Source of the DNA: Microbacterium memoriense
GTDB taxonomy: Bacteria > Actinomycetota > Actinomycetes > Actinomycetales > Microbacteriaceae
Direction: 5' to 3'
Assembly: GCF_025398275.1 (NCBI RefSeq)
Contig: NZ_JAODOR010000002.1
Coordinates: 62,001 to 126,000, forward strand
Length of the DNA: 64,000 bases
Both the position numbers and the translations under genes were made by a program. The notes below the pieces were generated by a model that worked only from the letters and a program-made list of their open reading frames with translations, had not been told where the DNA came from and did no database searches. Shown here one piece after another: positions 1 through 64,000 of the stretch. Positions within the stretch are counted from its first letter, which is position 1. Each line of letters begins with the position of its first letter.

Positions 1-640
1 CGGTCGTGTACTCGTCGAGGTATCCGTGGTCGACGCGACGCCGCAGCCGCGACTCATCGACATCGACGATGAGCACCGCGCCACCGTTCATCGTGACCGC
101 GAGCGGTTGCGCCCCGCCCATGCCCCCGGCGCCCGCCGTGAGGGTGAGCGTGCCGGAAAGGTCCTCGCGGTCGAGCGAGCGCGCGACCGCGGCAAACGTC
201 TCGTACGTGCCCTGGAGGATCCCCTGCGTGCCGATGTAGATCCACGATCCGGCCGTCATCTGCCCGTACATCGTGAGGCCGAGCTCTTCGAGTCGCCGGA
301 ACTCGGGCCACGTCGCCCAATCCCCGACGAGGTTCGAGTTCGCGATCAGCACGCGCGGCGCCCACTCGTGCGTGCGGAAGACGCCGACCGGCTTGCCGGA
401 TTGCACGAGGAGGGTCTCGTCCGGCTCGAGTTCGTCGAGCGTGCGGATGATCGCGTCGTACGCCGCCCAGTTGCGGGCAGCTTTCCCCGTGCCGCCGTAC
501 ACGACGAGGTCTTCGGGATGCTCGGCGACATCGGGGTCGAGGTTGTTCATCAGCATGCGTTTGGCGGCCTCGGCGCCCCAGCTCTTCGCGGTGCGCTCGG
601 GTCCGCGCGGGGCCCGGATCGGCTGTCGAGGTGCGGTCAT
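1..640 (-). CDS. hutU: Urocanate hydratase HutU, N-terminal part (runs off the left edge)
   Basis: Urocanase converts urocanate to imidazolonepropionate, the second step of histidine breakdown, in the cytoplasm with tightly bound NAD. About 213 N-terminal residues are present and the gene is open at base 1. Visible family hallmarks are [13 protein letters not shown] near residue 47, [12 protein letters not shown], the NSNLVGDW stretch, and the glycine-rich [15 protein letters not shown]-binding segment near residue 168. The ATG overlaps the hutH stop as ATGA, so the two are translationally coupled with hutH first. The identification is secure; nothing can be said about the C-terminal half. 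Confidence 0.96.
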
Positions 641-2193
641 GACGGGTCCTCCGAGGAGATCTGGGCGGTGGCGGCTGCCGCGATGGCGCCCGAGAGGACG
701 AGCGCCGTGGCCGCTTCGATGTCGGGCGAGACGAAACGATCCGGACCGGGCCCGGCGACCACGACCCGCAGGACATCCCGCGTAGCACCGGTGGCGGCTC
801 CGGGCTGCAGCGGGGCACGAAGGTCGAGGGCACGGCATCCGGTGACGAGTTCGATCGCCAGCACACGGGCGAGTCCGTCGATCCCGCGGCGGAGCTTGCG
901 CGCGGCTGCCCACCCCATCGAGACGTGGTCTTCCTGCATCGCTGAAGACGGGATCGAATCGACCGATGCGGGCACGGCCAGGCGCTTGAGTTCCGAGACG
1001 ATGCCTGCCGCGGCATATTGGGCGATCATGAGTCCCGAGTCGACGCCCACTTCGTCGGCGAGGAACGGGGGGAGCCCGTGGCTGCGCGCAGGATCGAGGG
1101 CGCGGTCGGTGCGGCGCTCGGCGATCGAGGCGAGATCGGCGACGGCGATCGCGAGGAAGTCGAGGACGTACGCGACCGGTGCGCCGTGGAAGTTGCCGTT
1201 GGACTCCACCCGGCCGTCCGCCGTGATCACGGGGTTGTCGACGGATGCCGCGAGCTCCCGCGTCGCGATCATGCGGGCGTGCTGGGCAGTGTCCCGCGCG
1301 GCCCCGTGCACCTGGGGTGAGCAGCGCAGCGAGTAGGCGTCCTGCACGCGGGTGCAGACGGCCGGGTCGCGGTGACTCGCGACGATCGGGGATCCGGCGA
1401 GGAACGCCCGGAGGTTCGCTGCTGACGCGGCTTGTCCCGCCTGAGGTCGCAGCGCCATGAGATCGTCGGCGAACACCGCGTCGGTGCCGAGTTGACTCTC
1501 GATCGAGATCGCGGCGGTCAGGTCGGCGGTCGTGAGGAGCGTATCGAGATCGTGGAGGGCCAGCGCGAGCATGCCCAGCATCCCGTCGGTGCCGTTGATG
1601 AGTGCGAGTCCCTCCTTTTCCTCGAGCACGAGCGGCGCGATGCCGGCCGCGGCGAGGGCGGCGGCGGCATCCATCTCGTCATCGCCCTCACCCTCGCCGC
1701 GCACCGTGCCCTCCCCCATCGCGGCGAGCGCGACGTGGGCGAGCGGCGCGAGATCGCCCGAGCATCCGAGCGATCCGTATTCGCGCACGATCGGGGTGAT
1801 CCCGGCGTTGAGCATCGCGGCATAGGTCTCCACGACGACGGGTCGGACTCCGGTGCGCCCCGAGGCCAGGGTCTGCAGGCGCAGAGCCATGAGCGCGCGG
1901 ATCACTTCGCGCTCGACCTCGGCGCCGGTGCCCGCCGCGTGCGAGCGGATGAGGCTCGCCTGCAGCTGGCGGCGGCGTTCGGGGGCGATGAACGTCGTCG
2001 CCAACGCACCGAATCCGGTCGAGATTCCGTAGTGCGGATCGGGGTCGTCGGCCAGCTGCTCGACGAGCGCACGCGCCGCGGCGACCCGCACGATCGCGGC
2101 GGGATCGATCTCGACCGGCGCTCCCTCGCGGGCGACGGCGACGAGCTCGTCGATCGTGAGCGGGTGCGCGCCGAGGGTGACAGGGGTGGGCAT
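637..2193 (-). CDS. hutH: Histidine ammonia-lyase HutH
   Basis: This 518-residue enzyme deaminates L-histidine to trans-urocanate, the first step of the hut pathway. Family motifs are the N-terminal YGISTGFG and the MIO signature [14 protein letters not shown] around residues 138-151. The MIO tripeptide is Cys-Ser-Gly rather than the usual Ala-Ser-Gly; the family signature tolerates Cys there. The ATG at 2193 (MPTPVTLG) is preferred. A longer GTG start exists at 2265 but would cover the divergent promoter and overlap the iclR gene. It is transcribed away from an IclR-type gene that probably regulates it, and hutU follows with an ATGA overlap. Confidence 0.96.
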
Positions 2194-2201
2194 GGTCTGA
2201 T

Positions 2202-2265
2202 TCCACTCCGAGTGGATGCCGGATGCCACCGGCTCGTGCGATCCTGTGTCTGTGATCCCAGACAC
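2202..2265. promoter_or_regulatory. Two palindromes between hutH and the iclR-type gene
   Basis: Two perfect inverted repeats lie between the divergent genes: TCCACT-CCG-AGTGGA at 2202-2216 and GTGTCTG-TGATCC-CAGACAC at 2246-2265. They sit where a repressor of both genes would bind. The second overlaps the GTG at 2252, so if it is an operator the regulator may start at GTG 2273. That these are operators is inference. Confidence 0.5.
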
Positions 2266-3019
2266 CGCGCAAGTGCCTGCCGCCGACCAAACCCTGCGCG
2301 TGCTCTCGTTCCTGGCGCGGCAACGCGGTCCGGTTGCCGCACGGACGATAGCCGATTCGCTCGAGATCCCGCGATCGAGCCTGTATCACCTGCTGGCCGC
2401 GATGGCCGCGCACGGGTTCGTCGTGCACCTGGAATCGGAGCGTCGGTGGGGACTCGGCGCCGCCGCTTTCGAGCTCGCGGGCGGTTATGCGCGCCAGCAA
2501 CCACTCGCCCGGCTCGGCCGTCCGCTTGTCGCGTCTCTCGCCGATCATGCTGGAGAGAACGCCCATCTTGCCGTGATGATCGGGCGTGATGTGCTCTACA
2601 TCGTCGAGGAGAGGGCGCCCCGCCGGCCGGCGCTCGTGACCGACGTCGGAGTCCGGCTTCCGGCGCATCTGACCGCGACCGGCCGTGCCATGCTCGCTCT
2701 CCTCCCCCGGGAGCAAGTACGCGCGCTCTACCCGGACGCGGCCGCGTTCGCCGACCGCACGGGCCGAGGGCCGCGTCGCCCCGGCGAGTTGCGCGAGGTG
2801 CTCCGCGCCGTGCGCGCGGAAGGGCTCGCCACCGAGGACGGCGAGGTCACGCTGGGGCTGCGTTCGGTCGCGGTCGCGGTCCGAGACCACACCGGATGGC
2901 CGGCGGCGGCGCTCGCGGTGACGTGGCCGGAGGACAGCGGGCGTGACGGCGCCGAGGTGGCGCTGCTCGTGGGAGACGCGGCGGCCGACCTCACGCGACG
3001 CCTGTACGGCGCCCAGTGA
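2252..3019 (+). CDS. IclR-family transcriptional regulator of the hut genes
   Basis: A 255-residue IclR-type protein has an N-terminal winged helix (TLRVLSFLARQ to PRSSLYHLLAAMAAHGFV) and a C-terminal ligand-binding domain containing LVTDVGVRLPAHLTATGRAMLA, which is characteristic of the family. The GTG at 2252 gives a typical N-terminus (VIPDTAQVPAADQTL). ATG 2216 and GTG 2273 are in-frame alternatives, and no start has a good Shine-Dalgarno. The divergent position 58 bases from hutH suggests it senses histidine or urocanate and controls hutHU; this is inferred from context. Confidence 0.85.
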   Translation: MIPDTAQVPAADQTLRVLSFLARQRGPVAARTIADSLEIPRSSLYHLLAAMAAHGFVVHLESERRWGLGAAAFELAGGYARQQPLARLGRPLVASLADHAGENAHLAVMIGRDVLYIVEERAPRRPALVTDVGVRLPAHLTATGRAMLALLPREQVRALYPDAAAFADRTGRGPRRPGELREVLRAVRAEGLATEDGEVTLGLRSVAVAVRDHTGWPAAALAVTWPEDSGRDGAEVALLVGDAAADLTRRLYGAQ

Positions 3020-3032
3020 CCGTGAGGTGACC

Positions 3033-3512
3033 TCAGTCGACCTTCGCAACCGTGCCCGCTGTGAGCCGAACCAGTTCGTCATAGCTGAGCGGGAACACCG
3101 TGTGGGGCGTGCCGCCGGCCGCCCAGATCTCGGAGAACTCGGCAAGCGCCTCGTCGACGATCGTCGGAAGCCGCGCGGGGTGTCCGGTGGGGGCGACCCC
3201 ACCGATCGCCTGTCCGGTCGCTTCGCGCACCTGTTCGGCCGTGGCCCGCTGGATCTTCCCGCGCCCGAGTCTCGCCGCGAGCGCCGCGGTGTCGACTCGG
3301 TGCGCCCCGCTCGTCATGACGAGCAGCGCCTCGCCGTCGGACCAGAACACCAGGCTGTTGGCGATTGCCCCGACCTCCACTCCGAGAGCTTCGGCCGCGA
3401 GCACGGCGGTGGCGGCGGCATCGGGAAGGACGATGATCTCTCCGGCGATACCCGCGGCGCGCAGCGCGTCGTGGACCAGCCGACTGCGGGTGGGGAGGTT
3501 CTCGGCACTCAT
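3033..3512 (-). CDS. YbaK/EbsC-type aminoacyl-tRNA deacylase
   Basis: A 159-residue cytoplasmic protein of the YbaK/ProX-like family, which hydrolyses mischarged aminoacyl-tRNAs such as Cys- or Ala-tRNA(Pro). Family features are the conserved lysine region LGRGKIQRATAEQV, the GGVAPTGHP motif (family G-x-x-P-x-G) and the C-terminal FPLSYDELVRLT. It is convergent with the iclR-type gene, with 13 bases between the stops. The ATG at 3512 follows no close Shine-Dalgarno; AGGAGG lies about 19 bases upstream. The family is clear but tRNA specificity cannot be read from sequence. Confidence 0.88.
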   Translation of the reverse strand: MSAENLPTRSRLVHDALRAAGIAGEIIVLPDAAATAVLAAEALGVEVGAIANSLVFWSDGEALLVMTSGAHRVDTAALAARLGRGKIQRATAEQVREATGQAIGGVAPTGHPARLPTIVDEALAEFSEIWAAGGTPHTVFPLSYDELVRLTAGTVAKVD

Positions 3513-3553
3513 GGCGTCGAGCCTATCCAGCCCTCCTACCGGGCACGGTCCAC

Positions 3554-3638
3554 GTTCCGCCGACAGGAGAATTCGTCCCCGAGCCGCCTCTGGAGCCGTC
3601 GCGGCGGCATCTGGGGCGAAAAGTCCTGTAGGCGGAAC
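3554..3638. repeat. Long imperfect hairpin repeat, copy A
   Basis: The ends form a 15-base inverted repeat with one mismatch: GTTCCGCCGACAGGA at 3554-3568 and TCCTGTAGGCGGAAC at 3624-3638. Pairing continues imperfectly inward. The left arm shares ACAGGAGAATT with a second element at 4713-4780. It lies between two minus-strand genes and could act as a terminator, a REP-like element or a mini-transposon remnant. Confidence 0.6.
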
Positions 3639-3673
3639 AGCCAGCGGCGTGCGCCGGCCGGCGCCGGGACCCG

Positions 3674-4474
3674 TCAGGCCAGCACCGTGGAGCGCAGGGC
3701 GAGCAGACCGCGCAACGCCGCGACGACCGATTCCGCGTGCCAGAAGATGTCCTCGGCAATCGGCCGATAGGTCGCGAACCCGAGCGCCGCCGCCGCCTGG
3801 TCGCGGCGTCGGTCCTCTCGTTGCTGCTCCCAACTCGCGTGATGAGCCTTGCTGTCGCATTCGACGATCAGCCAGCCATCGACGACGAAGTCGACCCTTC
3901 CGACGGTGACGATGACCACCTGCAGGGCGAACGCGCACCCGAGGGTCCTCAGGATCAGCCGCATGAAGGTCTCTGCTCCCGACTCGGCACGCGCGTCGAA
4001 CAGCCGACGCACGATGCGCAGGCGACGGGGAAGCGACCCCAGCACCACGTGGAGCTGATCTGCGTCGATGAGCCCGAGGTGCAGCGCGGAGTCCAGCGTC
4101 GCGATCGCGGCACGCACGGGTTGGCACACCATGGCTTGCACCAGCGCGTCGACGATTGCGACGCTGGCCCACCCGTCCGCGGACGTCAGAGTCCAGTGTC
4201 TACGGACACCGGAATGAGTAGCAGGAAGGCGCGAACTGGTCTTGGGCACCGCGATGTGCAGCGCGGAGTGATCCAGCACGAACACGCCCCACCGGATGAG
4301 CTCCGATACGCACGCGAGCCGGCCACCCGCGGCGACCGCGCGGCGGCAGGACTCGTCGACGTCCGCACGCAGGTAGGCATTCTTCCAGGGACGGACGAGT
4401 TGCCCCGCCTGCACGGCGTCCGCGATGTCACGAGATGTCATCCCCTGCGCCCGGAGCTCGGCCCGCGTCACCAC
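3674..4474 (-). CDS. DUF559/Vsr-fold nuclease-like protein with AbiEi-like N-terminal domain
   Basis: A protein of about 266 residues. The N-terminus (TRAELRAQGMTSRDIADAVQ and RPWKNAYLRAD) resembles the winged-helix AbiEi antitoxin domain found in many actinobacterial proteins. The C-terminus has DUF559 hallmarks: VDFVVDGWLIVECDSKAHH, then ED-RRDQAAAALGFATYRP, the arrangement of a Vsr-like PD-(D/E)XK fold with acidic residues followed by a conserved arginine-rich helix. Such proteins are common in Microbacteriaceae and their role is unproven. The start is uncertain: GTG 4474 is used, but the frame is open upstream and no ATG with a Shine-Dalgarno is present. Repeat elements flank it on both sides. 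Confidence 0.7.
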   Translation of the reverse strand: MVTRAELRAQGMTSRDIADAVQAGQLVRPWKNAYLRADVDESCRRAVAAGGRLACVSELIRWGVFVLDHSALHIAVPKTSSRLPATHSGVRRHWTLTSADGWASVAIVDALVQAMVCQPVRAAIATLDSALHLGLIDADQLHVVLGSLPRRLRIVRRLFDARAESGAETFMRLILRTLGCAFALQVVIVTVGRVDFVVDGWLIVECDSKAHHASWEQQREDRRRDQAAAALGFATYRPIAEDIFWHAESVVAALRGLLALRSTVLA

Positions 4475-4712
4475 CGGCCATTGTCCGGGAAGGGAATCCC
4501 TCCGCCTCCGACGCCGGGCGATGTACGCCGACGCGATGGGGCGACTCTCGCGACAGAGCGGAAGACGGTGCGACATCTGACCACGATCGCCCGCGGGACC
4601 ATCCCGAAGACCCCGGAAGCCCCCATCTGTGGATCGTTGAGCCGAATACGGACCTGGGGAGGAGACTCCGGGCGCTCGCCCCCTCCCCTCGCTACCCGCC
4701 CGCGTGACGTCC

Positions 4713-4780
4713 ACAGGAGAATTGGTCGGTCCCCCGGAGAAATCCGCGTTCCAGGACCCCCTCGGCACAGAATCTCCTGT
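4713..4780. repeat. Inverted-repeat element, copy B
   Basis: Terminal arms ACAGGAGA (4713-4720) and TCTCCTGT (4773-4780) enclose about 50 bases including CCCCCGGAGAAATCCGCGTTCCAGGACCCCC-type sequence. The left end matches copy A (ACAGGAGAATT). Two elements of one family within 1.2 kb, both intergenic, suggest a dispersed non-coding repeat. Confidence 0.55.
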
Positions 4781-4781
4781 T

Positions 4782-4829
4782 GCCCGCACGCCCGCAACAC
4801 GCCCGCACGCCCGCAACCGGCCCGCACGG
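4782..4829 (+). repeat. 19-base tandem repeat, about 2.5 units
   Basis: The unit is GCCCGCACGCCCGCAACAC at 4782-4800, repeated at 4801-4819 with the last two bases changed and followed by a 10-base partial unit. It lies immediately after repeat copy B. Confidence 0.75.
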
Positions 4830-4952
4830 CTTCTGCCGGCAACGACCCCGCCGACCCACCCACTGGCCGAGACGAGGCACAATGGAAGGGAGTACCGCAA
4901 CGCCGCGGTGCCCACAGAGCACAGCCCACAAGGCCAGCCGAAAGAGGATGCG

Positions 4953-6026
4953 ATGACGCACACCATGCCCCTGCCCGATTTCTCCCACGAGCGCGTGGAG
5001 GTGATCACGGGCCGCCGCAGCGGACTGGTGATCATCGTCGCGGTGCACTCGTCGGCCCTCGGTCCCGCTCTCGGCGGGGCGCGCCTGTGGACCTATCCGC
5101 ACTGGACCGACGCCCTCGGCGATGCCCTGCGTTTGTCGGCCGCGATGACGCTGAAAAATGCGGCGGCAGGTCTGGATGCCGGCGGAGGCAAGTCCGTGAT
5201 CTGTCTGCCGCCCGGCACGACGCTCGACCCCGAGCGTCGGCGCGCGGCCTACCTCGATCTGGGAGACGCGGTCGAGTCGCTCGGCGGGCTGTACCGTACC
5301 GCGGAGGATGTCGGCTCGACGACGCAGGACATGCTGGTCGTCAGCGAACGCACCGATCACGTCGTCGGACTCCCCGATACGGTGGGCGGTTCGGGAGAAC
5401 CGGCCGGGCCCACGAGCCTCGGCGTCTACGAGTCGCTCCGCGCGACACTCGAACGCCTCACCGGATCACCAGACGTCGCCGGGAGGTCCTTCACGATCTC
5501 GGGTCTCGGTCAGGTCGGCAGCCGCCTCGCCGTGCGACTGAGCGCCGAGGGCGCCCGACTCACGGTCACCGACATCAATCCGGCCGCGCGCTCCCTCGCG
5601 GCTGATCTCGGCGCGGAATGGGCCGAACCCGGTGCCGAGCACCTGCTCCCAGCCGACGTCTTCGTGCCGGCCGGGATCGGCGGGATCCTCACCGACGAGG
5701 TCATCGACAGCCTCGGCGCACGCGCCGTGTGCGGCCCGGCGAACAACCCGCTCGCCCACCGATCCGGCGCCGACCGGCTCGCCGCGCGCGGCATCGTGTA
5801 CGCACCCGACTTCGTGGTGAACGCCGGCGGCGTCGTCTATCTCGACGGCGAAGCCCGCCACGAGCGCACGCGGGCAGAAACGATGGATCGGGTCGCGGCG
5901 ATCGGCGACACCGTGCGCCGCGTGTTCGCGGACGCGGATGCCCGTGGGGTCACCCCGCTCGCGGCTGCGGAGGCACTGGCCGCAGAGCGACTGGAGGCGG
6001 CCACACGGCAACCCGTGCCGGCGTGA
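4953..6026 (+). CDS. Leucine/valine/phenylalanine-type amino-acid dehydrogenase
   Basis: A 357-residue member of the Glu/Leu/Phe/Val dehydrogenase family, which reversibly deaminates branched-chain or aromatic amino acids to 2-oxo acids with NAD. The substrate domain has GGARLW near residues 41-46 and both catalytic lysines in LKNAAAGLDAGGGKS (K68 and K80, numbering identical to leucine dehydrogenase). The Rossmann domain has SGLGQVGSRLA, and the substrate segment CGPANNPL and DFVVNAGGV follow. The length fits leucine/valine dehydrogenases rather than the longer glutamate enzymes. The ATG at 4953 has AAAGAGGA upstream. Exact substrate preference is not determinable. Confidence 0.93.
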   Translation: MTHTMPLPDFSHERVEVITGRRSGLVIIVAVHSSALGPALGGARLWTYPHWTDALGDALRLSAAMTLKNAAAGLDAGGGKSVICLPPGTTLDPERRRAAYLDLGDAVESLGGLYRTAEDVGSTTQDMLVVSERTDHVVGLPDTVGGSGEPAGPTSLGVYESLRATLERLTGSPDVAGRSFTISGLGQVGSRLAVRLSAEGARLTVTDINPAARSLAADLGAEWAEPGAEHLLPADVFVPAGIGGILTDEVIDSLGARAVCGPANNPLAHRSGADRLAARGIVYAPDFVVNAGGVVYLDGEARHERTRAETMDRVAAIGDTVRRVFADADARGVTPLAAAEALAAERLEAATRQPVPA

Positions 6027-6217
6027 CCGTCTGAGCGTACGATCCGACCGCCCGCGCGCGTTACCGTGGACCCGTAGGTACACAGTGGGCGCGGCCTTGT
6101 CGTCGCGGACCAGGCAGCGCCGCGCACCCTCGTCTGCGAGATGCTCCGCGCGCGGTGAGACCGTCGATGCGGCCGACGCGACGCGGATCTCCGCCGAGTT
6201 CGAATCACGGCACCGTT

Positions 6218-6257
6218 AACGCAGAAACGCCCCCGCAAGCGGGGGCATTTCTGCGTT
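6218..6257 (-). terminator. Strong hairpin at the 3' end of tRNA-Ala
   Basis: A 19-base stem with a two-base loop: AACGCAGAAA-CGCCCCCGC at left and GCGGGGGCATTTCTGCGTT at right, with one mispaired position. It begins at the last base of the tRNA CCA end on the minus strand, so it probably terminates the sepX-tRNA transcript. It could also stop plus-strand readthrough from the dehydrogenase gene. Confidence 0.8.
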
Positions 6258-6332
6258 GGTGGACCTAAGGAGATTCGAACTCCTGACCTCCTCGATGCGA
6301 ACGAGGCGCGCTACCAACTGCGCCATAGGCCC
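6257..6332 (-). tRNA. tRNA-Ala, anticodon CGC
   Basis: The 76-base minus-strand sequence folds as a complete tRNA. The acceptor arm GGGCCTA pairs with TAGGTCC including G3:U70, the alanine identity element. The anticodon stem-loop CCTCG-TTCGCAT-CGAGG has anticodon CGC, reading GCG. The T arm contains GTTCGAATC. A 3' CCA is encoded. It lies 49 bases downstream of the sepX-like gene on the same strand and is followed directly by a strong hairpin. Confidence 0.96.
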
Positions 6333-6381
6333 GTGAACCTCCGTCAGGCTATCACGCCGCCGCGGGCTACCTGAACTCGGC

Positions 6382-7302
6382 TCACTGGCCGGAGGCGCGG
6401 CGCTCGAGGAGCTGCCGGACGTGTGCTTCGATCGCGTCGTCTCCGGCGGCAGCGCCCCCGGCGAACTCGTCGATGCGTGCCGCGCGCGCGGCTTCCAGAG
6501 ACGTGGGGCGAGCGCGTTCCGCGCGGGCACGCATTGCTTCGTCGACCGCGGCGCGACGGAGGGCCTCGCGCGCTTCTGCTTGGTCGAGGACAGCGGCGGC
6601 GCGTGATCCAGCGGACGCTGTCAGCGGCCGCGGAAGCTCCCGAGGTGTCCATGCGACGCGGTCAGACGACAGCGAGACGTCTTGCACATCGCCGGCGAGT
6701 CGCGGCGCCATCGCGACGGTCTCGCGCTGCACCGAGCGGCGCTGCACGGTCGCCATGCGCTGCAGCATGAGCACGGATGCACCGGCGACAGCGACGGCCG
6801 ACCACAGCAGAAGCTGCGACCCGGTGAAGATCAGATCGATCGCGCCCCAGACCGCCAGTGCGACGGCGACCAGCCCGACGGCGGTGGCACCGAGGCGCGC
6901 GCGGCGACGCGCGCGAGCTCGACGGACAGCGGGAACGGCTGACGCAGCGGCGGCTTCGGCGGCAGCGCGCTCGCGGGCGAGGGCGGCATCCATCCGTGCC
7001 TGGGCACGTTCGACGGCCAGCTCCGCTTTCGCGTTCTCGAGCTGTGCGTGCTCGCGTTCGGACTGCACGCGGCGAGCGAGCCGCTGTTGCGCCAGCGCCG
7101 TGCGCGCGTTGAGTTCGAGTTGCACTTCACGGGGCGTTTCGCTCGTTTCGGCGAGCACGCGAAGCGCCTGGCTCAGGCGGACGGCGTTGCGTTCGGCGGC
7201 GTTGTACTGATGCCTGCCGTGCCACGACGGCAGCAGATAGACGAGCCACAGCACGACCGCGACGAGGACGACCACGCCGCCTCCGAGAACCTGCCCACCC
7301 AT
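6382..7302 (-). CDS. SepX/GlpR-like divisome membrane protein
   Basis: A 306-residue protein with an N-terminal membrane segment (residues about 5-24, VVVLVAVVLWLVYLLPSWHG), then HQYNAAERNAVRLSQALRVLAE, a long Ala/Arg/Glu-rich coiled coil (about 50-120), two further membrane segments (about 130-150 and 157-172) and a basic C-terminal tail. The first segment and NAVRLSQALRVLA region match the actinobacterial family containing Rv0996, Streptomyces SepX and corynebacterial GlpR, which recruit or stabilise FtsZ-associated machinery. In those genomes it follows galU, glp (moeA-like) and rimJ; here glp is absent between galU and rimJ. Family assignment rests on sequence plus synteny; the role is inferred. 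Confidence 0.75.
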   Translation of the reverse strand: MGGQVLGGGVVVLVAVVLWLVYLLPSWHGRHQYNAAERNAVRLSQALRVLAETSETPREVQLELNARTALAQQRLARRVQSEREHAQLENAKAELAVERAQARMDAALARERAAAEAAAASAVPAVRRARARRRARLGATAVGLVAVALAVWGAIDLIFTGSQLLLWSAVAVAGASVLMLQRMATVQRRSVQRETVAMAPRLAGDVQDVSLSSDRVAWTPRELPRPLTASAGSRAAAVLDQAEAREALRRAAVDEAMRARAERARPTSLEAARAARIDEFAGGAAAGDDAIEAHVRQLLERRASGQ

Positions 7303-7400
7303 GGGGACCACGCTAGGTCCCGACGCCCGCGAGACCCGGTCATCCGACCGCGTGTCTGAAGTTCGACTCGAGGTTGAAGGTCGCGGACAGCGGCGTGAGG

Positions 7401-8030
7401 TCAGATCGGCAGGCGATCCGCCGGCGGGATGGCGGCAGCATCCGCGGGAACGCGCCCGGAGATCCACCGCTCCAGCACTCCCTCGGGGACGTCCTCCCGC
7501 ACGAGGGCGAACACATAGTGGTCGCGCCAGTCCCCCGCGATGTGGATGAACCGTCGCCGCAGACCTTCGTAGCGGAAGCCGAGCTTTTCGACGACACGCA
7601 GGCTCGCGACGTTCTCGGGACGGATGCAGATCTCCATCCGGTGCAGCCGCATTTCGCGGAAGCACAGGTCGGTGGCCAGCGCCACACTGGTGGGCGTGAT
7701 GTCCAGTCCGGCGAACCGCTCGCTCACCCAGTAGCCGATCGTCGCCGAGGCCAAAGAGCCGCGCGCGATCCCCCAGACGTTCAGCTGGCCGGCGATGTCA
7801 CCGTTGTACTCCATGACGAGCGGGATCCCCCCGCCGTCGCGGTACTGCTGCAGCAGACGGCGAATGCCGGAGCGCATGTCGAACGAGACCGGCCCGTCCG
7901 GGCTCGTGGCCTCCCACGGGCGCAACCATCCGCGGTTGCTGAGCAACTCGTTCTGGATGACCCGCGCATCGCGTTGCTTGACCAGTCGGATCGAGATCGG
8001 CCCGTGCTGCCGAGGTACCGTCAGGTCCAC
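7401..8030 (-). CDS. rimJ: RimJ-type GNAT N-acetyltransferase
   Basis: A 209-residue GNAT enzyme of the RimJ/RimL group, which acetylate N-termini or amino groups using acetyl-CoA. It shows IGYWVSERFAGLDI (beta4 and the acetyl-CoA loop region), then LHRMEICIRPENVASLRVVEKLGFRYEGLRRRFIHIAGDWRDHYVFAL, the standard RimJ C-terminal pattern with the N-x-x-S-x-x-V-x-E-K-x-G-F motif. It sits 25 bases after galU and 98 bases before the sepX-like gene on the same strand, so the three likely form an operon. In Mycobacterium the equivalent gene (Rv0995) has the same neighbours. The protein acetylated is unknown. Confidence 0.88.
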   Translation of the reverse strand: MDLTVPRQHGPISIRLVKQRDARVIQNELLSNRGWLRPWEATSPDGPVSFDMRSGIRRLLQQYRDGGGIPLVMEYNGDIAGQLNVWGIARGSLASATIGYWVSERFAGLDITPTSVALATDLCFREMRLHRMEICIRPENVASLRVVEKLGFRYEGLRRRFIHIAGDWRDHYVFALVREDVPEGVLERWISGRVPADAAAIPPADRLPI

Positions 8031-8055
8031 GGTCTTCCCCCTCGGCGAGGCGACG

Positions 8056-8934
8056 TCAGAGCTGCGCCGCGAAGTCCTTCAGCCAGGGGCGCAGGTCGGG
8101 TCCGAGGTCCGTACGGTCCGCAGCCAACTGCACGATGGCCTTGATGTAGTCCACTCTATCGCCGGTGTCGTAGCGGCGACCGCGGAACACGACGCCGAGC
8201 ACGCCGTCGGTCGTGGCGAGCTCCTGCAGCGCGTCGGTCAGCTGGATCTCGCCGCCCTTGCCCGGTTCGGTGCGCTCGAGGATGTCGAACACGCCCGGGG
8301 TGAGCACGTACCGCCCGATGACGGCGTAGTTGGACGGCGCGTCTTCTTTGTTGGGCTTCTCCACGAGACCCGTCACCCGCACGACGTCGGGGTCATCGGT
8401 CGGCTCGACGGCCGCCGCGCCGTACATGTGGATGTGCTCCGGGTCGACCTCCATGAGGGCGACGACGGTGAGTCCGGATGCCGCATTCTCGGCGAGCATC
8501 TTCGGCAACAGCGGGTCGCGCTCGTCGATCAGGTCGTCGCCGAGCAGCACGGCGAACGTGGAGTCGCCGACGTGGTTGCGCGCGCGGAGCACGGCGTGAC
8601 CGAGCCCCTTGGGCTCGCCCTGACGCACGTAGTGGATGTCGGCGAGGTCGTTGGAGTGCAAGACGCGATCGAGCTTCTCCTGATCGCCCTTCTTGAGCAG
8701 ATTGGATTCGAGCTCGGGCATCGAGTCGAAGTGATTGGAGATGTTGTTCTTGTTGCGCCCGAGAATGATCAGGACGTCGTCGATCCCGGCGGCGACCGCC
8801 TCTTCGACGACGTATTGGATCGCCGGCTTGTCGACGACAGGAAGCATTTCCTTCGGCATCGCCTTGGTTGCCGGAAGGAAGCGAGTGCCCAGTCCCGCGG
8901 CGGGGATGACGGCCTTGATGGGAGTGCGGCTCAT
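8056..8934 (-). CDS. galU: UTP-glucose-1-phosphate uridylyltransferase GalU
   Basis: A 292-residue cytoplasmic enzyme making UDP-glucose for cell-wall and exopolysaccharide synthesis. It shows the nucleotide-binding AVIPAAGLGTRFLPATKAMPKEMLPVVDKPAIQ start, VLLGDDLI (metal-binding Asp pair), and GLVEKP with the active-site lysine, followed by GRYVLTP and GEIQLTDAL. The length is normal for bacterial GalU. It is divergent from the 5-FCL gene with 83 bases between, and leads a galU-rimJ-sepX run. Confidence 0.96.
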   Translation of the reverse strand: MSRTPIKAVIPAAGLGTRFLPATKAMPKEMLPVVDKPAIQYVVEEAVAAGIDDVLIILGRNKNNISNHFDSMPELESNLLKKGDQEKLDRVLHSNDLADIHYVRQGEPKGLGHAVLRARNHVGDSTFAVLLGDDLIDERDPLLPKMLAENAASGLTVVALMEVDPEHIHMYGAAAVEPTDDPDVVRVTGLVEKPNKEDAPSNYAVIGRYVLTPGVFDILERTEPGKGGEIQLTDALQELATTDGVLGVVFRGRRYDTGDRVDYIKAIVQLAADRTDLGPDLRPWLKDFAAQL

Positions 8935-9017
8935 GGGACCACCCTACCCAGCACCTGTGACGGTGACGTATCGCGGGCGAAACAGACGACCACACGTTCG
9001 CCGCCTACAATCGGACC

Positions 9018-9614
9018 ATGACGGACGGCATCGACGACGCGAAGCGCGCACTCCGCGCCGACCTACGCGAACGCCGACAGCTGCGCTCCGAAGCGGCACA
9101 TGAGACTGCCGCAGCCGGCGTGAAAGAGCAGCTCGACGCCCTCGTCGATGAGCTCGGTGCCCGCTCGCTGTCCTGCTTCCTCTCGTCTCCGACCGAGCCC
9201 GGCACCCAGGAGTTCATCCGCGATGCGGTGGCCCGCGGCATCCGCGTACTGCTACCGATCACCCGCGTCGACGGTTTGCTCGACTGGGCGGTCGCCGATC
9301 CTGACGGCGAGATCGCCGACGGACTCTTCGGCATGCCCGAGCCGACCGGTGAGGTTCTGAGCCCGCTCGCGGTCAACGATGTCGACCTTCTCGTGATCCC
9401 CGCCGCAGCCGTCGATCGCACCGGCATGCGTTTGGGATGGGGGCGCGGATACTTCGACAAGACGCTCGGGTCGATGGAGCACTGCCCGCCTGTCTACGCC
9501 GTGATCTTCGACTCCGAACTGGTCGATGACGTGCCCCGCGACCTCCACGACCAGCCCGTCACGGGCGTCGTCACCCCCACTCGTACTGTCACCCTCGCGC
9601 CGCACCGGCGCTGA
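9018..9614 (+). CDS. 5-formyltetrahydrofolate cyclo-ligase
   Basis: A 198-residue enzyme that converts 5-formyl-THF to 5,10-methenyl-THF with ATP, recycling a folate storage form. Evidence is the N-terminal KRALRADLRERRQ helix, the central LLVIPAAAVDRTGMRLGWGRGYFDKTL (family motif G-x-G-x-G-Y-[FY]-D, with ATP phosphate binding), and AVIFDSELVDDVPRDLHDQPVTGVVT, the conserved D-x-x-V tail. It is followed 18 bases later by an fmdB-type gene and then mscL, all on the plus strand, an arrangement that recurs in actinobacteria. Confidence 0.94.
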   Translation: MTDGIDDAKRALRADLRERRQLRSEAAHETAAAGVKEQLDALVDELGARSLSCFLSSPTEPGTQEFIRDAVARGIRVLLPITRVDGLLDWAVADPDGEIADGLFGMPEPTGEVLSPLAVNDVDLLVIPAAAVDRTGMRLGWGRGYFDKTLGSMEHCPPVYAVIFDSELVDDVPRDLHDQPVTGVVTPTRTVTLAPHRR

Positions 9615-9632
9615 ACCCCCCACCGAGGACCC

Positions 9633-9917
9633 ATGCCCACCTACGCCTATGCCTGCACGCACTGCGGCCACCGTTTCGACGCCGTCCAGTCGTTCTCGGA
9701 CGCGACACTGACCGAGTGCCCCGAGTGCGGTGGCGCCCTGCGCAAGCAGTACGGCTCGATCGGGGTCACCTTCAACGGGGGCGGCTTCTATCGCACCGAT
9801 TCGCGTGCGGCGGCCCCCAGCGCCAGTGTCAGCGGCGGAGGGGGTAGCGCGTCGACGACAACTTCGACATCATCGAAAACTGAGGCGAAAACCTCGCCCG
9901 CGTCGTCGGGATCGTAA
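9633..9917 (+). CDS. FmdB-type zinc ribbon protein
   Basis: A 94-residue protein beginning MPTYAYACTHCGHRFDAVQSF, then LTECPECGGALRKQYGSIGVTFNGGGFYRTDSR, the standard FmdB/CxxC-CxxC zinc ribbon with two cysteine pairs at about residues 9/12 and 31/34. The rest is a low-complexity Ser/Thr/Ala tail. The function of the family is not established. It is probably co-transcribed with the 5-FCL gene upstream and mscL downstream (35-base gap). Confidence 0.92.
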   Translation: MPTYAYACTHCGHRFDAVQSFSDATLTECPECGGALRKQYGSIGVTFNGGGFYRTDSRAAAPSASVSGGGGSASTTTSTSSKTEAKTSPASSGS

Positions 9918-9952
9918 GCCGGCAGCCGCCACCACCCAGAAAGGTCGCTGAC

Positions 9953-10360
9953 ATGATTCAGGGCTTCAAAGAATTCATCATGCGCGGCAATGTCATCGAC
10001 CTCGCGGTCGCTGTCGTCATCGGCGCGGCCTTCACCGCCGTCGTCAACGCGATCGTTGCCGCGATCATCACGCCGCTCATTGAGCTCGTGTGGAAGGCCG
10101 ACGAAGCGACCGGTGCGGTCGGACCCACGATCCAGGGGCTCCACGGACCGGTCACCTTCCCGATCGGGGGCCTCGTCAGCGCGGTCATCAGCTTCCTCGC
10201 GGTCGCGCTCGTGGTCTACTTCGTGTTCGTCCTGCCGATGAACCACTTCAAGGCACGCCAGGCCGCGAAGGCGGGCGTCGTCGAGGAAGAGGCCAAGCTT
10301 CCCACCGAGCAGGAGCTGCTCATCCAGATCCGCGACCTGCTGGAGCGCGAGCGCGCCTGA
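9953..10360 (+). CDS. mscL: Large-conductance mechanosensitive channel MscL
   Basis: A 135-residue inner-membrane channel that opens under tension to release solutes in hypo-osmotic shock and works as a homopentamer. The N-terminal FKEFIMRGNVIDLAVAVVIGAAFTAVVNAIVAAIITPLI is the amphipathic N-helix plus pore-lining TM1 with the conserved glycine-alanine packing. TM2 is VISFLAVALVVYFVFVLPMNHF, followed by a charged C-terminal helix bundle. The length is typical. Confidence 0.97.
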   Translation: MIQGFKEFIMRGNVIDLAVAVVIGAAFTAVVNAIVAAIITPLIELVWKADEATGAVGPTIQGLHGPVTFPIGGLVSAVISFLAVALVVYFVFVLPMNHFKARQAAKAGVVEEEAKLPTEQELLIQIRDLLERERA

Positions 10361-10431
10361 GCGGCCAATCCCCCGCTGATCGATACACCGGCCCGCAGCG
10401 CCGGCGAGATCCCCCCGGAGACGCAACCGCC

Positions 10432-10617
10432 TCAATAGTGCGGGGGGACGTCGAGCCGCAGGCGCTCGTCGTTGGGCCCGGACTCCGACGGCCTCTCCGC
10501 AACCGGCGCGGCCGCCTCATCGGCCTTCACCGGCTCGGGGATCGTCCCGGGCGCGGGCGTCAGCTGTGCGCGCCGACGGCCCTGCACCCGGACGATGCGC
10601 TGACGGTCAGGGGACAT
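10432..10617 (-). CDS. Small basic protein coupled to the helicase-like gene
   Basis: A 61-residue open frame whose ATG overlaps the last 11 bases of the helicase-like gene (ATGTCCCCTGA carries both the start and the upstream stop). The protein has a basic N-terminal third (DRQRIVRVQGRRRAQLTP) and an acidic Pro/Ala-rich remainder ending LRLDVPPHY. No family is recognised. Translational coupling and codon use that fits the genome argue that it is real. It may be a partner of the large protein; this is inference. Confidence 0.6.
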   Translation of the reverse strand: MSPDRQRIVRVQGRRRAQLTPAPGTIPEPVKADEAAAPVAERPSESGPNDERLRLDVPPHY

Positions 10618-13600
10618 CGATCGGCTGGGTGGGGGTCTGCGCGGTGGGCGTCTCGGGTTGCACGCCGAGGATCGCCGCGATGCGCGATGCCACGCCGGCC
10701 GGGTCGCTGTACAGGTCGAAGGCGTGCACACGGATGTAGTGCCAGCCCAGACGCCGCAGGATCTGCGGGCGCAGACGCAGGGTCTCGCGCAGGCTCTCGC
10801 CGATCGCATCCGAATCACTCTCGGTGACGACGGCCTTGCCCTTGTACTGCGCGACGAGCGGCAGGCGGCCGTGATAATCCACATCGACCGAGACCCCGAG
10901 GCTGCGCAGATGCTGCGCCAGCGTGAGCGTGAGCGGGTCGGCGAGATCTTCCAGGCGCGATTCGCGGGCGCGGGCGGCGATCCCGCCGAGGATCGTCATG
11001 AGGGTCGCGGCGCCCGATTCCAGGCGTCCTTCGTCGAAGGCCGACGGACGGATCGACGAGACGATCACCATCGACCGACGCGCGCGGGTCATCCCGACCG
11101 TGAGCAGACGCTCGCCGTCGGGGCCCGACAGGTCACCGAAGTCGCTGAGAACGCGGCCGTGCTTGGTCAAGCCGAATCCGAGCGAGAAGATCACGCGATC
11201 GCGGCTCTCGGCGACCGATTCCTCGAGTCCGAGCACCGCGAACGGCTCGGCCGTGTCGCGGCCGACGAAGTCCGCGACGTCGGAGCGCCCGGCGAAGGCC
11301 GCGGCGACCGCTGCGCGCACACGCTCGGCGTGCCGGGTGGATGCCGTGACCACCATGAGGGACTCCGTGGGGCGATTGACGGCGTGCTCGACGACCAGCG
11401 TGACGACGCGGGCGAGCTCGGCATCCGGGCTCTCGACGGCGCCGGTGATCGGATCGGGCGTTCCTGTGCCGCCTTCGACGTAGTCGACACTCAGGCTGCC
11501 GCGCCCGAGGTACGAGCCGGCCCACGGCAACGAGACGATCTCCCCGCCGTAGAACGCATCGTTCACAAGCTGGGCGAGGTCTTCGCCCCCGGCGCGGTAG
11601 CTGCGGGTCAGCGTCTCGACCGGGATGAGCTCGGCGAGGCGCGCGAACACACTCACGTCGTCGAACGGAACCTCGGGTTCGTCTTCGTCGTCGGCGGGCA
11701 TGCCGGCCGAAATCCGGAACGGGGTCGGCTTCTGCGTGACGGGGTCACCGAAGACGACGACCTGGCGACCACGGCGGAGGGCCGGTGCGGCTTCGCTCAG
11801 GCACAGTGCGGCCGCATCGGCGATGATGACGACGTCGAAGACGACGGCATCCGGGATCGCCGGCACTTCGTACGGTGAGGCGAGCCACACGGGCGCGAGG
11901 GTGCGAAGGAGCGTCGGAGCGGCCCGCACGATCTCGGCCGTGGTGGCCGAGTTGCCGCGCAGCGCGTGCTTCAGCGCCGAGGTCTCATTCGCCTCATCGA
12001 CGATCGAGATCTTCCAGCGGGTCGCGAGCTCGGCCGCAAGCAGGGGCCCGGCCGAGCCGGCGTGCGCTTCGTCGACCAGCCGATAGTCGCGCTCGAGGCG
12101 ATCGACGACCGACGTGTTGGCACCGAGGAGAGCGCGATCCGAGCGCAGCATCGCTTCGAGAGCCGACTGCCACCAGGCGAACTCGAATTCGGCGGCGACA
12201 TCGCCTTCCGGCACGTGGCGCATCGACAGTTCGGTCAGCAACGGCTCGAGACCCATGGCCGCGAGTTCTCCGCGGAGGGTCGCCCGCTCCACCAGGTTGT
12301 CGAACACGTCCGACTCGGCGGCCAGACCGGCGATCGTGCGGAGCAACTGCGGGATCGGCAGCGCGGCAAGGGCATCGGTGCGGCCGAGCGCGCCATCGAG
12401 TTCACCGAGATCGGCGTTCACTCGCTGCCACGCGGTGGCGACGTCGTCGAGCCCGAGCGGGATCTCGGGGGTGACGCCGGCATCCACCAGCCGCTCCCAT
12501 TGGGCACGTTGCTGCTGCACGCGCAGAAGTGCTTCGTGCATGTCGGTGATGTGCATGCCCGGGCGGACATACTCCTTCGACAGGTGCTTGAGCCGACGAC
12601 GCTGCGGACCCGACATCGTGGACGAATCGCGCCGCGGCCCGTGCGCCTGGATGAGCTCGTCCAGCGGACGCTCGAAGACGGTCATGCTGAAGCGGTCGAG
12701 CGACGCGCGAATGCCCTGCAGGAGCTGGATGTAGCCGCCGAGCTCGCTGACGGTCGCGAACGGCCGCATCCGGGTCTGACCGATCAGCTCGTACCCACGC
12801 TCGAGGATCGAGGGCACGTCGGTTCGGTGCAGACGCCCGGCGAGCGCGTGCGCCGACCGTGCCTCTTCCGTAGTCGCGAACGCGACGCCGTACCACGGTG
12901 AGTCGTCGGGACCGAAGCGGAATTCGCCCAACCGCGCTGCCGTCGACAGGGTCGTGGCAGCTTCGGCGCGGCGTGTGCTGAGCGTGCGGAGGGTGGCGAG
13001 GTCGAAGCGCGTCTGCGCGCTCGGCTGCGGGACTCCGGCGGCGATCGTCGTGAGGGTGCGGAGCGCCTCGAGGGGTGAGACGCCGATCTGCGGATGCCGG
13101 TGCGTCAGCGAAACGCGATAATCGCGCAGCACGGTTCGCAGGCGCACGAGGGCGTCGTCGACATCGGCGACCTTGGGAGGCACGGCCTTTTCGTTCCGCG
13201 CGATGGCGCGGATGAGGTCGCGGCGCAGCTGACCGGGCGAGACGGCGAGACCCGGCAGGCCGATGCCGGCGAGGCGGTGACGCACGCCCTCGAGGGTCGA
13301 TCGTCGAGCGCTGACGACGAGGACCCGCTTGCCGGCGCGCACGAGTTCGCCGACCGCGTTGATGACGGTCTGCGTGCCGCCGGTACCCGGCAACGTGTGG
13401 ACGGCAAGGGACTGTCCCGTCGCGATACGAGCGAGGACGGCTTCCTGCTCGGCATCGGCATCGAGGAGCAGGCGGTCAGACGCCGGAGGCCGGTCATCCG
13501 CGCCGATGATCTTCGGCAGGCCGCGCACGAGCGAGACGGCCTCGCGGTCGGAGACGTGTCCGGCGAGCGCATTGAGGAAGGGATGGTCGAGGTCAGCGGC

Positions 13601-14293
13601 ATCCCGCTCCATCGCACCGGCGACGTCGGCGAAGGTGGACACGACGAGCCGCGGCTGCACCGTGAAGGTGTCGATGTGAGCCGTGAGGGCGCGGAGGTGA
13701 TCGATCACGGGTTGCGGCTTGAACAGCCCGCCCTCGTCAGCGAGCGCGGCGAGGGCGCGGCCGTCGATCACGATGCCGAAGTGCGTGCGGGCGGCTTCGA
13801 CAAGCTCGGGATTGATGGTGAAGGCGCCGTGCAGCTTCAGATCGAAGTCGGTGTGATGACGACGGATCGCCAGCGGTCGGAGCAGAACCGGTGCGGCGTA
13901 CGGAACGCCGCCGATCCGCCACGCGGCCACCCCGACAGCGAGGTTGACGGTGTCCAGGCCCCGCGTCGTGCGGAGTTCGACGTCTTTGGCAGCGATGCGC
14001 TCCGCAGCGATGCGGGCCGTGCGCAACGCCACTTCATCGCGGAAGAGGTTGGAGAGGAGCGTCGAGCGCCCGGTGATGAACTGCGGCAAGCTGCCCGGGT
14101 GCGCTTTCGTGATGTCGATGCCCGCGTCGCCCACGTCGGTGTAGTGCAGCAGCGTCGAGAGGCCACCCAGCTGCGCTGCCTCTTCCCTGATACGCCCCCG
14201 TTCGGAGGCCGCGACATGTTGCACAGTCACCCCGGGTTCGGACAGATCGAGGTCGCCTGGGGACACCGAAATCTCGTGCTCGGCCTCGTTCAC
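10607..14293 (-). CDS. Large SF1-helicase-like protein with degenerate ATPase motifs and MTES_1575-type nuclease domain
   Basis: A protein of about 1,228 residues with the layout of actinobacterial DUF4011/AAA-type helicases. Near residue 300 the Walker A position reads HTLPGTGGTQTV, lacking the lysine of GxGKT. Near 820 the Walker B position reads VVIIADAAAL instead of VDEA, followed by a recognisable motif III-like VVVFGDPVTQKPTPF. Motif VI-like VGMTRARRSMVIV is near 1067. The C-terminus (RPQILRRLGWHYIRVHAFDLYSDPAGVA) matches the MTES_1575-type restriction-endonuclease-like domain. It appears to be a pseudo-ATPase. GTG 14293 (VNEAEHE) is chosen because GGAG lies 11 bases upstream; in-frame codons extend to 14437. 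Function is unknown; DNA repair or defence are possibilities. Confidence 0.75.
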   Translation of the reverse strand: MNEAEHEISVSPGDLDLSEPGVTVQHVAASERGRIREEAAQLGGLSTLLHYTDVGDAGIDITKAHPGSLPQFITGRSTLLSNLFRDEVALRTARIAAERIAAKDVELRTTRGLDTVNLAVGVAAWRIGGVPYAAPVLLRPLAIRRHHTDFDLKLHGAFTINPELVEAARTHFGIVIDGRALAALADEGGLFKPQPVIDHLRALTAHIDTFTVQPRLVVSTFADVAGAMERDAADLDHPFLNALAGHVSDREAVSLVRGLPKIIGADDRPPASDRLLLDADAEQEAVLARIATGQSLAVHTLPGTGGTQTVINAVGELVRAGKRVLVVSARRSTLEGVRHRLAGIGLPGLAVSPGQLRRDLIRAIARNEKAVPPKVADVDDALVRLRTVLRDYRVSLTHRHPQIGVSPLEALRTLTTIAAGVPQPSAQTRFDLATLRTLSTRRAEAATTLSTAARLGEFRFGPDDSPWYGVAFATTEEARSAHALAGRLHRTDVPSILERGYELIGQTRMRPFATVSELGGYIQLLQGIRASLDRFSMTVFERPLDELIQAHGPRRDSSTMSGPQRRRLKHLSKEYVRPGMHITDMHEALLRVQQQRAQWERLVDAGVTPEIPLGLDDVATAWQRVNADLGELDGALGRTDALAALPIPQLLRTIAGLAAESDVFDNLVERATLRGELAAMGLEPLLTELSMRHVPEGDVAAEFEFAWWQSALEAMLRSDRALLGANTSVVDRLERDYRLVDEAHAGSAGPLLAAELATRWKISIVDEANETSALKHALRGNSATTAEIVRAAPTLLRTLAPVWLASPYEVPAIPDAVVFDVVIIADAAALCLSEAAPALRRGRQVVVFGDPVTQKPTPFRISAGMPADDEDEPEVPFDDVSVFARLAELIPVETLTRSYRAGGEDLAQLVNDAFYGGEIVSLPWAGSYLGRGSLSVDYVEGGTGTPDPITGAVESPDAELARVVTLVVEHAVNRPTESLMVVTASTRHAERVRAAVAAAFAGRSDVADFVGRDTAEPFAVLGLEESVAESRDRVIFSLGFGLTKHGRVLSDFGDLSGPDGERLLTVGMTRARRSMVIVSSIRPSAFDEGRLESGAATLMTILGGIAARARESRLEDLADPLTLTLAQHLRSLGVSVDVDYHGRLPLVAQYKGKAVVTESDSDAIGESLRETLRLRPQILRRLGWHYIRVHAFDLYSDPAGVASRIAAILGVQPETPTAQTPTQPIDVP

Positions 14294-14489
14294 GCCTCGC
14301 ACAGCTCCGCCATCTGCTCGCCACACACGTGCCACCTTAGGCTTCCCCCTGGTAAGAATCGCGGTAGACCGGCCGATATCGCCGCAATTGGGCCGCAGAG
14401 CTTCCTCCCCAACCGGGTGTTGTGACCGACTGTCCACCGATCGAGGCGGAGCGACAGGTGACGCGCGGGCATCCGGTCATCATGGAGGC

Positions 14490-15017
14490 ATGACCCACGC
14501 AGCGTTTTCGGTGCACCCGACACCGATCGGCGAGGCCCTCATCGTCGTCACCGATGAGGGCCTCGCCCACCTGGAGTTCCTCGAGGGCCCGGCCGGCGAC
14601 GCCGTGCAACGGATCGGCCTCCTGCGGCATGCCGTGCCGGTCGCGGATGCCGCGGCCACCGCGGACGTGCGCACGCAGCTCGACGAGTACTTCGCGGGAG
14701 AGCGGCGGCGCTTCGATCTGCCGCTCGATCTCGGCGTGACCACCGGGTTCGTGCGTGCCGCGCTCGAGGCGGTCACCCGCATCCCCTTCGGGCAGACGGC
14801 GTCGTACGCCGAGATCGCCATCGAGGCGGGCTCACCCGGTGCGAACCGTGCGGTGGGCTCGGCGTGTGCGCGCACCCCGATCTCGCTCGTGATCCCGGCC
14901 CACCGCGTCGTCCGCAGCGACGGCTCGATCGGCGAGTACGGCGGACATCCCGAGCGGAAGCGCTATCTCCTCGACCTCGAAGAGCGCGTCGCCGCCGCCG
15001 ACCCGTCCGGCGTGTAG
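14490..15017 (+). CDS. Alkyltransferase-like (Ogt-family) protein without the catalytic cysteine
   Basis: A 175-residue Ogt/MGMT-family protein. The C-terminal DNA-binding domain is intact: IPFGQTASYAEIAIEAGSPGANRAVGSACARTP (helix-turn-helix with the arginine finger) and EYGGHPERKRYLLDLE. The active-site motif normally reads PCHRV but here reads IPAHRVV, so the methyl-accepting cysteine is alanine. Such alkyltransferase-like proteins, with Trp or Ala at this site, bind O6-alkylguanine without removing it and can hand it to nucleotide-excision repair. The N-terminal domain found in Ogt is retained. ATG 14490 has GGAGG only one base upstream. It is probably not an active methyltransferase. Confidence 0.88.
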   Translation: MTHAAFSVHPTPIGEALIVVTDEGLAHLEFLEGPAGDAVQRIGLLRHAVPVADAAATADVRTQLDEYFAGERRRFDLPLDLGVTTGFVRAALEAVTRIPFGQTASYAEIAIEAGSPGANRAVGSACARTPISLVIPAHRVVRSDGSIGEYGGHPERKRYLLDLEERVAAADPSGV

Positions 15018-15035
15018 GCCGCCGGACGGCACCGA

Positions 15036-15070
15036 GCGAGGCCGGGGTGACGACATCACCCCGGCCTCGC
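15036..15070. terminator. Perfect 15-base hairpin between convergent genes
   Basis: GCGAGGCCGGGGTGA (15036-15050), loop CGACA, TCACCCCGGCCTCGC (15056-15070). It lies between the stops of the Ogt-family gene and the symporter gene and probably serves both strands. There is no long T-tract, as is common in high-GC actinobacteria. Confidence 0.8.
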
Positions 15071-15092
15071 TGTGTCGATCGTTGTCAGCGGA

Positions 15093-16700
15093 TCAGTGAT
15101 CCACGGCCTTTTCCGCGCCGTAACCGGTCAGCGACCGTACCTCCATCTCCGCGGCCTTCTCCGGGCTTTCCTTGCGGGTCGAAGTCACAGACCCCAGCCA
15201 GCCGAGGAAGAACCCGAGCGGGATCGAGACGATCCCGGGGTTGTTGAGCGGCCAGATCGCCGTGCCGACGTTCTTGAACACGCTCGTCTCGGTGCCCCAG
15301 AACACGGGCGAGAGCACGATGAGGATGACGGCTGCCGCAAGGCCTCCGTACATGCTCCACACCGCACCGCGGGTCGTGAACTTGCGCCAGAAGAGCGAAT
15401 AGATGATCGTCGGCAGGTTGGCCGAGGCCGCCACCGCGAAGGCCAGCGCCACGAGGAACGCCACGTTCTGCCCTTGCACGCCGATGCCGCCGATGACCGC
15501 GAGGATCCCGATGACGATCACGGTGCGGCGGGCGACCTTGACTTCGCCGTCCGGCGGGACGTTGCCCTTCTTGACGACGTTCGCGTAGATATCGTGCGCG
15601 AACGAGGCGGCCGCCGTGATCGTGAGTCCGGCGACGACCGCGAGGATCGTCGCGAACGCGACCGCCGAGATGAAGCCGAGCAGCAACGGCCCGCCGAGCG
15701 CTTGCGCGAGCAGTGGCGCGGCCGAATTCACACCACCCGGCGCTGCTTTGATCACGTCCGGTCCGACGAGCGCGCCCGCGCCGTAGCCGAGCACGAGCGT
15801 CAGCAGGTAGAACAGGCCGATCAGCCAGATCGCCCAGACGACAGAGCGACGCGCTTCCTTCGCGGTCGGCACGGTGTAGAAGCGCATGAGCACGTGCGGC
15901 AGACCCGCCGTACCGAGGACGAGCGCGATGGCGAGCGAGATGAAGTCCCACGGGTTCTGGCCGTACTGCAGCCCGGGTCCGAGGATCGCGTCCTTCGGGT
16001 CGGTGGTCGAGGCAGCCACGGCCGATTCGAGCAGCGTGTTGAGGTTGAACCCGTTGATCGCCAGAACCCAGATGGTCATGACGATCGCGCCGCCGATGAG
16101 AAGGAATGCCTTCACGATCTGCACCCAGGTCGTACCCTTCATGCCACCGATCAGGACGTAGACGATCATCAGCACACCGACGACGGCGACGACGACGGAC
16201 TGTCCGATCTTGTCGTTGATCCCGAGCAGCAATGAGACGAGTCCCCCGGCACCGGCCATCTGCGCGAGCAGATAGAAGAAGCAGACCGCGAGGGTCGTCA
16301 GAGCCGCCGCCATCCGGACCGGCCCCTGCTTGAGCCGGAATGAGAGCACATCGGCCATCGTGAATTTGCCGGTGTTGCGCATGAGCTCGGCGACGAGAAG
16401 GAGAGCGACGAGCCACGCGACCAGGAACCCGATGGAGTACAGGAAACCGTCGTATCCGTTGATCGCGATCGCGCCGACGATACCGAGGAACGATGCCGCC
16501 GAGAGGTAGTCCCCGGCGATCGCGAACCCGTTCTGCGGACCGGTGAACGAGCGACCGGCCGCGTAGTAGTCCGCGGCCGTTTTGTTGTTGCGACTGGCGC
16601 GGATGACGATGAACAGCGTCACGGCCACGAAGGCGCCGAAGATCGCGATGTTGAGTACCGGGTCGTTCGCGCCGCTGGTCGGTGCGGCTGCGAGCGTCAT
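15093..16700 (-). CDS. Sodium:solute symporter, acetate permease type (ActP)
   Basis: A 535-residue SSS-family membrane protein with about 13 predicted membrane segments. It imports short monocarboxylates with Na+ or H+ in characterised ActP relatives. It shows DYYAAGRSFTGPQNGFAIAGDYLSAASFLGI near residue 45, GGMKGTTWVQIVKAFLL, GTAGLPHVLMRFYTVP, and a LTITAAASFAHDIYANVV segment, all standard for ActP/MctP. It overlaps the upstream DUF485 gene by ATGA. The DUF485-ActP pairing is typical and strengthens the acetate-type assignment. Confidence 0.92.
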   Translation of the reverse strand: MTLAAAPTSGANDPVLNIAIFGAFVAVTLFIVIRASRNNKTAADYYAAGRSFTGPQNGFAIAGDYLSAASFLGIVGAIAINGYDGFLYSIGFLVAWLVALLLVAELMRNTGKFTMADVLSFRLKQGPVRMAAALTTLAVCFFYLLAQMAGAGGLVSLLLGINDKIGQSVVVAVVGVLMIVYVLIGGMKGTTWVQIVKAFLLIGGAIVMTIWVLAINGFNLNTLLESAVAASTTDPKDAILGPGLQYGQNPWDFISLAIALVLGTAGLPHVLMRFYTVPTAKEARRSVVWAIWLIGLFYLLTLVLGYGAGALVGPDVIKAAPGGVNSAAPLLAQALGGPLLLGFISAVAFATILAVVAGLTITAAASFAHDIYANVVKKGNVPPDGEVKVARRTVIVIGILAVIGGIGVQGQNVAFLVALAFAVAASANLPTIIYSLFWRKFTTRGAVWSMYGGLAAAVILIVLSPVFWGTETSVFKNVGTAIWPLNNPGIVSIPLGFFLGWLGSVTSTRKESPEKAAEMEVRSLTGYGAEKAVDH

Positions 16701-17047
16701 TGGCCCGCCTCCTGTCGCTCGAGGTCGCCGCGGATCTCCGACGAGATGGGGTCCAGCGTGCGGTTGGCGTACGAGACGTACCACATGGTGATCGCGAAGG
16801 TCGTGACGAACTGTCCGAGGCCCATCAGGAGCCCGACGGTGATGTCACCCCAGACCCGGGTCGACATGAACTCGGTCGCAAACGACGACAGCAGGACGAA
16901 GACGAAGTACCAGACGATGAAGGCGACCGTGAGGGGCCAGACGAAACTGCGGTGCTTCTTCTTGAGTTCGACGAACCGCGGCGATCCTTCGACCGCGACG
17001 TAGTCGATGCCTCCCGGTGGGGCGGCATCGGTGGGGGACGGTGACAT
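16697..17047 (-). CDS. DUF485 small membrane protein of the acetate-permease operon
   Basis: A 116-residue protein with two membrane segments (FVWPLTVAFIVWYFVFVLLSSF and ITVGLLMGLGQFVTTFAITMWYV), the DUF485 pattern. The family is found almost only directly upstream of actP and is thought to assist the symporter. ATG 17047 follows a good AGGAGG. The stop overlaps the symporter start. Confidence 0.92.
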   Translation of the reverse strand: MSPSPTDAAPPGGIDYVAVEGSPRFVELKKKHRSFVWPLTVAFIVWYFVFVLLSSFATEFMSTRVWGDITVGLLMGLGQFVTTFAITMWYVSYANRTLDPISSEIRGDLERQEAGQ

Positions 17048-17172
17048 GTGGCCTCCTTGCCTCATGGGGTGAGCGTGTGCTCGTGCGGCCGGTCTTCCTC
17101 GACGGGTCGCGTGGTAGCCTCGACGCTACGAAACGGGTGACGTGGCCGTCACCCCCGGAAGTAGGTAGAGCG

Positions 17173-18036
17173 ATGGCACTCCCCGCCCTCGCCAGCGAGA
17201 CCGAGTTACTCTCTCGGGCCGTGGGCGACCTCGCCCAGCGCACCGGATTCCCCGTTGCTTTCGGCGGGTTCGAAACCGCCAACATGGTCGAAGTCACGTC
17301 CGTCGTCGGAAATCGCACGCAACACCTGTCGGGGCTCGTCGTCCACGCGTCACGCGGTCTCGGCGGACGCGCTCTCGTCGAGAAGCGTCCGCGGCTCGCC
17401 CTCGACTACCGGTCATCCCGCAACATCACGCACGACTACGACCGCGCCGTGCTGGGTGAGGGCATCTCGACCCTCTTCGCGGTGCCTATTCTCCTCGCCG
17501 GTCGCGCCCGCGGCGTCTTGTATTGCGGATCATGGATGCCGGCACCCTTCGGTGAGGGCACCGCGCGCACAGCGTTGCAGGTCGCCGGAGACCTCGCGAC
17601 CGAACTGCGCGTGCGGGATGAAGTCCACAAACGCCTCGCGCTCTTGCCTGCGCCCACACCGTCCGCTCCGGTACCGCGCGTCGATGCGGCGACGCGCGAA
17701 CAGCTCCGCGAGACGTACGCCGAACTGCGCGGCATCGCCGCCGATGTGCCGGATGCCTCGATCCGGCGGCGCTTGTCGGTGCTCGAAGCGCGCCTGTCGG
17801 AGATGTCTCGCGACGACACGGAGCCGGCCGAAGTCCTCGACGTGCGCTTGTCGCGGCGCGAACTCGATGTGCTCTCCTGTGCCGCGCTCGGTCAGACCAA
17901 CGCAGAGATCGCCGCGACGTTGACGCTGCGCGAAGGCACCGTCAAGTCGTACCTGCAGTCGGCGATGGCCAAGCTCGACGCGGGGACACGCCACGCCGCG
18001 GTTGCCAGAGCGCGGCGTGGCGGGCTCCTCCCCTGA
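17173..18036 (+). CDS. GAF-LuxR-type transcriptional regulator
   Basis: A 287-residue regulator. The N-terminal half is GAF-like (GFPVAFGGFETANMVEVTSVVGNRTQ, then HASRGLGGRALVEKRP and an ISTLFAVPIL core). A helical linker follows, and the C-terminal LuxR/GerE domain runs LSRRELDVLSCAALGQTNAEIAATLTLREGTVKSYLQSAMAKL near residues 220-262. It is divergent from the DUF485-actP pair with 125 bases between, so it probably controls acetate or monocarboxylate uptake in response to a small ligand; that role is inferred from position. Confidence 0.85.
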   Translation: MALPALASETELLSRAVGDLAQRTGFPVAFGGFETANMVEVTSVVGNRTQHLSGLVVHASRGLGGRALVEKRPRLALDYRSSRNITHDYDRAVLGEGISTLFAVPILLAGRARGVLYCGSWMPAPFGEGTARTALQVAGDLATELRVRDEVHKRLALLPAPTPSAPVPRVDAATREQLRETYAELRGIAADVPDASIRRRLSVLEARLSEMSRDDTEPAEVLDVRLSRRELDVLSCAALGQTNAEIAATLTLREGTVKSYLQSAMAKLDAGTRHAAVARARRGGLLP

Positions 18037-18049
18037 CTACACTTCCCCC

Positions 18050-18409
18050 ATGGCCCGCAGAATTGTGCATCAGCTCGTTGACGACCTAGACGGATCGGTT
18101 CTGGAGATCGGTTCCGGCGAGACCGTCTTGTTCTCGCTCGACGGCACCGCGTACGAGATCGATCTCACCGAAGACAACGCCGATGCTCTGCGTGCTGCGT
18201 TCGCACCGTTCATCGCGGCCGCGCGCTCGGTGTCGGCGCGGAGCGGCGGCGCCCCGGGCGGCCGCGGTGCGCGCGGGGCGGCGCAGAAGCGAGCCGGTCA
18301 GCGCGACTACGCGCCGATCCGCGCGTGGGCGGCCGAGAACGGCTACACCGTGTCCGAGCGTGGGCGCGTGCCGGCATCCGTTCTCGACGCGTACGACGCC
18401 GCGCACTGA
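18050..18409 (+). CDS. lsr2: Lsr2 nucleoid-associated protein
   Basis: A 119-residue Lsr2, the actinobacterial H-NS-like protein that silences AT-rich and horizontally acquired DNA. The N-terminal dimerisation domain is VHQLVDDLDGSVLEIGSGETVLFSLDGTAYEIDLTEDNADALR, then a basic linker, then the DNA-binding domain IRAWAAENGYTVSERGRVPASVLDAY with the RGR minor-groove hook. It starts 13 bases after the upstream regulator stop. Confidence 0.96.
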   Translation: MARRIVHQLVDDLDGSVLEIGSGETVLFSLDGTAYEIDLTEDNADALRAAFAPFIAAARSVSARSGGAPGGRGARGAAQKRAGQRDYAPIRAWAAENGYTVSERGRVPASVLDAYDAAH

Positions 18410-18416
18410 TCCGCGA

Positions 18417-19955
18417 TCAGAGCAGCGGCCCGTGCCGCACGATGCCGACGGGGACCGCTCCCCCGAACAGCTGATCGATCGTCACGAGGGAGAGTCCGCG
18501 ATCGCGGAGCCCCGCGACGACATCACCGAAGACCCGCGCACTGCCGTTCTGAATGTCGTGCATGAGCATGATGGTGCTCCGCTCGGGCCGCTCGATCGCG
18601 AACGTGAGGAGCTCCTCGTCGCTCGGACCGGCCCAGTCCCGCGTGTCGACGCTCCACATGATCGCCGGCTGGGCGGCGAGAGCGAGGACGTGATCGTCGA
18701 TGAAACCGCCGGGTGGCCGGAAGGTTCCGACGGACTGGCCCGATAACTGCTGCAACAGCGCGCGGGTGTCGCCGAGTTGGGCCCGCACCTGCTCATCGGT
18801 CAGGTCGGTGAGATACGGGTGGTCCCACGTGTGGTTGCCGACCTGGTGGCCGTCGGCGGCGACGCGCGCCACGGTCTCGGGGTGACGCTGTGCGTTCTTG
18901 CCGAGCATGAAGAAGGTGGCGGCCGACTGTTCGGCCTCGAGCACATCGAGGAATCCCGGGGTGAGCGACGAGGGGCCGTCATCCAGGGTCATCGCCATGC
19001 ACGGCACGAGGTCGCAGGGCATCCGTTCGAAACCGGAGCCCGCGCTCATCGGACCTGCGTACGCACCGACGGCATCGCCGACGGCCAGGCCCATCGGGGT
19101 GAGCGCGGAGGATGCCACCGCAGTGGTGAACTCGACGGCGCGCTTTTCGTCACGACTGCGACCCTGCCAACGCACGAGACCGTCGAGCTCGGGCGCGTGC
19201 AGGCTATCCGGGACGGGGATGCTGATCTTGCCGTCCTGCAAGCTCGCCTGCTCGAGAACACCCGCGAAGTGCGCGAGTTGTTCGGCGTCGGGTGCGCGGA
19301 CCGGCGCGAGGCTCAGGCTTCCGAAGGTCCGGCGCAGGGTGTCGACGGTCATCGTCCACAGCGCGGCCGGGTCGGTGAACAGGTCGGCACCGGTCACGAC
19401 CATGCCCGTGGACAGGTCGGTGTAGATCGTTGTCGTCTCGTCGCTCGCAACGACGCCATCGACGCCGGTCACGGTGCGGATGCTCTCGGCGAACACCGAT
19501 CCGCGCGCGAGGGCGATCTCGCAGACGATGACGACACCACTCCGATCGCCGAGCACCTCGGTCGCCCGGGTAGTTGTCGCGCCGGGCGCACACCCACGCT
19601 CGCCGAGCCCTGCGCCGGCGTCGAACACCTCGGGTCGATAGCCCATCCCCGAGACGCTGGCGCGGTCGGAGACGGCGGTGCGCACGAGTCCTTCGAGGAC
19701 CGCGTTGATCGCCGGGTTTCCCGGGAGTGCCGCCCACCGCGCGTCGATTCCGATGTCGTCGTTGCGCAGCCTCATATCCAGCGTGTCGACGGATGCCGGG
19801 TCCCCGACATCCGGTCCTCCCGGAACGGATGCAGCGACAATCTGCCCGTCCACATCCCACCCGGCCGGCGTCCACGACGCCCGGAGTTCGGGCGCACAAG
19901 CAGTCAGGCTCGCCACGACAAGCGCGCATACGGCAATGGTCACGATCCGTCTCAC
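18417..19955 (-). CDS. Lipoprotein with NodB-type polysaccharide deacetylase domain
   Basis: A 512-residue exported lipoprotein. The signal peptide ends in the lipobox LTAC (residues about 17-20). The first 300 residues are an uncharacterised, probably RsiV-like/DUF3298-like extracellular region. The C-terminal NodB domain has AMTLDDGPSS (motif 1, catalytic Asp and metal Asp), HQVGNHTWDHPYL (motif 2, metal His pair), FRPPGGFID (motif 3), MWSVDTRDW (motif 4) and IMLMHDI (motif 5). It likely deacetylates peptidoglycan or another surface glycan. The GTG start overlaps the preceding membrane-protein gene as GTGA. It is convergent with lsr2. Confidence 0.88.
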   Translation of the reverse strand: MRRIVTIAVCALVVASLTACAPELRASWTPAGWDVDGQIVAASVPGGPDVGDPASVDTLDMRLRNDDIGIDARWAALPGNPAINAVLEGLVRTAVSDRASVSGMGYRPEVFDAGAGLGERGCAPGATTTRATEVLGDRSGVVIVCEIALARGSVFAESIRTVTGVDGVVASDETTTIYTDLSTGMVVTGADLFTDPAALWTMTVDTLRRTFGSLSLAPVRAPDAEQLAHFAGVLEQASLQDGKISIPVPDSLHAPELDGLVRWQGRSRDEKRAVEFTTAVASSALTPMGLAVGDAVGAYAGPMSAGSGFERMPCDLVPCMAMTLDDGPSSLTPGFLDVLEAEQSAATFFMLGKNAQRHPETVARVAADGHQVGNHTWDHPYLTDLTDEQVRAQLGDTRALLQQLSGQSVGTFRPPGGFIDDHVLALAAQPAIMWSVDTRDWAGPSDEELLTFAIERPERSTIMLMHDIQNGSARVFGDVVAGLRDRGLSLVTIDQLFGGAVPVGIVRHGPLL

Positions 19956-20524
19956 GGCGTCACCGCAATTCGGGAGAACTCCACGCGGGAGAGGAACGCG
20001 GCGAGCTCTGCGTCGTACGTCTCGGGTGCGGTGCTCGTGAAAGCGAGCACCGCACCCTCCTCGACAACGGCACCTACGGTCGATCGCGCATCGGTACGCG
20101 CGTGGAGGACGGTGACGGAGCCGACCGGCTCGGAATCGAAGACGACGTTCGGAACCGTCTGAGCTGCCGCCGCCGCTTCGGGGTCGGCCTCGACCAAGAG
20201 GTGCACCTGAAGCGTCATGACCCCATCGGGGCTGCGAAGTGTGGCCCGCGTGTCGTCGAACAATGCACGAGAAAACGACCACCCCGCGTCGAGAGGCACC
20301 GAGGCCGACGCGCCTTCGGCGTCGAGCGTGAGGGTGGTGTCGACCCCCGATACTTCCGCTGTCGCCACCGACCAGATCGTGGGCCCCACGGTGACGGTCG
20401 CCACACCGATGGCCGCAACCAGAAACGCACCCGCGACGGTCGCACCCACGACCGACGCCCGCGCGCGAGAAGCCCCCACACCGGAAGATCCTGCCAGCGC
20501 CACGGAGATACCGCCGGGAGGCAC
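19952..20524 (-). CDS. Membrane-anchored extracytoplasmic protein, unknown
   Basis: A 190-residue protein with one membrane segment near residues 27-50 (VVGATVAGAFLVAAIGVATVTVGPTIW) followed by an extracytoplasmic domain rich in short beta-strand sequence (LTLDAEGASASVPLDAGWSFSRA; MTLQVHLLVEADPEA). No family is recognised. The stop overlaps the start of the deacetylase lipoprotein gene, so the two are coupled and probably work together at the cell surface. Confidence 0.75.
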   Translation of the reverse strand: MPPGGISVALAGSSGVGASRARASVVGATVAGAFLVAAIGVATVTVGPTIWSVATAEVSGVDTTLTLDAEGASASVPLDAGWSFSRALFDDTRATLRSPDGVMTLQVHLLVEADPEAAAAAQTVPNVVFDSEPVGSVTVLHARTDARSTVGAVVEEGAVLAFTSTAPETYDAELAAFLSRVEFSRIAVTP

Positions 20525-20603
20525 GCGGGTGGCGGTGGATACAGCACAGCTGACGCATAATAGACGTGTGCCACTGTCGGCACTGAAGTCAAGATGAGGT
20601 TCT

Positions 20604-20945
20604 ATGCCGTACCGCGATCAAGCCCGGGTTCAGTCCTGGGTGGAGCAGTTCCGCTCCGAGCAGCACGTCGACACTGCCGTCGACGTTCTGGAGAAGGACT
20701 TCACCGCCGGTCCCGAGTCGGGTCTCGTCGTCGTGACGCTTCGCACTGTGTCGACCGTCACCTACATCCAGCCGGTGATCTCGGACGGCATCCCGAAGTG
20801 GGTCGTCACCTTCGAGCCGCGTGCAGAAACTTTCGACCTCGACAGCGTCGCCGTCTCCCAGCTCGCTCAGGACCTGTTGGCCTTGGCGAGTCTGTGCACC
20901 TATTTGCAGCTGAAGACCGACGAAGCACTGATCGCCTCCTCGTAG
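20604..20945 (+). CDS. Conserved small cytoplasmic protein, unknown
   Basis: A 113-residue soluble protein starting MPYRDQARVQSWVEQFRSEQHVDTAVDVLEK, with no signal or membrane segment and a Tyr/Val/Ile-rich middle. No function is recognised. The ATG has GATGAGG five bases upstream and a CATAAT -10-like box near 20556. It stands alone, divergent from the deacetylase pair and convergent with the next gene. Confidence 0.7.
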   Translation: MPYRDQARVQSWVEQFRSEQHVDTAVDVLEKDFTAGPESGLVVVTLRTVSTVTYIQPVISDGIPKWVVTFEPRAETFDLDSVAVSQLAQDLLALASLCTYLQLKTDEALIASS

Positions 20946-20961
20946 CCGGCGCCGCCAGGAC

Positions 20962-21288
20962 TCAGAGGAACGGAACGACCGTTCCCGCCGTCAAGGCAAG
21001 CCCGCCCGCGACGACGCCCGACACTGCCGCGACCCGCTGATACACGCGTTGCGCCTGACGATCGCGCCGGGCCGCTTCGGGATCGGGCACCGACAGCACC
21101 GCACGCTTGGCTTCGCTCAGCGTGTCATAGCGACCGACCGGCGTCGCCCGTCCATCGAAGGCCAGGTACGCGCCGTTGTGTGATCGGTCGACCGAGCCGA
21201 GGTACTCCCCCGCCCGCGAGACGACGTAGAGGCCGGCGTCGACGCGCGCCCAGGTCGGGCTGGCGACTCCGGGAATCGTGAGGCTCAT
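20962..21288 (-). CDS. Small protein with C-terminal membrane anchor, unknown
   Basis: A 108-residue protein: a small soluble domain (WARVDAGLYVVSRAGEYLGSVD, FDGRATPVGRYDTLSEAKRAV) and a single C-terminal hydrophobic segment (VAAVSGVVAGGLALTAGTVVPFL). No known function. Its ATG overlaps the stop of the next upstream gene as ATGA, so they are an operon. Confidence 0.75.
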   Translation of the reverse strand: MSLTIPGVASPTWARVDAGLYVVSRAGEYLGSVDRSHNGAYLAFDGRATPVGRYDTLSEAKRAVLSVPDPEAARRDRQAQRVYQRVAAVSGVVAGGLALTAGTVVPFL

Positions 21289-21629
21289 GCGGCCCTCCGC
21301 AGGTCGGACGTCACGGCTACGGGGCGCGCGACGGGTTCAGCAGCAGTGAGGTCGAGCGTGACGCCGCCCGAGCTGTTGGCGGCGTTGGCCAACTCCTCGA
21401 GGTAACGGCGATCGAGGACTTCTTCGGCCTTGTCGAGCTCGAAGCGGAGCGGGATCGAGCAGTGCAGCCAGATCGTCGAGCGTCCTTCGGGGCAGTCCCG
21501 GCTCGTCCACGACACCGAGAAGCTTTCGGAGCGACGCAACTTCGTCGTCGCAAGGACGCGAAGATGTGCGAGCTCACGGTCGGGGATCTCGATCCCGTCG
21601 GTGGTGTTGCCGTAGTAGAGACGTCCCAT
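21285..21629 (-). CDS. MGRLYYGN-type small protein (DUF7882-like)
   Basis: A 114-residue protein beginning MGRLYYGNTTDGIEIPDRELAHLRVL and continuing KLRRSESFSVSW and STIWLHCSIPLRFELD. This is a small family abundant in Microbacteriaceae, recalled here as DUF7882; some entries carry a misleading DNA-ligase label. It has no ligase motif. Function is unknown. A probable promoter lies upstream on the minus strand: TTGACT, 18 bases, TAACCT within 21660-21695. Confidence 0.72.
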   Translation of the reverse strand: MGRLYYGNTTDGIEIPDRELAHLRVLATTKLRRSESFSVSWTSRDCPEGRSTIWLHCSIPLRFELDKAEEVLDRRYLEELANAANSSGGVTLDLTAAEPVARPVAVTSDLRRAA

Positions 21630-21755
21630 GCTGCGCTCCTCAAGGTCGGTATTGCTCTTCCGAAAGGTTACTCATAAGAAAAGTAGTTAGTCAAGCGAGA
21701 TAGTCGACGGGTGTATAGTAAACCGATCGAGTAGCTAGAAATGTGCCGAAGCGGC
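21630..21755. promoter_or_regulatory. AT-rich divergent promoter region before the first marR gene
   Basis: This is among the most AT-rich short stretches of the core region. On the minus strand TTGACT-(18)-TAACCT could drive the MGRLYYGN gene. On the plus strand TATAGT at 21714-21719 could be the -10 of marR. Repeated TAG-containing words (AGTAGTTAGTCAAG, ATAGTCGA, AGTAGCTAG) look like candidate MarR sites. Operator function is inference. Confidence 0.45.
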
Positions 21756-22244
21756 ATGGGGGTGAACGTGACCGATCTCGACGACGTGCAGACCGTGGAT
21801 GCGGTCTTGCGTGCCTACGAACGATTCCGCGCGGCGGATGCCGCCATGCTCGTGCGCGTGCGCACGCACACCGGCCTCGGCGAGAACGAGTTGGCGATCC
21901 TTCGTTTTCTTCTCAGCGAGCGCGCGAGCGAGCACGACGTGAAGCCGAGTGAGATCGCCCGCCACTTGGGCGTGAGCTCGGCATCCACCACTGCCCTCCT
22001 CGACCGTCTCGAGAAGGCGGGGATGGTCGTGCGGGCCAGCAATCCGGGCGACCGGCGCAGCATCTTCATCGAGGCTACCGCTGATGCGGAGCAGGCGATC
22101 GCGTCGACCTATGAGGTCTTCGAAGGACGCCTCGCGGACCTGATGGCAGACATGTCCGCCGAGGAACGCCGCGACGTGATCGCGTTCTTCTCTTCTCTGT
22201 CCGACGCCGCAGACGCCACCGCAGAGCTCACGCCGACGCGCTGA
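21756..22244 (+). CDS. MarR-family regulator 1
   Basis: A 162-residue winged-helix regulator. The recognition region is GENELAILRFLLSERA, then PSEIARHLGVSSASTTALLDRLEKAGMVVRASNPGDRRSIFIEAT, with the DxR wing (GDRRS) typical of MarR proteins. It is closely similar to the MarR protein encoded convergently just downstream, so the two are paralogues. The start is uncertain (ATG 21741, ATG 21756 or GTG 21762; none has a clear Shine-Dalgarno). It is probably autoregulated from the upstream TAG-rich promoter. Confidence 0.85.
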   Translation: MGVNVTDLDDVQTVDAVLRAYERFRAADAAMLVRVRTHTGLGENELAILRFLLSERASEHDVKPSEIARHLGVSSASTTALLDRLEKAGMVVRASNPGDRRSIFIEATADAEQAIASTYEVFEGRLADLMADMSAEERRDVIAFFSSLSDAADATAELTPTR

Positions 22245-22250
22245 AACCCG

Positions 22251-22745
22251 CTACGCGTCGATCTCGTCGACGGCGTCGCGCATCGCCTGCAAGAAGCCGA
22301 TGACACTCGCCCGATCGGCGCCGGTCATCGGCCGCACGACATCCATCATGCGCGCGTGCATCGCCGACAACGTGTGACGCACTTCTTCCTCAGCCTTGGC
22401 GCTCGACGTGATCAGAATGCTACGCCGGTCGGCCGGGTTCGCCATGCGCGTGACGTGGCCGCTGCGCGAAAGGCGATCGAGCAGGGCCGTCGTCGACGCG
22501 GACGTGATGCCGAGGTAGCGGGCGAGGTGGACCGGGGTGACCGGTTCATCGCGCTTGCTCGCGCGTGCGAGGTAGCGGAGGACCAGCAGTTCGTTCTCGC
22601 CCATGTCCATGGATTGCTGAGTGCGCCGGCGCATCGCCATCTCGGCCGCACGGTAGCTGCGGAGCGCCTGCAGCACGGCAGCATTGGTCGCCTCATCCGT
22701 GTCGGCGTACCAATACGCCGAGCCCTCTTCGGTTTCCCCAGTCAC
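22251..22745 (-). CDS. MarR-family regulator 2, paralogue of the neighbour
   Basis: A 164-residue MarR protein with GENELLVLRYLARASK, then HLARYLGITSASTTALLDRLSRSGHVTRMANPADRRSILITS. About half of the DNA-binding region is identical to MarR 1, but the N-terminus and dimerisation helices differ. The genes are tail to tail with 6 bases between stops. Downstream on the same side is a SulP carrier read in the same direction 48 bases further upstream, so it may be co-transcribed with that carrier. Confidence 0.87.
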   Translation of the reverse strand: MTGETEEGSAYWYADTDEATNAAVLQALRSYRAAEMAMRRRTQQSMDMGENELLVLRYLARASKRDEPVTPVHLARYLGITSASTTALLDRLSRSGHVTRMANPADRRSILITSSAKAEEEVRHTLSAMHARMMDVVRPMTGADRASVIGFLQAMRDAVDEIDA

Positions 22746-22793
22746 GAAGAACCATTCTGGTGGATGCGCGTGGACTTCGGGCGGTCCGCCGCG

Positions 22794-24290
22794 TCAGTGC
22801 TCGGCGCCGAGGTTGCCCGTCAGTCGGCGGTGGAGCGCCGCGGCGGTGTCGTTGAGCCCCTCGATGGTGACGCTCTTGCCCAGCCGTTCGTACTTCGTGA
22901 CGATCGCATCGAGGGCCGCGACCGTCGACGCATCCCACACGTGTGAGCGCGTCATGTCGATCACGACGCGTTCGGGATCGCCTGAGTAGTCGAACTGGGT
23001 CGTGAGGTCGTTGCTCGACGCGAAGAAGAGTTCGCCGTCGACGATGTAGTGCGCCACCCCCTCGGAGGCTGTGCGCGTCACCGTGACGAAGTGGGCGACG
23101 CGGCGCGCGAACATCACCATCGCGGCGACCACGCCGAGCACGACGCCGATCGCGAGGTTGTGCGTCCAGACGGTCGCCACGACCGTGATCAGCATGACGG
23201 CGGTCTCGCTCTTCGGCATCCGCTTGATCGTCGCAGGTCGGATGCTGTGCCAATCGAACGTCGCTATCGATACGACGACCATGACGGCGACGAGCGCGGC
23301 CATCGGGATGATGGCGACAACGTCCCCGAGCGCGAGGATCAGCACCAGTAGAAAGACACCGGCGAGGAAGGTCGAGATACGCGTGCGCGCGCCCGAGGCC
23401 TTGACGTTGATCATGGTCTGGCCGATCATCGCGCAACCGCCCATCCCGCCGAACGCGCCGGAGAGGATGTTCGCCGCGCCCTGACCGAGCGCTTCGCGCG
23501 TCTTGCGCGAGTGGGTGTCGGTGATGTCGTCGACGAGCTTCGCGGTCATGAGAGATTCAAGAAGGCCGACCACCGCCATCGCGAGCGCGAACGGGGCGAT
23601 GATCTGCAGAGTCTCGAGCGTCAGCGGCACCTGCGGCAGGAAGAGCTCGGGCAGGCTGGTCGGCAACTCGCCCTGATCGCCGACGTTCGGCACATTCCAC
23701 GCGAACACGACGACCGCGGCCGTCAGCAGCACGATCGCGACGAGGGGCGCGGGGATCACTCTCGTGATCCGCGGCATGAGATACATGATCGCGAGCCCCA
23801 CGGCGACGAGCGGATACACGAGCCACGGCACGTCGACGAGCTGCGGGAACTGCGCCGTGAAGATGAGGATCGCCAGCGCGTTGACGAAGCCGACCATCAC
23901 GGACCGCGGGATGAACCGCATGAGCTTCGCGACACCCAGCACGGCGAGGACGATCTGGATGAGTCCGCCCAGTATCACGGTCGCAATGAAGTAGTCCATG
24001 CCGTACTCACGGGCGACGGGCGCGATGACGAGCGCGACTGCACCCGTCGCCGCCGTGATCATCGCCGGGCGGCCGCCGAGGAACGAGATCGCGACGGCCA
24101 TGATGAACGACGAGAAGAGGCCGAGCCGCGGATCGACACCCGCGATGATCGAGAACGCGATCGCTTCGGGAATCAGCGCCAGTGCGACGACGAGCCCTGC
24201 GAGCACCTCGCGGGTCAGCAGGCGTGGGTTGCGAAGAGCCTGCAGAACAGTCGGTTCGATGCGGTAGCGCGATGCGGTCGCGGTCGACAT
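22794..24290 (-). CDS. SulP-family anion transporter with STAS domain
   Basis: A 498-residue membrane protein. The transmembrane core has the family start VLAGLVVALALIPEAIAFSIIAGVDPRLGLFSSF (residues 27-60), GRPAMITAATGAVALVIAPV, and NILSGAFGGMGGCAMIGQTMINVKASGARTR. The C-terminal STAS domain (ERVVIDMTRSHVWDASTVAALDAIV) follows. Family members carry sulfate, bicarbonate or other anions; specificity is not readable. A good Shine-Dalgarno (GGAGGCCCC) precedes ATG 24290. Confidence 0.9.
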   Translation of the reverse strand: MSTATASRYRIEPTVLQALRNPRLLTREVLAGLVVALALIPEAIAFSIIAGVDPRLGLFSSFIMAVAISFLGGRPAMITAATGAVALVIAPVAREYGMDYFIATVILGGLIQIVLAVLGVAKLMRFIPRSVMVGFVNALAILIFTAQFPQLVDVPWLVYPLVAVGLAIMYLMPRITRVIPAPLVAIVLLTAAVVVFAWNVPNVGDQGELPTSLPELFLPQVPLTLETLQIIAPFALAMAVVGLLESLMTAKLVDDITDTHSRKTREALGQGAANILSGAFGGMGGCAMIGQTMINVKASGARTRISTFLAGVFLLVLILALGDVVAIIPMAALVAVMVVVSIATFDWHSIRPATIKRMPKSETAVMLITVVATVWTHNLAIGVVLGVVAAMVMFARRVAHFVTVTRTASEGVAHYIVDGELFFASSNDLTTQFDYSGDPERVVIDMTRSHVWDASTVAALDAIVTKYERLGKSVTIEGLNDTAAALHRRLTGNLGAEH

Positions 24291-24654
24291 GGGGCCTCCG
24301 AGAAGGGGAATGCGCGCGCATCGACGTCAGAGGTGTCGACGCGAGAGAGGGTGGATGCGCGGAATCGCACCGCATCCGACTCTAAGCGATCACCGAAACC
24401 CGCCCCGGGACACCGCGGCTCCTGGCCCGCCGGCGGCCACGCGCCACCGCCGCAGGCGGGCGGGCTGGCGGGCGGACGGGCTGGTGGAGCGAGCAGGCGG
24501 GAGAGCCGCTCGCGCGTCCCGCACGATGTCCATGCGGTAGAATTGAAGCCTGTTCGGCCACGGCGGTCGGGGTAGGCGCAGGCACCTCGTGCACTGTTTG
24601 TCCGAGGCTCGAAACCTCCAGCACTTCGTTCTGAGAAGCCTGGAGGGTTTTTCT
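24291..24654. other. Intergenic region before the MFS gene
   Basis: No gene is seen apart from a possible leader reading frame starting at GTG 24589. The left half is GC-rich low-complexity sequence (GGCGGGCGGGCTGGCGGGCGGACGGG). The right half has a TAGAAT -10-like box at 24538-24543 and the attenuator-like hairpin annotated separately. Confidence 0.6.
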
Positions 24655-24657
24655 TTG
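24585..24657 (+). promoter_or_regulatory. Attenuator-like leader: terminator hairpin containing the MFS ribosome-binding site
   Basis: CCTCCAG (24615-24621) pairs with CTGGAGG (24640-24646), with an inner stem CTTC/GAAG, followed by GGTTTTTCTTTGTC: a standard intrinsic terminator placed just before the coding start. The 3' arm holds GGAGGG, the probable Shine-Dalgarno of the TTG start at 24655. A competing stem GAGG (24604-24607) with CCTC (24615-24618) and an upstream CCTCG/CGAGG pair could switch the structure. A GTG-initiated leader frame from 24589 runs through it. The structure is seen; the regulatory mechanism is inferred. Confidence 0.65.
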
Positions 24658-26100
24658 TCTTTTTCCCTGCCCCCCATTCATCGTTGGTGGACGCTAGCTG
24701 TCCTGGCGCTCACCCAGCTGGTTGTCGTCCTCGACGCCACGATCGTCACCATCGCCCTGCCGCAGGCTCAGCAGGAGCTCGGGCTCTCCGATGTGGAACG
24801 CCAGTGGGTCATCACGGCGTACGTTCTCGTCTTCGGCGCGCTGCTGCTGCTCGGCGGGCGCATCGCCGACTATTGGGGACGCAAGCGCAGCTTCATGGTC
24901 GGAATGATCGGATTCGGCGCCGCTTCCGCGTTCGGCGGCCTCGCCCAGACCGGAACGGAGCTGATCATCGCCCGCGGATTGCAGGGTTTGTTCGCGGCTC
25001 TGCTCGCGCCGGCTGCGCTCTCGTTGCTGACCGTCACCTTCGCCTCTGGCCGCGACCGCAACACGGCTTTCGCCGTCTTCGGGATCATCGGCGGAACGGG
25101 AGCCGCGATCGGCCTCTTGCTCGGCGGCGCACTCACCGAGTTCACGAGCTGGCGGTGGTGCCTTCTGGTGAACGTCGTCTTCGTCATCGTCGGGATGATC
25201 GGCGGCGCGCTCTTCCTTCGCGAGAGCAAGGCCGACGGCGACAACACGTACGACATGTGGGGAGCCATCACCGTGGGCCTCGGTCTCGGTTCACTCGTCT
25301 ACGGCTTCAGCCTCGCCGAGCAAGGCTGGGGCAACCTCGACACCATCGGCTTCCTTGCGCTCGGCGTGGCGCTCCTCGCCGTGTTCGTGCTGATCGAGTC
25401 GCGGGTGGCACAGCCCCTCCTCCCTCTTCGCATCATCCTGAACCGCGTGCGCGGCGGGGCCTTCCTCATCCAGACGATCGTCGGCAGCGTGCTGATCGGC
25501 GCGACGCTCTACCTGACGTTCCATTTCCAGATCGTTCTGGGCATGGAGCCCCTCGTCGCGGGTCTGGCGAACGTCGCGATGACCGTCGTGATCCTGATCG
25601 TCGTGCCGATTCTCACGAAGCTGCTGCCGACGATCGGCCCCCGCATCCTGATGATCGTCGGTCCGCTGTTCGCTGCCGCCGGACTCTTCGTCCTCAGCTT
25701 CATCACCCCGGATGGCGACTACGTCACCCAGGTCCTCCCGGCTCTGGTGCTGCTCGGCGCCGGGCTCGCGGCGATCTTCGTTCCCCTGCAGAATCTCGCA
25801 CTCACCGGAGTCGCCGCGCACGACGCCGGCGCCGCCTCGGCAACGGTGAACGCGGCGACGCAGATCGGTGGCTCCATCGGCCTGTCGGTCTTCACCGCGA
25901 TCTATGCGCGCGCGGCCGAAGACTCCGCGGCATCGGGAAGCATCCCGTTCGCCACGTTCACGGATGGCTACTCGGCGGTGTTTCTCGCCTCCGCCATCAC
26001 CATGGTCGCCGCCTCACTGATCGCCGTCTGCATGATCCGAGGCACGAAGAGCGAGCTCCTCCCGCAGGGTGAGCAGGTGCGGACCGCGCACGTGGGTTAG
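24655..26100 (+). CDS. MFS exporter, DHA2 (EmrB/QacA-like) family
   Basis: A 481-residue protein with about 14 membrane segments, a proton-driven exporter of drugs or other small molecules. It shows QLVVVLDATIVTIALPQAQ (TM1, DHA2 signature L-D-x-T-I-V-N/T-x-A-L-P), LLLGGRIADYWGRKRSF (motif A) and the IIARGLQGLFAALLAPAALSLL motif. TTG 24655 is chosen because GGAGGG is 8 bases upstream; GTG 24589 is an in-frame alternative that would read through the hairpin. The upstream attenuator suggests induction by its substrate. It is convergent with the SNase-like gene (3 bases between stops). Confidence 0.88.
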   Translation: MSFSLPPIHRWWTLAVLALTQLVVVLDATIVTIALPQAQQELGLSDVERQWVITAYVLVFGALLLLGGRIADYWGRKRSFMVGMIGFGAASAFGGLAQTGTELIIARGLQGLFAALLAPAALSLLTVTFASGRDRNTAFAVFGIIGGTGAAIGLLLGGALTEFTSWRWCLLVNVVFVIVGMIGGALFLRESKADGDNTYDMWGAITVGLGLGSLVYGFSLAEQGWGNLDTIGFLALGVALLAVFVLIESRVAQPLLPLRIILNRVRGGAFLIQTIVGSVLIGATLYLTFHFQIVLGMEPLVAGLANVAMTVVILIVVPILTKLLPTIGPRILMIVGPLFAAAGLFVLSFITPDGDYVTQVLPALVLLGAGLAAIFVPLQNLALTGVAAHDAGAASATVNAATQIGGSIGLSVFTAIYARAAEDSAASGSIPFATFTDGYSAVFLASAITMVAASLIAVCMIRGTKSELLPQGEQVRTAHVG

Positions 26101-26103
26101 CCC

Positions 26104-26784
26104 CTACTCGCACGCCCATCCGTCGCCATCGCCGTCGCCGTTGTTGCCGGTCCCGGTGGCGAACCATGCGTAGGCGCCGGGATGGTTGTCACGCGAGTAC
26201 GGTCCGATCGGATGCCCGGCGGCGTTGCTCTTGAGCTTCGTGCACGAGGTGTACTGCGTCCACCACTCCCCTGACGGCGGGGGCACCACGGCGGCGCCGG
26301 CGCAGTCCACCGTGATCACGGCCCCGTCCCCGCCGATCGACGCGACCTGCGCGGCGCGGTAGTCAGCCTCGCGCGGATGCGCGGGGTAGCCGTCGGCCGA
26401 GTCGTACCGGGCGACGGCGAGACCGGCGGCCAACAACGATGACGCGACGTCGATCCCCTGGTCCGTGGTGACGTAGCGCAGCATCCGGCCGTGCCTGTCG
26501 GCGTCGTTCTGCCCGTCGGGCAACTCGAGGTCGACCACAGCGCCCGGCACGAGGAGCGACGACACGAGTGCCGAGGCTTCCGTATAGCCGCAGACATCAC
26601 GTTCCGGCGCATCGATGCCGATGATGCGCACCGTGCCGGCACTCGTCTCGATCGTGTCACCGTCGATGACCGACGCGACGGTCACCGTCGAAGTGCCCGA
26701 CGACGAGGTACCCGGAGCACATCCCACGACACACACGGCCAGGAACAGAGCGAAGGCCACACCCCAGATTCCACGCACGATCAC
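26104..26784 (-). CDS. SNase-like nuclease lipoprotein with C-terminal Excalibur domain
   Basis: About 226 residues. The N-terminal signal ends in the lipobox VVGC. The thermonuclease-like domain has SVIDGDTIETSAGTVRIIGIDAPE (metal Asp and catalytic Arg/Glu), DRHGRMLRYV and LAAGLAVARYD. The C-terminus is an Excalibur calcium-binding domain (YTSCTKLKSNAAGHP ending GDGDGDGWACE). It probably acts on extracellular nucleic acid at the cell surface. GTG 26784 or 26778 are the likely starts; a longer frame exists upstream. Confidence 0.85.
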   Translation of the reverse strand: MIVRGIWGVAFALFLAVCVVGCAPGTSSSGTSTVTVASVIDGDTIETSAGTVRIIGIDAPERDVCGYTEASALVSSLLVPGAVVDLELPDGQNDADRHGRMLRYVTTDQGIDVASSLLAAGLAVARYDSADGYPAHPREADYRAAQVASIGGDGAVITVDCAGAAVVPPPSGEWWTQYTSCTKLKSNAAGHPIGPYSRDNHPGAYAWFATGTGNNGDGDGDGWACE

Positions 26785-26788
26785 GAGC

Positions 26789-27178
26789 CTAAATGTCCAC
26801 GCCACCGTGCTCGCGACGGAGATACCTCGGCGCCTGCACACGCCAGGCCTCGGTCACCAGCTCCGCGAGATGATCTCCCTCGATACCCGCCATGCGGAAC
26901 GCGACCTTCGGCTCACCCCAGCGCGTCGTCGTGCGCAAAAACACCTCGGGGGCCATTTCGCGCAGGGCCACGGCATCCATACGGTCGGCGACCTTCACCC
27001 CGACGACGAGCTCCGATGCGATGATCTCGCGCATATCGACCGGGATGCTGGGCCAGGGGTGGCATTCCCACGCATACAGCTTGCCGCGCACGAACCACGC
27101 GGCGCCGCCGGTCGTCGCGCGCTCCTCACTGCCCGGCAAGCCGGCGGCGATCGCGCGCACATCGTCGAGAGTGGCCAC
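26789..27178 (-). CDS. MmcQ/YjbR-family protein
   Basis: A 129-residue protein with the CyaY-like/YjbR pattern: TLDDVRAIAAGLPGSEERATTGGAAWFVRGKLYAW and, near the end, VTEAWRVQAPRYLRRE (family motif L-x-x-A-[WY]-x-x-[AV]-[AP]-x-[KR]). The function of the family is not well defined; a DNA-binding role has been proposed. It is an independent gene running in the same direction as the SNase-like gene, 4 bases ahead of it. Confidence 0.86.
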   Translation of the reverse strand: MATLDDVRAIAAGLPGSEERATTGGAAWFVRGKLYAWECHPWPSIPVDMREIIASELVVGVKVADRMDAVALREMAPEVFLRTTTRWGEPKVAFRMAGIEGDHLAELVTEAWRVQAPRYLRREHGGVDI

Positions 27179-27222
27179 ACCGGCAGACTACGACCGACCT
27201 CCGACACGTCAGCGCAGTGCGG

Positions 27223-28047
27223 TCACCGCTCCTGCGCCAGGAGCCAGTCCATCGCGTCGGGCACGGCATCGAGCACCGAGATGTGCCCTGCCCCCGCGCG
27301 GCGCCACAGCTGCGACGCGCGGATGCTGCGATGCAACCGCTCCGCGTGCTCGGGCGGAATCACCCGATCATCACTCCCCTGCACCAGGAGCACGGGCACA
27401 CGAATGTCGGCGAGGTCGACGCCCCACGGCCGGGTGAAGGCGACATCGTCGTCGATGAGCCCGTCATCGCCCCACTCTCCGGACGCGCCCACATCCTCGC
27501 CGAGCGGCCCCCACCGCCCGTCAAGGGCGGCGTAGTCGGCGTCGGTGAAGCTGGTCGGCTCGAACACCTCGGTCTCGGCGAACAACGCCCGCGCATCGCG
27601 GCCGTCGCGGGCCGCGTGGAGACCGCCGGGCGCCGCCATGCCGCCCCACCACCCCGGGTCGTCCTCGAACGGCGCGATCCCGGCGAGGGTCGCGGCCGCC
27701 GTCACACGGTCGGGAAGGAGCGCAGCTCCGGCGAGCGCGTGCGGTCCTCCCCCGGAGGCGCCCAGGGTCGCGAACCGTTCGACACCGGCGGCATCCGCGA
27801 CCGCCGCCGTGTCCGCCGCGGCGGACGCCACATCGCGCCCGATCCTCGGTGTCGACCCACCATAGGACGGGCGTGCGTAGGACAGCATCCGGATGCCGCG
27901 TGCCGCCGCCGCGTCGAGAATCGGCGACAGGACGCGCCCGGTCTGGGGAGAGCCGTGGAACCACATGATGACCGGGCCGCTTCCGCCCGAGTCGTACGCA
28001 CGGAGCACTCTTCCATCGGCAAGCGGGACGTCGAGGGCAACGCTCAT
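27223..28047 (-). CDS. Alpha/beta-hydrolase
   Basis: A 274-residue alpha/beta-hydrolase of the fold-family esterase/peptidase type. The oxyanion region is MWFHGSPQTGRV (HGSP, as in proline-iminopeptidase-like enzymes). The nucleophile elbow is GASGGGPHAL (Ser in G-x-S-x-G). The catalytic acid is in VQGSDDRVIPP and the catalytic His in GAGHISVLD. No signal peptide. The substrate is unknown. Confidence 0.88.
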   Translation of the reverse strand: MSVALDVPLADGRVLRAYDSGGSGPVIMWFHGSPQTGRVLSPILDAAAARGIRMLSYARPSYGGSTPRIGRDVASAAADTAAVADAAGVERFATLGASGGGPHALAGAALLPDRVTAAATLAGIAPFEDDPGWWGGMAAPGGLHAARDGRDARALFAETEVFEPTSFTDADYAALDGRWGPLGEDVGASGEWGDDGLIDDDVAFTRPWGVDLADIRVPVLLVQGSDDRVIPPEHAERLHRSIRASQLWRRAGAGHISVLDAVPDAMDWLLAQER

Positions 28048-28184
28048 GGGCCGAGGCTAGCCGGAGAGCGGCGCGCATCCGATCCGAAACGCTCTCCGCG
28101 CCAAATCCCTCAGCGAACCCTCGCCACCGCCTCGCGCCGAACGTCGCGACCCCGCGCTGACCGACGATGCGCGATCGTCAACCC

Positions 28185-28988
28185 TCAGAACGCGGTGGTG
28201 ATCGTCCCGTTCGCTTCGATGACCGCGCGCACCTCGTCACTCGTGAACGCCTTCTGCAACGCCGCCGTCGCGGCCGAATCGGCATCCTCGCCCCGCACCA
28301 CGAGATTCAGCGCGAAGGTGTCGTCGAGTTCGGTGATCAGGCCATCGTCCTGCGGGTTCAGCCCGAGCGCCGAGATGTGCGACGGCCACTGGAAGACAAG
28401 GTCGGCTTCGTCGTACGCGGTGTTCAGCGCGCTGATCGCGACCTGCAGAAACTCGAGCTCTTTCGGGTTCTCGGTGATGTCGTCCGGGGTCGCCGCGTAC
28501 GGGTCGATCGCCGGGTCGAGGGTGATGATGCCCTCGTTCGCGAGCAGCCGCAGCGCCCGCCCGGTGTTGGAGGGATCGTTCGGTATCGCGACGGTGGCGC
28601 CCGTCGGCAGGCCGTCGATGTCGGTCAGGGTCTTCGAGTAGAACGCGATGATGAAGTCGTACACGGGCTGGATGCCGACGAGCGTGCCGTCGTTGCCCGC
28701 ATTGAACGATTCCATGTAGGGCACGTGCTGCGAGAAGTTCGCGTCGACGTCGCCGGCCTGCAGAATCGTGTTCGCGGTGACGTAGTCGGCGACCTCGACG
28801 AGCTCGATCTCGTAGCCGTCTTCGATCGCCTCGCCGGCGGCTTCGACGACATCCGTCATCGGTGACGTGACGGCCGCGACCTGGAGGGTCACGGTCTCGG
28901 CCTGGTTGGTGGTGGATGCCGCGCATCCCGACACGAGCAGGACAGAGGCGAGCAGCAGGCCGAGGCCGGGCAGGGACGAAGAGCGCAT
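28185..28988 (-). CDS. metQ: Methionine ABC transporter substrate-binding lipoprotein MetQ
   Basis: A 267-residue NlpA/MetQ lipoprotein: signal peptide with lipobox VSGC near residue 22, then VTSPMTDVVEAAGEAIEDGYEIELVEVADYVTANTILQAGDVDANFSQHVPYM, characteristic of MetQ. AIPNDPSNTGRALRLL and PQDDGLI follow. It binds methionine outside the membrane and delivers it to MetNI. ATG 28988 has AAGGAAC upstream. It is the last gene of metN-metI-metQ. Confidence 0.9.
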   Translation of the reverse strand: MRSSSLPGLGLLLASVLLVSGCAASTTNQAETVTLQVAAVTSPMTDVVEAAGEAIEDGYEIELVEVADYVTANTILQAGDVDANFSQHVPYMESFNAGNDGTLVGIQPVYDFIIAFYSKTLTDIDGLPTGATVAIPNDPSNTGRALRLLANEGIITLDPAIDPYAATPDDITENPKELEFLQVAISALNTAYDEADLVFQWPSHISALGLNPQDDGLITELDDTFALNLVVRGEDADSAATAALQKAFTSDEVRAVIEANGTITTAF

Positions 28989-29005
28989 GGAGTTCCTTGT
29001 GGGTA

Positions 29006-29677
29006 TCAACGGTGGTCGAGGCGGACGGAAATGCGGTGGCCGATCAGTTGGATCAGCAGCACGCAGACGATGATGATCGCGATGGTGAGGTACATCAGGG
29101 CGTTGTTGTACTCCTGGTAGCCGTAGCGCATGGCGAAGTCACCGATCCCCCCGCCACCCACGACCCCGAGCACGGTCGAGTACGACAGCAGGCTGATCGC
29201 GGCCGACGTGAGCGCGTAGACGAGACCGGAGCGCGCCTCGGGGAGGAAGAACTGGCCCACCGCTTGCGGCACCGTGGCGCCCATCGCGGTCGCAACACGG
29301 GAGATTCCGGGCGGCACTTCGAGCAGGATCTGTTCGACCAGGCGCGCGTAGATCGCGACCGCGACGAAGCACAACGGCAGGGTCGCGGCCTGCGTACCGA
29401 AGGTCGTCCCCATCACGAGACGGGTGAACGGGATGAGGAAGACAACCAGAAGCAGGAACGGGAACGAGCGGACGATGTTGATGTAGAGGTTCGCAACGCG
29501 CCACAGCGCGCGGTTCTCGGCGAAGCCGCCCGCGCGAGTGAGGAACACGGTCACCCCGAGGGGCAGCCCGATGACCACCGCGGCCACCAGCGAGACGACC
29601 AGCATGTAGCCGGTCTCGGCGAGCGCCTCGAGAATGTCGTCGCCGTACTCGGCGAGCAGGTCGGTGAGCCAGGTCAC
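29006..29677 (-). CDS. metI: Methionine ABC transporter permease MetI
   Basis: A 223-residue permease with five membrane segments and the binding-protein-dependent transport signature: ETGYMLVVSLVAAVVIGLPLG, NIVRSFPFLLLVVFLIPFTRLVMGTTFG (MetI family), the EAA-loop ATAMGATVPQAVGQFFLPEA, and STVLGVVGGGGIGDFAMRYGY, which is diagnostic for MetI. It overlaps metN by four bases and is followed by metQ. Confidence 0.94.
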   Translation of the reverse strand: MTWLTDLLAEYGDDILEALAETGYMLVVSLVAAVVIGLPLGVTVFLTRAGGFAENRALWRVANLYINIVRSFPFLLLVVFLIPFTRLVMGTTFGTQAATLPLCFVAVAIYARLVEQILLEVPPGISRVATAMGATVPQAVGQFFLPEARSGLVYALTSAAISLLSYSTVLGVVGGGGIGDFAMRYGYQEYNNALMYLTIAIIIVCVLLIQLIGHRISVRLDHR

Positions 29678-30450
29678 GGCAGGAGCTCCCGTTTGACCTG
29701 CTCGTAGTAGTCCGGCAGCGTCCGGTAGTCCGTCTTCTCGATACGGAACTCCTCGCGGAGCCGGCCGCGCTCGAAGAGCGCCACCCGATCGCAGATCGCT
29801 TTGACGACGTCGAGATCGTGGGTGATCACGATCACCGTCGTGCCGTAGCGCTCGCGGGCGCCTTCGAGCACGCGCAGCACCTCGGCCGTGGTCGACGTGT
29901 CGAGCGACGAGGTCGGCTCGTCGCAGAGCAGCAGTGACGGGCGCGTGATGAGCGCGCGGGCAAGACCGACGCGCTGCTGCTCTCCCCCGCTCAGCTGCGC
30001 CGGGTAGTGATCGGCGCGGTGCGTGAGTCCGACGAACGCGAGGATGTCATCGACGGCCTTTCGCTCTTCATCGCGTGACATCGCGTCGCTGGTTCCGCGC
30101 CGTAGCCGGAGCGGAAGCGCGACGTTGCGCCGCACCGTGCGGCTGGTGAGCAGGTCGATGCTCTGGAACACCACGCCGATGTCGCGGCGCAGGTCGCGCA
30201 GCGGCCCACGCGCGAGGGTTGCCACGGGCTGTCCGAGCACCGTCAGCGAGCCGGAGTCCGGCGACGTGAGTCCGTTGATCATCCGCAGGAACGTCGATTT
30301 GCCGGCGCCGCTCTCGCCGATGACGCCGAAGATCTCGCCGCGATCGATCGTCAGGGTGATGTCGTGGAGCGCGGGAGGTTCGTCCGCGTGATCGCCGAAC
30401 GTCTTCGTGACGTCCGCGAATTCCACAACGGCAGTGCCCGATGTCGCCAT
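29674..30450 (-). CDS. metN: Methionine ABC transporter ATP-binding protein MetN
   Basis: A 258-residue ATPase that energises methionine uptake. Walker A is GVIGESGAGKST, the Q-loop is VFQSIDLL, the ABC signature is LSGGEQQR, Walker B is LLLCDEPTSSLD and the H-loop is VIVITHDL. It is shorter than E. coli MetN (about 343 residues) and lacks the C-terminal ACT-like (C2/NIL) domain that gives methionine transinhibition, so this importer may not be feedback-inhibited that way. An in-frame codon at 30510 could give a 20-residue extension; ATG 30450 is preferred by homology. Confidence 0.9.
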   Translation of the reverse strand: MATSGTAVVEFADVTKTFGDHADEPPALHDITLTIDRGEIFGVIGESGAGKSTFLRMINGLTSPDSGSLTVLGQPVATLARGPLRDLRRDIGVVFQSIDLLTSRTVRRNVALPLRLRRGTSDAMSRDEERKAVDDILAFVGLTHRADHYPAQLSGGEQQRVGLARALITRPSLLLCDEPTSSLDTSTTAEVLRVLEGARERYGTTVIVITHDLDVVKAICDRVALFERGRLREEFRIEKTDYRTLPDYYEQVKRELLP

Positions 30451-30511
30451 CTCGTTTCGTGCTTCCCTTGCTCGGCGACCAGTGCAGCGCTGTTCTTGTA
30501 CCGCGTCCAAT

Positions 30512-30517
30512 TATAAT
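30512..30517. promoter_or_regulatory. TATAAT element between metN and the osmC gene
   Basis: The sequence AATTATAATCG contains overlapping TATAAT words on both strands and sits between the divergent genes. On the plus strand it would place the transcript start at or next to ATG 30524, implying a leaderless or near-leaderless osmC mRNA. No convincing -35 box is seen. Confidence 0.4.
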
Positions 30518-30523
30518 CGAGGA

Positions 30524-30946
30524 ATGAGCGTGAGGTACCGGACCGAGATCATCAACACCGACGGCGCCGACGGCTGGAGCCGGGTCGTCGGGGGCATGGA
30601 CGTCCCGGTGTCCTCACCGTTGGGCACCGACCTCGATCCGGCGGCATCCAACCCGGAGCAGTTGCTGGCGCTCGCGTGGGCGACGTGCCTCAATGCGACC
30701 GCGCAGGTTCTTTTGAGCGGGGCCGCACGGACGGCTGTGCGTGTCGAGGTCGCGTTGGTGGATGCTGACCCCGGTCCGGGCTTCGAGTTCCAGGTGGATG
30801 CGTACCTCTCGCTCGAGGGCGGGAGCACGGCCGAAACCGAAGCGCTTCTCGCGGCAGCGGAGGCGCGATGCCCGGTGTCGAAGCTGTTGCGCGGGGCGAC
30901 AACAGTCAGGGCCCACGCCGAGGCGTTTGCGGCCGTAGCGGGCTGA
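30524..30946 (+). CDS. OsmC/Ohr-family peroxidase
   Basis: A 140-residue OsmC-superfamily protein with the two redox cysteines in WATCLNATAQVLL (near residue 55) and EARCPVSKLLRG (near residue 119), and SPLGTDLDPAASNPEQLLALAWATC as the conserved N-proximal segment. Ohr-type enzymes reduce organic hydroperoxides with a lipoylated or thiol partner. ATG 30524 has only a GAGGA immediately ahead, so the mRNA may be leaderless. Confidence 0.9.
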   Translation: MSVRYRTEIINTDGADGWSRVVGGMDVPVSSPLGTDLDPAASNPEQLLALAWATCLNATAQVLLSGAARTAVRVEVALVDADPGPGFEFQVDAYLSLEGGSTAETEALLAAAEARCPVSKLLRGATTVRAHAEAFAAVAG

Positions 30947-30949
30947 GAC

Positions 30950-31189
30950 TTAGCCGCGTCGGGCGAGGTAGCCGGCCGTGATGGCGTAGACGGTGGTCAA
31001 GAGCGCGGTGACGCTGACGCGAACGATGTGGAAGGCATCCCACGTTCCGCCAGCCAGCGCGCTCCACAGGAACAGGCCGGCCCAGATCACCGTCAACACC
31101 ACCGCGACGGTGGGCGAGGTGGTGGCGAGCCACCACGGCCGCTTACCCTGAGCCACGTTCGCAGAAGTCTGGTCTTCGGATGCGTCCAT
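30950..31189 (-). CDS. Small two-TM membrane protein, unknown
   Basis: A 79-residue protein starting MDASEDQTSANVAQGKRPWW, with two hydrophobic segments (VAVVLTVIWAGLFLWSALAG and IVRVSVTALLTTVYAITAGYL). No family is recognised. Its stop is 3 bases from the osmC stop (convergent) and its start is 61 bases from the divergent lipoprotein gene. Confidence 0.7.
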   Translation of the reverse strand: MDASEDQTSANVAQGKRPWWLATTSPTVAVVLTVIWAGLFLWSALAGGTWDAFHIVRVSVTALLTTVYAITAGYLARRG

Positions 31190-31250
31190 CACTTCACGGT
31201 TGCACGATGATCCAGGCGACACAACCGGGGCGCCGATAGATTGTCTTGCG

Positions 31251-32081
31251 ATGACTGTTCTACGGGTCGGAACTCTGACACTCACTGCCGCGCTGGTCGC
31301 TCTCACACTGACACGGTGTGCGTTCGGGACTTCTGGCCAGGAGCCGACGCCCAAGGCGCAGACGCCGGCAGCCCGCCAGGATACCGAGGACCAGACCCCC
31401 TCGGCGAAGCCCGGCGACAACGTGAACCCTCTCAGCGGGCCGATCGGCGACCATCAATCAGTCGTCGATGAGGCGTGCGGCCCGAACCCTGCCGGCACCG
31501 ACATGGGCCCTCGCTACGGCGCCAACGGCACGGTCACTGCATCCGATCCAGACGGACGGGCGACGATCTACACCGTCGCCGGCGGTGACTCGTACAAGGC
31601 CATCGTCGAGCGCTTCTGCCTGGACTCGCGCGCGTTCGCGACCATCAACTTCATCACGAACATCGGGCAGATCACGCAAGGCGAGGTGTACGCCTTCACC
31701 GAGGCAGCCGCCGTCGACGCGCGCCGGGCAGAAGGACTCGATTTCGCGGCGTGCCCGCGCACGCAGCAGGGGTACCCTATGCTCGCCTCGATCAATTGGG
31801 CGAGCCTCCCGAACTTCCACGCGGAAGCGACCGACATCGGGCGCCCGATCGACACCGGTGCCGCCGGCACCGCCCAGGGCGAGGTGCGCACGGGGCCCGA
31901 CGGCACCCTGCTCGACTACACCGTCGCGTCGGGCGACACCTGGCGGGGAGTCGAAGACCGCTTCTGCATGGACACCTATTACGTGTCGTCTCTCACCGGA
32001 CTGTTCGGTCAGTACCCGATGATCCACCCCGGAGACATCATCCCTTTGCAGCCGCGGCATCTGGAGATCGCCGTACGCTGA
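31251..32081 (+). CDS. Exported lipoprotein with two LysM-like repeats
   Basis: A 276-residue secreted protein. The signal peptide has a plausible lipobox LTRC near residue 21. A Thr/Ala/Pro-rich linker is followed by two related modules, TIYTVAGGDSYKAIVERFCLDSRAFATINF near 105 and LLDYTVASGDTWRGVEDRFCMDTYYVSSLTGLFG near 222, resembling LysM (YTV-x-x-GD-[ST]-x-x-x-I) with a conserved cysteine. LysM modules bind peptidoglycan. Confidence in the LysM call is moderate because the modules are divergent. Confidence 0.7.
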   Translation: MTVLRVGTLTLTAALVALTLTRCAFGTSGQEPTPKAQTPAARQDTEDQTPSAKPGDNVNPLSGPIGDHQSVVDEACGPNPAGTDMGPRYGANGTVTASDPDGRATIYTVAGGDSYKAIVERFCLDSRAFATINFITNIGQITQGEVYAFTEAAAVDARRAEGLDFAACPRTQQGYPMLASINWASLPNFHAEATDIGRPIDTGAAGTAQGEVRTGPDGTLLDYTVASGDTWRGVEDRFCMDTYYVSSLTGLFGQYPMIHPGDIIPLQPRHLEIAVR

Positions 32082-32150
32082 ACGGAATGCGGACTGCCTT
32101 TCCCCCCGCGATAGCAGCGCGCATCCCGCCGCGGTGAAAGGGTTGATCAC

Positions 32151-32999
32151 ATGACAGTGATCATTGCCGGATGCGGCGACCTCGGCACCGAAGTCGGCCT
32201 GCGGTTCGCGGCGCAGGGACATCGCGTGGTCGGCATGCGCCGCAGAGCGGAACTGCTGAGAGCACCGATCGAGGGGCGCTCCGTGGATCTGCGCCGCGAG
32301 GTCCCCACGATCGATGGCGACACCACCGTCGTGGTGGTCGCGTTTGCCGCCGGGAGTCGCACCGCTGAGGCCTACCGCGAAACGTATGTGACCGGGCTCC
32401 GGCATGTGCTCGACGGCATCGAGGCGTCGCAGGCAGACCCTCGCCTGCTTGTGGTCTCGTCGACGGCGGCCTACGACGTCGACGGCGGCGCGACGGTGAC
32501 CGAGTCCACTCCCGCCACGGGAGGCACGGCCACCGCCGACGTGTTGCTCGAAGCCGAAGAGCTCCTGCACTCACGGGCTCCGAACGCGACGCTGGTGAGA
32601 CTGTCAGGCATTTATGGTCCTGGGCGCGAGCGGCTCATCGAGCAGGTGCGCTCAGGCACCGCCCGCCTCGCGGCACCCGCTGCGTCGCCGCATACGAACC
32701 GCATCCATCGTGATGATGCCGCTGCTGCTCTCGTGCACCTCGCCGGTCTCGACGCTCCCCCACCGCTCGTGCTGGGTAGCGATGACGAGCCGGCGCGGCT
32801 GGATGAGGTGCTGCGCTTTCTCGCCGCGGAGATGGGCGTTGCTCCGCCGGCTCAGGGTGAGGCGACCGGGCGGCAGTCCGCCGGCGACAAGCGGATCTCC
32901 AACGCCCTCCTGCGCTCGACAGGGTTTTCGTTCAGGTATCCGAGCTTCCGCGAGGGCTACCGTGCGGTGCTCGCGGGCGGTGGCGGGCGGCATCCGTGA
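32151..32999 (+). CDS. NAD(P)-dependent epimerase/reductase-like protein
   Basis: A 282-residue Rossmann protein. The N-terminal TVIIAGCGDLGTEVGLRFAAQGHRVVGMRR is a dinucleotide-binding fold (GxGxxG). LLVVSSTAAYDV corresponds to the SSTxVY motif, VRLSGIYGPGR is typical of extended SDRs, and NRIHRDDAAAALVHL is the standard C-terminal helix. The usual YxxxK is not evident, as in YeeZ/TTHA-like members. It is the last core-type gene before the accessory region. Confidence 0.82.
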   Translation: MTVIIAGCGDLGTEVGLRFAAQGHRVVGMRRRAELLRAPIEGRSVDLRREVPTIDGDTTVVVVAFAAGSRTAEAYRETYVTGLRHVLDGIEASQADPRLLVVSSTAAYDVDGGATVTESTPATGGTATADVLLEAEELLHSRAPNATLVRLSGIYGPGRERLIEQVRSGTARLAAPAASPHTNRIHRDDAAAALVHLAGLDAPPPLVLGSDDEPARLDEVLRFLAAEMGVAPPAQGEATGRQSAGDKRISNALLRSTGFSFRYPSFREGYRAVLAGGGGRHP

Positions 33000-33325
33000 G
33001 CGCGACGGTATGCGTCGAACCGCATAGATACCCCTGGAGGGATTCGAAAACGAGATTGAGCATTCTGCATAGCGACTCATAGCCACAACTTCCGCGGAAT
33101 TACGCGGATTTTCAGAACCTCGACGACATCAACCTACGTCCGAAAACAACTGGTTTGAAATGATGTACGGGCAAAAAACGGGCAAAATATGACCGCTGAC
33201 CGGGCCTGTTCTAAGCCCCTTCATTCTGTCACATTTGCCCTCAAATTTGGAAGCCGCAAGTTTGAGCACTTTGATACGTTCACCCGCGTCCCGCAGGTGC
33301 ACGTGAAGCAATATGCTCAGCATTG
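33000..33325. other. Gene-free, lower-GC junction sequence at the left edge of the accessory region
   Basis: No gene is seen. It has a tRNA T-arm-like fragment (GGAGGGATTCGAA near 33035-33047), a small hairpin CCGCG-GAATTA-CGCGG (33092-33107) followed by ATTTTC, and a tandem ACGGGCAAAAA / ACGGGCAAAAT near 33167-33188. These resemble pieces of an integration site, but no repeat of the junction was found at the right end of the region. Confidence 0.5.
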
Positions 33326-33946
33326 TCACAGACCGCGCGATGGCCGGTCCAGGGCTCCAGGACCGCCGCATTGCGGCGTCGTGGGACCAGAGGAGAACGG
33401 GTCGATCGCTGGTGCCCTCCGGGGCTCCTGCAGGCGGATCTCCGGCGCGATACCGAGCTCGCGCGCCCGACTCATGAGGCGCGTGGCGGTGCTCTGACTG
33501 ATCTTCAGGGTGTCGGCGACGAGCTTGAGCGGCGGGAAGCTGAGCGCGGTGCCGACGCGATAGACCGCGACCGCATCGTCGACGGCGTCGGCCGTCGTCC
33601 GGTCGTCGCGCTCGAGTTGCTCCCCGAGGAACTCCTGAGCTCCGACGGCCTTCCCGTCCTCGGTCTCGACCGTGACGACGTCGAGCGCGGACCGCGCCAG
33701 GATCCAGTGCGTGCGCACTTCACGGAGCATCTGACTCGTGATGTCGACACCAGCCTCCGTGCGCTCGACCGCAGCGAACGCGACAACAGGCCGCCCGAGC
33801 GCCGCATCCCACTCCACCCGCGCAGTGATCGCGCCGGCGACGTTCTGCTCCCCCACGACGCGCACATGCCACGTACGCGGCACACTCACCCCACTGCCGA
33901 GCTGCACACGATCGTCGCTGATGTCATACGCCTCTAGCTGTGCCAT
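33326..33946 (-). CDS. Protein with C-terminal helix-turn-helix, unknown
   Basis: A 206-residue protein. The N-terminal half (GSGVSVPRTWHVRVVGEQNVAGAITARVEWD) is beta-rich and unrecognised. The C-terminal FPPLKLVADTLKISQSTATRLMSRARELGI is a probable helix-turn-helix. It is divergent from a tiny excisionase-like gene, with 120 bases between, and may be its regulator. ATG 33946 starts MAQLEAYD; a longer start at 33970 is possible. Confidence 0.65.
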   Translation of the reverse strand: MAQLEAYDISDDRVQLGSGVSVPRTWHVRVVGEQNVAGAITARVEWDAALGRPVVAFAAVERTEAGVDITSQMLREVRTHWILARSALDVVTVETEDGKAVGAQEFLGEQLERDDRTTADAVDDAVAVYRVGTALSFPPLKLVADTLKISQSTATRLMSRARELGIAPEIRLQEPRRAPAIDPFSSGPTTPQCGGPGALDRPSRGL

Positions 33947-34066
33947 GACGCCACTATTCCACGGCTTCACACGTTTAGCGAAGAAGAGTGTCGATCTTGG
34001 CTCACGACTGTGGTAGCTTGCGACGAAAGATGACCGTCAATGATGGCTCACGAAAGGGATGGATCA

Positions 34067-34246
34067 ATGAATCGATCACAGGATTGCCTCGCGCTGACCA
34101 TGAAGGATGCCGCCAAGCTCGTTGGCGTCGACTACCGCACGATCAAGCTCGGCATCGAGAGTGGGACGATCCCCACGATCCAGCTCGGCCCACGACGGAT
34201 GATCCCCCGCATCCCGCTGCTGCGCGCGTTCGGGATCAAGGTCTAA
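34067..34246 (+). CDS. Excisionase-like small HTH protein
   Basis: A 59-residue MerR/excisionase-type winged helix: LTMKDAAKLVGVDYRTIKLGIESGTIPTIQLGPRRMIPRIPLLRAFGI. This matches the DNA-binding domain family (Xis/HTH_17) seen in plasmids, phages and integrative elements. ATG 34067 has AAGGGAT upstream. GGCTCACGA occurs twice upstream (near 34001 and 34044) and could be a binding site. No integrase is present nearby. Confidence 0.75.
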   Translation: MNRSQDCLALTMKDAAKLVGVDYRTIKLGIESGTIPTIQLGPRRMIPRIPLLRAFGIKV

Positions 34247-34400
34247 CCCGTCGCCGACTTGCGGGACGAGCGATGGCGGGCGCCACGCACGCTCGGGATC
34301 CTTTATCCAGGCGTTGCGCTCTAACGGGACGTCTACGTACGCTGGCATCCCTCTGGCGCCAATGGAAGTGGTCCACCGCGTGGCAACGGCGCGGCTCCCC

Positions 34401-35141
34401 ATGGACGATAATCGGCGTGTGTATGGGGAACGACTCGCGCGCTGGGAGCGCGCCGTGGAATGGCCGCTAACGATCGCGGCGTGCGCGTTCCTTGCGGCCT
34501 ATGCCACACAGATTCTTGCCAAGCCTCAAGGTGCGCTTGAGGCCGTCGCCGAAGTGGTGCTGTGGCTGACGTGGGCGGTGTTCCTCGTTGACTACGTCGT
34601 GCGGCTGACCCTCGCCGACCGTCGGTGGCAATGGTTCTATCGTCACCTGCTGGACCTCGCGATCGTCGCGCTGCCCATGCTTCGTCCGCTCCGTCTGATG
34701 CGATTCCTCACGGTCCTCGCCCTCATCCAGCGCACGACCGGTTCGATGCTTCGCGGCAAGGTCGCGATCTATACCGTCGGCGCCACGGTTCTCACGGTCT
34801 TCCTCGCGGGACTTGCCGTATTGGACGCCGAGCAGAACAGCGGTGGATCGATCAAGAACTTTGCCGACGCGATCTGGTGGGCCTTCGTCACCATCACCAC
34901 CGTGGGTTACGGCGACTACTACCCCGTGACCGTCACGGGAAGAATCGTGGCCGTCGGCCTGATGATCGGCGGGATCGCCCTGATCGGTGTCGTCACCGCC
35001 ACGCTGGCATCGTGGATCGTCGAACGCGTGTCACTCGAGGCCGAGAGGACAGCCATCGCGACCGAATCCCAAGTCGAATCGCTCCGCGCAGAAGTCGCCG
35101 AGCTCAAGGACATGATCCGCGCCCTCGACTCGGCTCATTGA
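34401..35141 (+). CDS. Potassium channel, voltage-gated-like
   Basis: About 246 residues with membrane segments at the N-terminus, an S4-like stretch with spaced arginines (LPMLRPLRLMRFLTVLALIQRTTGS), a TM5 (IYTVGATVLTVFLAGLAVLD), the pore helix and selectivity filter WWAFVTITTVGYGDYYPVT (TVGYGD, K+ selective), TM6 (AVGLMIGGIALIGVVTATLASWIV), and a C-terminal coiled coil (ESQVESLRAEVAELKDMIRAL). The start is uncertain (ATG 34362, 34401, GTG 34419). Its place inside the accessory region is notable, as ion channels can act as effectors there, but a housekeeping role is equally possible. Confidence 0.85.
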   Translation: MDDNRRVYGERLARWERAVEWPLTIAACAFLAAYATQILAKPQGALEAVAEVVLWLTWAVFLVDYVVRLTLADRRWQWFYRHLLDLAIVALPMLRPLRLMRFLTVLALIQRTTGSMLRGKVAIYTVGATVLTVFLAGLAVLDAEQNSGGSIKNFADAIWWAFVTITTVGYGDYYPVTVTGRIVAVGLMIGGIALIGVVTATLASWIVERVSLEAERTAIATESQVESLRAEVAELKDMIRALDSAH

Positions 35142-35330
35142 CCCGAGCGATTGACCAACGACTTCATCAAGCGGTCCTGTTTTCCTATGTGGTGATGATC
35201 GCAGTGCGCGTCCACCGACGCGTTCCATCGCGATCACTGAACAGCCGCACCGTACGCCGGCGGACGCTCTCAAAATCAGTATCCTTTGAAAGCTGCGCAC
35301 TGGGTTTGGCGCCGCAGAACTGGGATCATC

Positions 35331-36092
35331 ATGGGCGCCGAGGATGGCGACGTCAAGTATCAGACGCAGACAGTTAAGGCAGTCCGCGGCATGGAAACGC
35401 GCACCGCCGCGAAGTGGCGGGCGCAGGGCTGGGAGCTCGTGTCCACTAACACGGGCAAGATCAGCAGCGAACTCACAATCCGTCGGCCGAAACCGAAGAC
35501 GCCGTGGATCCTTTACGGCGCGCTGGTCGCCATCGTCGTCGTGTTGATCGCGGTGTTGATAATCATGAACGCCCTGAGGGGCGACGACTCGACTGCTGAG
35601 CCCGCTGAGACTCCGTCATCCACTGCCACGGCCACGGCCACCATCGACGCTACTCCCAGCGAGACGCCTCCAAGTGAGCCGACACCGACGAACTCCGCGG
35701 CTCCGGCGTTTATCACCTCGGAGAACAACCCGGAGTTCGCGGCGCTGCTCGCCCTCACTGACTATTGCTCGCCTGACATCGCCGCGTTCGCATCAGCACA
35801 TGCAGGCGGGACCGTCGAGTTCAACGGCCACATCGGCGCGATGAACTCGCACGACGGGGCGAGCACGCGCTACGACTTCCTGATCGGAGCCGGCGACTTC
35901 AGCGAAATCTCCGCACCGGGTCCCTCCTTCCAGTATCGAGACGTGAACGCTACCTCCGACCTGCACTGGACGGGTGCGCAACCCGACAGCGTCGGCGTGG
36001 GCAGCAACTTGCACTTCGTAGCGACGATTGACCACTACGAGGAGAGCAGTTGCCTGTTCCTACTGGACCCCGTCCAGACTTCGTGGCGTTGA
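35331..36092 (+). CDS. Single-TM protein with DUF4839-type extracytoplasmic domain
   Basis: 253 residues. The cytoplasmic N-terminus (VKYQTQTVKAVRGMETRTAAKWRAQGWELV) precedes one membrane segment (ILYGALVAIVVVLIAVLIIMNAL, residues about 60-82), a long Thr/Pro/Ser/Glu linker, and a C-terminal domain (YCSPDIAAFASAHAGGTVEFNGHI, then YDFLIGAGDFSE and FQYRDVN) that matches DUF4839. The family is common in Actinobacteria and its function is unknown. ATG 35331 starts MGAEDGD. Confidence 0.72.
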   Translation: MGAEDGDVKYQTQTVKAVRGMETRTAAKWRAQGWELVSTNTGKISSELTIRRPKPKTPWILYGALVAIVVVLIAVLIIMNALRGDDSTAEPAETPSSTATATATIDATPSETPPSEPTPTNSAAPAFITSENNPEFAALLALTDYCSPDIAAFASAHAGGTVEFNGHIGAMNSHDGASTRYDFLIGAGDFSEISAPGPSFQYRDVNATSDLHWTGAQPDSVGVGSNLHFVATIDHYEESSCLFLLDPVQTSWR

Positions 36093-36435
36093 GGCAGGCC
36101 GAGCTGTAATCGCGGACGCGCAAACTCGCGGTAGACACGTTTCCTCGCGTGACACACAGTGGAGCCGACCACCAAGCCCACTTCCACGGCAATGAAACCC
36201 GCGCAGCTCACTGCCAGTAGCCTCAATCGGTCGTGACTGACCACCGAACGGCCGGAACCGGCGCCCGATGTCGCGCCGCTCTTGACGCTGCCCGCTACCA
36301 CCGACGAGGCGCTCCCCACGCTGAACTCTCGATATGCACGCCGAGCCGGTCAACGTGCGTTGGGGTCGTCGGCATCGCTCCGGGGCGGCGATCCACGGTA
36401 GCGACGGACGCGAGTACCCCGCCCGGGCCGATACG
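36093..36435. other. Intergenic stretch between DUF4839 and RelA/SpoT genes
   Basis: No confident gene is seen. A minus-strand frame (about 36035-36319) contains one hydrophobic stretch but overlaps the DUF4839 gene and lacks a clear start. The right end is the leader of the RelA/SpoT-type gene. Confidence 0.5.
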
Positions 36436-37659
36436 ATGCCGATCATGTCGCTGACTCCGCAACAGGAAGGCCGCATCGCCTGGGAGCTCAGCGTCTATGA
36501 CGGCCATCGTGATGCTTACAAGAACAACGCCAAGGATCTCAAGCAGCGGATAACTGACGCGCTGAACGAAGACCCGCGCATACGCGTGCACGCGATCACC
36601 TGGCGTGTAAAGGACCGCGATTCCTTCGAGCGGAAGCTCCGCAAGAAGCTCAGGACTGAGCCTGCTCTGATCATCGAGGATGTCATCGGGTTGCGGATTA
36701 TCACGTACTTTCGCGACGACGCGCCGTGGGTAGAACAAGCTTTGCGCAGCAAACTGAACGTGCGCGAAGGCACCTACGTAAATAAAGCCGAAACCCTCGA
36801 CGACACCGAGTTCGGGTATCGGTCGATCCAGTTCGTTGCGACAATGCCGTGGGCCTCGGGCAATGAAGACCTCCCGGAACTGCTCAGGGCCAGCGTCCGT
36901 CAGCCACCGTTGTCGCCGGCGGTGGTCGAGATCCAGATCCGCAGTGTCGTCGAACACGCGTGGGCGGAGATCGAGCATGACCTGTCCTATCAAGCTCTCG
37001 GTCCTGTCAGTCGGTCGGTTCGTCGACGTTTCGCGCTGACGGCGGCTCTGGTGGAGAACGTCGATGAGCAGCTGATCTCGATCCGTAATGAAGTCACGCT
37101 CGATCGCCCCACAGGGTCCCGCGACGACACAGGCGCGGGCTTTGACTTCCAGCGCATCATCGAGACGGACCGCGCCTCGCGCGCACTCGACCGGCAGATC
37201 GCCTCTGCGCTGGATCTGCCGCTGGAGAAGCCGCTCAACTTCCGGAGAGAAGTGACTAGAGCACTAAAAGTAGCGGGCTTGCTAACGACGTCGAAAATCA
37301 ACGCAGCGCTGGCAGAACAGAACGGCGCACTCGGGCTTCGCATGGCGATCGTCTGCGCCAGCGTCGAGAGACCACTTCTGTCGCCCGACGCGGTTCACGG
37401 ACACGAGATCCCCATTGCCGCATTCCCCGGTATCGGCCTCTACTGGACCGCACTTGCCCTCGTGCACAGGTATCGGGATCCTGTGTGGCCGATTGACTCG
37501 CTCAGCGACGGGCGTCTTCAGGAGTACATTGACGTCGGTAAGTACCTTCTCGAGCATCCAAACGAGTCTGCGGTCAGCATCCGCGACAGATACAGGGCGC
37601 AGGCCTATCCTGCTGGCACACACATCAGCGCTGTCCACGCGTTGGATCTCGACCTGTAG
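36436..37659 (+). CDS. RelA/SpoT-domain nucleotide (p)ppGpp-synthetase-like protein
   Basis: A 407-residue protein with an N-terminal RelA_SpoT synthetase domain: TWRVKDRDSFERKLRKKL (G-loop region), LIIEDVIGLRIITYF (the D-x-x-G-x-R motif), TEFGYRSIQFVATM and VEIQIRSVVEHAWAEIEHDLSY. The usual GY-x-S-[IV]-H carries Gln for His. There is no HD hydrolase domain. The C-terminal 180 residues have no recognised domain. Length and layout resemble single-chain alarmone synthetases, including toxic SAS (tRNA-pyrophosphorylating toxins such as CapRel), which suits a defence island. ATG 36436 or 36445 are likely starts. Confidence 0.82.
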   Translation: MPIMSLTPQQEGRIAWELSVYDGHRDAYKNNAKDLKQRITDALNEDPRIRVHAITWRVKDRDSFERKLRKKLRTEPALIIEDVIGLRIITYFRDDAPWVEQALRSKLNVREGTYVNKAETLDDTEFGYRSIQFVATMPWASGNEDLPELLRASVRQPPLSPAVVEIQIRSVVEHAWAEIEHDLSYQALGPVSRSVRRRFALTAALVENVDEQLISIRNEVTLDRPTGSRDDTGAGFDFQRIIETDRASRALDRQIASALDLPLEKPLNFRREVTRALKVAGLLTTSKINAALAEQNGALGLRMAIVCASVERPLLSPDAVHGHEIPIAAFPGIGLYWTALALVHRYRDPVWPIDSLSDGRLQEYIDVGKYLLEHPNESAVSIRDRYRAQAYPAGTHISAVHALDLDL

Positions 37660-37836
37660 GGCTCCGTCGTCACCGGGTCGCGTAGTGAAGGGCTGAACTC
37701 TGGGGCCGGGCGCTCTCAATCGTGGTCGAGGGTCCAGTACGTCCCAAACGATCCCTAAGCGGGCAGTGCGCGATAGAGGCACGTTGCGGGCGTGACCGCG
37801 CCCGCAACACCGCGATCCGCTAACGACTTAGCAGAA

Positions 37837-37865
37837 AGCCCCGGAGCAGTTCACCTTCCGGGGCT
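37837..37865 (-). terminator. Hairpin terminator of the 37884-38782 operon
   Basis: AGCCCCGG (37837-37844) pairs with CCGGGGCT (37858-37865). On the minus strand it is followed by TTTCTGC and lies 19 bases past the operon's last stop. Confidence 0.7.
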
Positions 37866-37883
37866 CTCTGACGTATTCAAGGC

Positions 37884-38510
37884 CTACGCGGCCGCCAGTC
37901 CCCGCTCGTAACGGTCGAGGATCTTCCCGAGTCGCTGAATGCTGGTTTCCCCGCGGTGCTGCGCGGCGTACTCGAGAACGATGGCACGGTCGTACTCGCC
38001 GAGCGCCGCGAGCTCCTTGAGGTGCGCAGTGGTCAGGGTTTCGGCGATGGAGTCGTGCCAACCGTTGTACCCCTCCCAGACGATGCCCTCCAGCGCCTTC
38101 AGCCCGGATTCAGACAAGTCCGCGTTCATGACCTCGCCGGTGACGACGTTGTAAGCGCCCACGAGCTTCGCCCAGGCGTCGAAGCGCTCGCTGGGCCACT
38201 CGACAAGCACGACGATGTTCTGGCGGCCGTGTAGCTTCTGCATGACCTTGCGGGTCGGGCACCAGGCGATCACGACACCGTTCTCCCCGACGAAACCAGA
38301 GCGCTCGGTGACGACTGTCAGCTTCTTGAACTCATCGTGATACGCCGCATTCGACTTCAACGGGCAGAGAATCGTCGGGCGCACCTTGTAGTGCTGTGCG
38401 ACATAGAGCCCGATCGCTTTGCCGCCCTCGATCGTGTCTAGCCTGCCGTCTCCGACCCACGGGACGTAGAGGTACGGGTGCTTAAGGTACTCGGGATCGA
38501 TGCCGCCCAT
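37884..38510 (-). CDS. Unknown protein, second gene of an accessory operon
   Basis: A 208-residue soluble protein starting MGGIDPEYLKHPYLYVPW, with GRLDTIEGGKAIGLYVAQHY, an LSESGLKALEGIVWEGYNGWHDSIAETLTTAHLKEL helix-rich region and an acidic/basic C-terminus. No family is recognised; no signal, membrane segment or metal motif. Its start codon overlaps the stop of the gene upstream (TGATG). The TTG at 38522 is an in-frame alternative. Confidence 0.72.
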   Translation of the reverse strand: MGGIDPEYLKHPYLYVPWVGDGRLDTIEGGKAIGLYVAQHYKVRPTILCPLKSNAAYHDEFKKLTVVTERSGFVGENGVVIAWCPTRKVMQKLHGRQNIVVLVEWPSERFDAWAKLVGAYNVVTGEVMNADLSESGLKALEGIVWEGYNGWHDSIAETLTTAHLKELAALGEYDRAIVLEYAAQHRGETSIQRLGKILDRYERGLAAA

Positions 38511-38782
38511 CAACGGCTCCAATCGATCGGCGCTGGAGCCATCGCGATCCGGGTGTTGTCCGAGATCAGTTGCGCCCAGTCCGACAACTCCGGGTCGGTG
38601 ATCGAGCCGTCGTACCCGGCGAACAGCGCCTGCAGCGCAGGCTTGATCTCTACGACCGGGCGACCGGCGTATTGCTCGCGGAGACGCTCGAGGTCGCGGG
38701 TCTGCTCCGCGGCCACATTGGTGACCGCATCCTCGGCGATCTTGCGAAAGGCATCTTCGTTGAAGGAGGCGGAACTACTCAT
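38510..38782 (-). CDS. Small helical protein, first gene of the accessory operon
   Basis: A 90-residue protein (MSSSASFNEDAFRKIAEDAVTN to TRIAMAPAPIDWSR), mostly helical, with no recognised family. It is translationally coupled to the next gene by a TGATG overlap and has a hairpin-rich leader. The pairing of a small first gene with a larger second one resembles an antitoxin-toxin or tail-adaptor layout; this is only a layout argument. Confidence 0.68.
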   Translation of the reverse strand: MSSSASFNEDAFRKIAEDAVTNVAAEQTRDLERLREQYAGRPVVEIKPALQALFAGYDGSITDPELSDWAQLISDNTRIAMAPAPIDWSR

Positions 38783-38875
38783 GATGGTGCTGCTTTCTCG
38801 CCCCTCGGGTGGGCGAAAGCCGCGAGAGTGAAAGCGAACCACGACGCGCCTCGTCACGTGAAGCGTAGGCAGGGA

Positions 38876-38905
38876 GGGCCAGCCGGAACGAAGTCCAGCT
38901 GGCCC
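38876..38905 (-). terminator. Hairpin after the 44-residue gene
   Basis: GGGCCAGCCGGA (38876-38887) pairs with TCCAGCTGGCCC (38894-38905) with one mismatch. It lies 9 bases past the stop of the small basic protein gene on the minus strand. Confidence 0.7.
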
Positions 38906-38913
38906 CATGGGCC

Positions 38914-39048
38914 TTAGCCCTTGCCGAGCGTCGAGCCGGCCTTCGACTTGGCCGGCTTGCTCGACGAGTTGGACGCGAGGGTCCGTCCCGCCTTGCTCAG
39001 CGAGGCCTTCGAGGGCTTCCCGGACGACCGTGACGATGCCTTCGTCAT
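38914..39048 (-). CDS. Very small Ser/Lys-rich basic protein
   Basis: A 44-residue protein, MTKASSRSSGKPSKASLSK to AGSTLGKG, highly basic and almost free of hydrophobic residues. ATG 39048 has AGGAAGGAAG 4-13 bases upstream, a strong Shine-Dalgarno, and a terminator follows. Similar short Ser/Lys/Thr-rich proteins are common in actinobacterial accessory regions and have no known role. A longer in-frame form starting at 39123 is possible. Confidence 0.62.
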   Translation of the reverse strand: MTKASSRSSGKPSKASLSKAGRTLASNSSSKPAKSKAGSTLGKG

Positions 39049-39811
39049 GATGCTTCCTTCCTGCGGAGAGGGAAGCAGATCCCCGCCGGCCAGGCGTGCC
39101 GCCCGGCGTTTGGTCGAGGCCATCTGGGCCTCTAGAGTCGAGGAGTCCACCAAGACACCTCAGCCCCGATCTGCTGCAACTTCCGAGCCCCGCTCGAGTT
39201 TCAGCGATCGGGGCTTCTTGCTTGCCCTTCAACTCTAAGCACACGCTCCGACAACGGCCTAACGAACGCATGGATAGGTATGTGGACAACTTGTGGAGAA
39301 ACGTCGCGTAGATGGCCTTTCAGGGGGCTTAGAGAGCAGATTCTGTGGAGAGAACGATCCCCGCGAACTACATACATGTAATTCGAGCGGTCCCCGAGCC
39401 GCGAATTCACGCGGAAGATGACCGCCCGACTCCTTCTCCACAGAGGTTGCGTGCAGAAGCTGACAACAAATGTGGTCGCCGGGCTCGTTAAAGACATGTC
39501 GGATGGTGACACTCGGCTAAAGAAACGGCCGAAGCTCGTCCTTGCTGGCGTCGGGATGTCGGGCAGAACCTGGTGGGAGCTGGGAAGTGGATCCGCTGCG
39601 TCGACCTTCCCCAACACCTCGCGCAGGTACTCCTCGGTCGCGACGCGGGCCCCTCAATCGATCTGGTTGGTCAGTCCGCCAACGCGCCCAGGCTTGCTCG
39701 GAGGGGCGATCCTCGAACGCACAGTTGACGAAGGCGCACCTCGATCGAGCATCGACGTGGTGGGAGGGTCAGCGCGAGCTTATGTCCAGCCAGCCGGCAG
39801 GCCATAAGCAG
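39049..39811. other. Gene-poor segment with a long hairpin and a possible decayed gene
   Basis: No intact gene is supported. It contains the hairpin annotated at 39162-39215, an oriV/att-like purine-rich phrase (TGTGGACAACTTGTGGAGAA near 39280), and between about 39490 and 39745 a minus-strand frame with coding-like codon use (RVATEEYLREVLGKVDAADP) broken by an in-frame TGA near 39652. It may be a remnant. Confidence 0.45.
39162..39215 (+). terminator. Long-loop GC hairpin, possible terminator
   Basis: AGCCCCGATC (39162-39171) is the exact complement of GATCGGGGCT (39206-39215), with about 34 bases between and TTCTTGCTTG after it. It may be a terminator or part of a small RNA; no gene ends directly before it on the plus strand. 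Confidence 0.4.
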
Positions 39812-41479
39812 CTACTTCACCATCGCTTCAGCGTCGTCGAGAAGCTGCTGAACGCGCGCCTGGTTCTTGAACACGTTGCCCGGATACGCATTGTCTGGGA
39901 AGACGGCGGTCAGCGCCTTTAGCAGGAGCGTCGCCTTGGCCTCGACGCCAGCCAGCACCGCACTAAATTCAGCGGACGGATTGGCGAGGACGCTGGACCC
40001 TATCTCTCGCATGATGACGTGCGCAATGACTCGTCGCGCGTGGATCGCGACCCCAGCCTCGACGCCGTCCGTGTCGACCTCGTGAGAATCGAGCACGCGA
40101 TCGACCTCTGCCGTAACTGCCACCGCCCGGGACAACGCCAGAGGGTCAGTCGCCGAGTTGAATAGTGCCGAGTAGACCGGGCCCTCAGAGAAGAGGCGCG
40201 ACACTTCGCGTTTGGCGATGATCGCGTAGTTGAGCTTCGGATGTGAGCACGCGAGCGCAACTGCCGCGTCACGAATCTCAATCACCTTGTTTGGATCGCT
40301 CGACCGCGGCACCTCAGCGGAGCGAACGATGTACTCGAACCCCAACACTTGGAGTTCCCTCGCCAACCGATGCTGTTGCTCGTCCAGGAAAGCGAAGTCC
40401 TGACTTGAAACCTCATTCTGCGTGTTCGCGTACCTCGTGATGCTCTGCCCGAGGCCCTCTTCCCCTTCCGGCACCTCGATGCAACGAACGATTACGTACG
40501 CACCTCCGAGATTCGCCTCGAATTCGCCACCACGGACGGCACCAAGCGTCGACACCGTCTGAGCCCCATTGACAATGCTCGCGCCCGACAGTTTGAAGTA
40601 CCCGACGTCACGGCTGAGAGCGCCGCCCAGTCCCAATTCGATCGAGCGCGCGAGGATCGTGATTCCGTTGTTGTAGTAGGAGAAGTTCTCTGGCTCGCTC
40701 TGTATCGTCTGCAGAATCCCATCGTTGATGTCAGAACGTGGAATCACGACCCGAATATTGTCGGCGAACAGGTCGGCCCCGTGGTCGCTAAACCACTCTG
40801 CAACCTGGGCAGCGCTCACTCTTCCGTAGTACATCTTCTGAGGCTCGGCCGACTTGCCCCAGTCAAGAATCTGAAGTTCGATGTCCACCGACGGTCGATC
40901 GCGTTCAGCGATGGCGTTGAAAAGAGCTGACTGTCCCAAATGTCGGTGGAGTGCCATCGGCTCGGTCCCAGGCAGATCGTTGAGCGATGCTAGGAGCTCC
41001 TCGATTGGTTGAGAAACCTCCGCACTCAGCGGCTCCGAGGCCGTAGTGACGGTAACGAGTCGGATTCGAGCGCCCGGTGTCCTAAGCAGCGACTGAACGG
41101 CCTGCCGCATCTCCTCCGTCGCGTGCACCGGTTCGCCTTCCACGCGCATTCCGAGAAGCGAGCGGACACCTTGAAGGAACTTCAACACGTCGCCGAGCGC
41201 CATGGAACCCGTGCCGTCCTGCCGCCACTTCGACTGAACGAAGACGACTTCCTTCATGGTCGTATTCACCCCGACAGCGTCGATACCTCGGTCCTCGCCA
41301 CCGTCGGTCACCTCGACCGTCGAAGAGGACTCGTCAGCGTCGCCAAGAGTTAGTTCGAGTGCCCACAGAGCCAGCAAGCGTGAAAGATTATTGACGTCAT
41401 CTAGCCCGTCGATCCAGTGGTCTGACTCGTAGAGATCACGAACGTAGGTCTCGATCTGGCTGACGTGGAATCTGCTCAA
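39812..41479 (-). CDS. AIPR-family abortive-infection phage-resistance protein
   Basis: A 555-residue AIPR protein. The N-terminal nuclease-like part has VEVTDGGEDRGIDAVGVNTTMKEVVFVQSKW, which matches a PD-(D/E)XK-like core (acidic residue, then Q-x-K). The middle and C-terminal AIPR domain has MYYGRVSAAQVAEWFSDHGADLFADNIR, GASIVNGAQTVSTLGAV and TRYANTQNEVSSQDFAFLDE. AIPR proteins are linked to phage abortive infection; targets are unclear. The start is TTG 41479 with GAGG 11 bases upstream. It stands alone, divergent from the NERD gene. Confidence 0.88.
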   Translation of the reverse strand: MSRFHVSQIETYVRDLYESDHWIDGLDDVNNLSRLLALWALELTLGDADESSSTVEVTDGGEDRGIDAVGVNTTMKEVVFVQSKWRQDGTGSMALGDVLKFLQGVRSLLGMRVEGEPVHATEEMRQAVQSLLRTPGARIRLVTVTTASEPLSAEVSQPIEELLASLNDLPGTEPMALHRHLGQSALFNAIAERDRPSVDIELQILDWGKSAEPQKMYYGRVSAAQVAEWFSDHGADLFADNIRVVIPRSDINDGILQTIQSEPENFSYYNNGITILARSIELGLGGALSRDVGYFKLSGASIVNGAQTVSTLGAVRGGEFEANLGGAYVIVRCIEVPEGEEGLGQSITRYANTQNEVSSQDFAFLDEQQHRLARELQVLGFEYIVRSAEVPRSSDPNKVIEIRDAAVALACSHPKLNYAIIAKREVSRLFSEGPVYSALFNSATDPLALSRAVAVTAEVDRVLDSHEVDTDGVEAGVAIHARRVIAHVIMREIGSSVLANPSAEFSAVLAGVEAKATLLLKALTAVFPDNAYPGNVFKNQARVQQLLDDAEAMVK

Positions 41480-41848
41480 CTGTTTCTGATCCTCAGCTCA
41501 TGCCCATTAACGGGCGACGGTCGACACGCTGCGCCTGCAAGGCGCGTACAGGTGCGAACTGGCTCCTATGGGATTCTATTGTCGGCAAGCCACGCCGCGC
41601 TGACCGGTTGCTGCTATCGCCAGGTGGCACACCCTTTCGTGTCCGTGACGATGGCAAGCGACTGCGGTTGCAGGCGCACGCAAGTCGGTCGGTGTGCGTT
41701 TGCCGATGGAGCTCCCGCCCGTCGTGACCGTTGCACGGCGGCACCGGCACGTAAGACCCGTTCGTTCCAATGCTCGGTGCGGGGACGACCTGCGCTCGCT
41801 CGTCGACCTGCGCACGCCGGCAGCCTCCACCTCCCTAGACTCAACCCG
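41480..41848. other. Divergent intergenic region between AIPR and NERD genes
   Basis: No supported gene is seen; short frames here are non-coding by composition. The region should hold the promoters of both flanking genes. No palindrome or repeat stood out. Confidence 0.5.
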
Positions 41849-42679
41849 ATGACATCTGAACTCCCCCCTCAGCTGCCGCTCGACTCTCCCGCGCCGGCCT
41901 CGTCAAGGTTCGGGACTGTCGCCGCGGCATCCGTCATGGCCGAGTGCTTGCGCGTCCACGCCGACGTCCCGCCTCGCGGCGCGCTCGCGCGGGTCTTCGG
42001 GCGGTCTCCGTTGTCGGACGAGTCTCGCCCCTGGTACGTCGGCGCGCTCGGTGAGATCGACGTCGCCCGCCGTCTTGACTCACTCGGCGAAGGTTGGACC
42101 GTCCTCCACTCGGTGCCGATCGGGACGCGCGGTAGCGATATCGACCACGTCGTCGTCGGAGCCTCGGGTGTGTTCACGATCAACACCAAGTTCCATGAGG
42201 ACGCGCGGGTGTGGGTCGGCAGCCGCCGACTGCTCGTCAACGGACAGGCGAAGGACCATCTGCGCAACACTCGCTTCGAGGCGGCGAGGACTCAGAAAAT
42301 CCTGTCCGCGGCCGCGGGGACCGACGTTCCCACGGCCGGAGTCATCGCCATCGTCGGCGCCAAGCAGATCACCATCCGTGAACAGCCTGCGGATTTCGCG
42401 GTGGTGGATGCCGCGAGACTCACCCGTTGGCTGAAGAAACAGCCGCCGCGGCTCGATCAGACGCAGACGGCTGAGTTGTCAGCGCTGGTTCGCGATGCCA
42501 CGACGTGGACCGCCGAGCCGCAGCACGAGCCCGACATACCCGGCTTCGATGCGCTGCATCGTGAGGTCGTCGGCGCGAAACGCGTTCGCATGATCTGGAG
42601 CGCTGGCCTGCTGGTTGCGGTCATGGGTGTCACCGTCCCAATGGCGCTCGGCTTCTACGGTCGCCTTCTCGGTGGCTAG
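41849..42679 (+). CDS. NERD-domain nuclease-related membrane protein
   Basis: A 276-residue protein with a NERD (nuclease-related) domain: WYVGALGEIDVARRLDSLGEGWTVLHSVPIGTRGSDIDHVVVGASGVFTINTKFH, carrying the GE-x-x-[VA], D-x-D-H and [QN]-T-K elements of the PD-(D/E)XK-like fold. The C-terminus has a membrane segment (MIWSAGLLVAVMGVTVPMALGFY). Function is unknown; NERD proteins are frequent in defence-associated or plasmid regions. ATG 41849. Confidence 0.86.
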   Translation: MTSELPPQLPLDSPAPASSRFGTVAAASVMAECLRVHADVPPRGALARVFGRSPLSDESRPWYVGALGEIDVARRLDSLGEGWTVLHSVPIGTRGSDIDHVVVGASGVFTINTKFHEDARVWVGSRRLLVNGQAKDHLRNTRFEAARTQKILSAAAGTDVPTAGVIAIVGAKQITIREQPADFAVVDAARLTRWLKKQPPRLDQTQTAELSALVRDATTWTAEPQHEPDIPGFDALHREVVGAKRVRMIWSAGLLVAVMGVTVPMALGFYGRLLGG

Positions 42680-42821
42680 ACCCAGCACTCGAGAGTCTCG
42701 CTGTGTGGCGGTGGAGGCGCACGCCAGCACAGCCCGCGACTGGTCACCGACCACCGAGCGAAAGCTCGCAAACGAGCGTCGACAGATGCACAGCCGTCGG
42801 CGCACCAATGCCGCGCGCGTC

Positions 42822-43547
42822 CTATTTGGACTTGCTGCGAATCTGTAGGCCACCGGCGGGTCGTGGTTCCAACACGAACAATCCGATCACTTTCACAAGG
42901 TCGGAGAGCTTGGCGTAGCCCCAGTTGCGCGAATCGAAGTCGGGCTGCTGCTTGCGCATGAGCGAGCCGACGTTGGAGAGGTTGGCCCAACCCTCTTCGC
43001 CGGACGCCGTTGTAATGCATGAACGGAGACCCGCCACGAGCTTGGTGTCCTGCCGAAGCTCCGACGCCGACTTCCGTGCGGGCGCCGCGGCGGCGGGCTC
43101 ATCTTTGGGCACCTCGAGCACATCAAGATAAGTGAAGGTGTCGCACGCGTTTCTAAACGCCGCCGGAGTCTTCCGTTCACCGAACCCGTGCACAGTGACG
43201 CCCTCCTCACGGATGCGCGTCGCAAGGCGCGTGAAGTCGCTGTCCGACGAAACGATGCAGAATCCGCTGAAGCGACGCGTATACAGCAGATCCATCGCAT
43301 CGATGATCAGAGCGCTGTCGGTCGCGTTCTTGCCTACGGTGTTCGCGAATTGCTGCACTGGTTGGATGACGTGCTCGTTCGCCGTCTGCTTCCATGTGCT
43401 GAGCTGCGTGTTCGTCCAATCTCCGTATATGCGCTTGACAGACGCCGTGCCGAATCGGGCAACCTCCGTGAGGACTGCACCAATCTTGGATGCCGAGACG
43501 TTGTCGGCGTCGATCAGTACCGCGAGGAGATCAGCGGATTGTCCCAT
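42822..43547 (-). CDS. NYN-domain RNase-like protein with C-terminal LOTUS/OST-HTH domain
   Basis: A 241-residue protein. The NYN (PIN-like) domain has LAVLIDADNVSASKIGAVL (first acidic motif), KNATDSALIIDAMDLLY (catalytic D cluster) and GFCIVSSDSDFTRLATRIREEGVTVHGFGE. A short linker is followed by a LOTUS/OST-HTH domain (LVAGLRSCITTASGEEGWANLSNVGSLMRKQQPDFDSRNWGYAKLSDLVKVIGLF), thought to bind RNA. This two-domain protein is widespread in bacteria and lacks a settled role. Confidence 0.9.
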   Translation of the reverse strand: MGQSADLLAVLIDADNVSASKIGAVLTEVARFGTASVKRIYGDWTNTQLSTWKQTANEHVIQPVQQFANTVGKNATDSALIIDAMDLLYTRRFSGFCIVSSDSDFTRLATRIREEGVTVHGFGERKTPAAFRNACDTFTYLDVLEVPKDEPAAAAPARKSASELRQDTKLVAGLRSCITTASGEEGWANLSNVGSLMRKQQPDFDSRNWGYAKLSDLVKVIGLFVLEPRPAGGLQIRSKSK

Positions 43548-43572
43548 TGCTCAAGCATGGCAGGGCGAAGCC

Positions 43573-43614
43573 CCGAGCCTCGAGCTCGAAGCGCCGAGCC
43601 TCGATCTCAAGGAT
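43573..43614. repeat. 21-base imperfect tandem repeat
   Basis: CCGAGCCTCGAGCTCGAAGCG (43573-43593) is followed by CCGAGCCTCGATCTCAAGGAT (43594-43614), identical for 12 of 21 bases from the left. It lies in the short gap between the NYN and TPP-enzyme genes, at the right edge of the accessory region. Confidence 0.6.
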
Positions 43615-43645
43615 GCACCGCGGCTTCCGGGCTCCCCCGGTTCCT

Positions 43646-45310
43646 TCATCTCGAGGGGACGCCGTTGTACCGATTGCTGAGGAGCAGCCAGTCTGCGACC
43701 ACCTCTGGAGAGATCGCCACGTCGGCAACGAAGACGCCCTGCGCTCCACCGCTGAGCCATTCTTCGATGCTGTTTAGTTGTGCGAGCGTGCGGATCTTCG
43801 CGCCGGATCCGCCCATGGCTCGCGCAACTGCGGCGAAGTCGACTTCGCTGAAGCGCATCGAGCTCGTGTCGAGTCCGCGGGCGCCGTACTGATGCACTTC
43901 CATTCCGAAGGCAGCATCGTTCATGACGATCACCAGCGCTGAGGGCACCTCCCGGACCAGTGTGTCCAGTTCACTCAACTCCATGAGGAAGCCACCGTCT
44001 CCAGTTACGAGCACCGGCAGTCGATCGGTGCGCGCTGCCGCAACGCCGATAAGTGAACCTGCCCCGAGTCCGATGCAGTGAAGCCCGAGGCCAGGAAGGA
44101 GCATGGCCTCTGGATCCGGAGCGCTCAGGTGACGAGGCGCCCACCCCATGAAGTGTCCATTGTCTTGGGTGATTGTCCGCTCCGCGGGGAGGATGTCCTC
44201 GAGCTGTTCCATCACCGCGCGCGGGTCAAGTCGACCGTCGGGCGCGAGTTCCTCGAAGGCCTCGGGATCCCGTTGAGGCAGGATCGCGCCAGCTCTCCAT
44301 CCAGCCTGGTTCCCGGCGGCGAGACTGTTCAGCACGGAGACAGCGAACGCTCGCGCATCCGCCCGATGAAAGGCGTTGACACGTGGGTGCGTCGCACCGG
44401 AGAGGGTGTCGACTTGAATGACGTGTGCACCATCGTCGATCAGCGAGTTGTAGCGCATCTGCCAGAGATTCATGCTCGCGCCGACGACGAGGACGACGTC
44501 TGCCTGTTTGATCAGGTCCGCGGCTTCCGGCGTCGAGAAGCCACCGGCGATCCCGAGATCCCACGGTGAGTCGACAACCCCGTGTGCCATGAGCGAGCTG
44601 ACGGACAGTGCCCCTACCCGGTCGCCGATTTCTCGCAGTGCTTCTCCTGCCTGAGCGATCACGGCGCCGCGGCCCGCGAGGATCAGCGGCCGATGCGCTC
44701 TCAGCAAGATCCCCGCAACCTCCGCGGCATCCTCGCGCGACACCGGTTCAGCGACCGCGAGTTCATGGGTGCGCAGCACGTCGTCGGAAGAGAGAGTGGG
44801 GACTGAACCGTTCGGAGCTGCGGGTGCGTCAACGAGGTCGTACGGAAGCGCAACGATGACCGGAACGCGGTCGCGTCGGGCGATCTCGTAGGCGAGCTCA
44901 GTCTGCGCGGCGGCGTCGTGGGTGCCGACGACGAGCGTCCGCACGTACACGGCGGCCGCAGCTGCGAGCTGGTCGATGTCAATCGCGCGAGGGCCGCTCG
45001 TCGGCGCGGTGCCCACGATGACCACCGCCGGGACGCGGGTCAGCCGAGCTTCCGCCAGCGAGGTCAGCAGGTTGGTGAAACCTGCACCGTACGTGGCGGA
45101 GGCTGCCGCGACACCGCCGCCGGCGAGCGCAAAGCTATGCGCTGCAGCAACGGTCGCGGTCTCGTGTCGGACGTCGACCACACGATGCCCGCGAGAGGTC
45201 AGGCTTGCGACGAAGTGCGCGTTGCCGTTGCCCATCAGGCTGAAGACGACCGGGCTGTGGCGGGCGACAACGTCAGCGACGACATCCGCGACGGTCTTGG
45301 GGCGTTCCAT
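43646..45310 (-). CDS. Thiamine-pyrophosphate-dependent enzyme, 2-oxo-acid decarboxylase/acetolactate-synthase type
   Basis: A 554-residue member of the three-domain TPP family. The N-terminal Pyr domain has RHETATVAAAHSFALAGGG, with the glutamate that activates the cofactor. The central domain is Rossmann-like. The C-terminal PP domain has VTGDGGFLMELSELDTLVREVPSALVIVMND, the GDG-x-(about 27)-N TPP/Mg2+ motif. It probably decarboxylates a 2-oxo acid to an aldehyde (or condenses it), acting after the FMN oxidase encoded just upstream; the substrate is unknown. ATG 45310 has AGGAGC upstream. It is the last gene of the operon. Confidence 0.86.
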   Translation of the reverse strand: MERPKTVADVVADVVARHSPVVFSLMGNGNAHFVASLTSRGHRVVDVRHETATVAAAHSFALAGGGVAAASATYGAGFTNLLTSLAEARLTRVPAVVIVGTAPTSGPRAIDIDQLAAAAAVYVRTLVVGTHDAAAQTELAYEIARRDRVPVIVALPYDLVDAPAAPNGSVPTLSSDDVLRTHELAVAEPVSREDAAEVAGILLRAHRPLILAGRGAVIAQAGEALREIGDRVGALSVSSLMAHGVVDSPWDLGIAGGFSTPEAADLIKQADVVLVVGASMNLWQMRYNSLIDDGAHVIQVDTLSGATHPRVNAFHRADARAFAVSVLNSLAAGNQAGWRAGAILPQRDPEAFEELAPDGRLDPRAVMEQLEDILPAERTITQDNGHFMGWAPRHLSAPDPEAMLLPGLGLHCIGLGAGSLIGVAAARTDRLPVLVTGDGGFLMELSELDTLVREVPSALVIVMNDAAFGMEVHQYGARGLDTSSMRFSEVDFAAVARAMGGSGAKIRTLAQLNSIEEWLSGGAQGVFVADVAISPEVVADWLLLSNRYNGVPSR

Positions 45311-45372
45311 CGAGGTGCTCCTAGGGCTGGCAGCGAGGGATCGTGGCTGCCCTGCGAGGGTGGTTCCGGAAG

Positions 45373-46593
45373 TCATGTGTTCTCGCTCCCGCGTTGGGCG
45401 ATGAGGCGCGGTCCGCGATCTCGGAGCGCGGCGATGGACGGTGCACCCACGAGCGCCATCGTGCGAGCCAGTTCGGCGTGGAGGATCGCCAGCACGCGTG
45501 CGACGCCGTCACCTCCCCCGGCAGCAAGTCCCCAGATGTAAGGACGGCCGATGAAGGCGGCATCCGCGCCGAGCGCGAGTGCGAACGCGACGTCTCCGCC
45601 GTTCCGAACGCCGGAATCGACGACCACAAGGGCATCTCGACCCAGTGCCGCGCGGACGGGTCCGGTGAGTTCGATAGGCGCGATCACCCTATCGAGCTGG
45701 CGACCGCCGTGGTTGGAGAGGTGAACGCCGTCGACACCGAGTTCCTGTGCGCGCACGGCGTCGTGGGGCCCGATTGGTCCTTTCAAGAGCAAAGTCCGCG
45801 GCCAGAGTTTCCGGATCCGGGCGATCTCATCCCAGTCGAGTGCGGCGTCGAACCCGGCGGTGATGTCGGCGATCGAGCCGCCCGGTAGAGTTCCCGATCG
45901 GACACTCTTCTTCACCTGTACGAAGTCAAATGACTCGTTCGCCAGCATGCTCGACCAGTAGCGCGGCTTGACGGCGATTCCTCCGAGGGTGGCAAGCGTC
46001 ATTCGCGGCGGAATGATGAGTCCGTTGCGGCGATCCCGTACGCGATTACCCGCGACCGCCGTGTCGACCGCGACTTCGAGGACCGGTGAGCCGGCCGCGT
46101 CCGCCCGACGGATCAGGTCGTTCGTGACGTCGCGGTCGCGCATCGTGTACAGCTGTGACCAGGGCGCCGTGCTCGCGGCTGCCACGTCCTCGATCGTTGT
46201 GGTCGCCACCGTCGACAGCACGTACGGAACTCCGGCTGCGGCGGCAGCTTCCGCGACCCCGATTTCTCCGGCGGGGTGGATCATCCGTGTGTACCCGGTG
46301 GGCGCCAGTCCGATCGGCATCGCCCACTTGTCCCCCGCGAGCGTCTTCGACGTGTCGACGACGTCAGCAGGGACGAGCGAGTCGGGCTGCCAGCGAAGCC
46401 GGTTGAATGCCGCCCGATTCGCCTCCAGGGTGGTCTCGGTGTCGGCACCTCCGTCGACATAGTCGGAGATGCCGCGCGGCAGCGCTCGCAATGCCGCGCG
46501 ATGGACGTCACCGATCGTGTGGAGATGTGAGTACGCCCCCGTCGCCCGTCCTCTCGTCAGTCCGATGAATTGGAATGCCTCACTCAGCTTCAT
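45373..46593 (-). CDS. FMN-dependent alpha-hydroxy-acid oxidase/dehydrogenase
   Basis: A 406-residue protein of the lactate-oxidase/mandelate-dehydrogenase family, which oxidises 2-hydroxy acids to 2-oxo acids. It has RGISDYVDGGADTETTLEANR (N-terminal signature), SQLYTMRDRDVT (active-site Tyr), LLLKGP (FMN-binding Lys), and GVHLSNHGGRQLD with the catalytic His and Arg (S-N-H-G-G-R-Q). Directly upstream of the TPP enzyme (62 bases) and directly downstream of the HisD-like gene (4 bases), it fits the middle of a cascade. The electron acceptor (O2 or the quinone pool) is unknown. Confidence 0.9.
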   Translation of the reverse strand: MKLSEAFQFIGLTRGRATGAYSHLHTIGDVHRAALRALPRGISDYVDGGADTETTLEANRAAFNRLRWQPDSLVPADVVDTSKTLAGDKWAMPIGLAPTGYTRMIHPAGEIGVAEAAAAAGVPYVLSTVATTTIEDVAAASTAPWSQLYTMRDRDVTNDLIRRADAAGSPVLEVAVDTAVAGNRVRDRRNGLIIPPRMTLATLGGIAVKPRYWSSMLANESFDFVQVKKSVRSGTLPGGSIADITAGFDAALDWDEIARIRKLWPRTLLLKGPIGPHDAVRAQELGVDGVHLSNHGGRQLDRVIAPIELTGPVRAALGRDALVVVDSGVRNGGDVAFALALGADAAFIGRPYIWGLAAGGGDGVARVLAILHAELARTMALVGAPSIAALRDRGPRLIAQRGSENT

Positions 46594-46597
46594 CGGT

Positions 46598-47923
46598 TCA
46601 CACCCGGATGGCGACGGAGGCACCGTGTGCGGGGAATCCCTCGTGCTCAGCGAAGGCGAGGACGGTGGGCGCGAGGGCGCGCAGTCCGTCCGGCGTGGCT
46701 CGTGCGACTGCGCGCTTCTTGCGGAAGGTGTGTGCGGTGATGCCGCTCGACACTTTCGCATACCCACTCGTCGGCAGAGCCGCGGGACATCCGAGGACGA
46801 AGTTCGCCATGGAAACCGTGGTGTATTGACCGACAAGGATCTCGGCGGCATCGGTGAGGAGGTCGAGTGTGCTCTCCTCGTCCCGGACGACAAGCTGCAT
46901 GTGCTCGGGGGCGTAGACGTTGGCGACCTCTGCGCCTTCTTCGATGGAGTCAACGAGGACCGCGCCGCCATTGCGCATCGCCAGCCGGGCGTATTCGTCT
47001 CGCGGTGCCGGCAGCTCGGCAATCTGCACAGCAAGCTCGATCTGCACGGCTGCGAGCAGTTCTTCGGACGGCGTGACGAGGACGCTCGACGAGTCCGGCC
47101 CGTGTTCCGCTTCGTTGAGCAGGTCCGCTGCGAGCAACCGCGGGTCAGCGGAATCGTCCGCCAGGATCAGGCTCTCGCTGGGCCCGAGAAGCATGTTGCT
47201 GACCACTCCGAACCGCTGCACCTCGATTTGGGCGACGGCCACGGGCGGACTACCCGGACCGACCACCTTCCGCACGGCGGGGACACTCTGGGTGCCGAAG
47301 GCGAGCGCGCCGATTCCGGCCGGGCCGTTGGCTCGGAACACGTCGGTGATCCCGAGTTCGCGCGCGACCACGAGCACCGCGGGGTCGACCTTGCCGCCTG
47401 TTCCCGGGACCGGTGGGGTAACGACGGCAATACGCTGAACACCAGCGACCACGGCCGGCGTTCCCAGTTGGACGAGCACAGACGGGAATGAGCCCTTGCC
47501 TGCGGGTACGAACAGGCCGACGCTCTCGATGGGGCTCGTGCGCTCACCGACCATGACTCCGGGCGCGGTTTCAAAGCTCCAGTCCGCGTCCTCGGCGATG
47601 AGCTGCTCGTTGTAGCGACGGACGAAGGCGATGGATTCGCGGATCGCGGCCAGCATTTCCGGGTTGATCGAGTCCGCTGCGGCGTCGAACTCTTCGTCGG
47701 AGACGCGGATGTCAGAGCGGTCCACTTCGACTTTGTCGAATTTGGCGAGGGCGCGGATGAGGGCGTCGTCCCCGTTGTCTCGTACGTCCTCCAGGATCTC
47801 GAGGACGGATTCCCTCAGTTCGGGGTCGAAAACGCGACCGATACCCCGCGTTGTGAGATCGTCGCGCTCAGCGTCGGACATGTCTGCCCAACGGCCGCGT
47901 TCGCGAATGGATTGTGAGGTCAT
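46598..47923 (-). CDS. HisD-like (histidinol-dehydrogenase family) NAD-dependent dehydrogenase
   Basis: A 441-residue protein with the HisD fold. It retains VYAPEHMQL (catalytic Glu-His pair) and a C-terminal EHEGFPAH, and has VGLFVPAGKGSFPS and GPAGIGALAFG near the cofactor site. Two zinc-ligand positions differ from histidine-biosynthetic HisD: EAEHGPD instead of QAEH, and ANFVLGC in place of the usual GDY segment. It sits with an SDR, a zinc ADH and oxidases, not with his genes, so it is probably a catabolic homologue such as HpsN, which takes an alcohol to an acid. ATG 47923 is used; 47941 is an alternative. Confidence 0.85.
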   Translation of the reverse strand: MTSQSIRERGRWADMSDAERDDLTTRGIGRVFDPELRESVLEILEDVRDNGDDALIRALAKFDKVEVDRSDIRVSDEEFDAAADSINPEMLAAIRESIAFVRRYNEQLIAEDADWSFETAPGVMVGERTSPIESVGLFVPAGKGSFPSVLVQLGTPAVVAGVQRIAVVTPPVPGTGGKVDPAVLVVARELGITDVFRANGPAGIGALAFGTQSVPAVRKVVGPGSPPVAVAQIEVQRFGVVSNMLLGPSESLILADDSADPRLLAADLLNEAEHGPDSSSVLVTPSEELLAAVQIELAVQIAELPAPRDEYARLAMRNGGAVLVDSIEEGAEVANVYAPEHMQLVVRDEESTLDLLTDAAEILVGQYTTVSMANFVLGCPAALPTSGYAKVSSGITAHTFRKKRAVARATPDGLRALAPTVLAFAEHEGFPAHGASVAIRV

Positions 47924-47944
47924 GATGGTGCTCGCTCTCATGTG

Positions 47945-48667
47945 TCAGATGTTGCGTCCGCCGTCGATTGTTATCGCGGCGCCGGTGAGGAAGGGGGCTT
48001 GCGGTCCGAGGAGGAACTCGAGGAGCGCTCCGATCTCATCGAGCTGCCCGAAGCGTCCTGCGGGGATGTGCTGCAGTAGCACTCTCGATGTGATCGGATC
48101 GCTGAGCCAGTCGCTCGTCATCCTCGATGGGAAGTACCCGGGGCAGACGGATGTCACCGAGATCCCGTCGGCGCTCCACTCGAGAGCAAGTGTCTTCGCC
48201 AGCGCGAGGGCCGCCGCCTTGCTGGCGTTGTAGTCGGCGAATCCTGCCTCGGGGCGGATCGCATTCACGGACGCATTGATCACCAGCGTGCCGGGCCGGG
48301 TGAGATGACGGTAAGCAGCCTGCGCCACCACGAGCGGACCCACCGCGTTGACTTCCATGACCTGTCGGTAGCGCTCGGGGTCAAGGTCTTGAGCGGCTTT
48401 GCCTTCGCCGTCGATGCCAGCGTTGGCGAACACCCCGTCGAGACCACCGAAGATGGCGGCAGCGGTATCGAAAGCCGTCGCTACGCTCCTCGGGTCCGTG
48501 ACGTCGGCGACGGCGCCCAGCTCGGAAACTCCCGCCTCAAGAGCGTCGCCGACGGTCGCCGCGCTGGTTCCGGTGATGAGTACCCGGTGTCCACGCTCCG
48601 AAAGGTACGCAGCAACAGCCCGACCGATGCCGCTCGTACCACCGGTGATGAGGTAGCGCCGAGTCAT
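47945..48667 (-). CDS. Short-chain dehydrogenase/reductase
   Basis: A 240-residue classical SDR: nucleotide site TGGTSGIGRAVA, NAG motif FANAGIDGEG, catalytic Ser in INASVNAIRP and YNASK (Tyr-Lys), and C-terminal FLLGPQAPFLTGAAITIDGG. It interconverts an alcohol and a ketone with NAD(P). It overlaps the zinc alcohol dehydrogenase gene by ATGA and precedes the HisD-like gene by 21 bases, so it likely acts on the same substrate. Confidence 0.92.
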   Translation of the reverse strand: MTRRYLITGGTSGIGRAVAAYLSERGHRVLITGTSAATVGDALEAGVSELGAVADVTDPRSVATAFDTAAAIFGGLDGVFANAGIDGEGKAAQDLDPERYRQVMEVNAVGPLVVAQAAYRHLTRPGTLVINASVNAIRPEAGFADYNASKAAALALAKTLALEWSADGISVTSVCPGYFPSRMTSDWLSDPITSRVLLQHIPAGRFGQLDEIGALLEFLLGPQAPFLTGAAITIDGGRNI

Positions 48668-49644
48668 GCGAGGGTCACCACGATCTTGCCGAGCGTAGGA
48701 GTGGGCTCAGCGAGGCGCTTCGCCAGCTCGTCGAGGACGATCCTGTCACTGACGACGTCGGCGAAGGCGGACGGCGACGCTGCCAAGACGGCGAGCGCAG
48801 TCGGGATACCGTCATCGTCGAAGCCGATGGAAGGCGCAATGGTGACGCACTTCTCGACGAGCTCCTGAGCGGAGACATCGATCGCGTGGTCACCCAGCGC
48901 CACCACGACGACCGTTCCGCCTCGGCGGACGGCGGTGAAGGCGGTGGCCACCGACCCCGGATATCCGGCCGCGTCGATAACTGCATCGACGCGTTCCCTG
49001 CCTGTGGAAGCCGAGATCGCCCCGCGCGCCGCGGCGGCGGCCAGCCGGCCGGGGTCGGATTCGGCGACGATGACGTCGATGCCGCGGCTTCGGAGCACGA
49101 GGTGGCTGAGCGCTCCGATCGGTCCGTACCCGAGGATCAACACCCGCGCGGCATCGCGAGGCAGCCGGAGGAGCGCACTCAGGACGACCGCCAACGGCTC
49201 GGCGAGGACTGCGACCTCCATCGGGAGGATGGCCGCATCGAACGGATAGACGCCGGCCGCTGGCACAACCACCTCTTCGGCGAAGCCCCCCGGTCGAGAC
49301 TCCCCGAGCCACGTCAATCGAGCACACAGCTGTGGAGCGACGGCACAGTCAGCGCAGGCGCGGCAGGGTATGCGGGAGTCGATGGCCACAGCCGTGCCCA
49401 CCGCGAGGTCCGGACTGCGGCTCTCGGTGATCGTTCCCACCACCTCATGGCCCAGCGTGGCAGGCCAGTACTCGATCCACGCGCCCGTCTGCACAGCGTG
49501 AATGTCGGACCCGCACACACCTGCCGCGGCGACTCCCACCCGCACCTCGTTCTCCCCGATGTCGGGTGCCGAGATCTCACCGACATCCGTCATGAGGTCT
49601 CGATGCACGCGAAGAGCGCGGACGGTGTGTGTCATGGCGTCCAT
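48664..49644 (-). CDS. Zinc-dependent alcohol dehydrogenase (MDR family)
   Basis: A 326-residue MDR alcohol dehydrogenase. Catalytic zinc ligands are in AGVCGSDIHAV and LGHEVVG; the four structural-zinc cysteines are in CRACADCAVAPQLC. The Rossmann fold has VLILGYGPIGALSHLVL. It is the promoter-proximal gene of a five-gene operon running to the TPP enzyme. Sequence resembles polyol or threonine-type dehydrogenases; the substrate is unknown. ATG 49635 is an in-frame alternative start. Confidence 0.9.
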   Translation of the reverse strand: MDAMTHTVRALRVHRDLMTDVGEISAPDIGENEVRVGVAAAGVCGSDIHAVQTGAWIEYWPATLGHEVVGTITESRSPDLAVGTAVAIDSRIPCRACADCAVAPQLCARLTWLGESRPGGFAEEVVVPAAGVYPFDAAILPMEVAVLAEPLAVVLSALLRLPRDAARVLILGYGPIGALSHLVLRSRGIDVIVAESDPGRLAAAAARGAISASTGRERVDAVIDAAGYPGSVATAFTAVRRGGTVVVVALGDHAIDVSAQELVEKCVTIAPSIGFDDDGIPTALAVLAASPSAFADVVSDRIVLDELAKRLAEPTPTLGKIVVTLA

Positions 49645-49689
49645 GTAAGCACCACATGTCTGTTGCGTTGGCCCGTCGTCGGGATCGCG

Positions 49690-49741
49690 CGTCTGATATT
49701 TCAGACGATGGCTTCGCGCGCGGAATCCGAAATATCAGACG
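49690..49741. promoter_or_regulatory. Operator-like palindromes in the divergent promoter
   Basis: CGTCTGATATTTCAGACG (49690-49707) is a perfect palindrome with 7-base arms. A second copy of its left half lies in the opposite orientation at 49729-49741 (minus strand CGTCTGATATTTC, followed by GGA). The pair is centred about 37 bases apart between the ADH operon and the kinase-like gene. The IclR protein encoded at 51164-51973 is a candidate binder; this is inference. Confidence 0.6.
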
Positions 49742-49795
49742 AAGGGAAGCGCCTCGTCCTCGAGTGCCGATAGCCGCGCCATTAGCGTGAATCGC

Positions 49796-51136
49796 ATGGA
49801 TCAGACAGCATCGACCGCCAGTCAGCGACCGCTCGCGCGGGAGGCTCGCGATCTCTATCACTCAGGTCACGAGTCGCAAGCACAGGCGGCGCTCGTCCTC
49901 CTCATCGGCGAGGTCACGGGTGTCGGAGCGTCGCGGGTGACGATCAATCGGGACGTGTACAGCCTGAATTCACTCAACGGGACCACGGAGCTCAACGATG
50001 GCCGCCGATTCTTCTTCAAGTTCCACGCCGAAGAAGGTGAGGACGAGACGATCCAGGAGTACTACAACGCCGAGCTCCTCGACGAGGCAGGCTACCCCGT
50101 CGACGTCCCGGTGTTCGCGTGCGGCGAGCCCGGTAGGCAGATTCTGATCTACCACCTCAGAAGCGACGACAGGCTGTCCGACGTGTGTCGTTCCGCGGAG
50201 GCAGACGGATTTTTCCCCGACTCCATCACGCGGACGGAGGTGTTGTCCGCTCAACGCGAGCTCGACGTCCTCAGCGCGACACGCATGATCGCAACGCTGC
50301 ACGAAGCGAGTATCACGGAGCTCGCCGGCGAACCGGTTCATCGGTTGTTCCGTGATCGCCTCCTGGACGTCGACGGCATCCGCGAGCCCGGCGAAGGAGG
50401 GCGTGTGGCGCGCTTCTATGCCGCGAAGGAGCACGCGCTCGGAGATGTCGTACTTTCGTGGGAGGCGATTCGGGATGCCACATGGGTCATCAACGGCGTC
50501 GAATACGAGGAGACGATCGGCGCCATCCTCGCCGACGCCGCAGACGCGCTGTCGCCTGGCCACCTCGGGCCGGCCGCGGTCGTGGCTCACGGCGATGCAC
50601 ACAATGCCAACGTGTGGTTCGAACGGGAGGCTTCGGGCGAAGCCAGACTCGTGCAGTTCGACCCTGCACTCGCCGGGAAGCACATGCCCGCTCTCCTCGC
50701 GGAAGTGAAGGCAACGTTCCACAACATCTTCGCGCACCCCTTCTGGCTGTACGAGCCTGCGGTCGCCTCAGATCGGTACACCGCGACCGTGAGCTTTCGG
50801 AATGGCGTCCTCGAGGTCGACCACGACTTTCAGCTGAGCGATATGCGGGCCGACTTCCTCACTTCCAAGGTCGCCCATGTCTGGCGACCGCTCCTGTCTG
50901 AGATGGCCGCACGTGACATCCTCCCGGTGGACTGGGAACGGATTATGCGAAGGGCGTTGTTCTGTTGCCCGACGCTCGTGCATGAGTTGCGTGCGGGTGG
51001 ACCCACGGGTCATACACCCACCTCGGCCGCGATCGGGTGGTCTATGGCTGTGGCCGCCGGCACCGCTTCCGTCGCCGGGGAAGACGTATTCTCGCGGTTC
51101 TTCACGGAGATCACCCCGACGACGGTGCGCCACTGA
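49796..51136 (+). CDS. Phosphotransferase of the aminoglycoside/choline-kinase superfamily
   Basis: A 446-residue protein kinase-like fold enzyme. It has a GRRFFFKFHAE motif (ATP-binding Lys), then VVAHGDAHNANVWFE, the catalytic loop (H-G-D-x-x-x-x-N), and VQFDPALAG (metal Asp of the DFG-equivalent). Such proteins phosphorylate small-molecule alcohols. The divergent position from the dehydrogenase operon suggests a substrate in the same pathway, perhaps an alcohol trapped as a phosphate. ATG 49796 chosen over GTG 49787. Confidence 0.82.
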   Translation: MDQTASTASQRPLAREARDLYHSGHESQAQAALVLLIGEVTGVGASRVTINRDVYSLNSLNGTTELNDGRRFFFKFHAEEGEDETIQEYYNAELLDEAGYPVDVPVFACGEPGRQILIYHLRSDDRLSDVCRSAEADGFFPDSITRTEVLSAQRELDVLSATRMIATLHEASITELAGEPVHRLFRDRLLDVDGIREPGEGGRVARFYAAKEHALGDVVLSWEAIRDATWVINGVEYEETIGAILADAADALSPGHLGPAAVVAHGDAHNANVWFEREASGEARLVQFDPALAGKHMPALLAEVKATFHNIFAHPFWLYEPAVASDRYTATVSFRNGVLEVDHDFQLSDMRADFLTSKVAHVWRPLLSEMAARDILPVDWERIMRRALFCCPTLVHELRAGGPTGHTPTSAAIGWSMAVAAGTASVAGEDVFSRFFTEITPTTVRH

Positions 51137-51163
51137 CCCGCGAACACGCCGAGCCGGACGAAC

Positions 51164-51973
51164 TCAGCCTGCGAGTGCGGCGCGGGACGATCCCGCGGTG
51201 CCACCAAGACGCCGGGTGAGTCGGGCTGCGGCATCATGGACGGCGCGTCCGATGCGTGCCCGTGCCGCCTCGTCCGATTCTCGACCGGCGAGAAATGAGA
51301 CAGAGAAGCTCGCGACGGGCATCGCGTGCTTGTCGATCACCGCCGCAGCGATGCACGCAACTCCGTCCGTGGTGTGACCGTCCTCGATACTCCAGCCGCG
51401 TGCGCGGTCGGCCGCGAGCAGCTCCTTCAGTTCACGTATGGAGTGAGGTCCACGGCCCGTGCGATCGATGAAAACGTTGTGCGTCCCGAAGGTCGCGGTC
51501 ACCTGCTGGGGCGAGAGCATCGCGAGCATCGACCGCCCGGTCGCAGTGAGCTGAGCGGGAAGACGGACGCCGATATCGGTGACGAGAGTCGCTGCGTGGG
51601 GCGGCTGCTCCTTGAGGAGGTAGAGCACTTCGTGTCCGTACAGCATGCCGAAGTGCGCGGTGTGCCGCACTGCCGACGAGAGCTCTCTCAGAAGAGGTCG
51701 GGCGAGGTGCTCGAGAGGCTGGTGCCGGAGGTAGGCGGTACCGAGCTCGAAGACGCCGCTGGCGAGCGTGTAGCCCTGCGCTTCGGGAATGTGCAGAACG
51801 AGCCCTTCGTCCGCGAGGACCTGGAGGATTTGGTACGTCGAACTGCGCGGCAGATCAAGTCGTCGTGCGATCGCCGCGGCGCCGACGGGCTCGGTCCTCC
51901 CCGCAAGGAGGCGCAAGATCGCCACGCCGTGTCGCAACGCGGGCATTCGTGGGCCGAGAGAGACGTCCGTCAT
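51164..51973 (-). CDS. IclR-family transcriptional regulator
   Basis: A 269-residue IclR protein: winged helix (HGVAILRLLAGRTEPVGAAAIARRLDLPRSSTYQILQVLADEGLV) and effector domain with VTDIGVRLPAQLTATGRSMLAML. It resembles the IclR regulator of the hut region at 2252-3019 in overall layout. Its ATG overlaps the GMC oxidoreductase stop by ATGA, so it is co-transcribed with that gene and the ABC transporter, and it probably controls this operon and perhaps the divergent ones. Confidence 0.9.
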   Translation of the reverse strand: MTDVSLGPRMPALRHGVAILRLLAGRTEPVGAAAIARRLDLPRSSTYQILQVLADEGLVLHIPEAQGYTLASGVFELGTAYLRHQPLEHLARPLLRELSSAVRHTAHFGMLYGHEVLYLLKEQPPHAATLVTDIGVRLPAQLTATGRSMLAMLSPQQVTATFGTHNVFIDRTGRGPHSIRELKELLAADRARGWSIEDGHTTDGVACIAAAVIDKHAMPVASFSVSFLAGRESDEAARARIGRAVHDAAARLTRRLGGTAGSSRAALAG

Positions 51974-53538
51974 TGCGGTATCCCGACCACATCCCCGTGG
52001 CGCACGGTCGGCCCGGCGGGCGCAGCGTCCCGGATGAGGTCGACTGCTCTCTCGGCGACTGTCATGACCAGCCCGACGGGGTTCAGCGCGGAGAGGGACG
52101 GCAAGACGGAAGCATCGACAACGCGGAGACCTGATGCCCCTCGCACCCGGAGTTCGCTGTCGAGGACAGCGAGTGGATCGCCATCGGCCCCCATTCGACA
52201 CGTGCACGAGACGTGGTACACGGTCTGGTGGGTAGCCCGCAGGACTTCCGAGAGCTCTTTGTCGGACTGGACATGCGCACCGGGGAACACCTCGCGCACG
52301 AGGTGGGAGGCGAACGGTTCTTGCTCGGCGACGCGTCGGGCGAGTCGGATGCCTTCGATAAGCATCCGTTCGTCGCGTCCGGTCGCATCCGTGAACGCGC
52401 GATAGTCGATTGATGGAGCCGCATCCGGCTCTGACGAGGTGATCCACACTCTGCCGCGGCTGCGAGGCTTTGCCACGTTGGGTGCGAAAGACACGTGGTT
52501 GTCGGGGATCTCCGCGCCGTAGCGTTCTGCGTGAACAGCCCATGAGTGCAAGGGGATGTGCGTGGAGATGTCCGGGACCGCACTCGCCTCGTCCACGCGC
52601 AGCGCGTATCCCGCGTCCCAGCCCGTTGCGCACACGTCGCTTCGTTCGCCCCGCGCCTCCCACACGATGAGACCCTCCGCATGATCCTGGAGATTCTCCC
52701 CGACGCCGGGGAGCTCGATCAGCACGTCGATGCCCGCGGCGTCCAGAACGGGCTTCGGACCGATGCCCGAGCGCATGAGAAGCGCGGGACTGTCGATGGC
52801 GCCGCAGCTGATGATCACCTCACGCCGGGCGTGCAGTGTGCGTTCTTCCCCCGCCACGAGGGTTCTCACGCCCACCGCGCGCCACGCGTCCAGGATCACC
52901 GTGTCCACGAGCGCCTCGAGGACGATTGTGAGATTCGCGCGCTCGACGCCGTGCAGGTACGCACGGGAGGTCGACGACCGCAGGTTGGTCGCAGGGTCGT
53001 ACCCGATCTCGAAGAATCCGGCGCCCTCGGTGAATTCCGTGTCGTTCCACGTTGCTCGTGGAGGCAGCCCGAGAGCGGATGCCGCTGCGGCGACGGCATC
53101 CGCGACATACGGATTCTGATCGTTTGCGTCCACCGGAGCGATCGGGGCCGCGATGCGGTCGTAGTAAGGGGATATTGTTTCGTACGCCCAGCCCGCGACG
53201 CCCATCGCGGCCCATTCGTCGAGGTCACCGCGCAGCGGTCGCCAGCTGATCATGGTGTTCGCAGTCGAGCAGCCGCCGAGGATCCGGAGCCGAGATTGCC
53301 GGATAAAGGAATTTCCGCGTTCCTGCTCGACGCTGCGGTAGTCCCGGTCGTACTCGCCCTCCAGCATCTCCGCCCACCGCCGGATGGATCCGGCCCGTTC
53401 TTCGTGCTCGTCACTAGGACCGGCCTCGACCAGGCACACGGTGACGGTGGGGTCCTCGCTCAATCGGGCGGCGACAATGCAACCGGCGGTGCCACCGCCG
53501 ACCACGATGTAGTCGAAGGTGTCGCCGGCGTCAGACAT
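51970..53538 (-). CDS. GMC-family FAD oxidoreductase (choline-dehydrogenase-like)
   Basis: A 522-residue flavoenzyme. FAD site YIVVGGGTAGCIVAARLSED (residues about 9-28), LRILGGCSTANTMISWRP (GMC signature 1 region), REVIISCGAIDSPALLMRSGIGP (signature 2), and HVSCTCRMG with the active-site His and the C-terminal SALNPVGLVMTVAERAVDLI. It oxidises an alcohol, with choline or other polar alcohols as family precedents. It overlaps the ABC ATPase gene by 8 bases and the IclR gene by 4, so the imported substrate is probably its alcohol. Confidence 0.92.
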   Translation of the reverse strand: MSDAGDTFDYIVVGGGTAGCIVAARLSEDPTVTVCLVEAGPSDEHEERAGSIRRWAEMLEGEYDRDYRSVEQERGNSFIRQSRLRILGGCSTANTMISWRPLRGDLDEWAAMGVAGWAYETISPYYDRIAAPIAPVDANDQNPYVADAVAAAASALGLPPRATWNDTEFTEGAGFFEIGYDPATNLRSSTSRAYLHGVERANLTIVLEALVDTVILDAWRAVGVRTLVAGEERTLHARREVIISCGAIDSPALLMRSGIGPKPVLDAAGIDVLIELPGVGENLQDHAEGLIVWEARGERSDVCATGWDAGYALRVDEASAVPDISTHIPLHSWAVHAERYGAEIPDNHVSFAPNVAKPRSRGRVWITSSEPDAAPSIDYRAFTDATGRDERMLIEGIRLARRVAEQEPFASHLVREVFPGAHVQSDKELSEVLRATHQTVYHVSCTCRMGADGDPLAVLDSELRVRGASGLRVVDASVLPSLSALNPVGLVMTVAERAVDLIRDAAPAGPTVRHGDVVGIPQ

Positions 53539-54298
53539 GGTGGATGAGTCCGAGAATCTCGCTGTAGTAGTGGTGGAACTCCGGGCTGCCGATGATCTCC
53601 GGGTCGCGAGGGCGTGGAAGCTCGATGTCGAACTCCGCACGGACCTTGCCCGGTCGGGGTGTCATCGCCACGACGCGGTCCGAGAGGAATACGGCCTCTT
53701 CGATATCGTGCGTGATGAGCATGACCGTCATCCGGTTGCGCTCCCACACCGTCGTCAGCAGTTCCTGCATCGTTCGGCGCGTGAGCGCGTCGAGTGCGCC
53801 GAACGGCTCGTCCATGAGCAGCACTTCGGGGCCGTAGGCCAGGGAGCGCGCGAGCGCGACGCGCTGCTGCATGCCACCCGACAACTGTGCCGGGAAGGAG
53901 TCTTCGAAGCCTGCGAGTCCCACCTGAGAGAGCACATCCCTCGCGCGATCGGTTCGTTCGCGCCGCGACATGTCGGCTTCCCCTCGCAGGGCGAAGATGA
54001 CGTTGTCGATGGCGGACAGCCAGGGAAGCAGAGTCGCCGATTGGAAAACGACTCCGCGGTCACGGCCTGGTCCCCGGATAGCGGTTCCGTTGATAGAAGT
54101 TTCGCCATCGGTCGGCGCTTCGAGGCCGGCGATGATCGAGAGCAACGTGCTCTTGCCACATCCAGATGCTCCGACCACGGAGACGAACTCGCGGTCACCG
54201 AGGGTGAGCGTGACGTCACTGAGAGCGTGGACTTCTCCGAAGCTCTTGTTGACACTGTCGACGAAGACCTTCGGCTGTGCGATCGTGACTGACGACAT
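53531..54298 (-). CDS. NitT/TauT-type ABC transporter ATP-binding protein
   Basis: A 255-residue ATPase of the nitrate/taurine/sulfonate (TauB/SsuB) type. Walker A is VVGASGCGKSTLL, Q-loop VFQSATLLPWLSAIDNV (typical NitT/TauT), signature LSGGMQQR, Walker B VLLMDEPFGALDALTR, H-loop LITHDIEEA. ATG overlaps the permease stop (ATGA). Confidence 0.95.
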   Translation of the reverse strand: MSSVTIAQPKVFVDSVNKSFGEVHALSDVTLTLGDREFVSVVGASGCGKSTLLSIIAGLEAPTDGETSINGTAIRGPGRDRGVVFQSATLLPWLSAIDNVIFALRGEADMSRRERTDRARDVLSQVGLAGFEDSFPAQLSGGMQQRVALARSLAYGPEVLLMDEPFGALDALTRRTMQELLTTVWERNRMTVMLITHDIEEAVFLSDRVVAMTPRPGKVRAEFDIELPRPRDPEIIGSPEFHHYYSEILGLIHHV

Positions 54299-55173
54299 CA
54301 GGAACGTCCCTTCAAGTAACGGAAGAAGTTGCGGCCGAGCGCTCGCATGATCTGGTCGAAGATCAACCCGAGCAGCCCGAGCACGATCACGTAGCCGATG
54401 ATGAGGTCCGTTTCGAGAAAGCGCTGGGCCTGGGTGATGCGGTAGCCCATGCCCGAGGTGGCGGCGACGAGCTCCGCGACGACAAGCCAGGTCCAGGCCC
54501 ATCCGAGGCTGATGCGCAGCGCATCCCAGATGCGTGGCAGCGCCGCGGGAAAGATGATCCGGACCAGGATCTGGGTGCGCGTGAGACCGAGGGTCGCGCC
54601 GAGGTTTCGATACGAGACCGGCACGCGACGCACGGCATCTGAGAACAACAGAACCTGTTGGAAGAACGTGCCGAGGAAGATGATGAGGAACTTCTGCGTG
54701 TCGTCGGTACCGACCCAGAGGATGGTCAAAGGGACGAACGCGACGACCGGCATATACCGGATGAAGTCGATGATGGGCTCGACGGCCGCTTCGACACGGG
54801 CGAGCGAACCGCACAGGACGCCGAGCGGCACGGCCAGCACCGTGCTGGCGAGGAACCCGACCATGACCCGGTACGTGCTCACACCGATATCCGCCCAGAG
54901 CTCGCCATTGGCGGCTTGCTCTCCCAACTTCTGGACCACGGCGATCGGAGAGGGGAGGAACAGGGGATTGACCAGCTCCGACACCGTGATGGCGGTCCAG
55001 ACGGCCAGGAGTGCGATGAATCCAAGCACCGAAATCGTCACGTACTGACGCCGCGTGAGCGGTGCGCCGGCGATGGGGCGGGCGGCACCCGCCGCGCGCT
55101 TGCTGCGCGCGGCGGGTGCTGTGGCTGGTGAGATCGTCATCGGATCAGGCTTTCGCGTCGGGGCGATGGTCAC
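54298..55173 (-). CDS. NitT/TauT-type ABC transporter permease
   Basis: A 291-residue permease with six membrane segments and the SsuC/TauC pattern: LPSPIAVVQKLGE, GVSTYRVMVGFLASTVLAVPLGVLCG, PVVAFVPLTILWVGTDDTQKFLIIFLGTFF, LGATLGLTRTQILVRIIFPAALPRIWDALRISLGWAWTWLVVAEL (EAA loop). GTG 55173 has AGGAGG ten bases upstream and overlaps the binding-protein stop. It forms the channel for an organic anion or amine. Confidence 0.94.
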   Translation of the reverse strand: MTIAPTRKPDPMTISPATAPAARSKRAAGAARPIAGAPLTRRQYVTISVLGFIALLAVWTAITVSELVNPLFLPSPIAVVQKLGEQAANGELWADIGVSTYRVMVGFLASTVLAVPLGVLCGSLARVEAAVEPIIDFIRYMPVVAFVPLTILWVGTDDTQKFLIIFLGTFFQQVLLFSDAVRRVPVSYRNLGATLGLTRTQILVRIIFPAALPRIWDALRISLGWAWTWLVVAELVAATSGMGYRITQAQRFLETDLIIGYVIVLGLLGLIFDQIMRALGRNFFRYLKGRS

Positions 55174-56186
55174 GGAGCCTCCTCGACGAGCCTGGTGTCG
55201 ACGAGGCTCGTCAGGTCAGCACCGCCCTTGAGGAGCCCGATCTGAGTTGCGACGTCCTCCACTGACGGCAGGACGGTCTGCAGGTAATCACCAGGGAACA
55301 CCGTCTTGTTGTCCTCGAGGGAGTAGAACTCCACCCCGTCGAAGGCGGTTTCGAGGGCCTCGACGTCGCTGCCGACGTTCTCCGCGATGATCCCACGCGC
55401 CTCGTCTGTGTCGGAACGGTAGAACTCGACCGCGGGACCCCAGGCGTTGACGACCTTCTGGACGATGTCGGGGTGCTCGTCGAGGTAGTCGTTGTCGACG
55501 ATCAGCACGTCGCTGATGAGGCCGGCGTTTTCTGCCGCCGTATAGATGATCTCGAAGCCGTCCGTTGCTTTGCGTGCTTCTGAGATGTACGGCTCGTATG
55601 TCACGGCAGCCGGAACGCTTCCGCCGATCAGCGCGGTCGCCGCTTCTGACGGGTCCATGGGCACCGGAGTGATGTCGTCGAGGCTCAGGCCTGCTTCCCC
55701 GAGGGCGTAGCCGAGCAGCAGGTTGCTGACCGACCCCTCCTCGAATGCGACACGTTGACCCGCAAGGTCAGCCACATCCGTGATCGATCCGTCGGTGAGG
55801 ATCGCGTCTGCCGTGAGCGAGGCGTCGAGCAGAAGCACAATCGAGATGTCGAGTCCCTGCTCGACGAGCTGCAGTGCCGAGTGGCTCGCGACGTTGGCGA
55901 GTTGCACACGGTCCGACGCGAAGGCCGCACTCATGTCGGCGTCATTGGTGAAGTTGGTGATGGTCACATCCACGTCTTCGTCACCGAAGTAGCCCTTTTC
56001 CTGAGCGATGTACCACGGGCCGTAGCCGAGCCAGGGCTGAATACCCATCGTGACGGAATCGGAGCCGGCGGCGGCGCCGCTGGCGTCGCCACCCGCCGTG
56101 CCGGTGCAAGCAGTGAGGGCAAACAGCGAGACGGCGGTGACGCCGGCGAGTGCTGCTGTGCGCAGGGTGCGAGTGGGACGGAGCAT
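55170..56186 (-). CDS. NitT/TauT-type substrate-binding lipoprotein
   Basis: A 338-residue lipoprotein with signal peptide and lipobox LTAC near residue 26. TMGIQPWLGYGPWYIAQEKGYFGDEDVDVTITNF is the classical NMT1/TauA-like binding fold start, and GGSVPAAVTYEPYISEARK follows. It delivers the ligand to the downstream permease-ATPase pair. Relatives bind sulfonates, nitrate, pyrimidine precursors or aromatic acids; specificity cannot be read. Confidence 0.92.
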   Translation of the reverse strand: MLRPTRTLRTAALAGVTAVSLFALTACTGTAGGDASGAAAGSDSVTMGIQPWLGYGPWYIAQEKGYFGDEDVDVTITNFTNDADMSAAFASDRVQLANVASHSALQLVEQGLDISIVLLLDASLTADAILTDGSITDVADLAGQRVAFEEGSVSNLLLGYALGEAGLSLDDITPVPMDPSEAATALIGGSVPAAVTYEPYISEARKATDGFEIIYTAAENAGLISDVLIVDNDYLDEHPDIVQKVVNAWGPAVEFYRSDTDEARGIIAENVGSDVEALETAFDGVEFYSLEDNKTVFPGDYLQTVLPSVEDVATQIGLLKGGADLTSLVDTRLVEEAP

Positions 56187-56299
56187 GTGAGGTCCTTCCG
56201 AGGACTGGTCGGGTGGTTTCGTCTAGCTTCCGGACCCGACTCGCACACAGCAAATAGGGATGAGCGAGACACTACATCAATATTTTTGAAGTAAATCAT

Positions 56300-56313
56300 C
56301 GGCAATATCGCCG
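56300..56313. promoter_or_regulatory. CGGC-AATATC-GCCG palindrome in the divergent promoter
   Basis: CGGCAATATCGCCG is an inverted repeat with CGGC/GCCG arms, lying between the binding-protein gene and the divergent amidohydrolase gene. The minus strand reads CGGCGATATTGCCG, sharing GATATT with motifs at 49690-49741 and near 58973. Operator function is inferred. Confidence 0.45.
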
Positions 56314-56377
56314 TAACACATAAGAAACACAGCGCGCGGAGGCTGAACTACCAACCGTAGGAGAGTCGAGGACGCGA

Positions 56378-58012
56378 ATGATGAGCACCCTGTACACCAA
56401 TGGGCACCTCTATCTGGGCGGCGGCGAGTTCGCGCGGGGTCACGTACTGACCCGCGGCGAGCGGATCGAGAGAGTCGTGCTCGGCGAGGCACCCGACCTC
56501 GCAGCCGACGAGGTTATCGACCTTCGAAATGGCACGCTGCTTCCCGGGTTTCAGGATGCGCACGTCCATCCACTCCTCGCCGGCTTGCAGCTCATCGGTA
56601 TCGACCTGGCGCCCGTCCACGATCGAGGTCAGTACCTACAACGCATCGCGGACTTCGCTCGCGCGAACCCGACCGCCGAGGCGCTGACCGGCGGCGGGTG
56701 GTTCGGCGATGTGTTCCCCGGAGGCTTCCCGACGGCCAGCGAGCTCGATACGGTCGTCCCCGATCGACCGGTCGTGCTGTTCAGCCACGACGCGCACGGT
56801 GTGTGGGTGAACAGCGCAGCCCTCGTAGCGGCCGGGATCGATTCACGAACGGAAGACCCAGCTGACGGCCGCATCCTTCGCGACGAGAACGGCGAGCCGA
56901 CGGGGATGTTGCTCGAAAGCGCCGTCGGACTGGTCAGCGCACTCACGCCGGATCCCGATTCGAACGTCCTCGCCGAGGCGCTCCTCGCCGCCCAGCAGCG
57001 GCTCCATTCAGTGGGCATCACCGCCTGGCAGGACGCCGCCGTCGGCGTATCCGACATCGGCCCCAACGCGTTGCCCGTCTACGAGGATCTGGACCGTCGG
57101 GGCCTCCTGACGGCGCGTGTTGTCCTGGCCCTATGGTGGGACCGGACCCGCGGAATCGAGCAGATCGGCGACTTCGAGGTCACCCGCGATCGACTTGAAG
57201 GAAGTCGCCGACTGGATGCGGGCACGGTCAAAGTGATGGTGGACGGCATGGTCGAGAACCGTACCGCGGCGATGCTCGCTCCCTTCGAAGGCTTCGGCGA
57301 CGATCGCGGCGTCACTTTCGTCCCGGACAACCGACTCGAAGAACTGAGCGTCGCGTTGGATGCCGCGGGTTTCCAGATCCACTATCACGCGGTCGGTGAC
57401 GCCGCCGTGCGCAGTTGTCTGGACGCGCTGGAAGCGGTCCGCCAGCACAACGGCGTGACCACCCTTCGCCATCACATCGCGCACCTCGACATCGTCGACG
57501 AGGTAGACAGCCCCCGCTTCGGAGCGCTTGATGTGAGCGCCAACGTCACCGCACTGTGGGCGCGGATGGACGAAGAGATCGAGACCCGAAAACTGCCGCT
57601 TCTGGGAGCAGAACGCGCACGGCGACACTTCCCGTTCGCCGACATCGCCCGGCAGGGCGGACGCATCGTCGGCGGTAGCGACTGGCCTGTGACCGACCCG
57701 AACCCGCTATGGTCCGTACGCGCCGCGGTGACTCGCACAGGTGTGCCCGAGGATCCGCACGCGATCGGAGCCCAGGTCTTCACCAACCCCCTGCTCGCGG
57801 AGCAGTCGCTCGAACTAGGTCAGGCTCTCGATGCCTACTTGGCGAATGCGGCGCACGTGAACCGACTTGACTCTCAGACGGGTGCTCTGCGGGAGGGAAT
57901 GCTCGCCGACCTGGTCTGGATCGACCGCAACATCGGAGAGATCAGCGCGCTGGGAAGCGCACGCGTGCGGCGAACGGTCGTCGGCGGCACGCTGGTTTAC
58001 GACGCAGACTGA
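56378..58012 (+). CDS. YtcJ-type metal-dependent amidohydrolase
   Basis: A 544-residue amidohydrolase-superfamily enzyme. Metal ligands: LPGFQDAHVHPLLAG (H-x-H), a carbamylated-Lys/His region ending in IHYHAVGDAA and LRHHIAHLDIV, and GGSDWPVTDPNPL (catalytic Asp). YtcJ-like enzymes hydrolyse amide or imide bonds. Shine-Dalgarno GAGGACGCGA precedes ATG 56378. It is divergent from the ABC importer and tail to tail with the LysR gene, overlapping it by 16 bases. Confidence 0.9.
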   Translation: MMSTLYTNGHLYLGGGEFARGHVLTRGERIERVVLGEAPDLAADEVIDLRNGTLLPGFQDAHVHPLLAGLQLIGIDLAPVHDRGQYLQRIADFARANPTAEALTGGGWFGDVFPGGFPTASELDTVVPDRPVVLFSHDAHGVWVNSAALVAAGIDSRTEDPADGRILRDENGEPTGMLLESAVGLVSALTPDPDSNVLAEALLAAQQRLHSVGITAWQDAAVGVSDIGPNALPVYEDLDRRGLLTARVVLALWWDRTRGIEQIGDFEVTRDRLEGSRRLDAGTVKVMVDGMVENRTAAMLAPFEGFGDDRGVTFVPDNRLEELSVALDAAGFQIHYHAVGDAAVRSCLDALEAVRQHNGVTTLRHHIAHLDIVDEVDSPRFGALDVSANVTALWARMDEEIETRKLPLLGAERARRHFPFADIARQGGRIVGGSDWPVTDPNPLWSVRAAVTRTGVPEDPHAIGAQVFTNPLLAEQSLELGQALDAYLANAAHVNRLDSQTGALREGMLADLVWIDRNIGEISALGSARVRRTVVGGTLVYDAD

Positions 58013-58947
58013 CGCTCTTCCGTCGCGCCACCCATCAGTCGGGCGACAGCGTGGCGCGCTTCGCCGGCGAAGAGCGCGGCTTTGCGGCTCATCGGGGTCG
58101 CGGAAGCGCGTCGAGCGAGGACGATATCCAGCGGGCGCGTCGGCTCGACGATGCTGAGCCGATGAAGCTCGCTCCCCGAGTAGGTGTATCCGAGCTTCGG
58201 CTGCTGGTTCAGAAGCGTGAACCCGTGGCCGCTGGCCACCATGGCGCGAACCCCTTCGAAGTTCGCGAAGCGGTAACGCACCGCGGGCCGAAGGCCGTGG
58301 TCGGCAAAGGCTTGAAGGAAGTAGTCGCGACTGACGGGGAGATCGAGCAGCACCATGGATTCGTTCACCAGTTCGGAGAGCCGGACGCTCGTGCGCTGCG
58401 CCATCGGATGGGTTGCGCCCACCGCCGCGTAGAGCGGCACCTGCGCCAGGACCTCTCGCTCGATATCCCCATCGAGACCGAGATCGTAGGTGAGGGCGAT
58501 TTCGATCGCCTGATCTTGCAGTGCCTCATTCACCCCGTCGGCGAGCAGTTCGGAGACATCGAGCTGGAGTTCCGGATGGTCTACCTCGAGGGCACTGACG
58601 ATGCTCGGGAGGTAGAACGGCGCCAGAGTTCGGAAGCAGCCGACGTTGATGCGGCCCGAGGTATTCTCTGGGCGGAGCGCGGCAACTGCGTCATCGACCG
58701 CGGCGAGTATCCCGCGGCTGCGTTGCAGGAACTCGACTCCCTGGGTAGTGAGCTGCAACCCTTTCGCGCGGCGCCTGATCAGAAGTTGCGTGCCGAGCGA
58801 TCTCTCGAGATTGGCGATCGAGGTCGAGATCGCCGACTGCGCGACGAACAGCTCGTCGGCGGCCCACGTCATGCTGCCCTGTTCCGCCGCCGCGACGAAA
58901 TAGCGCAATTGCGTCAGAGATATGTCTGGTTTATGGGGAGCCCGCAC
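57997..58947 (-). CDS. LysR-type transcriptional regulator
   Basis: A 316-residue LysR protein. The N-terminal helix-turn-helix is DISLTQLRYFVAAAEQGSMTWAADELFVAQSAISTSIANLERSLGTQLLIRR, followed by the periplasmic-binding-like effector domain (GRINVGCFRTLAPFYLPSIVSALEVDHPEL). GTG 58947 has GAGG six bases upstream. It is divergent from the flavin monooxygenase-like gene and probably controls it in response to a pathway compound. Confidence 0.93.
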   Translation of the reverse strand: MRAPHKPDISLTQLRYFVAAAEQGSMTWAADELFVAQSAISTSIANLERSLGTQLLIRRRAKGLQLTTQGVEFLQRSRGILAAVDDAVAALRPENTSGRINVGCFRTLAPFYLPSIVSALEVDHPELQLDVSELLADGVNEALQDQAIEIALTYDLGLDGDIEREVLAQVPLYAAVGATHPMAQRTSVRLSELVNESMVLLDLPVSRDYFLQAFADHGLRPAVRYRFANFEGVRAMVASGHGFTLLNQQPKLGYTYSGSELHRLSIVEPTRPLDIVLARRASATPMSRKAALFAGEARHAVARLMGGATEERQSAS

Positions 58948-59064
58948 GGATGCCTCGTATTTCGAATTTGTTGCGCTGATATTGCGGAGGTTTCTAGATC
59001 TGCATTTTAGATATATATCACCGTCTTCAGCTATTTGCTTGCGCCCGCGCGGTTTCCGAGACTC
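58948..59064. promoter_or_regulatory. Divergent LysR/monooxygenase promoter with LysR box
   Basis: ATCTGCATTTTAGAT (58998-59012) contains the LysR motif T-N11-A in an inverted repeat. GATATATATC (59010-59019) is a perfect palindrome overlapping it. CTGATATTGCGGA near 58977 differs by one base from the CTGATATTTCGGA at the 49.7 kb operator. The short region is very AT-rich compared with its neighbours. Confidence 0.6.
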
Positions 59065-60471
59065 ATGGAGACCCCGCTCCTCAACACGAAGGCCGCAGTG
59101 ACACGCATGGTTTCCCCCCAGGTCGAATCCACCAGCGACGCCCACCCTGACGCGTTCAACGAAGTGGAGGTGCTCGTGGTCGGCGCCGGCCAGGCGGGCG
59201 TCGCAATGAGTGAGCATCTGTCACGGTTCGGCATCCGTCACGTCGTTCTCGAGCGGGGACGGATCGCCGAGCGTTGGCGGTCAGAGCGTTGGGACTCGCT
59301 TGTCGCCAACGGGCCCGCGTGGCACGACCGGTTTCCCGGGATGGAGTTTGCGGATGTCGGCCCCGACGGATTCCCGACGAAAGACCAGGTCGCGGGGTAC
59401 ATGAGCGCCTACGCCGAGAAGTTCGCCGCGCCGGTCCGGTGTGGCGTTGACGTCACCAAGGTCCGCCGTGCGGATGGCCGCCGGGGGTTTTTTGTCGAGT
59501 CGAGTGAGGGAACGTACCTCGCGGAGTTCGTGGTGTCGGCGACGGGCGCGTTTCAGACGCCCGCCATCCCTCCCCTGATTCCCGCCCAGCCCGGCATCAC
59601 GCAGATTCATTCGTCGAGCTACCGTAATCCTCATCAGCTTCCGGCCGGCGCCGTCCTCGTGGTCGGGGCCGGGTCGTCCGGCGTACAGATCGCGGCCGAA
59701 CTGCAACGCTCCGGACGCCAGGTCTATCTCGCAGTGGGTCCACACGATCGCCCGCCGCGCGCCTACCGAGGACGAGACTTCGTCTGGTGGCTCGGAGTGC
59801 TCGACAAGTGGGATGCCTCGACTCCTCCGCTGGGCGCCGAACACGTCACCATCGCGGTCAGCGGCGCGGGGGGCGGCCACACTGTCGACTTCCGTGCGCT
59901 CGCTACTGAGGGCATCGTCCTCGTCGGCCGGGCGAGCTCGTACGCCGACGGGACGGTCGGCTTCGCAGATGACCTCGCACAGAACATCGCCGCCGGCGAC
60001 ACCAATTACCTCGGACTTCTCGACGAAGCCGACGCCTACGTGACCCGGAACGGGCTCGATCTCCCCGAGGAGCCCGAAGCTCGCATGCTCGCACCAGATC
60101 CCGAATGCGTGACCACTCCGATTCGCGAGCTCGACCTCGCGGCGGCGGGCGTCACGTCTATCGTGTGGGCGACGGGCTTCACGTCGGACTACAGCTGGTT
60201 GCCGATCGGTACCCTCGATGAGCGAGGGCGCCCGTTGCACCGCCGAGGCGTTTCACCCGAATCGGGCATCTATTTCCTTGGGCTTCCTTGGCAGTCCCGC
60301 CGTGGATCGAGCTTCATCTGGGGGGTCTGGCACGACGCCAAGCACGTCGCAGACCATATTTCGATACAGCGCAGCTACGCGGCGTACCGTCCGAACCTCG
60401 ATTCCGCCGCGGTGACATCGCCTATTACGAGGCTCGAAGCTGTCACCCTGGGAGGGGAGATCGACCGATGA
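59065..60471 (+). CDS. Flavin-dependent monooxygenase-like protein (CzcO/FMO type)
   Basis: A 468-residue two-dinucleotide-domain protein. FAD site VEVLVVGAGQAGVAMSEHLSRF (GxGxxG), the FMO/BVMO-like ITQIHSSSYRNP region (F-x-G-x-x-x-H-S-x-x-[YW] equivalent), the NADPH site VLVVGAGSSGVQIAAEL, and the ATGF motif near SIVWATGFTSDY. It may insert oxygen or reduce an imported amine- or sulfur-containing compound. First of a run of overlapping genes (FMO, RidA, DUF1028) divergent from LysR. Starts at 59065 or 59107 are both possible. Confidence 0.87.
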   Translation: METPLLNTKAAVTRMVSPQVESTSDAHPDAFNEVEVLVVGAGQAGVAMSEHLSRFGIRHVVLERGRIAERWRSERWDSLVANGPAWHDRFPGMEFADVGPDGFPTKDQVAGYMSAYAEKFAAPVRCGVDVTKVRRADGRRGFFVESSEGTYLAEFVVSATGAFQTPAIPPLIPAQPGITQIHSSSYRNPHQLPAGAVLVVGAGSSGVQIAAELQRSGRQVYLAVGPHDRPPRAYRGRDFVWWLGVLDKWDASTPPLGAEHVTIAVSGAGGGHTVDFRALATEGIVLVGRASSYADGTVGFADDLAQNIAAGDTNYLGLLDEADAYVTRNGLDLPEEPEARMLAPDPECVTTPIRELDLAAAGVTSIVWATGFTSDYSWLPIGTLDERGRPLHRRGVSPESGIYFLGLPWQSRRGSSFIWGVWHDAKHVADHISIQRSYAAYRPNLDSAAVTSPITRLEAVTLGGEIDR

Positions 60472-60908
60472 GTTCACATACACGCATCAGACCGTTCAAT
60501 ACCCGCACGACCTACCCCGAGCAGTCTCTCGACAACGACCTCTGCCAAGCTGTCGTGGCGGGAGGTGTCGTTTACCTGCGCGGACAGATCGGGCAGGACC
60601 TCGACACTCGTGAGAGCGTCGGCATCGGCGACGTCGAGGCACAGGCGGAGAAGGCGATGGCGAACATCGACATGCTGCTCCGGGAAGCAGGCTCCCGGCT
60701 CGAAGATATCGTCAAGATCGTCGTTTATCTCACAGACATCCGGTATCGCGAACCGGTGTACCGGACGATGGGTAGGTGGCTGAAGGGCGTCTATCCGGTT
60801 TCCACCGGCCTGGTGGTCGACGCGCTGGCCCGCCCGGAGTGGCTTGTTGAGATCGACGCGACCGCCGTCATCAGCGATCCCGCCGACGATGTCGAGGTCA
60901 CCCCGTGA
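60468..60908 (+). CDS. RidA/YjgF-family deaminase
   Basis: A 146-residue RidA-superfamily protein: VYLRGQIGQDLDTRE, then AMANIDMLLREAGSRLEDIVKIVVYLTDIRYREPV, and VVDALARPEWLVEIDATAVI, the C-terminal family motif. RidA proteins hydrolyse reactive enamines/imines made by other enzymes. ATG overlaps the previous stop (ATGA) and its own stop overlaps the DUF1028 GTG, so the three genes are tightly coupled and an imine intermediate is likely. Confidence 0.93.
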   Translation: MSSHTRIRPFNTRTTYPEQSLDNDLCQAVVAGGVVYLRGQIGQDLDTRESVGIGDVEAQAEKAMANIDMLLREAGSRLEDIVKIVVYLTDIRYREPVYRTMGRWLKGVYPVSTGLVVDALARPEWLVEIDATAVISDPADDVEVTP

Positions 60909-61570
60909 CACTTTCTCTCGTTGCCCATGACCACGGAGCCTTCGGCATCGTGATTTCCTCTTCAAGTCCCGCCGTCGCGTCGCGGTGCGCGTATCTGCGC
61001 CCGGGGGCAGGCGCCGTTGCGACGCAGAACGTGACCAACCCAGCCCTCGGCCCCGTCGCGCTCGACGCCCTCGAAGGCGGCGCGACTGCAGCCGAGGCTC
61101 TGGCGGCGGCTCTTGCCACCGAGCATCATCCCGACTATCGCCAGGTCACCATCGTCGACAGTGAGGGCCGCGTCGCGGTGCATTCCGGCGCGCAGGCGCT
61201 CGGCATCCACGGTGAGTCCGTCGGCGACGGCTGTGTCGCTGCGGGCAACCTGCTCGATAACGACGGCGTACTCGACGCGATGGTCGCCGGGTTCGAGACG
61301 GCGGAAGGTTCGCTCGAGGTACGGCTCATCGCAGCTCTCGAAGCCGCATACCGAGCAGGCGGCGAAGCGGGCCAGTTGCGTTCGGCTGGACTCGCCGTCG
61401 TCCAAGGGGTGTCCTGGCGAGTGACCGACCTGCGCGTCGACGACCACGACGACCCCGTCAGCGAGCTCGCCCGTCTTCTCGACCTCTGGCTCCCCCAGAA
61501 GGACGACTATCTGACCCGTGCGCTCTCCCCTACTGCCGCGCCATCGTACGGGGTCCCTGGGGACGAGTGA
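60905..61570 (+). CDS. DUF1028 (Ntn-hydrolase-like) protein
   Basis: A 221-residue protein: GTG start, then HGAFGIVISSSSPAVASRCAYLRPGAGAVATQNVTNPALGPVAL, the DUF1028 signature, and VAVHSGAQALGIHGESVGDGCVAAGNLL. DUF1028 proteins are thought to have an Ntn-hydrolase-like fold and co-occur with amino-acid and peptidase genes; activity is unproven. Its GTG overlaps ridA and it precedes an M20 gene by three bases. Confidence 0.9.
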   Translation: MTLSLVAHDHGAFGIVISSSSPAVASRCAYLRPGAGAVATQNVTNPALGPVALDALEGGATAAEALAAALATEHHPDYRQVTIVDSEGRVAVHSGAQALGIHGESVGDGCVAAGNLLDNDGVLDAMVAGFETAEGSLEVRLIAALEAAYRAGGEAGQLRSAGLAVVQGVSWRVTDLRVDDHDDPVSELARLLDLWLPQKDDYLTRALSPTAAPSYGVPGDE

Positions 61571-61573
61571 TCC

Positions 61574-62758
61574 ATGCCTGACGCAACTGCTGAGTTCAAG
61601 TCCCTCGCTGGCGAGGCGATCGTCCGACACCGAGACCTCATCCTCGGCGTCAGTCACGCGCTCCATGCCGATCCCGAGACTGCGTGGGATGAGCACCGCT
61701 CCGTTGCGCTGCTTACCGGGACGTTGGAGGATCTCGGGATGTCGGTGAGCCGGGGGGTCGGCGGGCTCGAAACGGCCTTCACCGGCACATTCGGGAAGGG
61801 GTCGCGCACGGTGGCCGTCGTTGCGGAGTACGACGCACTCGCAGGGCTTGGTCATGCATGCGGCCACAACATCATCGCGGCGGCGGCGGTGGGGGCGGCC
61901 TCCGCACTCATCCCCCTCGCAGACCACCTCGACGCCATCGTCACAGTCGTCGGCACCCCGGCCGAAGAGGGCGGTGGCGGCAAGGTGCACCTCCTGGACG
62001 CCGGCATCTTCGACGGTGTCGATCTGGCGATGATGGTCCACCCGGGGCCGGCCGATGCGCTCTACGCTCGCCCGCTCGCAGTCGCCCACTTCGACGTCGA
62101 ATACACGGGCCGCGAATCGCACGCGTCGGCCTACCCGACGTTGGGTGTCAACGCCGCCGACGCATTCACGATCGCGCAAGTCGCGATCGGACTGCTCCGC
62201 CAGCAGCTCCCGCCAACCGTGCGCGTGCACGGAATCGTCCGCGAGGCGGGAACAGCGCCGAACGCAATCCCCGGCTCCGCCTTGGGCAGCTGGTACGTGC
62301 GCGCAGAGAACCTCGAAGCCTTGGACGCCGCCTTTCACCGCGTCGTCTCCTGTTTCGAAGCCGGCGCGCACGCGACGGGCTGCCAGGTGGAAATCCGTGA
62401 AACCAGCCCACGGTACTCGGAGTTCCGCAACGATGCGGGCCTCGCTCACGCCTTCGCCGCGAACGCGACCCGACTCGGACGAGACATGGACATCACCGAA
62501 AGCCGTCCCGGCGGAATGAACACCGCCTCGACCGACATGGGAAATGTGTCCCGGCGGATTCGAGCCATTCACCCGTATCTGAGCATCGACTGCCTCCCCG
62601 CCGTGAACCACCAAGCTGCGTTCGCAGACGCGTCGATTCGCGCCGCGGGCGATAAGGCAGCCCTGGACGGAGCACTCCTCATGGCGGAGACGATCATCGA
62701 TGCCCTCGCCACTTCCCCGACCACAAGCCCGGAGACCGAGCATGCACACGCATTCTGA
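61574..62758 (+). CDS. M20-family amidohydrolase (AbgB/HipO-like)
   Basis: A 394-residue M20 metal-dependent amidohydrolase. ALHADPETAWDEHRSVALL start, metal site AEYDALAGLGHACGHNIIA (Asp, His), catalytic GTPAEEGGGGKVHLLDAG, MVHPGPADAL, and FDVEYTGRESHASAYPTLGVNAADAF (dimerisation-domain His). It releases an amino group from an N-acyl or amide compound, such as an N-acyl amino acid. It is preceded by DUF1028 and overlaps the aldehyde dehydrogenase gene by 17 bases. Confidence 0.92.
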   Translation: MPDATAEFKSLAGEAIVRHRDLILGVSHALHADPETAWDEHRSVALLTGTLEDLGMSVSRGVGGLETAFTGTFGKGSRTVAVVAEYDALAGLGHACGHNIIAAAAVGAASALIPLADHLDAIVTVVGTPAEEGGGGKVHLLDAGIFDGVDLAMMVHPGPADALYARPLAVAHFDVEYTGRESHASAYPTLGVNAADAFTIAQVAIGLLRQQLPPTVRVHGIVREAGTAPNAIPGSALGSWYVRAENLEALDAAFHRVVSCFEAGAHATGCQVEIRETSPRYSEFRNDAGLAHAFAANATRLGRDMDITESRPGGMNTASTDMGNVSRRIRAIHPYLSIDCLPAVNHQAAFADASIRAAGDKAALDGALLMAETIIDALATSPTTSPETEHAHAF

Positions 62759-64000
62759 CTGGAAACGCCGCGCGGATACAATCCAGCCCCGTACGCACGC
62801 CTTCATCGACGGCGCGTTCGTCGAAGCGGCCGACGGAGCCACGTTTCCTACGATCAATCCCGCCGACGGGTCTGTGCTCGCTCACGTGGCACGGGGACGT
62901 GAGGCCGAGATCGACCGGGCTGTCCGTGCGGCGCGGCTCTCTTTCGATTCGGGCGCGTGGTCACGGTCCGCGCCGGGTGAACGCAAACGAGTGCTCCTCG
63001 CGATCGCCGACGCGATACGTCAGTCGGCGGATGAGCTCGCGCTGCTCGACAGCCTCGACGGTGGCAAGCTCATCGCTGACACATCGACGATCGACGTACC
63101 AGGGAGCGCCGCCATCCTCCAGTGGTATGCCGAAGCCATCGACAAGGTGTACGGCGAGGTTGCTCCCACGAGCGGAAACGACCTCGCCATCGTCACCCGT
63201 GAACCGGTCGGTGTGGTGGGCGCCGTTGTCCCATGGAACTATCCCCTCGAGACGGCCATCTGGAAAATCGCGCCGGCCCTCGCGGCGGGTAACAGCGTCG
63301 TCCTGAAACCGGCCGAGGAGTCGCCGCTCTCGGCACTCCGGCTAGCCGAGATCGCCACCGACGCGGGACTGCCCGCGGGAGTCCTGAATGTCGTCCCCGG
63401 ATACGGTCACGAGGCCGGGCAAGCCCTCGGACTCCACCCCGACGTCGACGTCATCGCTTTCACGGGCTCGACGGTCGTGGGGAAGAAGTTCCTGGAGTAC
63501 TCGAGCCGCTCGAACATGAAGGCCGTGTGGCTGGAATGCGGCGGCAAGAGCGCCAACCTCGTCTTCGCCGATGTCGCTGACCTCGACGCCGTCGTCGACT
63601 TCGCACTCGCGGGGATCTTCACCTGCAGTGGCCAGGTGTGCTCGGCCAACTCCCGGCTGTTGGTTGAGCGGTCGATCGCGGAGGACCTCACCGAGCGGAT
63701 CGCAACTCGTGCGGAGGACATCGTCGTCGGGGATCCTCTCGACCCGGCGACCACGATGGGGCCGCTCGTGAGCGACACGCAGCTGACACGGGTACAGGCT
63801 CATATCGACAGCGCGCGTGCCGTCGCTCGTTTGGTGTCCGGAGGCGACGTTCTCCACGGTGATTCTGGTGGTTATTACATCACTCCTACGGTTTTCGCCG
63901 ACGTCCCCGTGGACAGCGACCTCTGGCGGCAGGAGATCTTCGGTCCGGTGCTCGCGATCACGCCGTTCGACGACGAAGAGGAGGCCATCCGACTCGCCAA
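62742..64000 (+). CDS. Aldehyde dehydrogenase, N-terminal part (runs off the right edge)
   Basis: About 420 residues are present; the gene is open at the right edge. ALDH motifs: VVPWNYPLETAIWKIAPALAAGNSVVLKPAE (active-site Asn and the Lys/Glu nucleotide site), IAFTGSTVVG, VWLECGGKSANLVF (catalytic Glu), and GIFTCSGQVCSANSRL (catalytic Cys). The N-terminus (MHTHSDWKRRADTIQPRTHAFIDGAFV) resembles PuuC/gamma-glutamylaminobutyraldehyde-type enzymes. It would oxidise an aldehyde product of the cluster with NAD(P). GGAG upstream of ATG 62742. Confidence 0.94.
   Translation, partial: MHTHSDWKRRADTIQPRTHAFIDGAFVEAADGATFPTINPADGSVLAHVARGREAEIDRAVRAARLSFDSGAWSRSAPGERKRVLLAIADAIRQSADELALLDSLDGGKLIADTSTIDVPGSAAILQWYAEAIDKVYGEVAPTSGNDLAIVTREPVGVVGAVVPWNYPLETAIWKIAPALAAGNSVVLKPAEESPLSALRLAEIATDAGLPAGVLNVVPGYGHEAGQALGLHPDVDVIAFTGSTVVGKKFLEYSSRSNMKAVWLECGGKSANLVFADVADLDAVVDFALAGIFTCSGQVCSANSRLLVERSIAEDLTERIATRAEDIVVGDPLDPATTMGPLVSDTQLTRVQAHIDSARAVARLVSGGDVLHGDSGGYYITPTVFADVPVDSDLWRQEIFGPVLAITPFDDEEEAIRLA

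What the first reader, a model, noticed from the sequence alone, without database searches (positions are those of the whole stretch)
43646..49644. Operon that could oxidise a diol to an aldehyde through a 2-oxo acid
Gene order is zinc ADH, SDR, HisD-like dehydrogenase, FMN alpha-hydroxy-acid oxidase, TPP enzyme. A HisD homologue (HpsN) with two further dehydrogenases (HpsO, HpsP) is known for oxidising 2,3-dihydroxypropane-1-sulfonate to sulfolactate. Adding a 2-hydroxy-acid oxidase and a TPP decarboxylase would carry the product to a 2-oxo acid and then an aldehyde plus CO2. With a NitT/TauT-type importer and an aldehyde dehydrogenase nearby, this would be a complete and unusual route. The substrate could equally be a non-sulfonated diol; no sulfite-handling gene is visible.
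Basis: inference. Interest (0 to 1): 0.65.

Follow-up and report, generated by a model that had tools for sequence, protein, structure and literature searches.

The report
Operon feeding imidazole alcohols into catabolism
The five-gene operon is real and most likely breaks down a histidine-like imidazole alcohol rather than a sulfonated diol, using a non-standard histidinol-dehydrogenase class and two alternative exits; no biochemistry has been done.

Summary
In detail: ADH–SDR–HisD-like–FMN 2-hydroxy-acid oxidase–TPP enzyme form one tight operon (gaps −4, 3, 4, −4 bp). The proposed chemistry (alcohol → 2-hydroxy acid → 2-oxo acid → aldehyde) stays plausible; the proposed substrates do not fit. 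The HisD-like enzyme lacks the HpsN motif, and its nearest relatives sit in histidine-utilisation (hut) clusters: of 13 long loci with ADH, SDR, HisD and FMN, 10 hold hut genes and 11 a HisC-like aminotransferase; 0 of 20 control loci hold hut genes. I read the pathway as imidazole-side-chain catabolism ending in imidazolepyruvate. Relatives would transaminate this to histidine; the window would decarboxylate it. Close TPP orthologues occur in 4 of 298 family genomes; all four carry the cassette and three lack histidine ammonia-lyase. The nearby importer and aldehyde dehydrogenase belong to a second conserved module, with an amine oxidase gene just outside the window, possibly for histamine/imidazoleacetate, that could take up the aldehyde. 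Histidinol itself remains a serious rival substrate. Substrate and every catalytic step are inferred. New variant of a known kind.

The parts
48664..49644 (-). zinc alcohol dehydrogenase (Tdh/IdnD-like), first gene of the operon
   Evidence: PF08240/PF00107; below all NCBIfam cut-offs shown; ATG start, 4-bp overlap with the next gene
47945..48667 (-). short-chain dehydrogenase
   Evidence: PF13561 162 bits
46598..47941 (-). HisD-like dehydrogenase of a non-standard metal-ligand class (E. coli Q259->E277, D360->N380, H367->A387; E326/H327, H262, E414, H419 kept)
   Evidence: PF00815 400 bits, TIGR00069 382.8 vs cut-off 243.8; residues by alignment to 1k75 and to 80 loci
45373..46593 (-). FMN-dependent 2-hydroxy-acid oxidase/dehydrogenase; proposed to make the 2-oxo acid
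   Evidence: PF01070 383 bits; closest solved: L-lactate oxidase, 4-hydroxymandelate oxidase, mandelate dehydrogenase
43646..45376 (-). TPP enzyme; proposed 2-oxo-acid (imidazolepyruvate) decarboxylase
   Evidence: three TPP domains; below the cut-off of each of the 25 NCBIfam models shown; orthologues (69-72% id) in only 3 other genomes of the 298 searched, all with the cassette
49787..51136 (+). divergent APH/choline-kinase-fold small-molecule kinase, 142 bp from the ADH
   Evidence: no Pfam or NCBIfam family at E<=0.001; HGD.H..N and FDPA invariant in 20 sequences; model pLDDT 89.4; best VIA-align match PsiK 8zic Z 20.7, rmsd 4.5, 320 aligned; best Foldseek match a corramycin phosphotransferase, E 2e-5
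51164..51982 (-). IclR-family regulator of the cassette type
   Evidence: PF01614; 59-69% id to IclR genes beside the cassette in L021-L024
51970..53553 (-). GMC oxidoreductase (module B)
   Evidence: PF00732/PF05199; 66-72% id homologues in module B loci L134, L135, L160, L161, L176
53531..56186 (-). SsuA/TauABC-type ABC importer: ATPase, permease, binding protein (module B)
   Evidence: 69-79% id homologues beside module B in L160, L161, L176 but 39-64% in the Microbacteriaceae cassette loci L021, L024, L029, L048
56378..58012 (+). amidohydrolase family 3 (module B)
   Evidence: PF07969; 61-64% id in L160, L161, L176
57997..58851 (-). LysR regulator (module B; upstream end of the gene not settled)
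   Evidence: PF03466/PF00126; genes that I read as LysR from their sequence stand next to FMO in L135, L160, L168, L172
59035..63998 (+). module B: FMO (59035-60471, start codon uncertain), RidA (from about 60465), DUF1028 (60905-61570), M20 hydrolase (61574-62758), ALDH (62742 to beyond the window end)
   Evidence: the same five genes in this order in L134, L135, L160, L161, L168, L172 and L176
2..3019 (.). end of the hut cluster in the same window: urocanase (about 2-643, -, runs off the window), histidine ammonia-lyase (637-2265, -), IclR-like gene (2216-3019, +, read from its sequence)
   Evidence: PF00221 E 1.6e-179 at G000:C12:62766-64160; PF01175 at G000:C12:61609-62232; ORFs

Best explanation
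The operon is the window lineage's version of an actinobacterial catabolic cassette for an imidazole compound with an alcohol side chain (candidates: 3-(imidazol-4-yl)propane-1,2-diol, imidazole acetol/glycerol, histidinol). ADH and SDR adjust the C2 hydroxyl (oxidise one enantiomer to the ketone and reduce it to the other; this role of HpsO/HpsP is recalled). The HisD-like enzyme oxidises the terminal alcohol to the acid with 2 NAD+, giving imidazole-lactate. The FMN enzyme oxidises this to imidazolepyruvate. In many relatives a HisC-like aminotransferase then makes histidine, which enters the Hut pathway. In the window and three other genomes the TPP enzyme takes the 2-oxo acid to imidazoleacetaldehyde plus CO2, which the neighbouring module B (ALDH, FMO, hydrolases, copper amine oxidase) could carry on via imidazoleacetate. 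SHOWN: gene order, families, conservation, hut linkage, residue changes, distribution of TPP and ammonia-lyase. INFERRED: substrate, each reaction, and the fate of the aldehyde. My probability that an imidazole compound is the substrate is about 0.8; for the exact linear route about 0.4.
For: Conserved unit with hut genes: 12 of 23 close loci of 20 kb or more hold hutH/U/I; of 13 with ADH+SDR+FMN, 10 hold hut genes and 11 the aminotransferase; 0 of 20 FMO control loci (10.5-18 kb) hold hut genes. The window's closest HisD relative, L021, has HutI-HutF-AllC-HutU-HutD-like-aminotransferase-HutH directly beside the cassette. The one cassette aminotransferase compared with solved structures (L025) matches a phenylalanine aminotransferase (4r2n, 216 bits) better than any HisC (115 bits), which favours an aromatic 2-oxo acid. 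Own genome has a second, canonical HisD. TPP orthologues at 69-72% id are in 4 of 298 family genomes, the next hit is 50%; among 34 distinct carriers of the HisD subfamily, 3 of the 6 without ammonia-lyase and 1 of the 28 with it have close TPP (Fisher p 0.012). TPP overlaps the FMN gene here, follows the cassette IclR in L012, and ends the FMO-RidA-DUF1028-M20-ALDH-GMC operon in L134 and L135.
Against: No substrate or activity is shown. Three of the six carriers without ammonia-lyase are MAGs without TPP; the TPP/ammonia-lyase pattern rests on few, related genomes (within nine Microbacteriaceae p 0.048). G000 has both ammonia-lyase and TPP. G116 lacks ammonia-lyase (E<=1e-100) but keeps a urocanase. 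Nine cassette genomes with the FMO gene have no close TPP, including L029. The kinase beside the ADH has no place in the route. HisD joins hut genes without ADH, SDR or FMN in L058 (with a HisB-like gene), L067 and L071, which fits histidinol better than a diol. The aminotransferase of L031 scores higher with the HisC model (250 bits, cut-off 276.55) than with PRK03321 (231), and PRK03321 is itself named histidinol-phosphate transaminase. The TPP enzyme resembles carboligases (acetolactate synthase, 2-hydroxyacyl-CoA lyase) more than decarboxylases by score.
Confidence: 0.5

Rival explanations
1. The HisD-like enzyme is a true catabolic histidinol dehydrogenase (histidinol to histidine to Hut). 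ADH, SDR, FMN enzyme and aminotransferase serve related compounds such as imidazole-lactate in parallel, not in one line.
For: The Glu/Asn/Ala residue signature occurs in HisD in or beside complete his gene sets: L096 and L060 (HisZ, G, A, F, IE, B) and, with Ser for Ala, archaeal L077/L078. HisD with hut genes but without ADH/SDR/FMN is seen in L058, L067, L071. Histidine is the product that hutH needs. A HisB homologue lies near the HisD-like gene in 14 of 53 close loci, and some of these may be biosynthetic.
Against: It leaves the tightly coupled ADH-SDR-FMN genes without a role in the same flux. In G072 and G134, which lack ammonia-lyase and urocanase, histidine could not enter Hut, yet the cassette is kept. 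His367 is Ala in 53 of 53 close loci, but L060 and L096 share this, so the point is weak; in six alphaproteobacterial or related loci near hisA (L081-L083, L086, L087, L093) it is His in five and Asn in one.
Confidence: 0.3
2. One reading: a sulfonated or simple aliphatic diol (DHPS, propanediol, glycerol derivative) oxidised HpsN-style to a 2-oxo acid and decarboxylated.
For: Same trio of HisD-like, SDR and ADH as HpsN/O/P; importer of the sulfonate/taurine class nearby.
Against: HpsN motif His126 replaced by Phe; TPP scores 106 vs cut-off 676 for sulfoacetaldehyde acetyltransferase; hut context in relatives; the importer goes with module B. CpHpsN is reported inactive on L-histidinol (passages of PMC11382572), so a HisD-fold enzyme need not serve both classes.
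Confidence: 0.07
3. The TPP enzyme does not belong to the FMN enzyme's pathway: it is a module B carboligase or decarboxylase that became joined to the operon by rearrangement.
For: In L134 and L135 it is the last gene of FMO-RidA-DUF1028-M20-ALDH-GMC-TPP; its closest solved relatives include carboligases.
Against: 26 of the 30 family genomes with the FMO gene have no close TPP orthologue, and no TPP homowas found in the 19 loci inspected from FMO genomes without the cassette (one of the 19, L178, showed the FMO gene alone). Among the genomes searched, close TPP is found only where the cassette is also present; in two it is adjacent to cassette genes.
Confidence: 0.25

Closest known systems
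HpsN/HpsO/HpsP DHPS catabolism (Cupriavidus pinatubonensis)
   Same: HisD-fold dehydrogenase encoded with two further dehydrogenases; catalytic Glu-His pair kept
   Different: no His126 motif, different metal ligands, hut context in relatives, FMN oxidase and TPP enzyme added
Histidinol dehydrogenase HisD (biosynthetic)
   Same: PF00815/TIGR00069 above cut-off; Glu326, His327, His262, Glu414, His419 kept
   Different: Gln259 to Glu, Asp360 to Asn, His367 to Ala; in a catabolic-looking operon; the genome has a separate canonical HisD
Hut pathway (histidine ammonia-lyase, urocanase, imidazolonepropionase)
   Same: many cassette relatives lie in hut clusters and would deliver histidine to it
   Different: the window cassette is 41 kb from hutH and carries TPP where relatives have the aminotransferase
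Histamine/imidazoleacetate catabolism (recalled, no paper seen)
   Same: amine oxidase, aldehyde dehydrogenase, flavin monooxygenase and N-C hydrolases as in module B; aspartate ammonia-lyase follows M20 in L167
   Different: the gene families of module B were not tied to a characterised pathway here; nearest solved amine oxidase is a phenylethylamine oxidase

Membership tests
Biosynthetic histidinol dehydrogenase (HisD) | TIGR00069/PF00815 score above curated cut-off | tested here: met
   382.8 vs 243.8 bits; 400 vs 27 bits
Biosynthetic histidinol dehydrogenase (HisD) | catalytic Glu326-His327 | tested here: met
   E346-H347; 80 of 80 related loci
Biosynthetic histidinol dehydrogenase (HisD) | Zn ligands Gln259, His262, Asp360, His419 | tested here: not met
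   Glu, His, Asn, His; Glu in 80 of 80 loci, Asn in 78 of 80 (2 Ser). The same change occurs in a HisD lying in a his operon (L096), so it does not exclude histidinol
Biosynthetic histidinol dehydrogenase (HisD) | oxidises L-histidinol | not testable with these tools
   needs assay
HpsN (DHPS 3-dehydrogenase) | GRY(A/S)H motif with His126 (motif from PMC11382572, passages read) | tested here: not met
   GKGSF at 148-152; Phe or Tyr at the His position in all 79 of 80 related loci that cover it
HpsN (DHPS 3-dehydrogenase) | Asp352 and Gln248 ligands | tested here: not met
   Asn380 and Glu277, taking the HpsN positions as equal to E. coli D360 and Q259
HpsN (DHPS 3-dehydrogenase) | neighbouring HpsO-type and HpsP-type dehydrogenases | tested here: inconclusive
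   an SDR and an ADH are present; not compared with HpsO/HpsP sequences
Sulfoacetaldehyde acetyltransferase (Xsc) | TIGR03457 above cut-off | tested here: not met
   TPP enzyme 106 vs 676 bits
FMN-dependent 2-hydroxy-acid oxidase | PF01070 and SNHGGRQLD active-site stretch (motif recalled) | tested here: met
   383 bits; LSNHGGRQLD present
2-oxo-acid decarboxylase (TPP) | above an NCBIfam decarboxylase cut-off | tested here: not met
   106.3 vs 500 for 5-guanidino-2-oxopentanoate decarboxylase; none of the 25 models shown (of 53) was reached
2-oxo-acid decarboxylase (TPP) | three TPP domains with catalytic Glu and GDG (motifs recalled) | tested here: met
   PF02776, PF00205, PF02775; RHE and TGDGG present. 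Shared with carboligases, so not decisive

The most novel reading that the evidence does not exclude
An undescribed catabolic pathway that reuses the logic of late histidine biosynthesis to eat imidazole-glycerol-type compounds: HisB-like dehydratase (present in five loci mostly of Thermoleophilia/Solirubrobacterales), small-molecule kinase, ADH/SDR, a HisD class with swapped metal ligands, FMN oxidase, then two interchangeable exits, an aminotransferase into histidine/Hut or a TPP decarboxylase into an imidazoleacetaldehyde/imidazoleacetate module.
Probability: 0.3. Interest if true: 0.75.

Novelty: new variant of a known kind. Interest (0 to 1): 0.55.

Why it matters
If right, many proteins annotated as histidinol dehydrogenase in Actinobacteria are catabolic, not biosynthetic, so automated histidine-biosynthesis calls there can mislead. 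It names a concrete candidate substrate class, makes the function of an unnamed kinase family and of an FMN/TPP pair testable, and gives a natural case in which two downstream exits seem to replace each other.

Tried and rejected
DHPS/propanediol substrates: rejected on motif and context (above). The importer and ALDH as parts of this operon's pathway: rejected because their close relatives (69-79% id for the importer in L160, L161, L176; 69-72% for the ALDH in L134, L135, L160, L161, L176) lie with FMO-RidA-DUF1028-M20 in genomes with and without the cassette. 'TPP occurs in every genome with both modules': true in the family sample, dropped after one search showed nine further cassette genomes with FMO and no close TPP. 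Structure of the TPP enzyme: the model with 3 sequences had mean pLDDT 48 and was not used. Kinase: a profile search of the PDB found nothing at E<=1; the fold matches (PsiK, methylthioribose kinase, corramycin phosphotransferase) give no substrate, and families absent from those lists are not excluded. Paper searches in the held library: in the rows listed, no title or abstract start described a HisD-Hut catabolic cluster; most matching papers beyond the listed rows were not seen. Passages were read in PMC11382572 and PMC9413887, no whole paper. The plasmid search found 381 records, all with best identity under 60%, and was not pursued.

These 34 carry the HisD subfamily; not all have the full ADH-SDR-FMN unit (e.g. 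G064, L057, L059). The handle list held 30 of the 80 loci. Neighbours rest on BLAST to named query proteins and on a simple gene caller of my own; hut, HutD-like, LysR and NCS1 names of neighbour genes are mostly my reading of the sequence, except those scanned and the ammonia-lyase and urocanase searches.
Full report
OBSERVATION. A kinase-fold gene (49787-51136) runs divergently 142 bp away and an IclR regulator lies at 51164-51982. The genome (2.76 Mb, 26 contigs) holds two HisD genes; the other, on contig C21, has the canonical residues, so the window copy is not needed to explain histidine synthesis (inference).

THE HISD-LIKE ENZYME. It passes the HisD models. Aligned to E. coli HisD (1k75) it keeps Glu326-His327, His262, Glu414 and His419, but has Glu for Gln259, Asn for Asp360 and Ala for His367. 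In 80 loci from a scan of GTDB genomes (206 pattern matches, 110 relatives, best 80 kept) the Glu is in 80 of 80 and the Asn in 78 of 80 (2 Ser); Ala at 367 is in 53 of 53 close loci and 14 of 27 distant ones. His419 reads as a gap in 4 truncated rows. HpsN is told from HisD by a GRY(A/S)H motif whose His binds the sulfonate (PMC11382572, passages read); here the stretch is GKGSF. So it is neither HpsN nor a standard HisD. The same Glu/Asn/Ala signature occurs in HisD genes in or beside biosynthetic his gene sets (L096, L060; archaeal L077/L078 with Ser), so it does not by itself exclude histidinol. A HisB homologue lies near the HisD-like gene in 14 of the 53 close loci; of these, L044-L047, L049, L052 and L066 show neither hut genes nor the cassette and may be biosynthetic.

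NEIGHBOURHOODS. Of 53 close loci (L021-L072, L075), 20 hold an ADH, 27 an SDR, 24 an FMN and 17 a kinase homologue, and 17 hold hutH/U/I; many contigs are short. Of the 23 that are 20 kb or longer, 12 hold hut genes and 13 hold ADH, SDR and FMN; 10 of these 13 also hold hut genes and 11 of 13 a HisC-like aminotransferase. Of the 27 distant loci 2 hold hut genes and none the full unit. Examples: L021, nearest to the window in the tree, HutI-HutF-AllC-HutU-HutD-like-aminotransferase-HutH then ADH-SDR-HisD-FMN-IclR-kinase-ABC; L025-L028 (Mycolicibacterium/Mycobacterium, Streptomyces) IclR-ADH-SDR-HisD-NCS1 permease-FMN-HutH-aminotransferase; L031 (Acidimicrobiaceae) ABC-IclR-ADH-aminotransferase-HisD-kinase-FMN-SDR-HutU-HutH-HutI. 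As a control, none of 20 loci (10.5-18 kb) around an FMO gene from the same family held a hut gene. The aminotransferase of L025 matches a solved phenylalanine aminotransferase (4r2n) at 216 bits and the best HisC at 115, and falls just below the PRK03321 cut-off (363.6 vs 374), a model named histidinol-phosphate transaminase. L021's scores 334.7 there; L031's scores better with TIGR01141 hisC (250, cut-off 276.55) than with PRK03321 (231). For the L025/L021 type an aromatic 2-oxo acid such as imidazolepyruvate is the likelier substrate (inference); for L031 this is open.

THE TPP ENZYME. Orthologues at 69-72% identity occur in 4 of 298 family genomes (G000, G072, G116, G134); the other 71 hits are at most 50% identical. 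All four carry the cassette. In 34 distinct genomes with this HisD subfamily, close TPP is in 3 of 6 without histidine ammonia-lyase and 1 of 28 with it (Fisher p 0.012; within nine Microbacteriaceae p 0.048). The three ammonia-lyase-negative genomes without TPP are MAGs. Two TPP genomes (G072, G134) also lack urocanase; G116 has one. The window genome has ammonia-lyase and urocanase, but 41 kb away, and no PF00155 aminotransferase on that contig. In one search, G000, G072 and G134 have one aminotransferase each at 43-45% identity to the cassette type, not beside the cassette; I did not settle by a tree whether these are orthologues. My reading is that TPP replaces the aminotransferase/Hut exit. 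The numbers are small and the genomes related.

MODULE B. In L134 and L135 TPP ends an operon FMO-RidA-DUF1028-M20-ALDH-GMC-TPP. FMO orthologues are in 30 of 298 family genomes, 26 of them without close TPP; in 19 loci inspected from such genomes without the cassette no TPP homologue was found. In L160, L161 and L176 the module lies beside an ABC importer and an amidohydrolase that match the window's importer at 69-79% and amidohydrolase at 61-64%, against 39-64% for the importer in Microbacteriaceae cassette loci. So the window's importer, GMC, amidohydrolase and ALDH belong to module B. A copper amine oxidase gene lies just outside the window behind the ALDH (G000:C12:126257-128197; PF01179 521 bits, nearest solved phenylethylamine oxidase); amine oxidase homologues are in 6 of 23 FMO loci compared, the own genome not counted. 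An aspartate ammonia-lyase gene (684 vs 510 bits for PRK12273, but 603 vs 681 for TIGR00839) directly follows M20 in L167, and a 63% homologue lies beside M20 in L171: 2 of 23 loci. Aspartate as end product is what imidazoleacetate degradation would give (recalled), so I suggest, at about 0.35, that module B is histamine/imidazoleacetate catabolism and that TPP feeds imidazoleacetaldehyde into it. Against this, nine cassette genomes with FMO lack close TPP, all with ammonia-lyase.

OTHER MEMBERS. In L042, L053, L058, L061 and L062 a HisB-like gene stands in the same run as HisD and hut genes; in L061 ADH, HisB-like and HutH overlap by 4 bases. This suggests that the compound may have an imidazole-glycerol-type side chain in those lineages. 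The kinase has no Pfam, NCBIfam or PDB sequence relative at the limits used; its model (pLDDT 89.4) is closest to 4-hydroxytryptamine kinase PsiK (Z 20.7, 320 residues, rmsd 4.5). Its step is unexplained.

VERDICT. The absence of a published account is claimed only for the rows listed by the searches in the held library.

Noticed in passing
window 49787-51136; L074, L079, L085, L089, L099: Small-molecule kinase family without any Pfam/NCBIfam hit, found near HisD-like genes in Actinobacteria and Alphaproteobacteria; in L085 it stands with HisD, a gene that I read as HAD-like, and HisC (TIGR01141 above cut-off).
   Followed up: partly
L042, L053, L058, L061, L062: HisB-like gene inside operons with HisD-like and hut genes (HHTVED-type motif, recalled, reads MHVVMED, MHVVTED or SHVVCED).
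   Followed up: partly
window 51970-63998 and G000:C12:126257-128197: Separate conserved module (ABC importer, GMC, amidohydrolase, FMO, RidA, DUF1028, M20, ALDH, copper amine oxidase) of unknown function.
   Followed up: partly
L044, L050, L066: Contigs titled Bifidobacterium breve MAG group with Solirubrobacterales in the HisD tree; the record titles are probably wrong.
   Followed up: no
L042, L058, L061, L062, L067, L071: The hutH homologue in these clusters, where no aminotransferase was seen, is only 42-50% identical to the query; it may be a different ammonia-lyase subclass.
   Followed up: no
L064 (Actinoplanes sandaracinus): HisD-like, HisC-like, a TPP enzyme (about 30% id) and a second HisD-like match lie together.
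   Followed up: no
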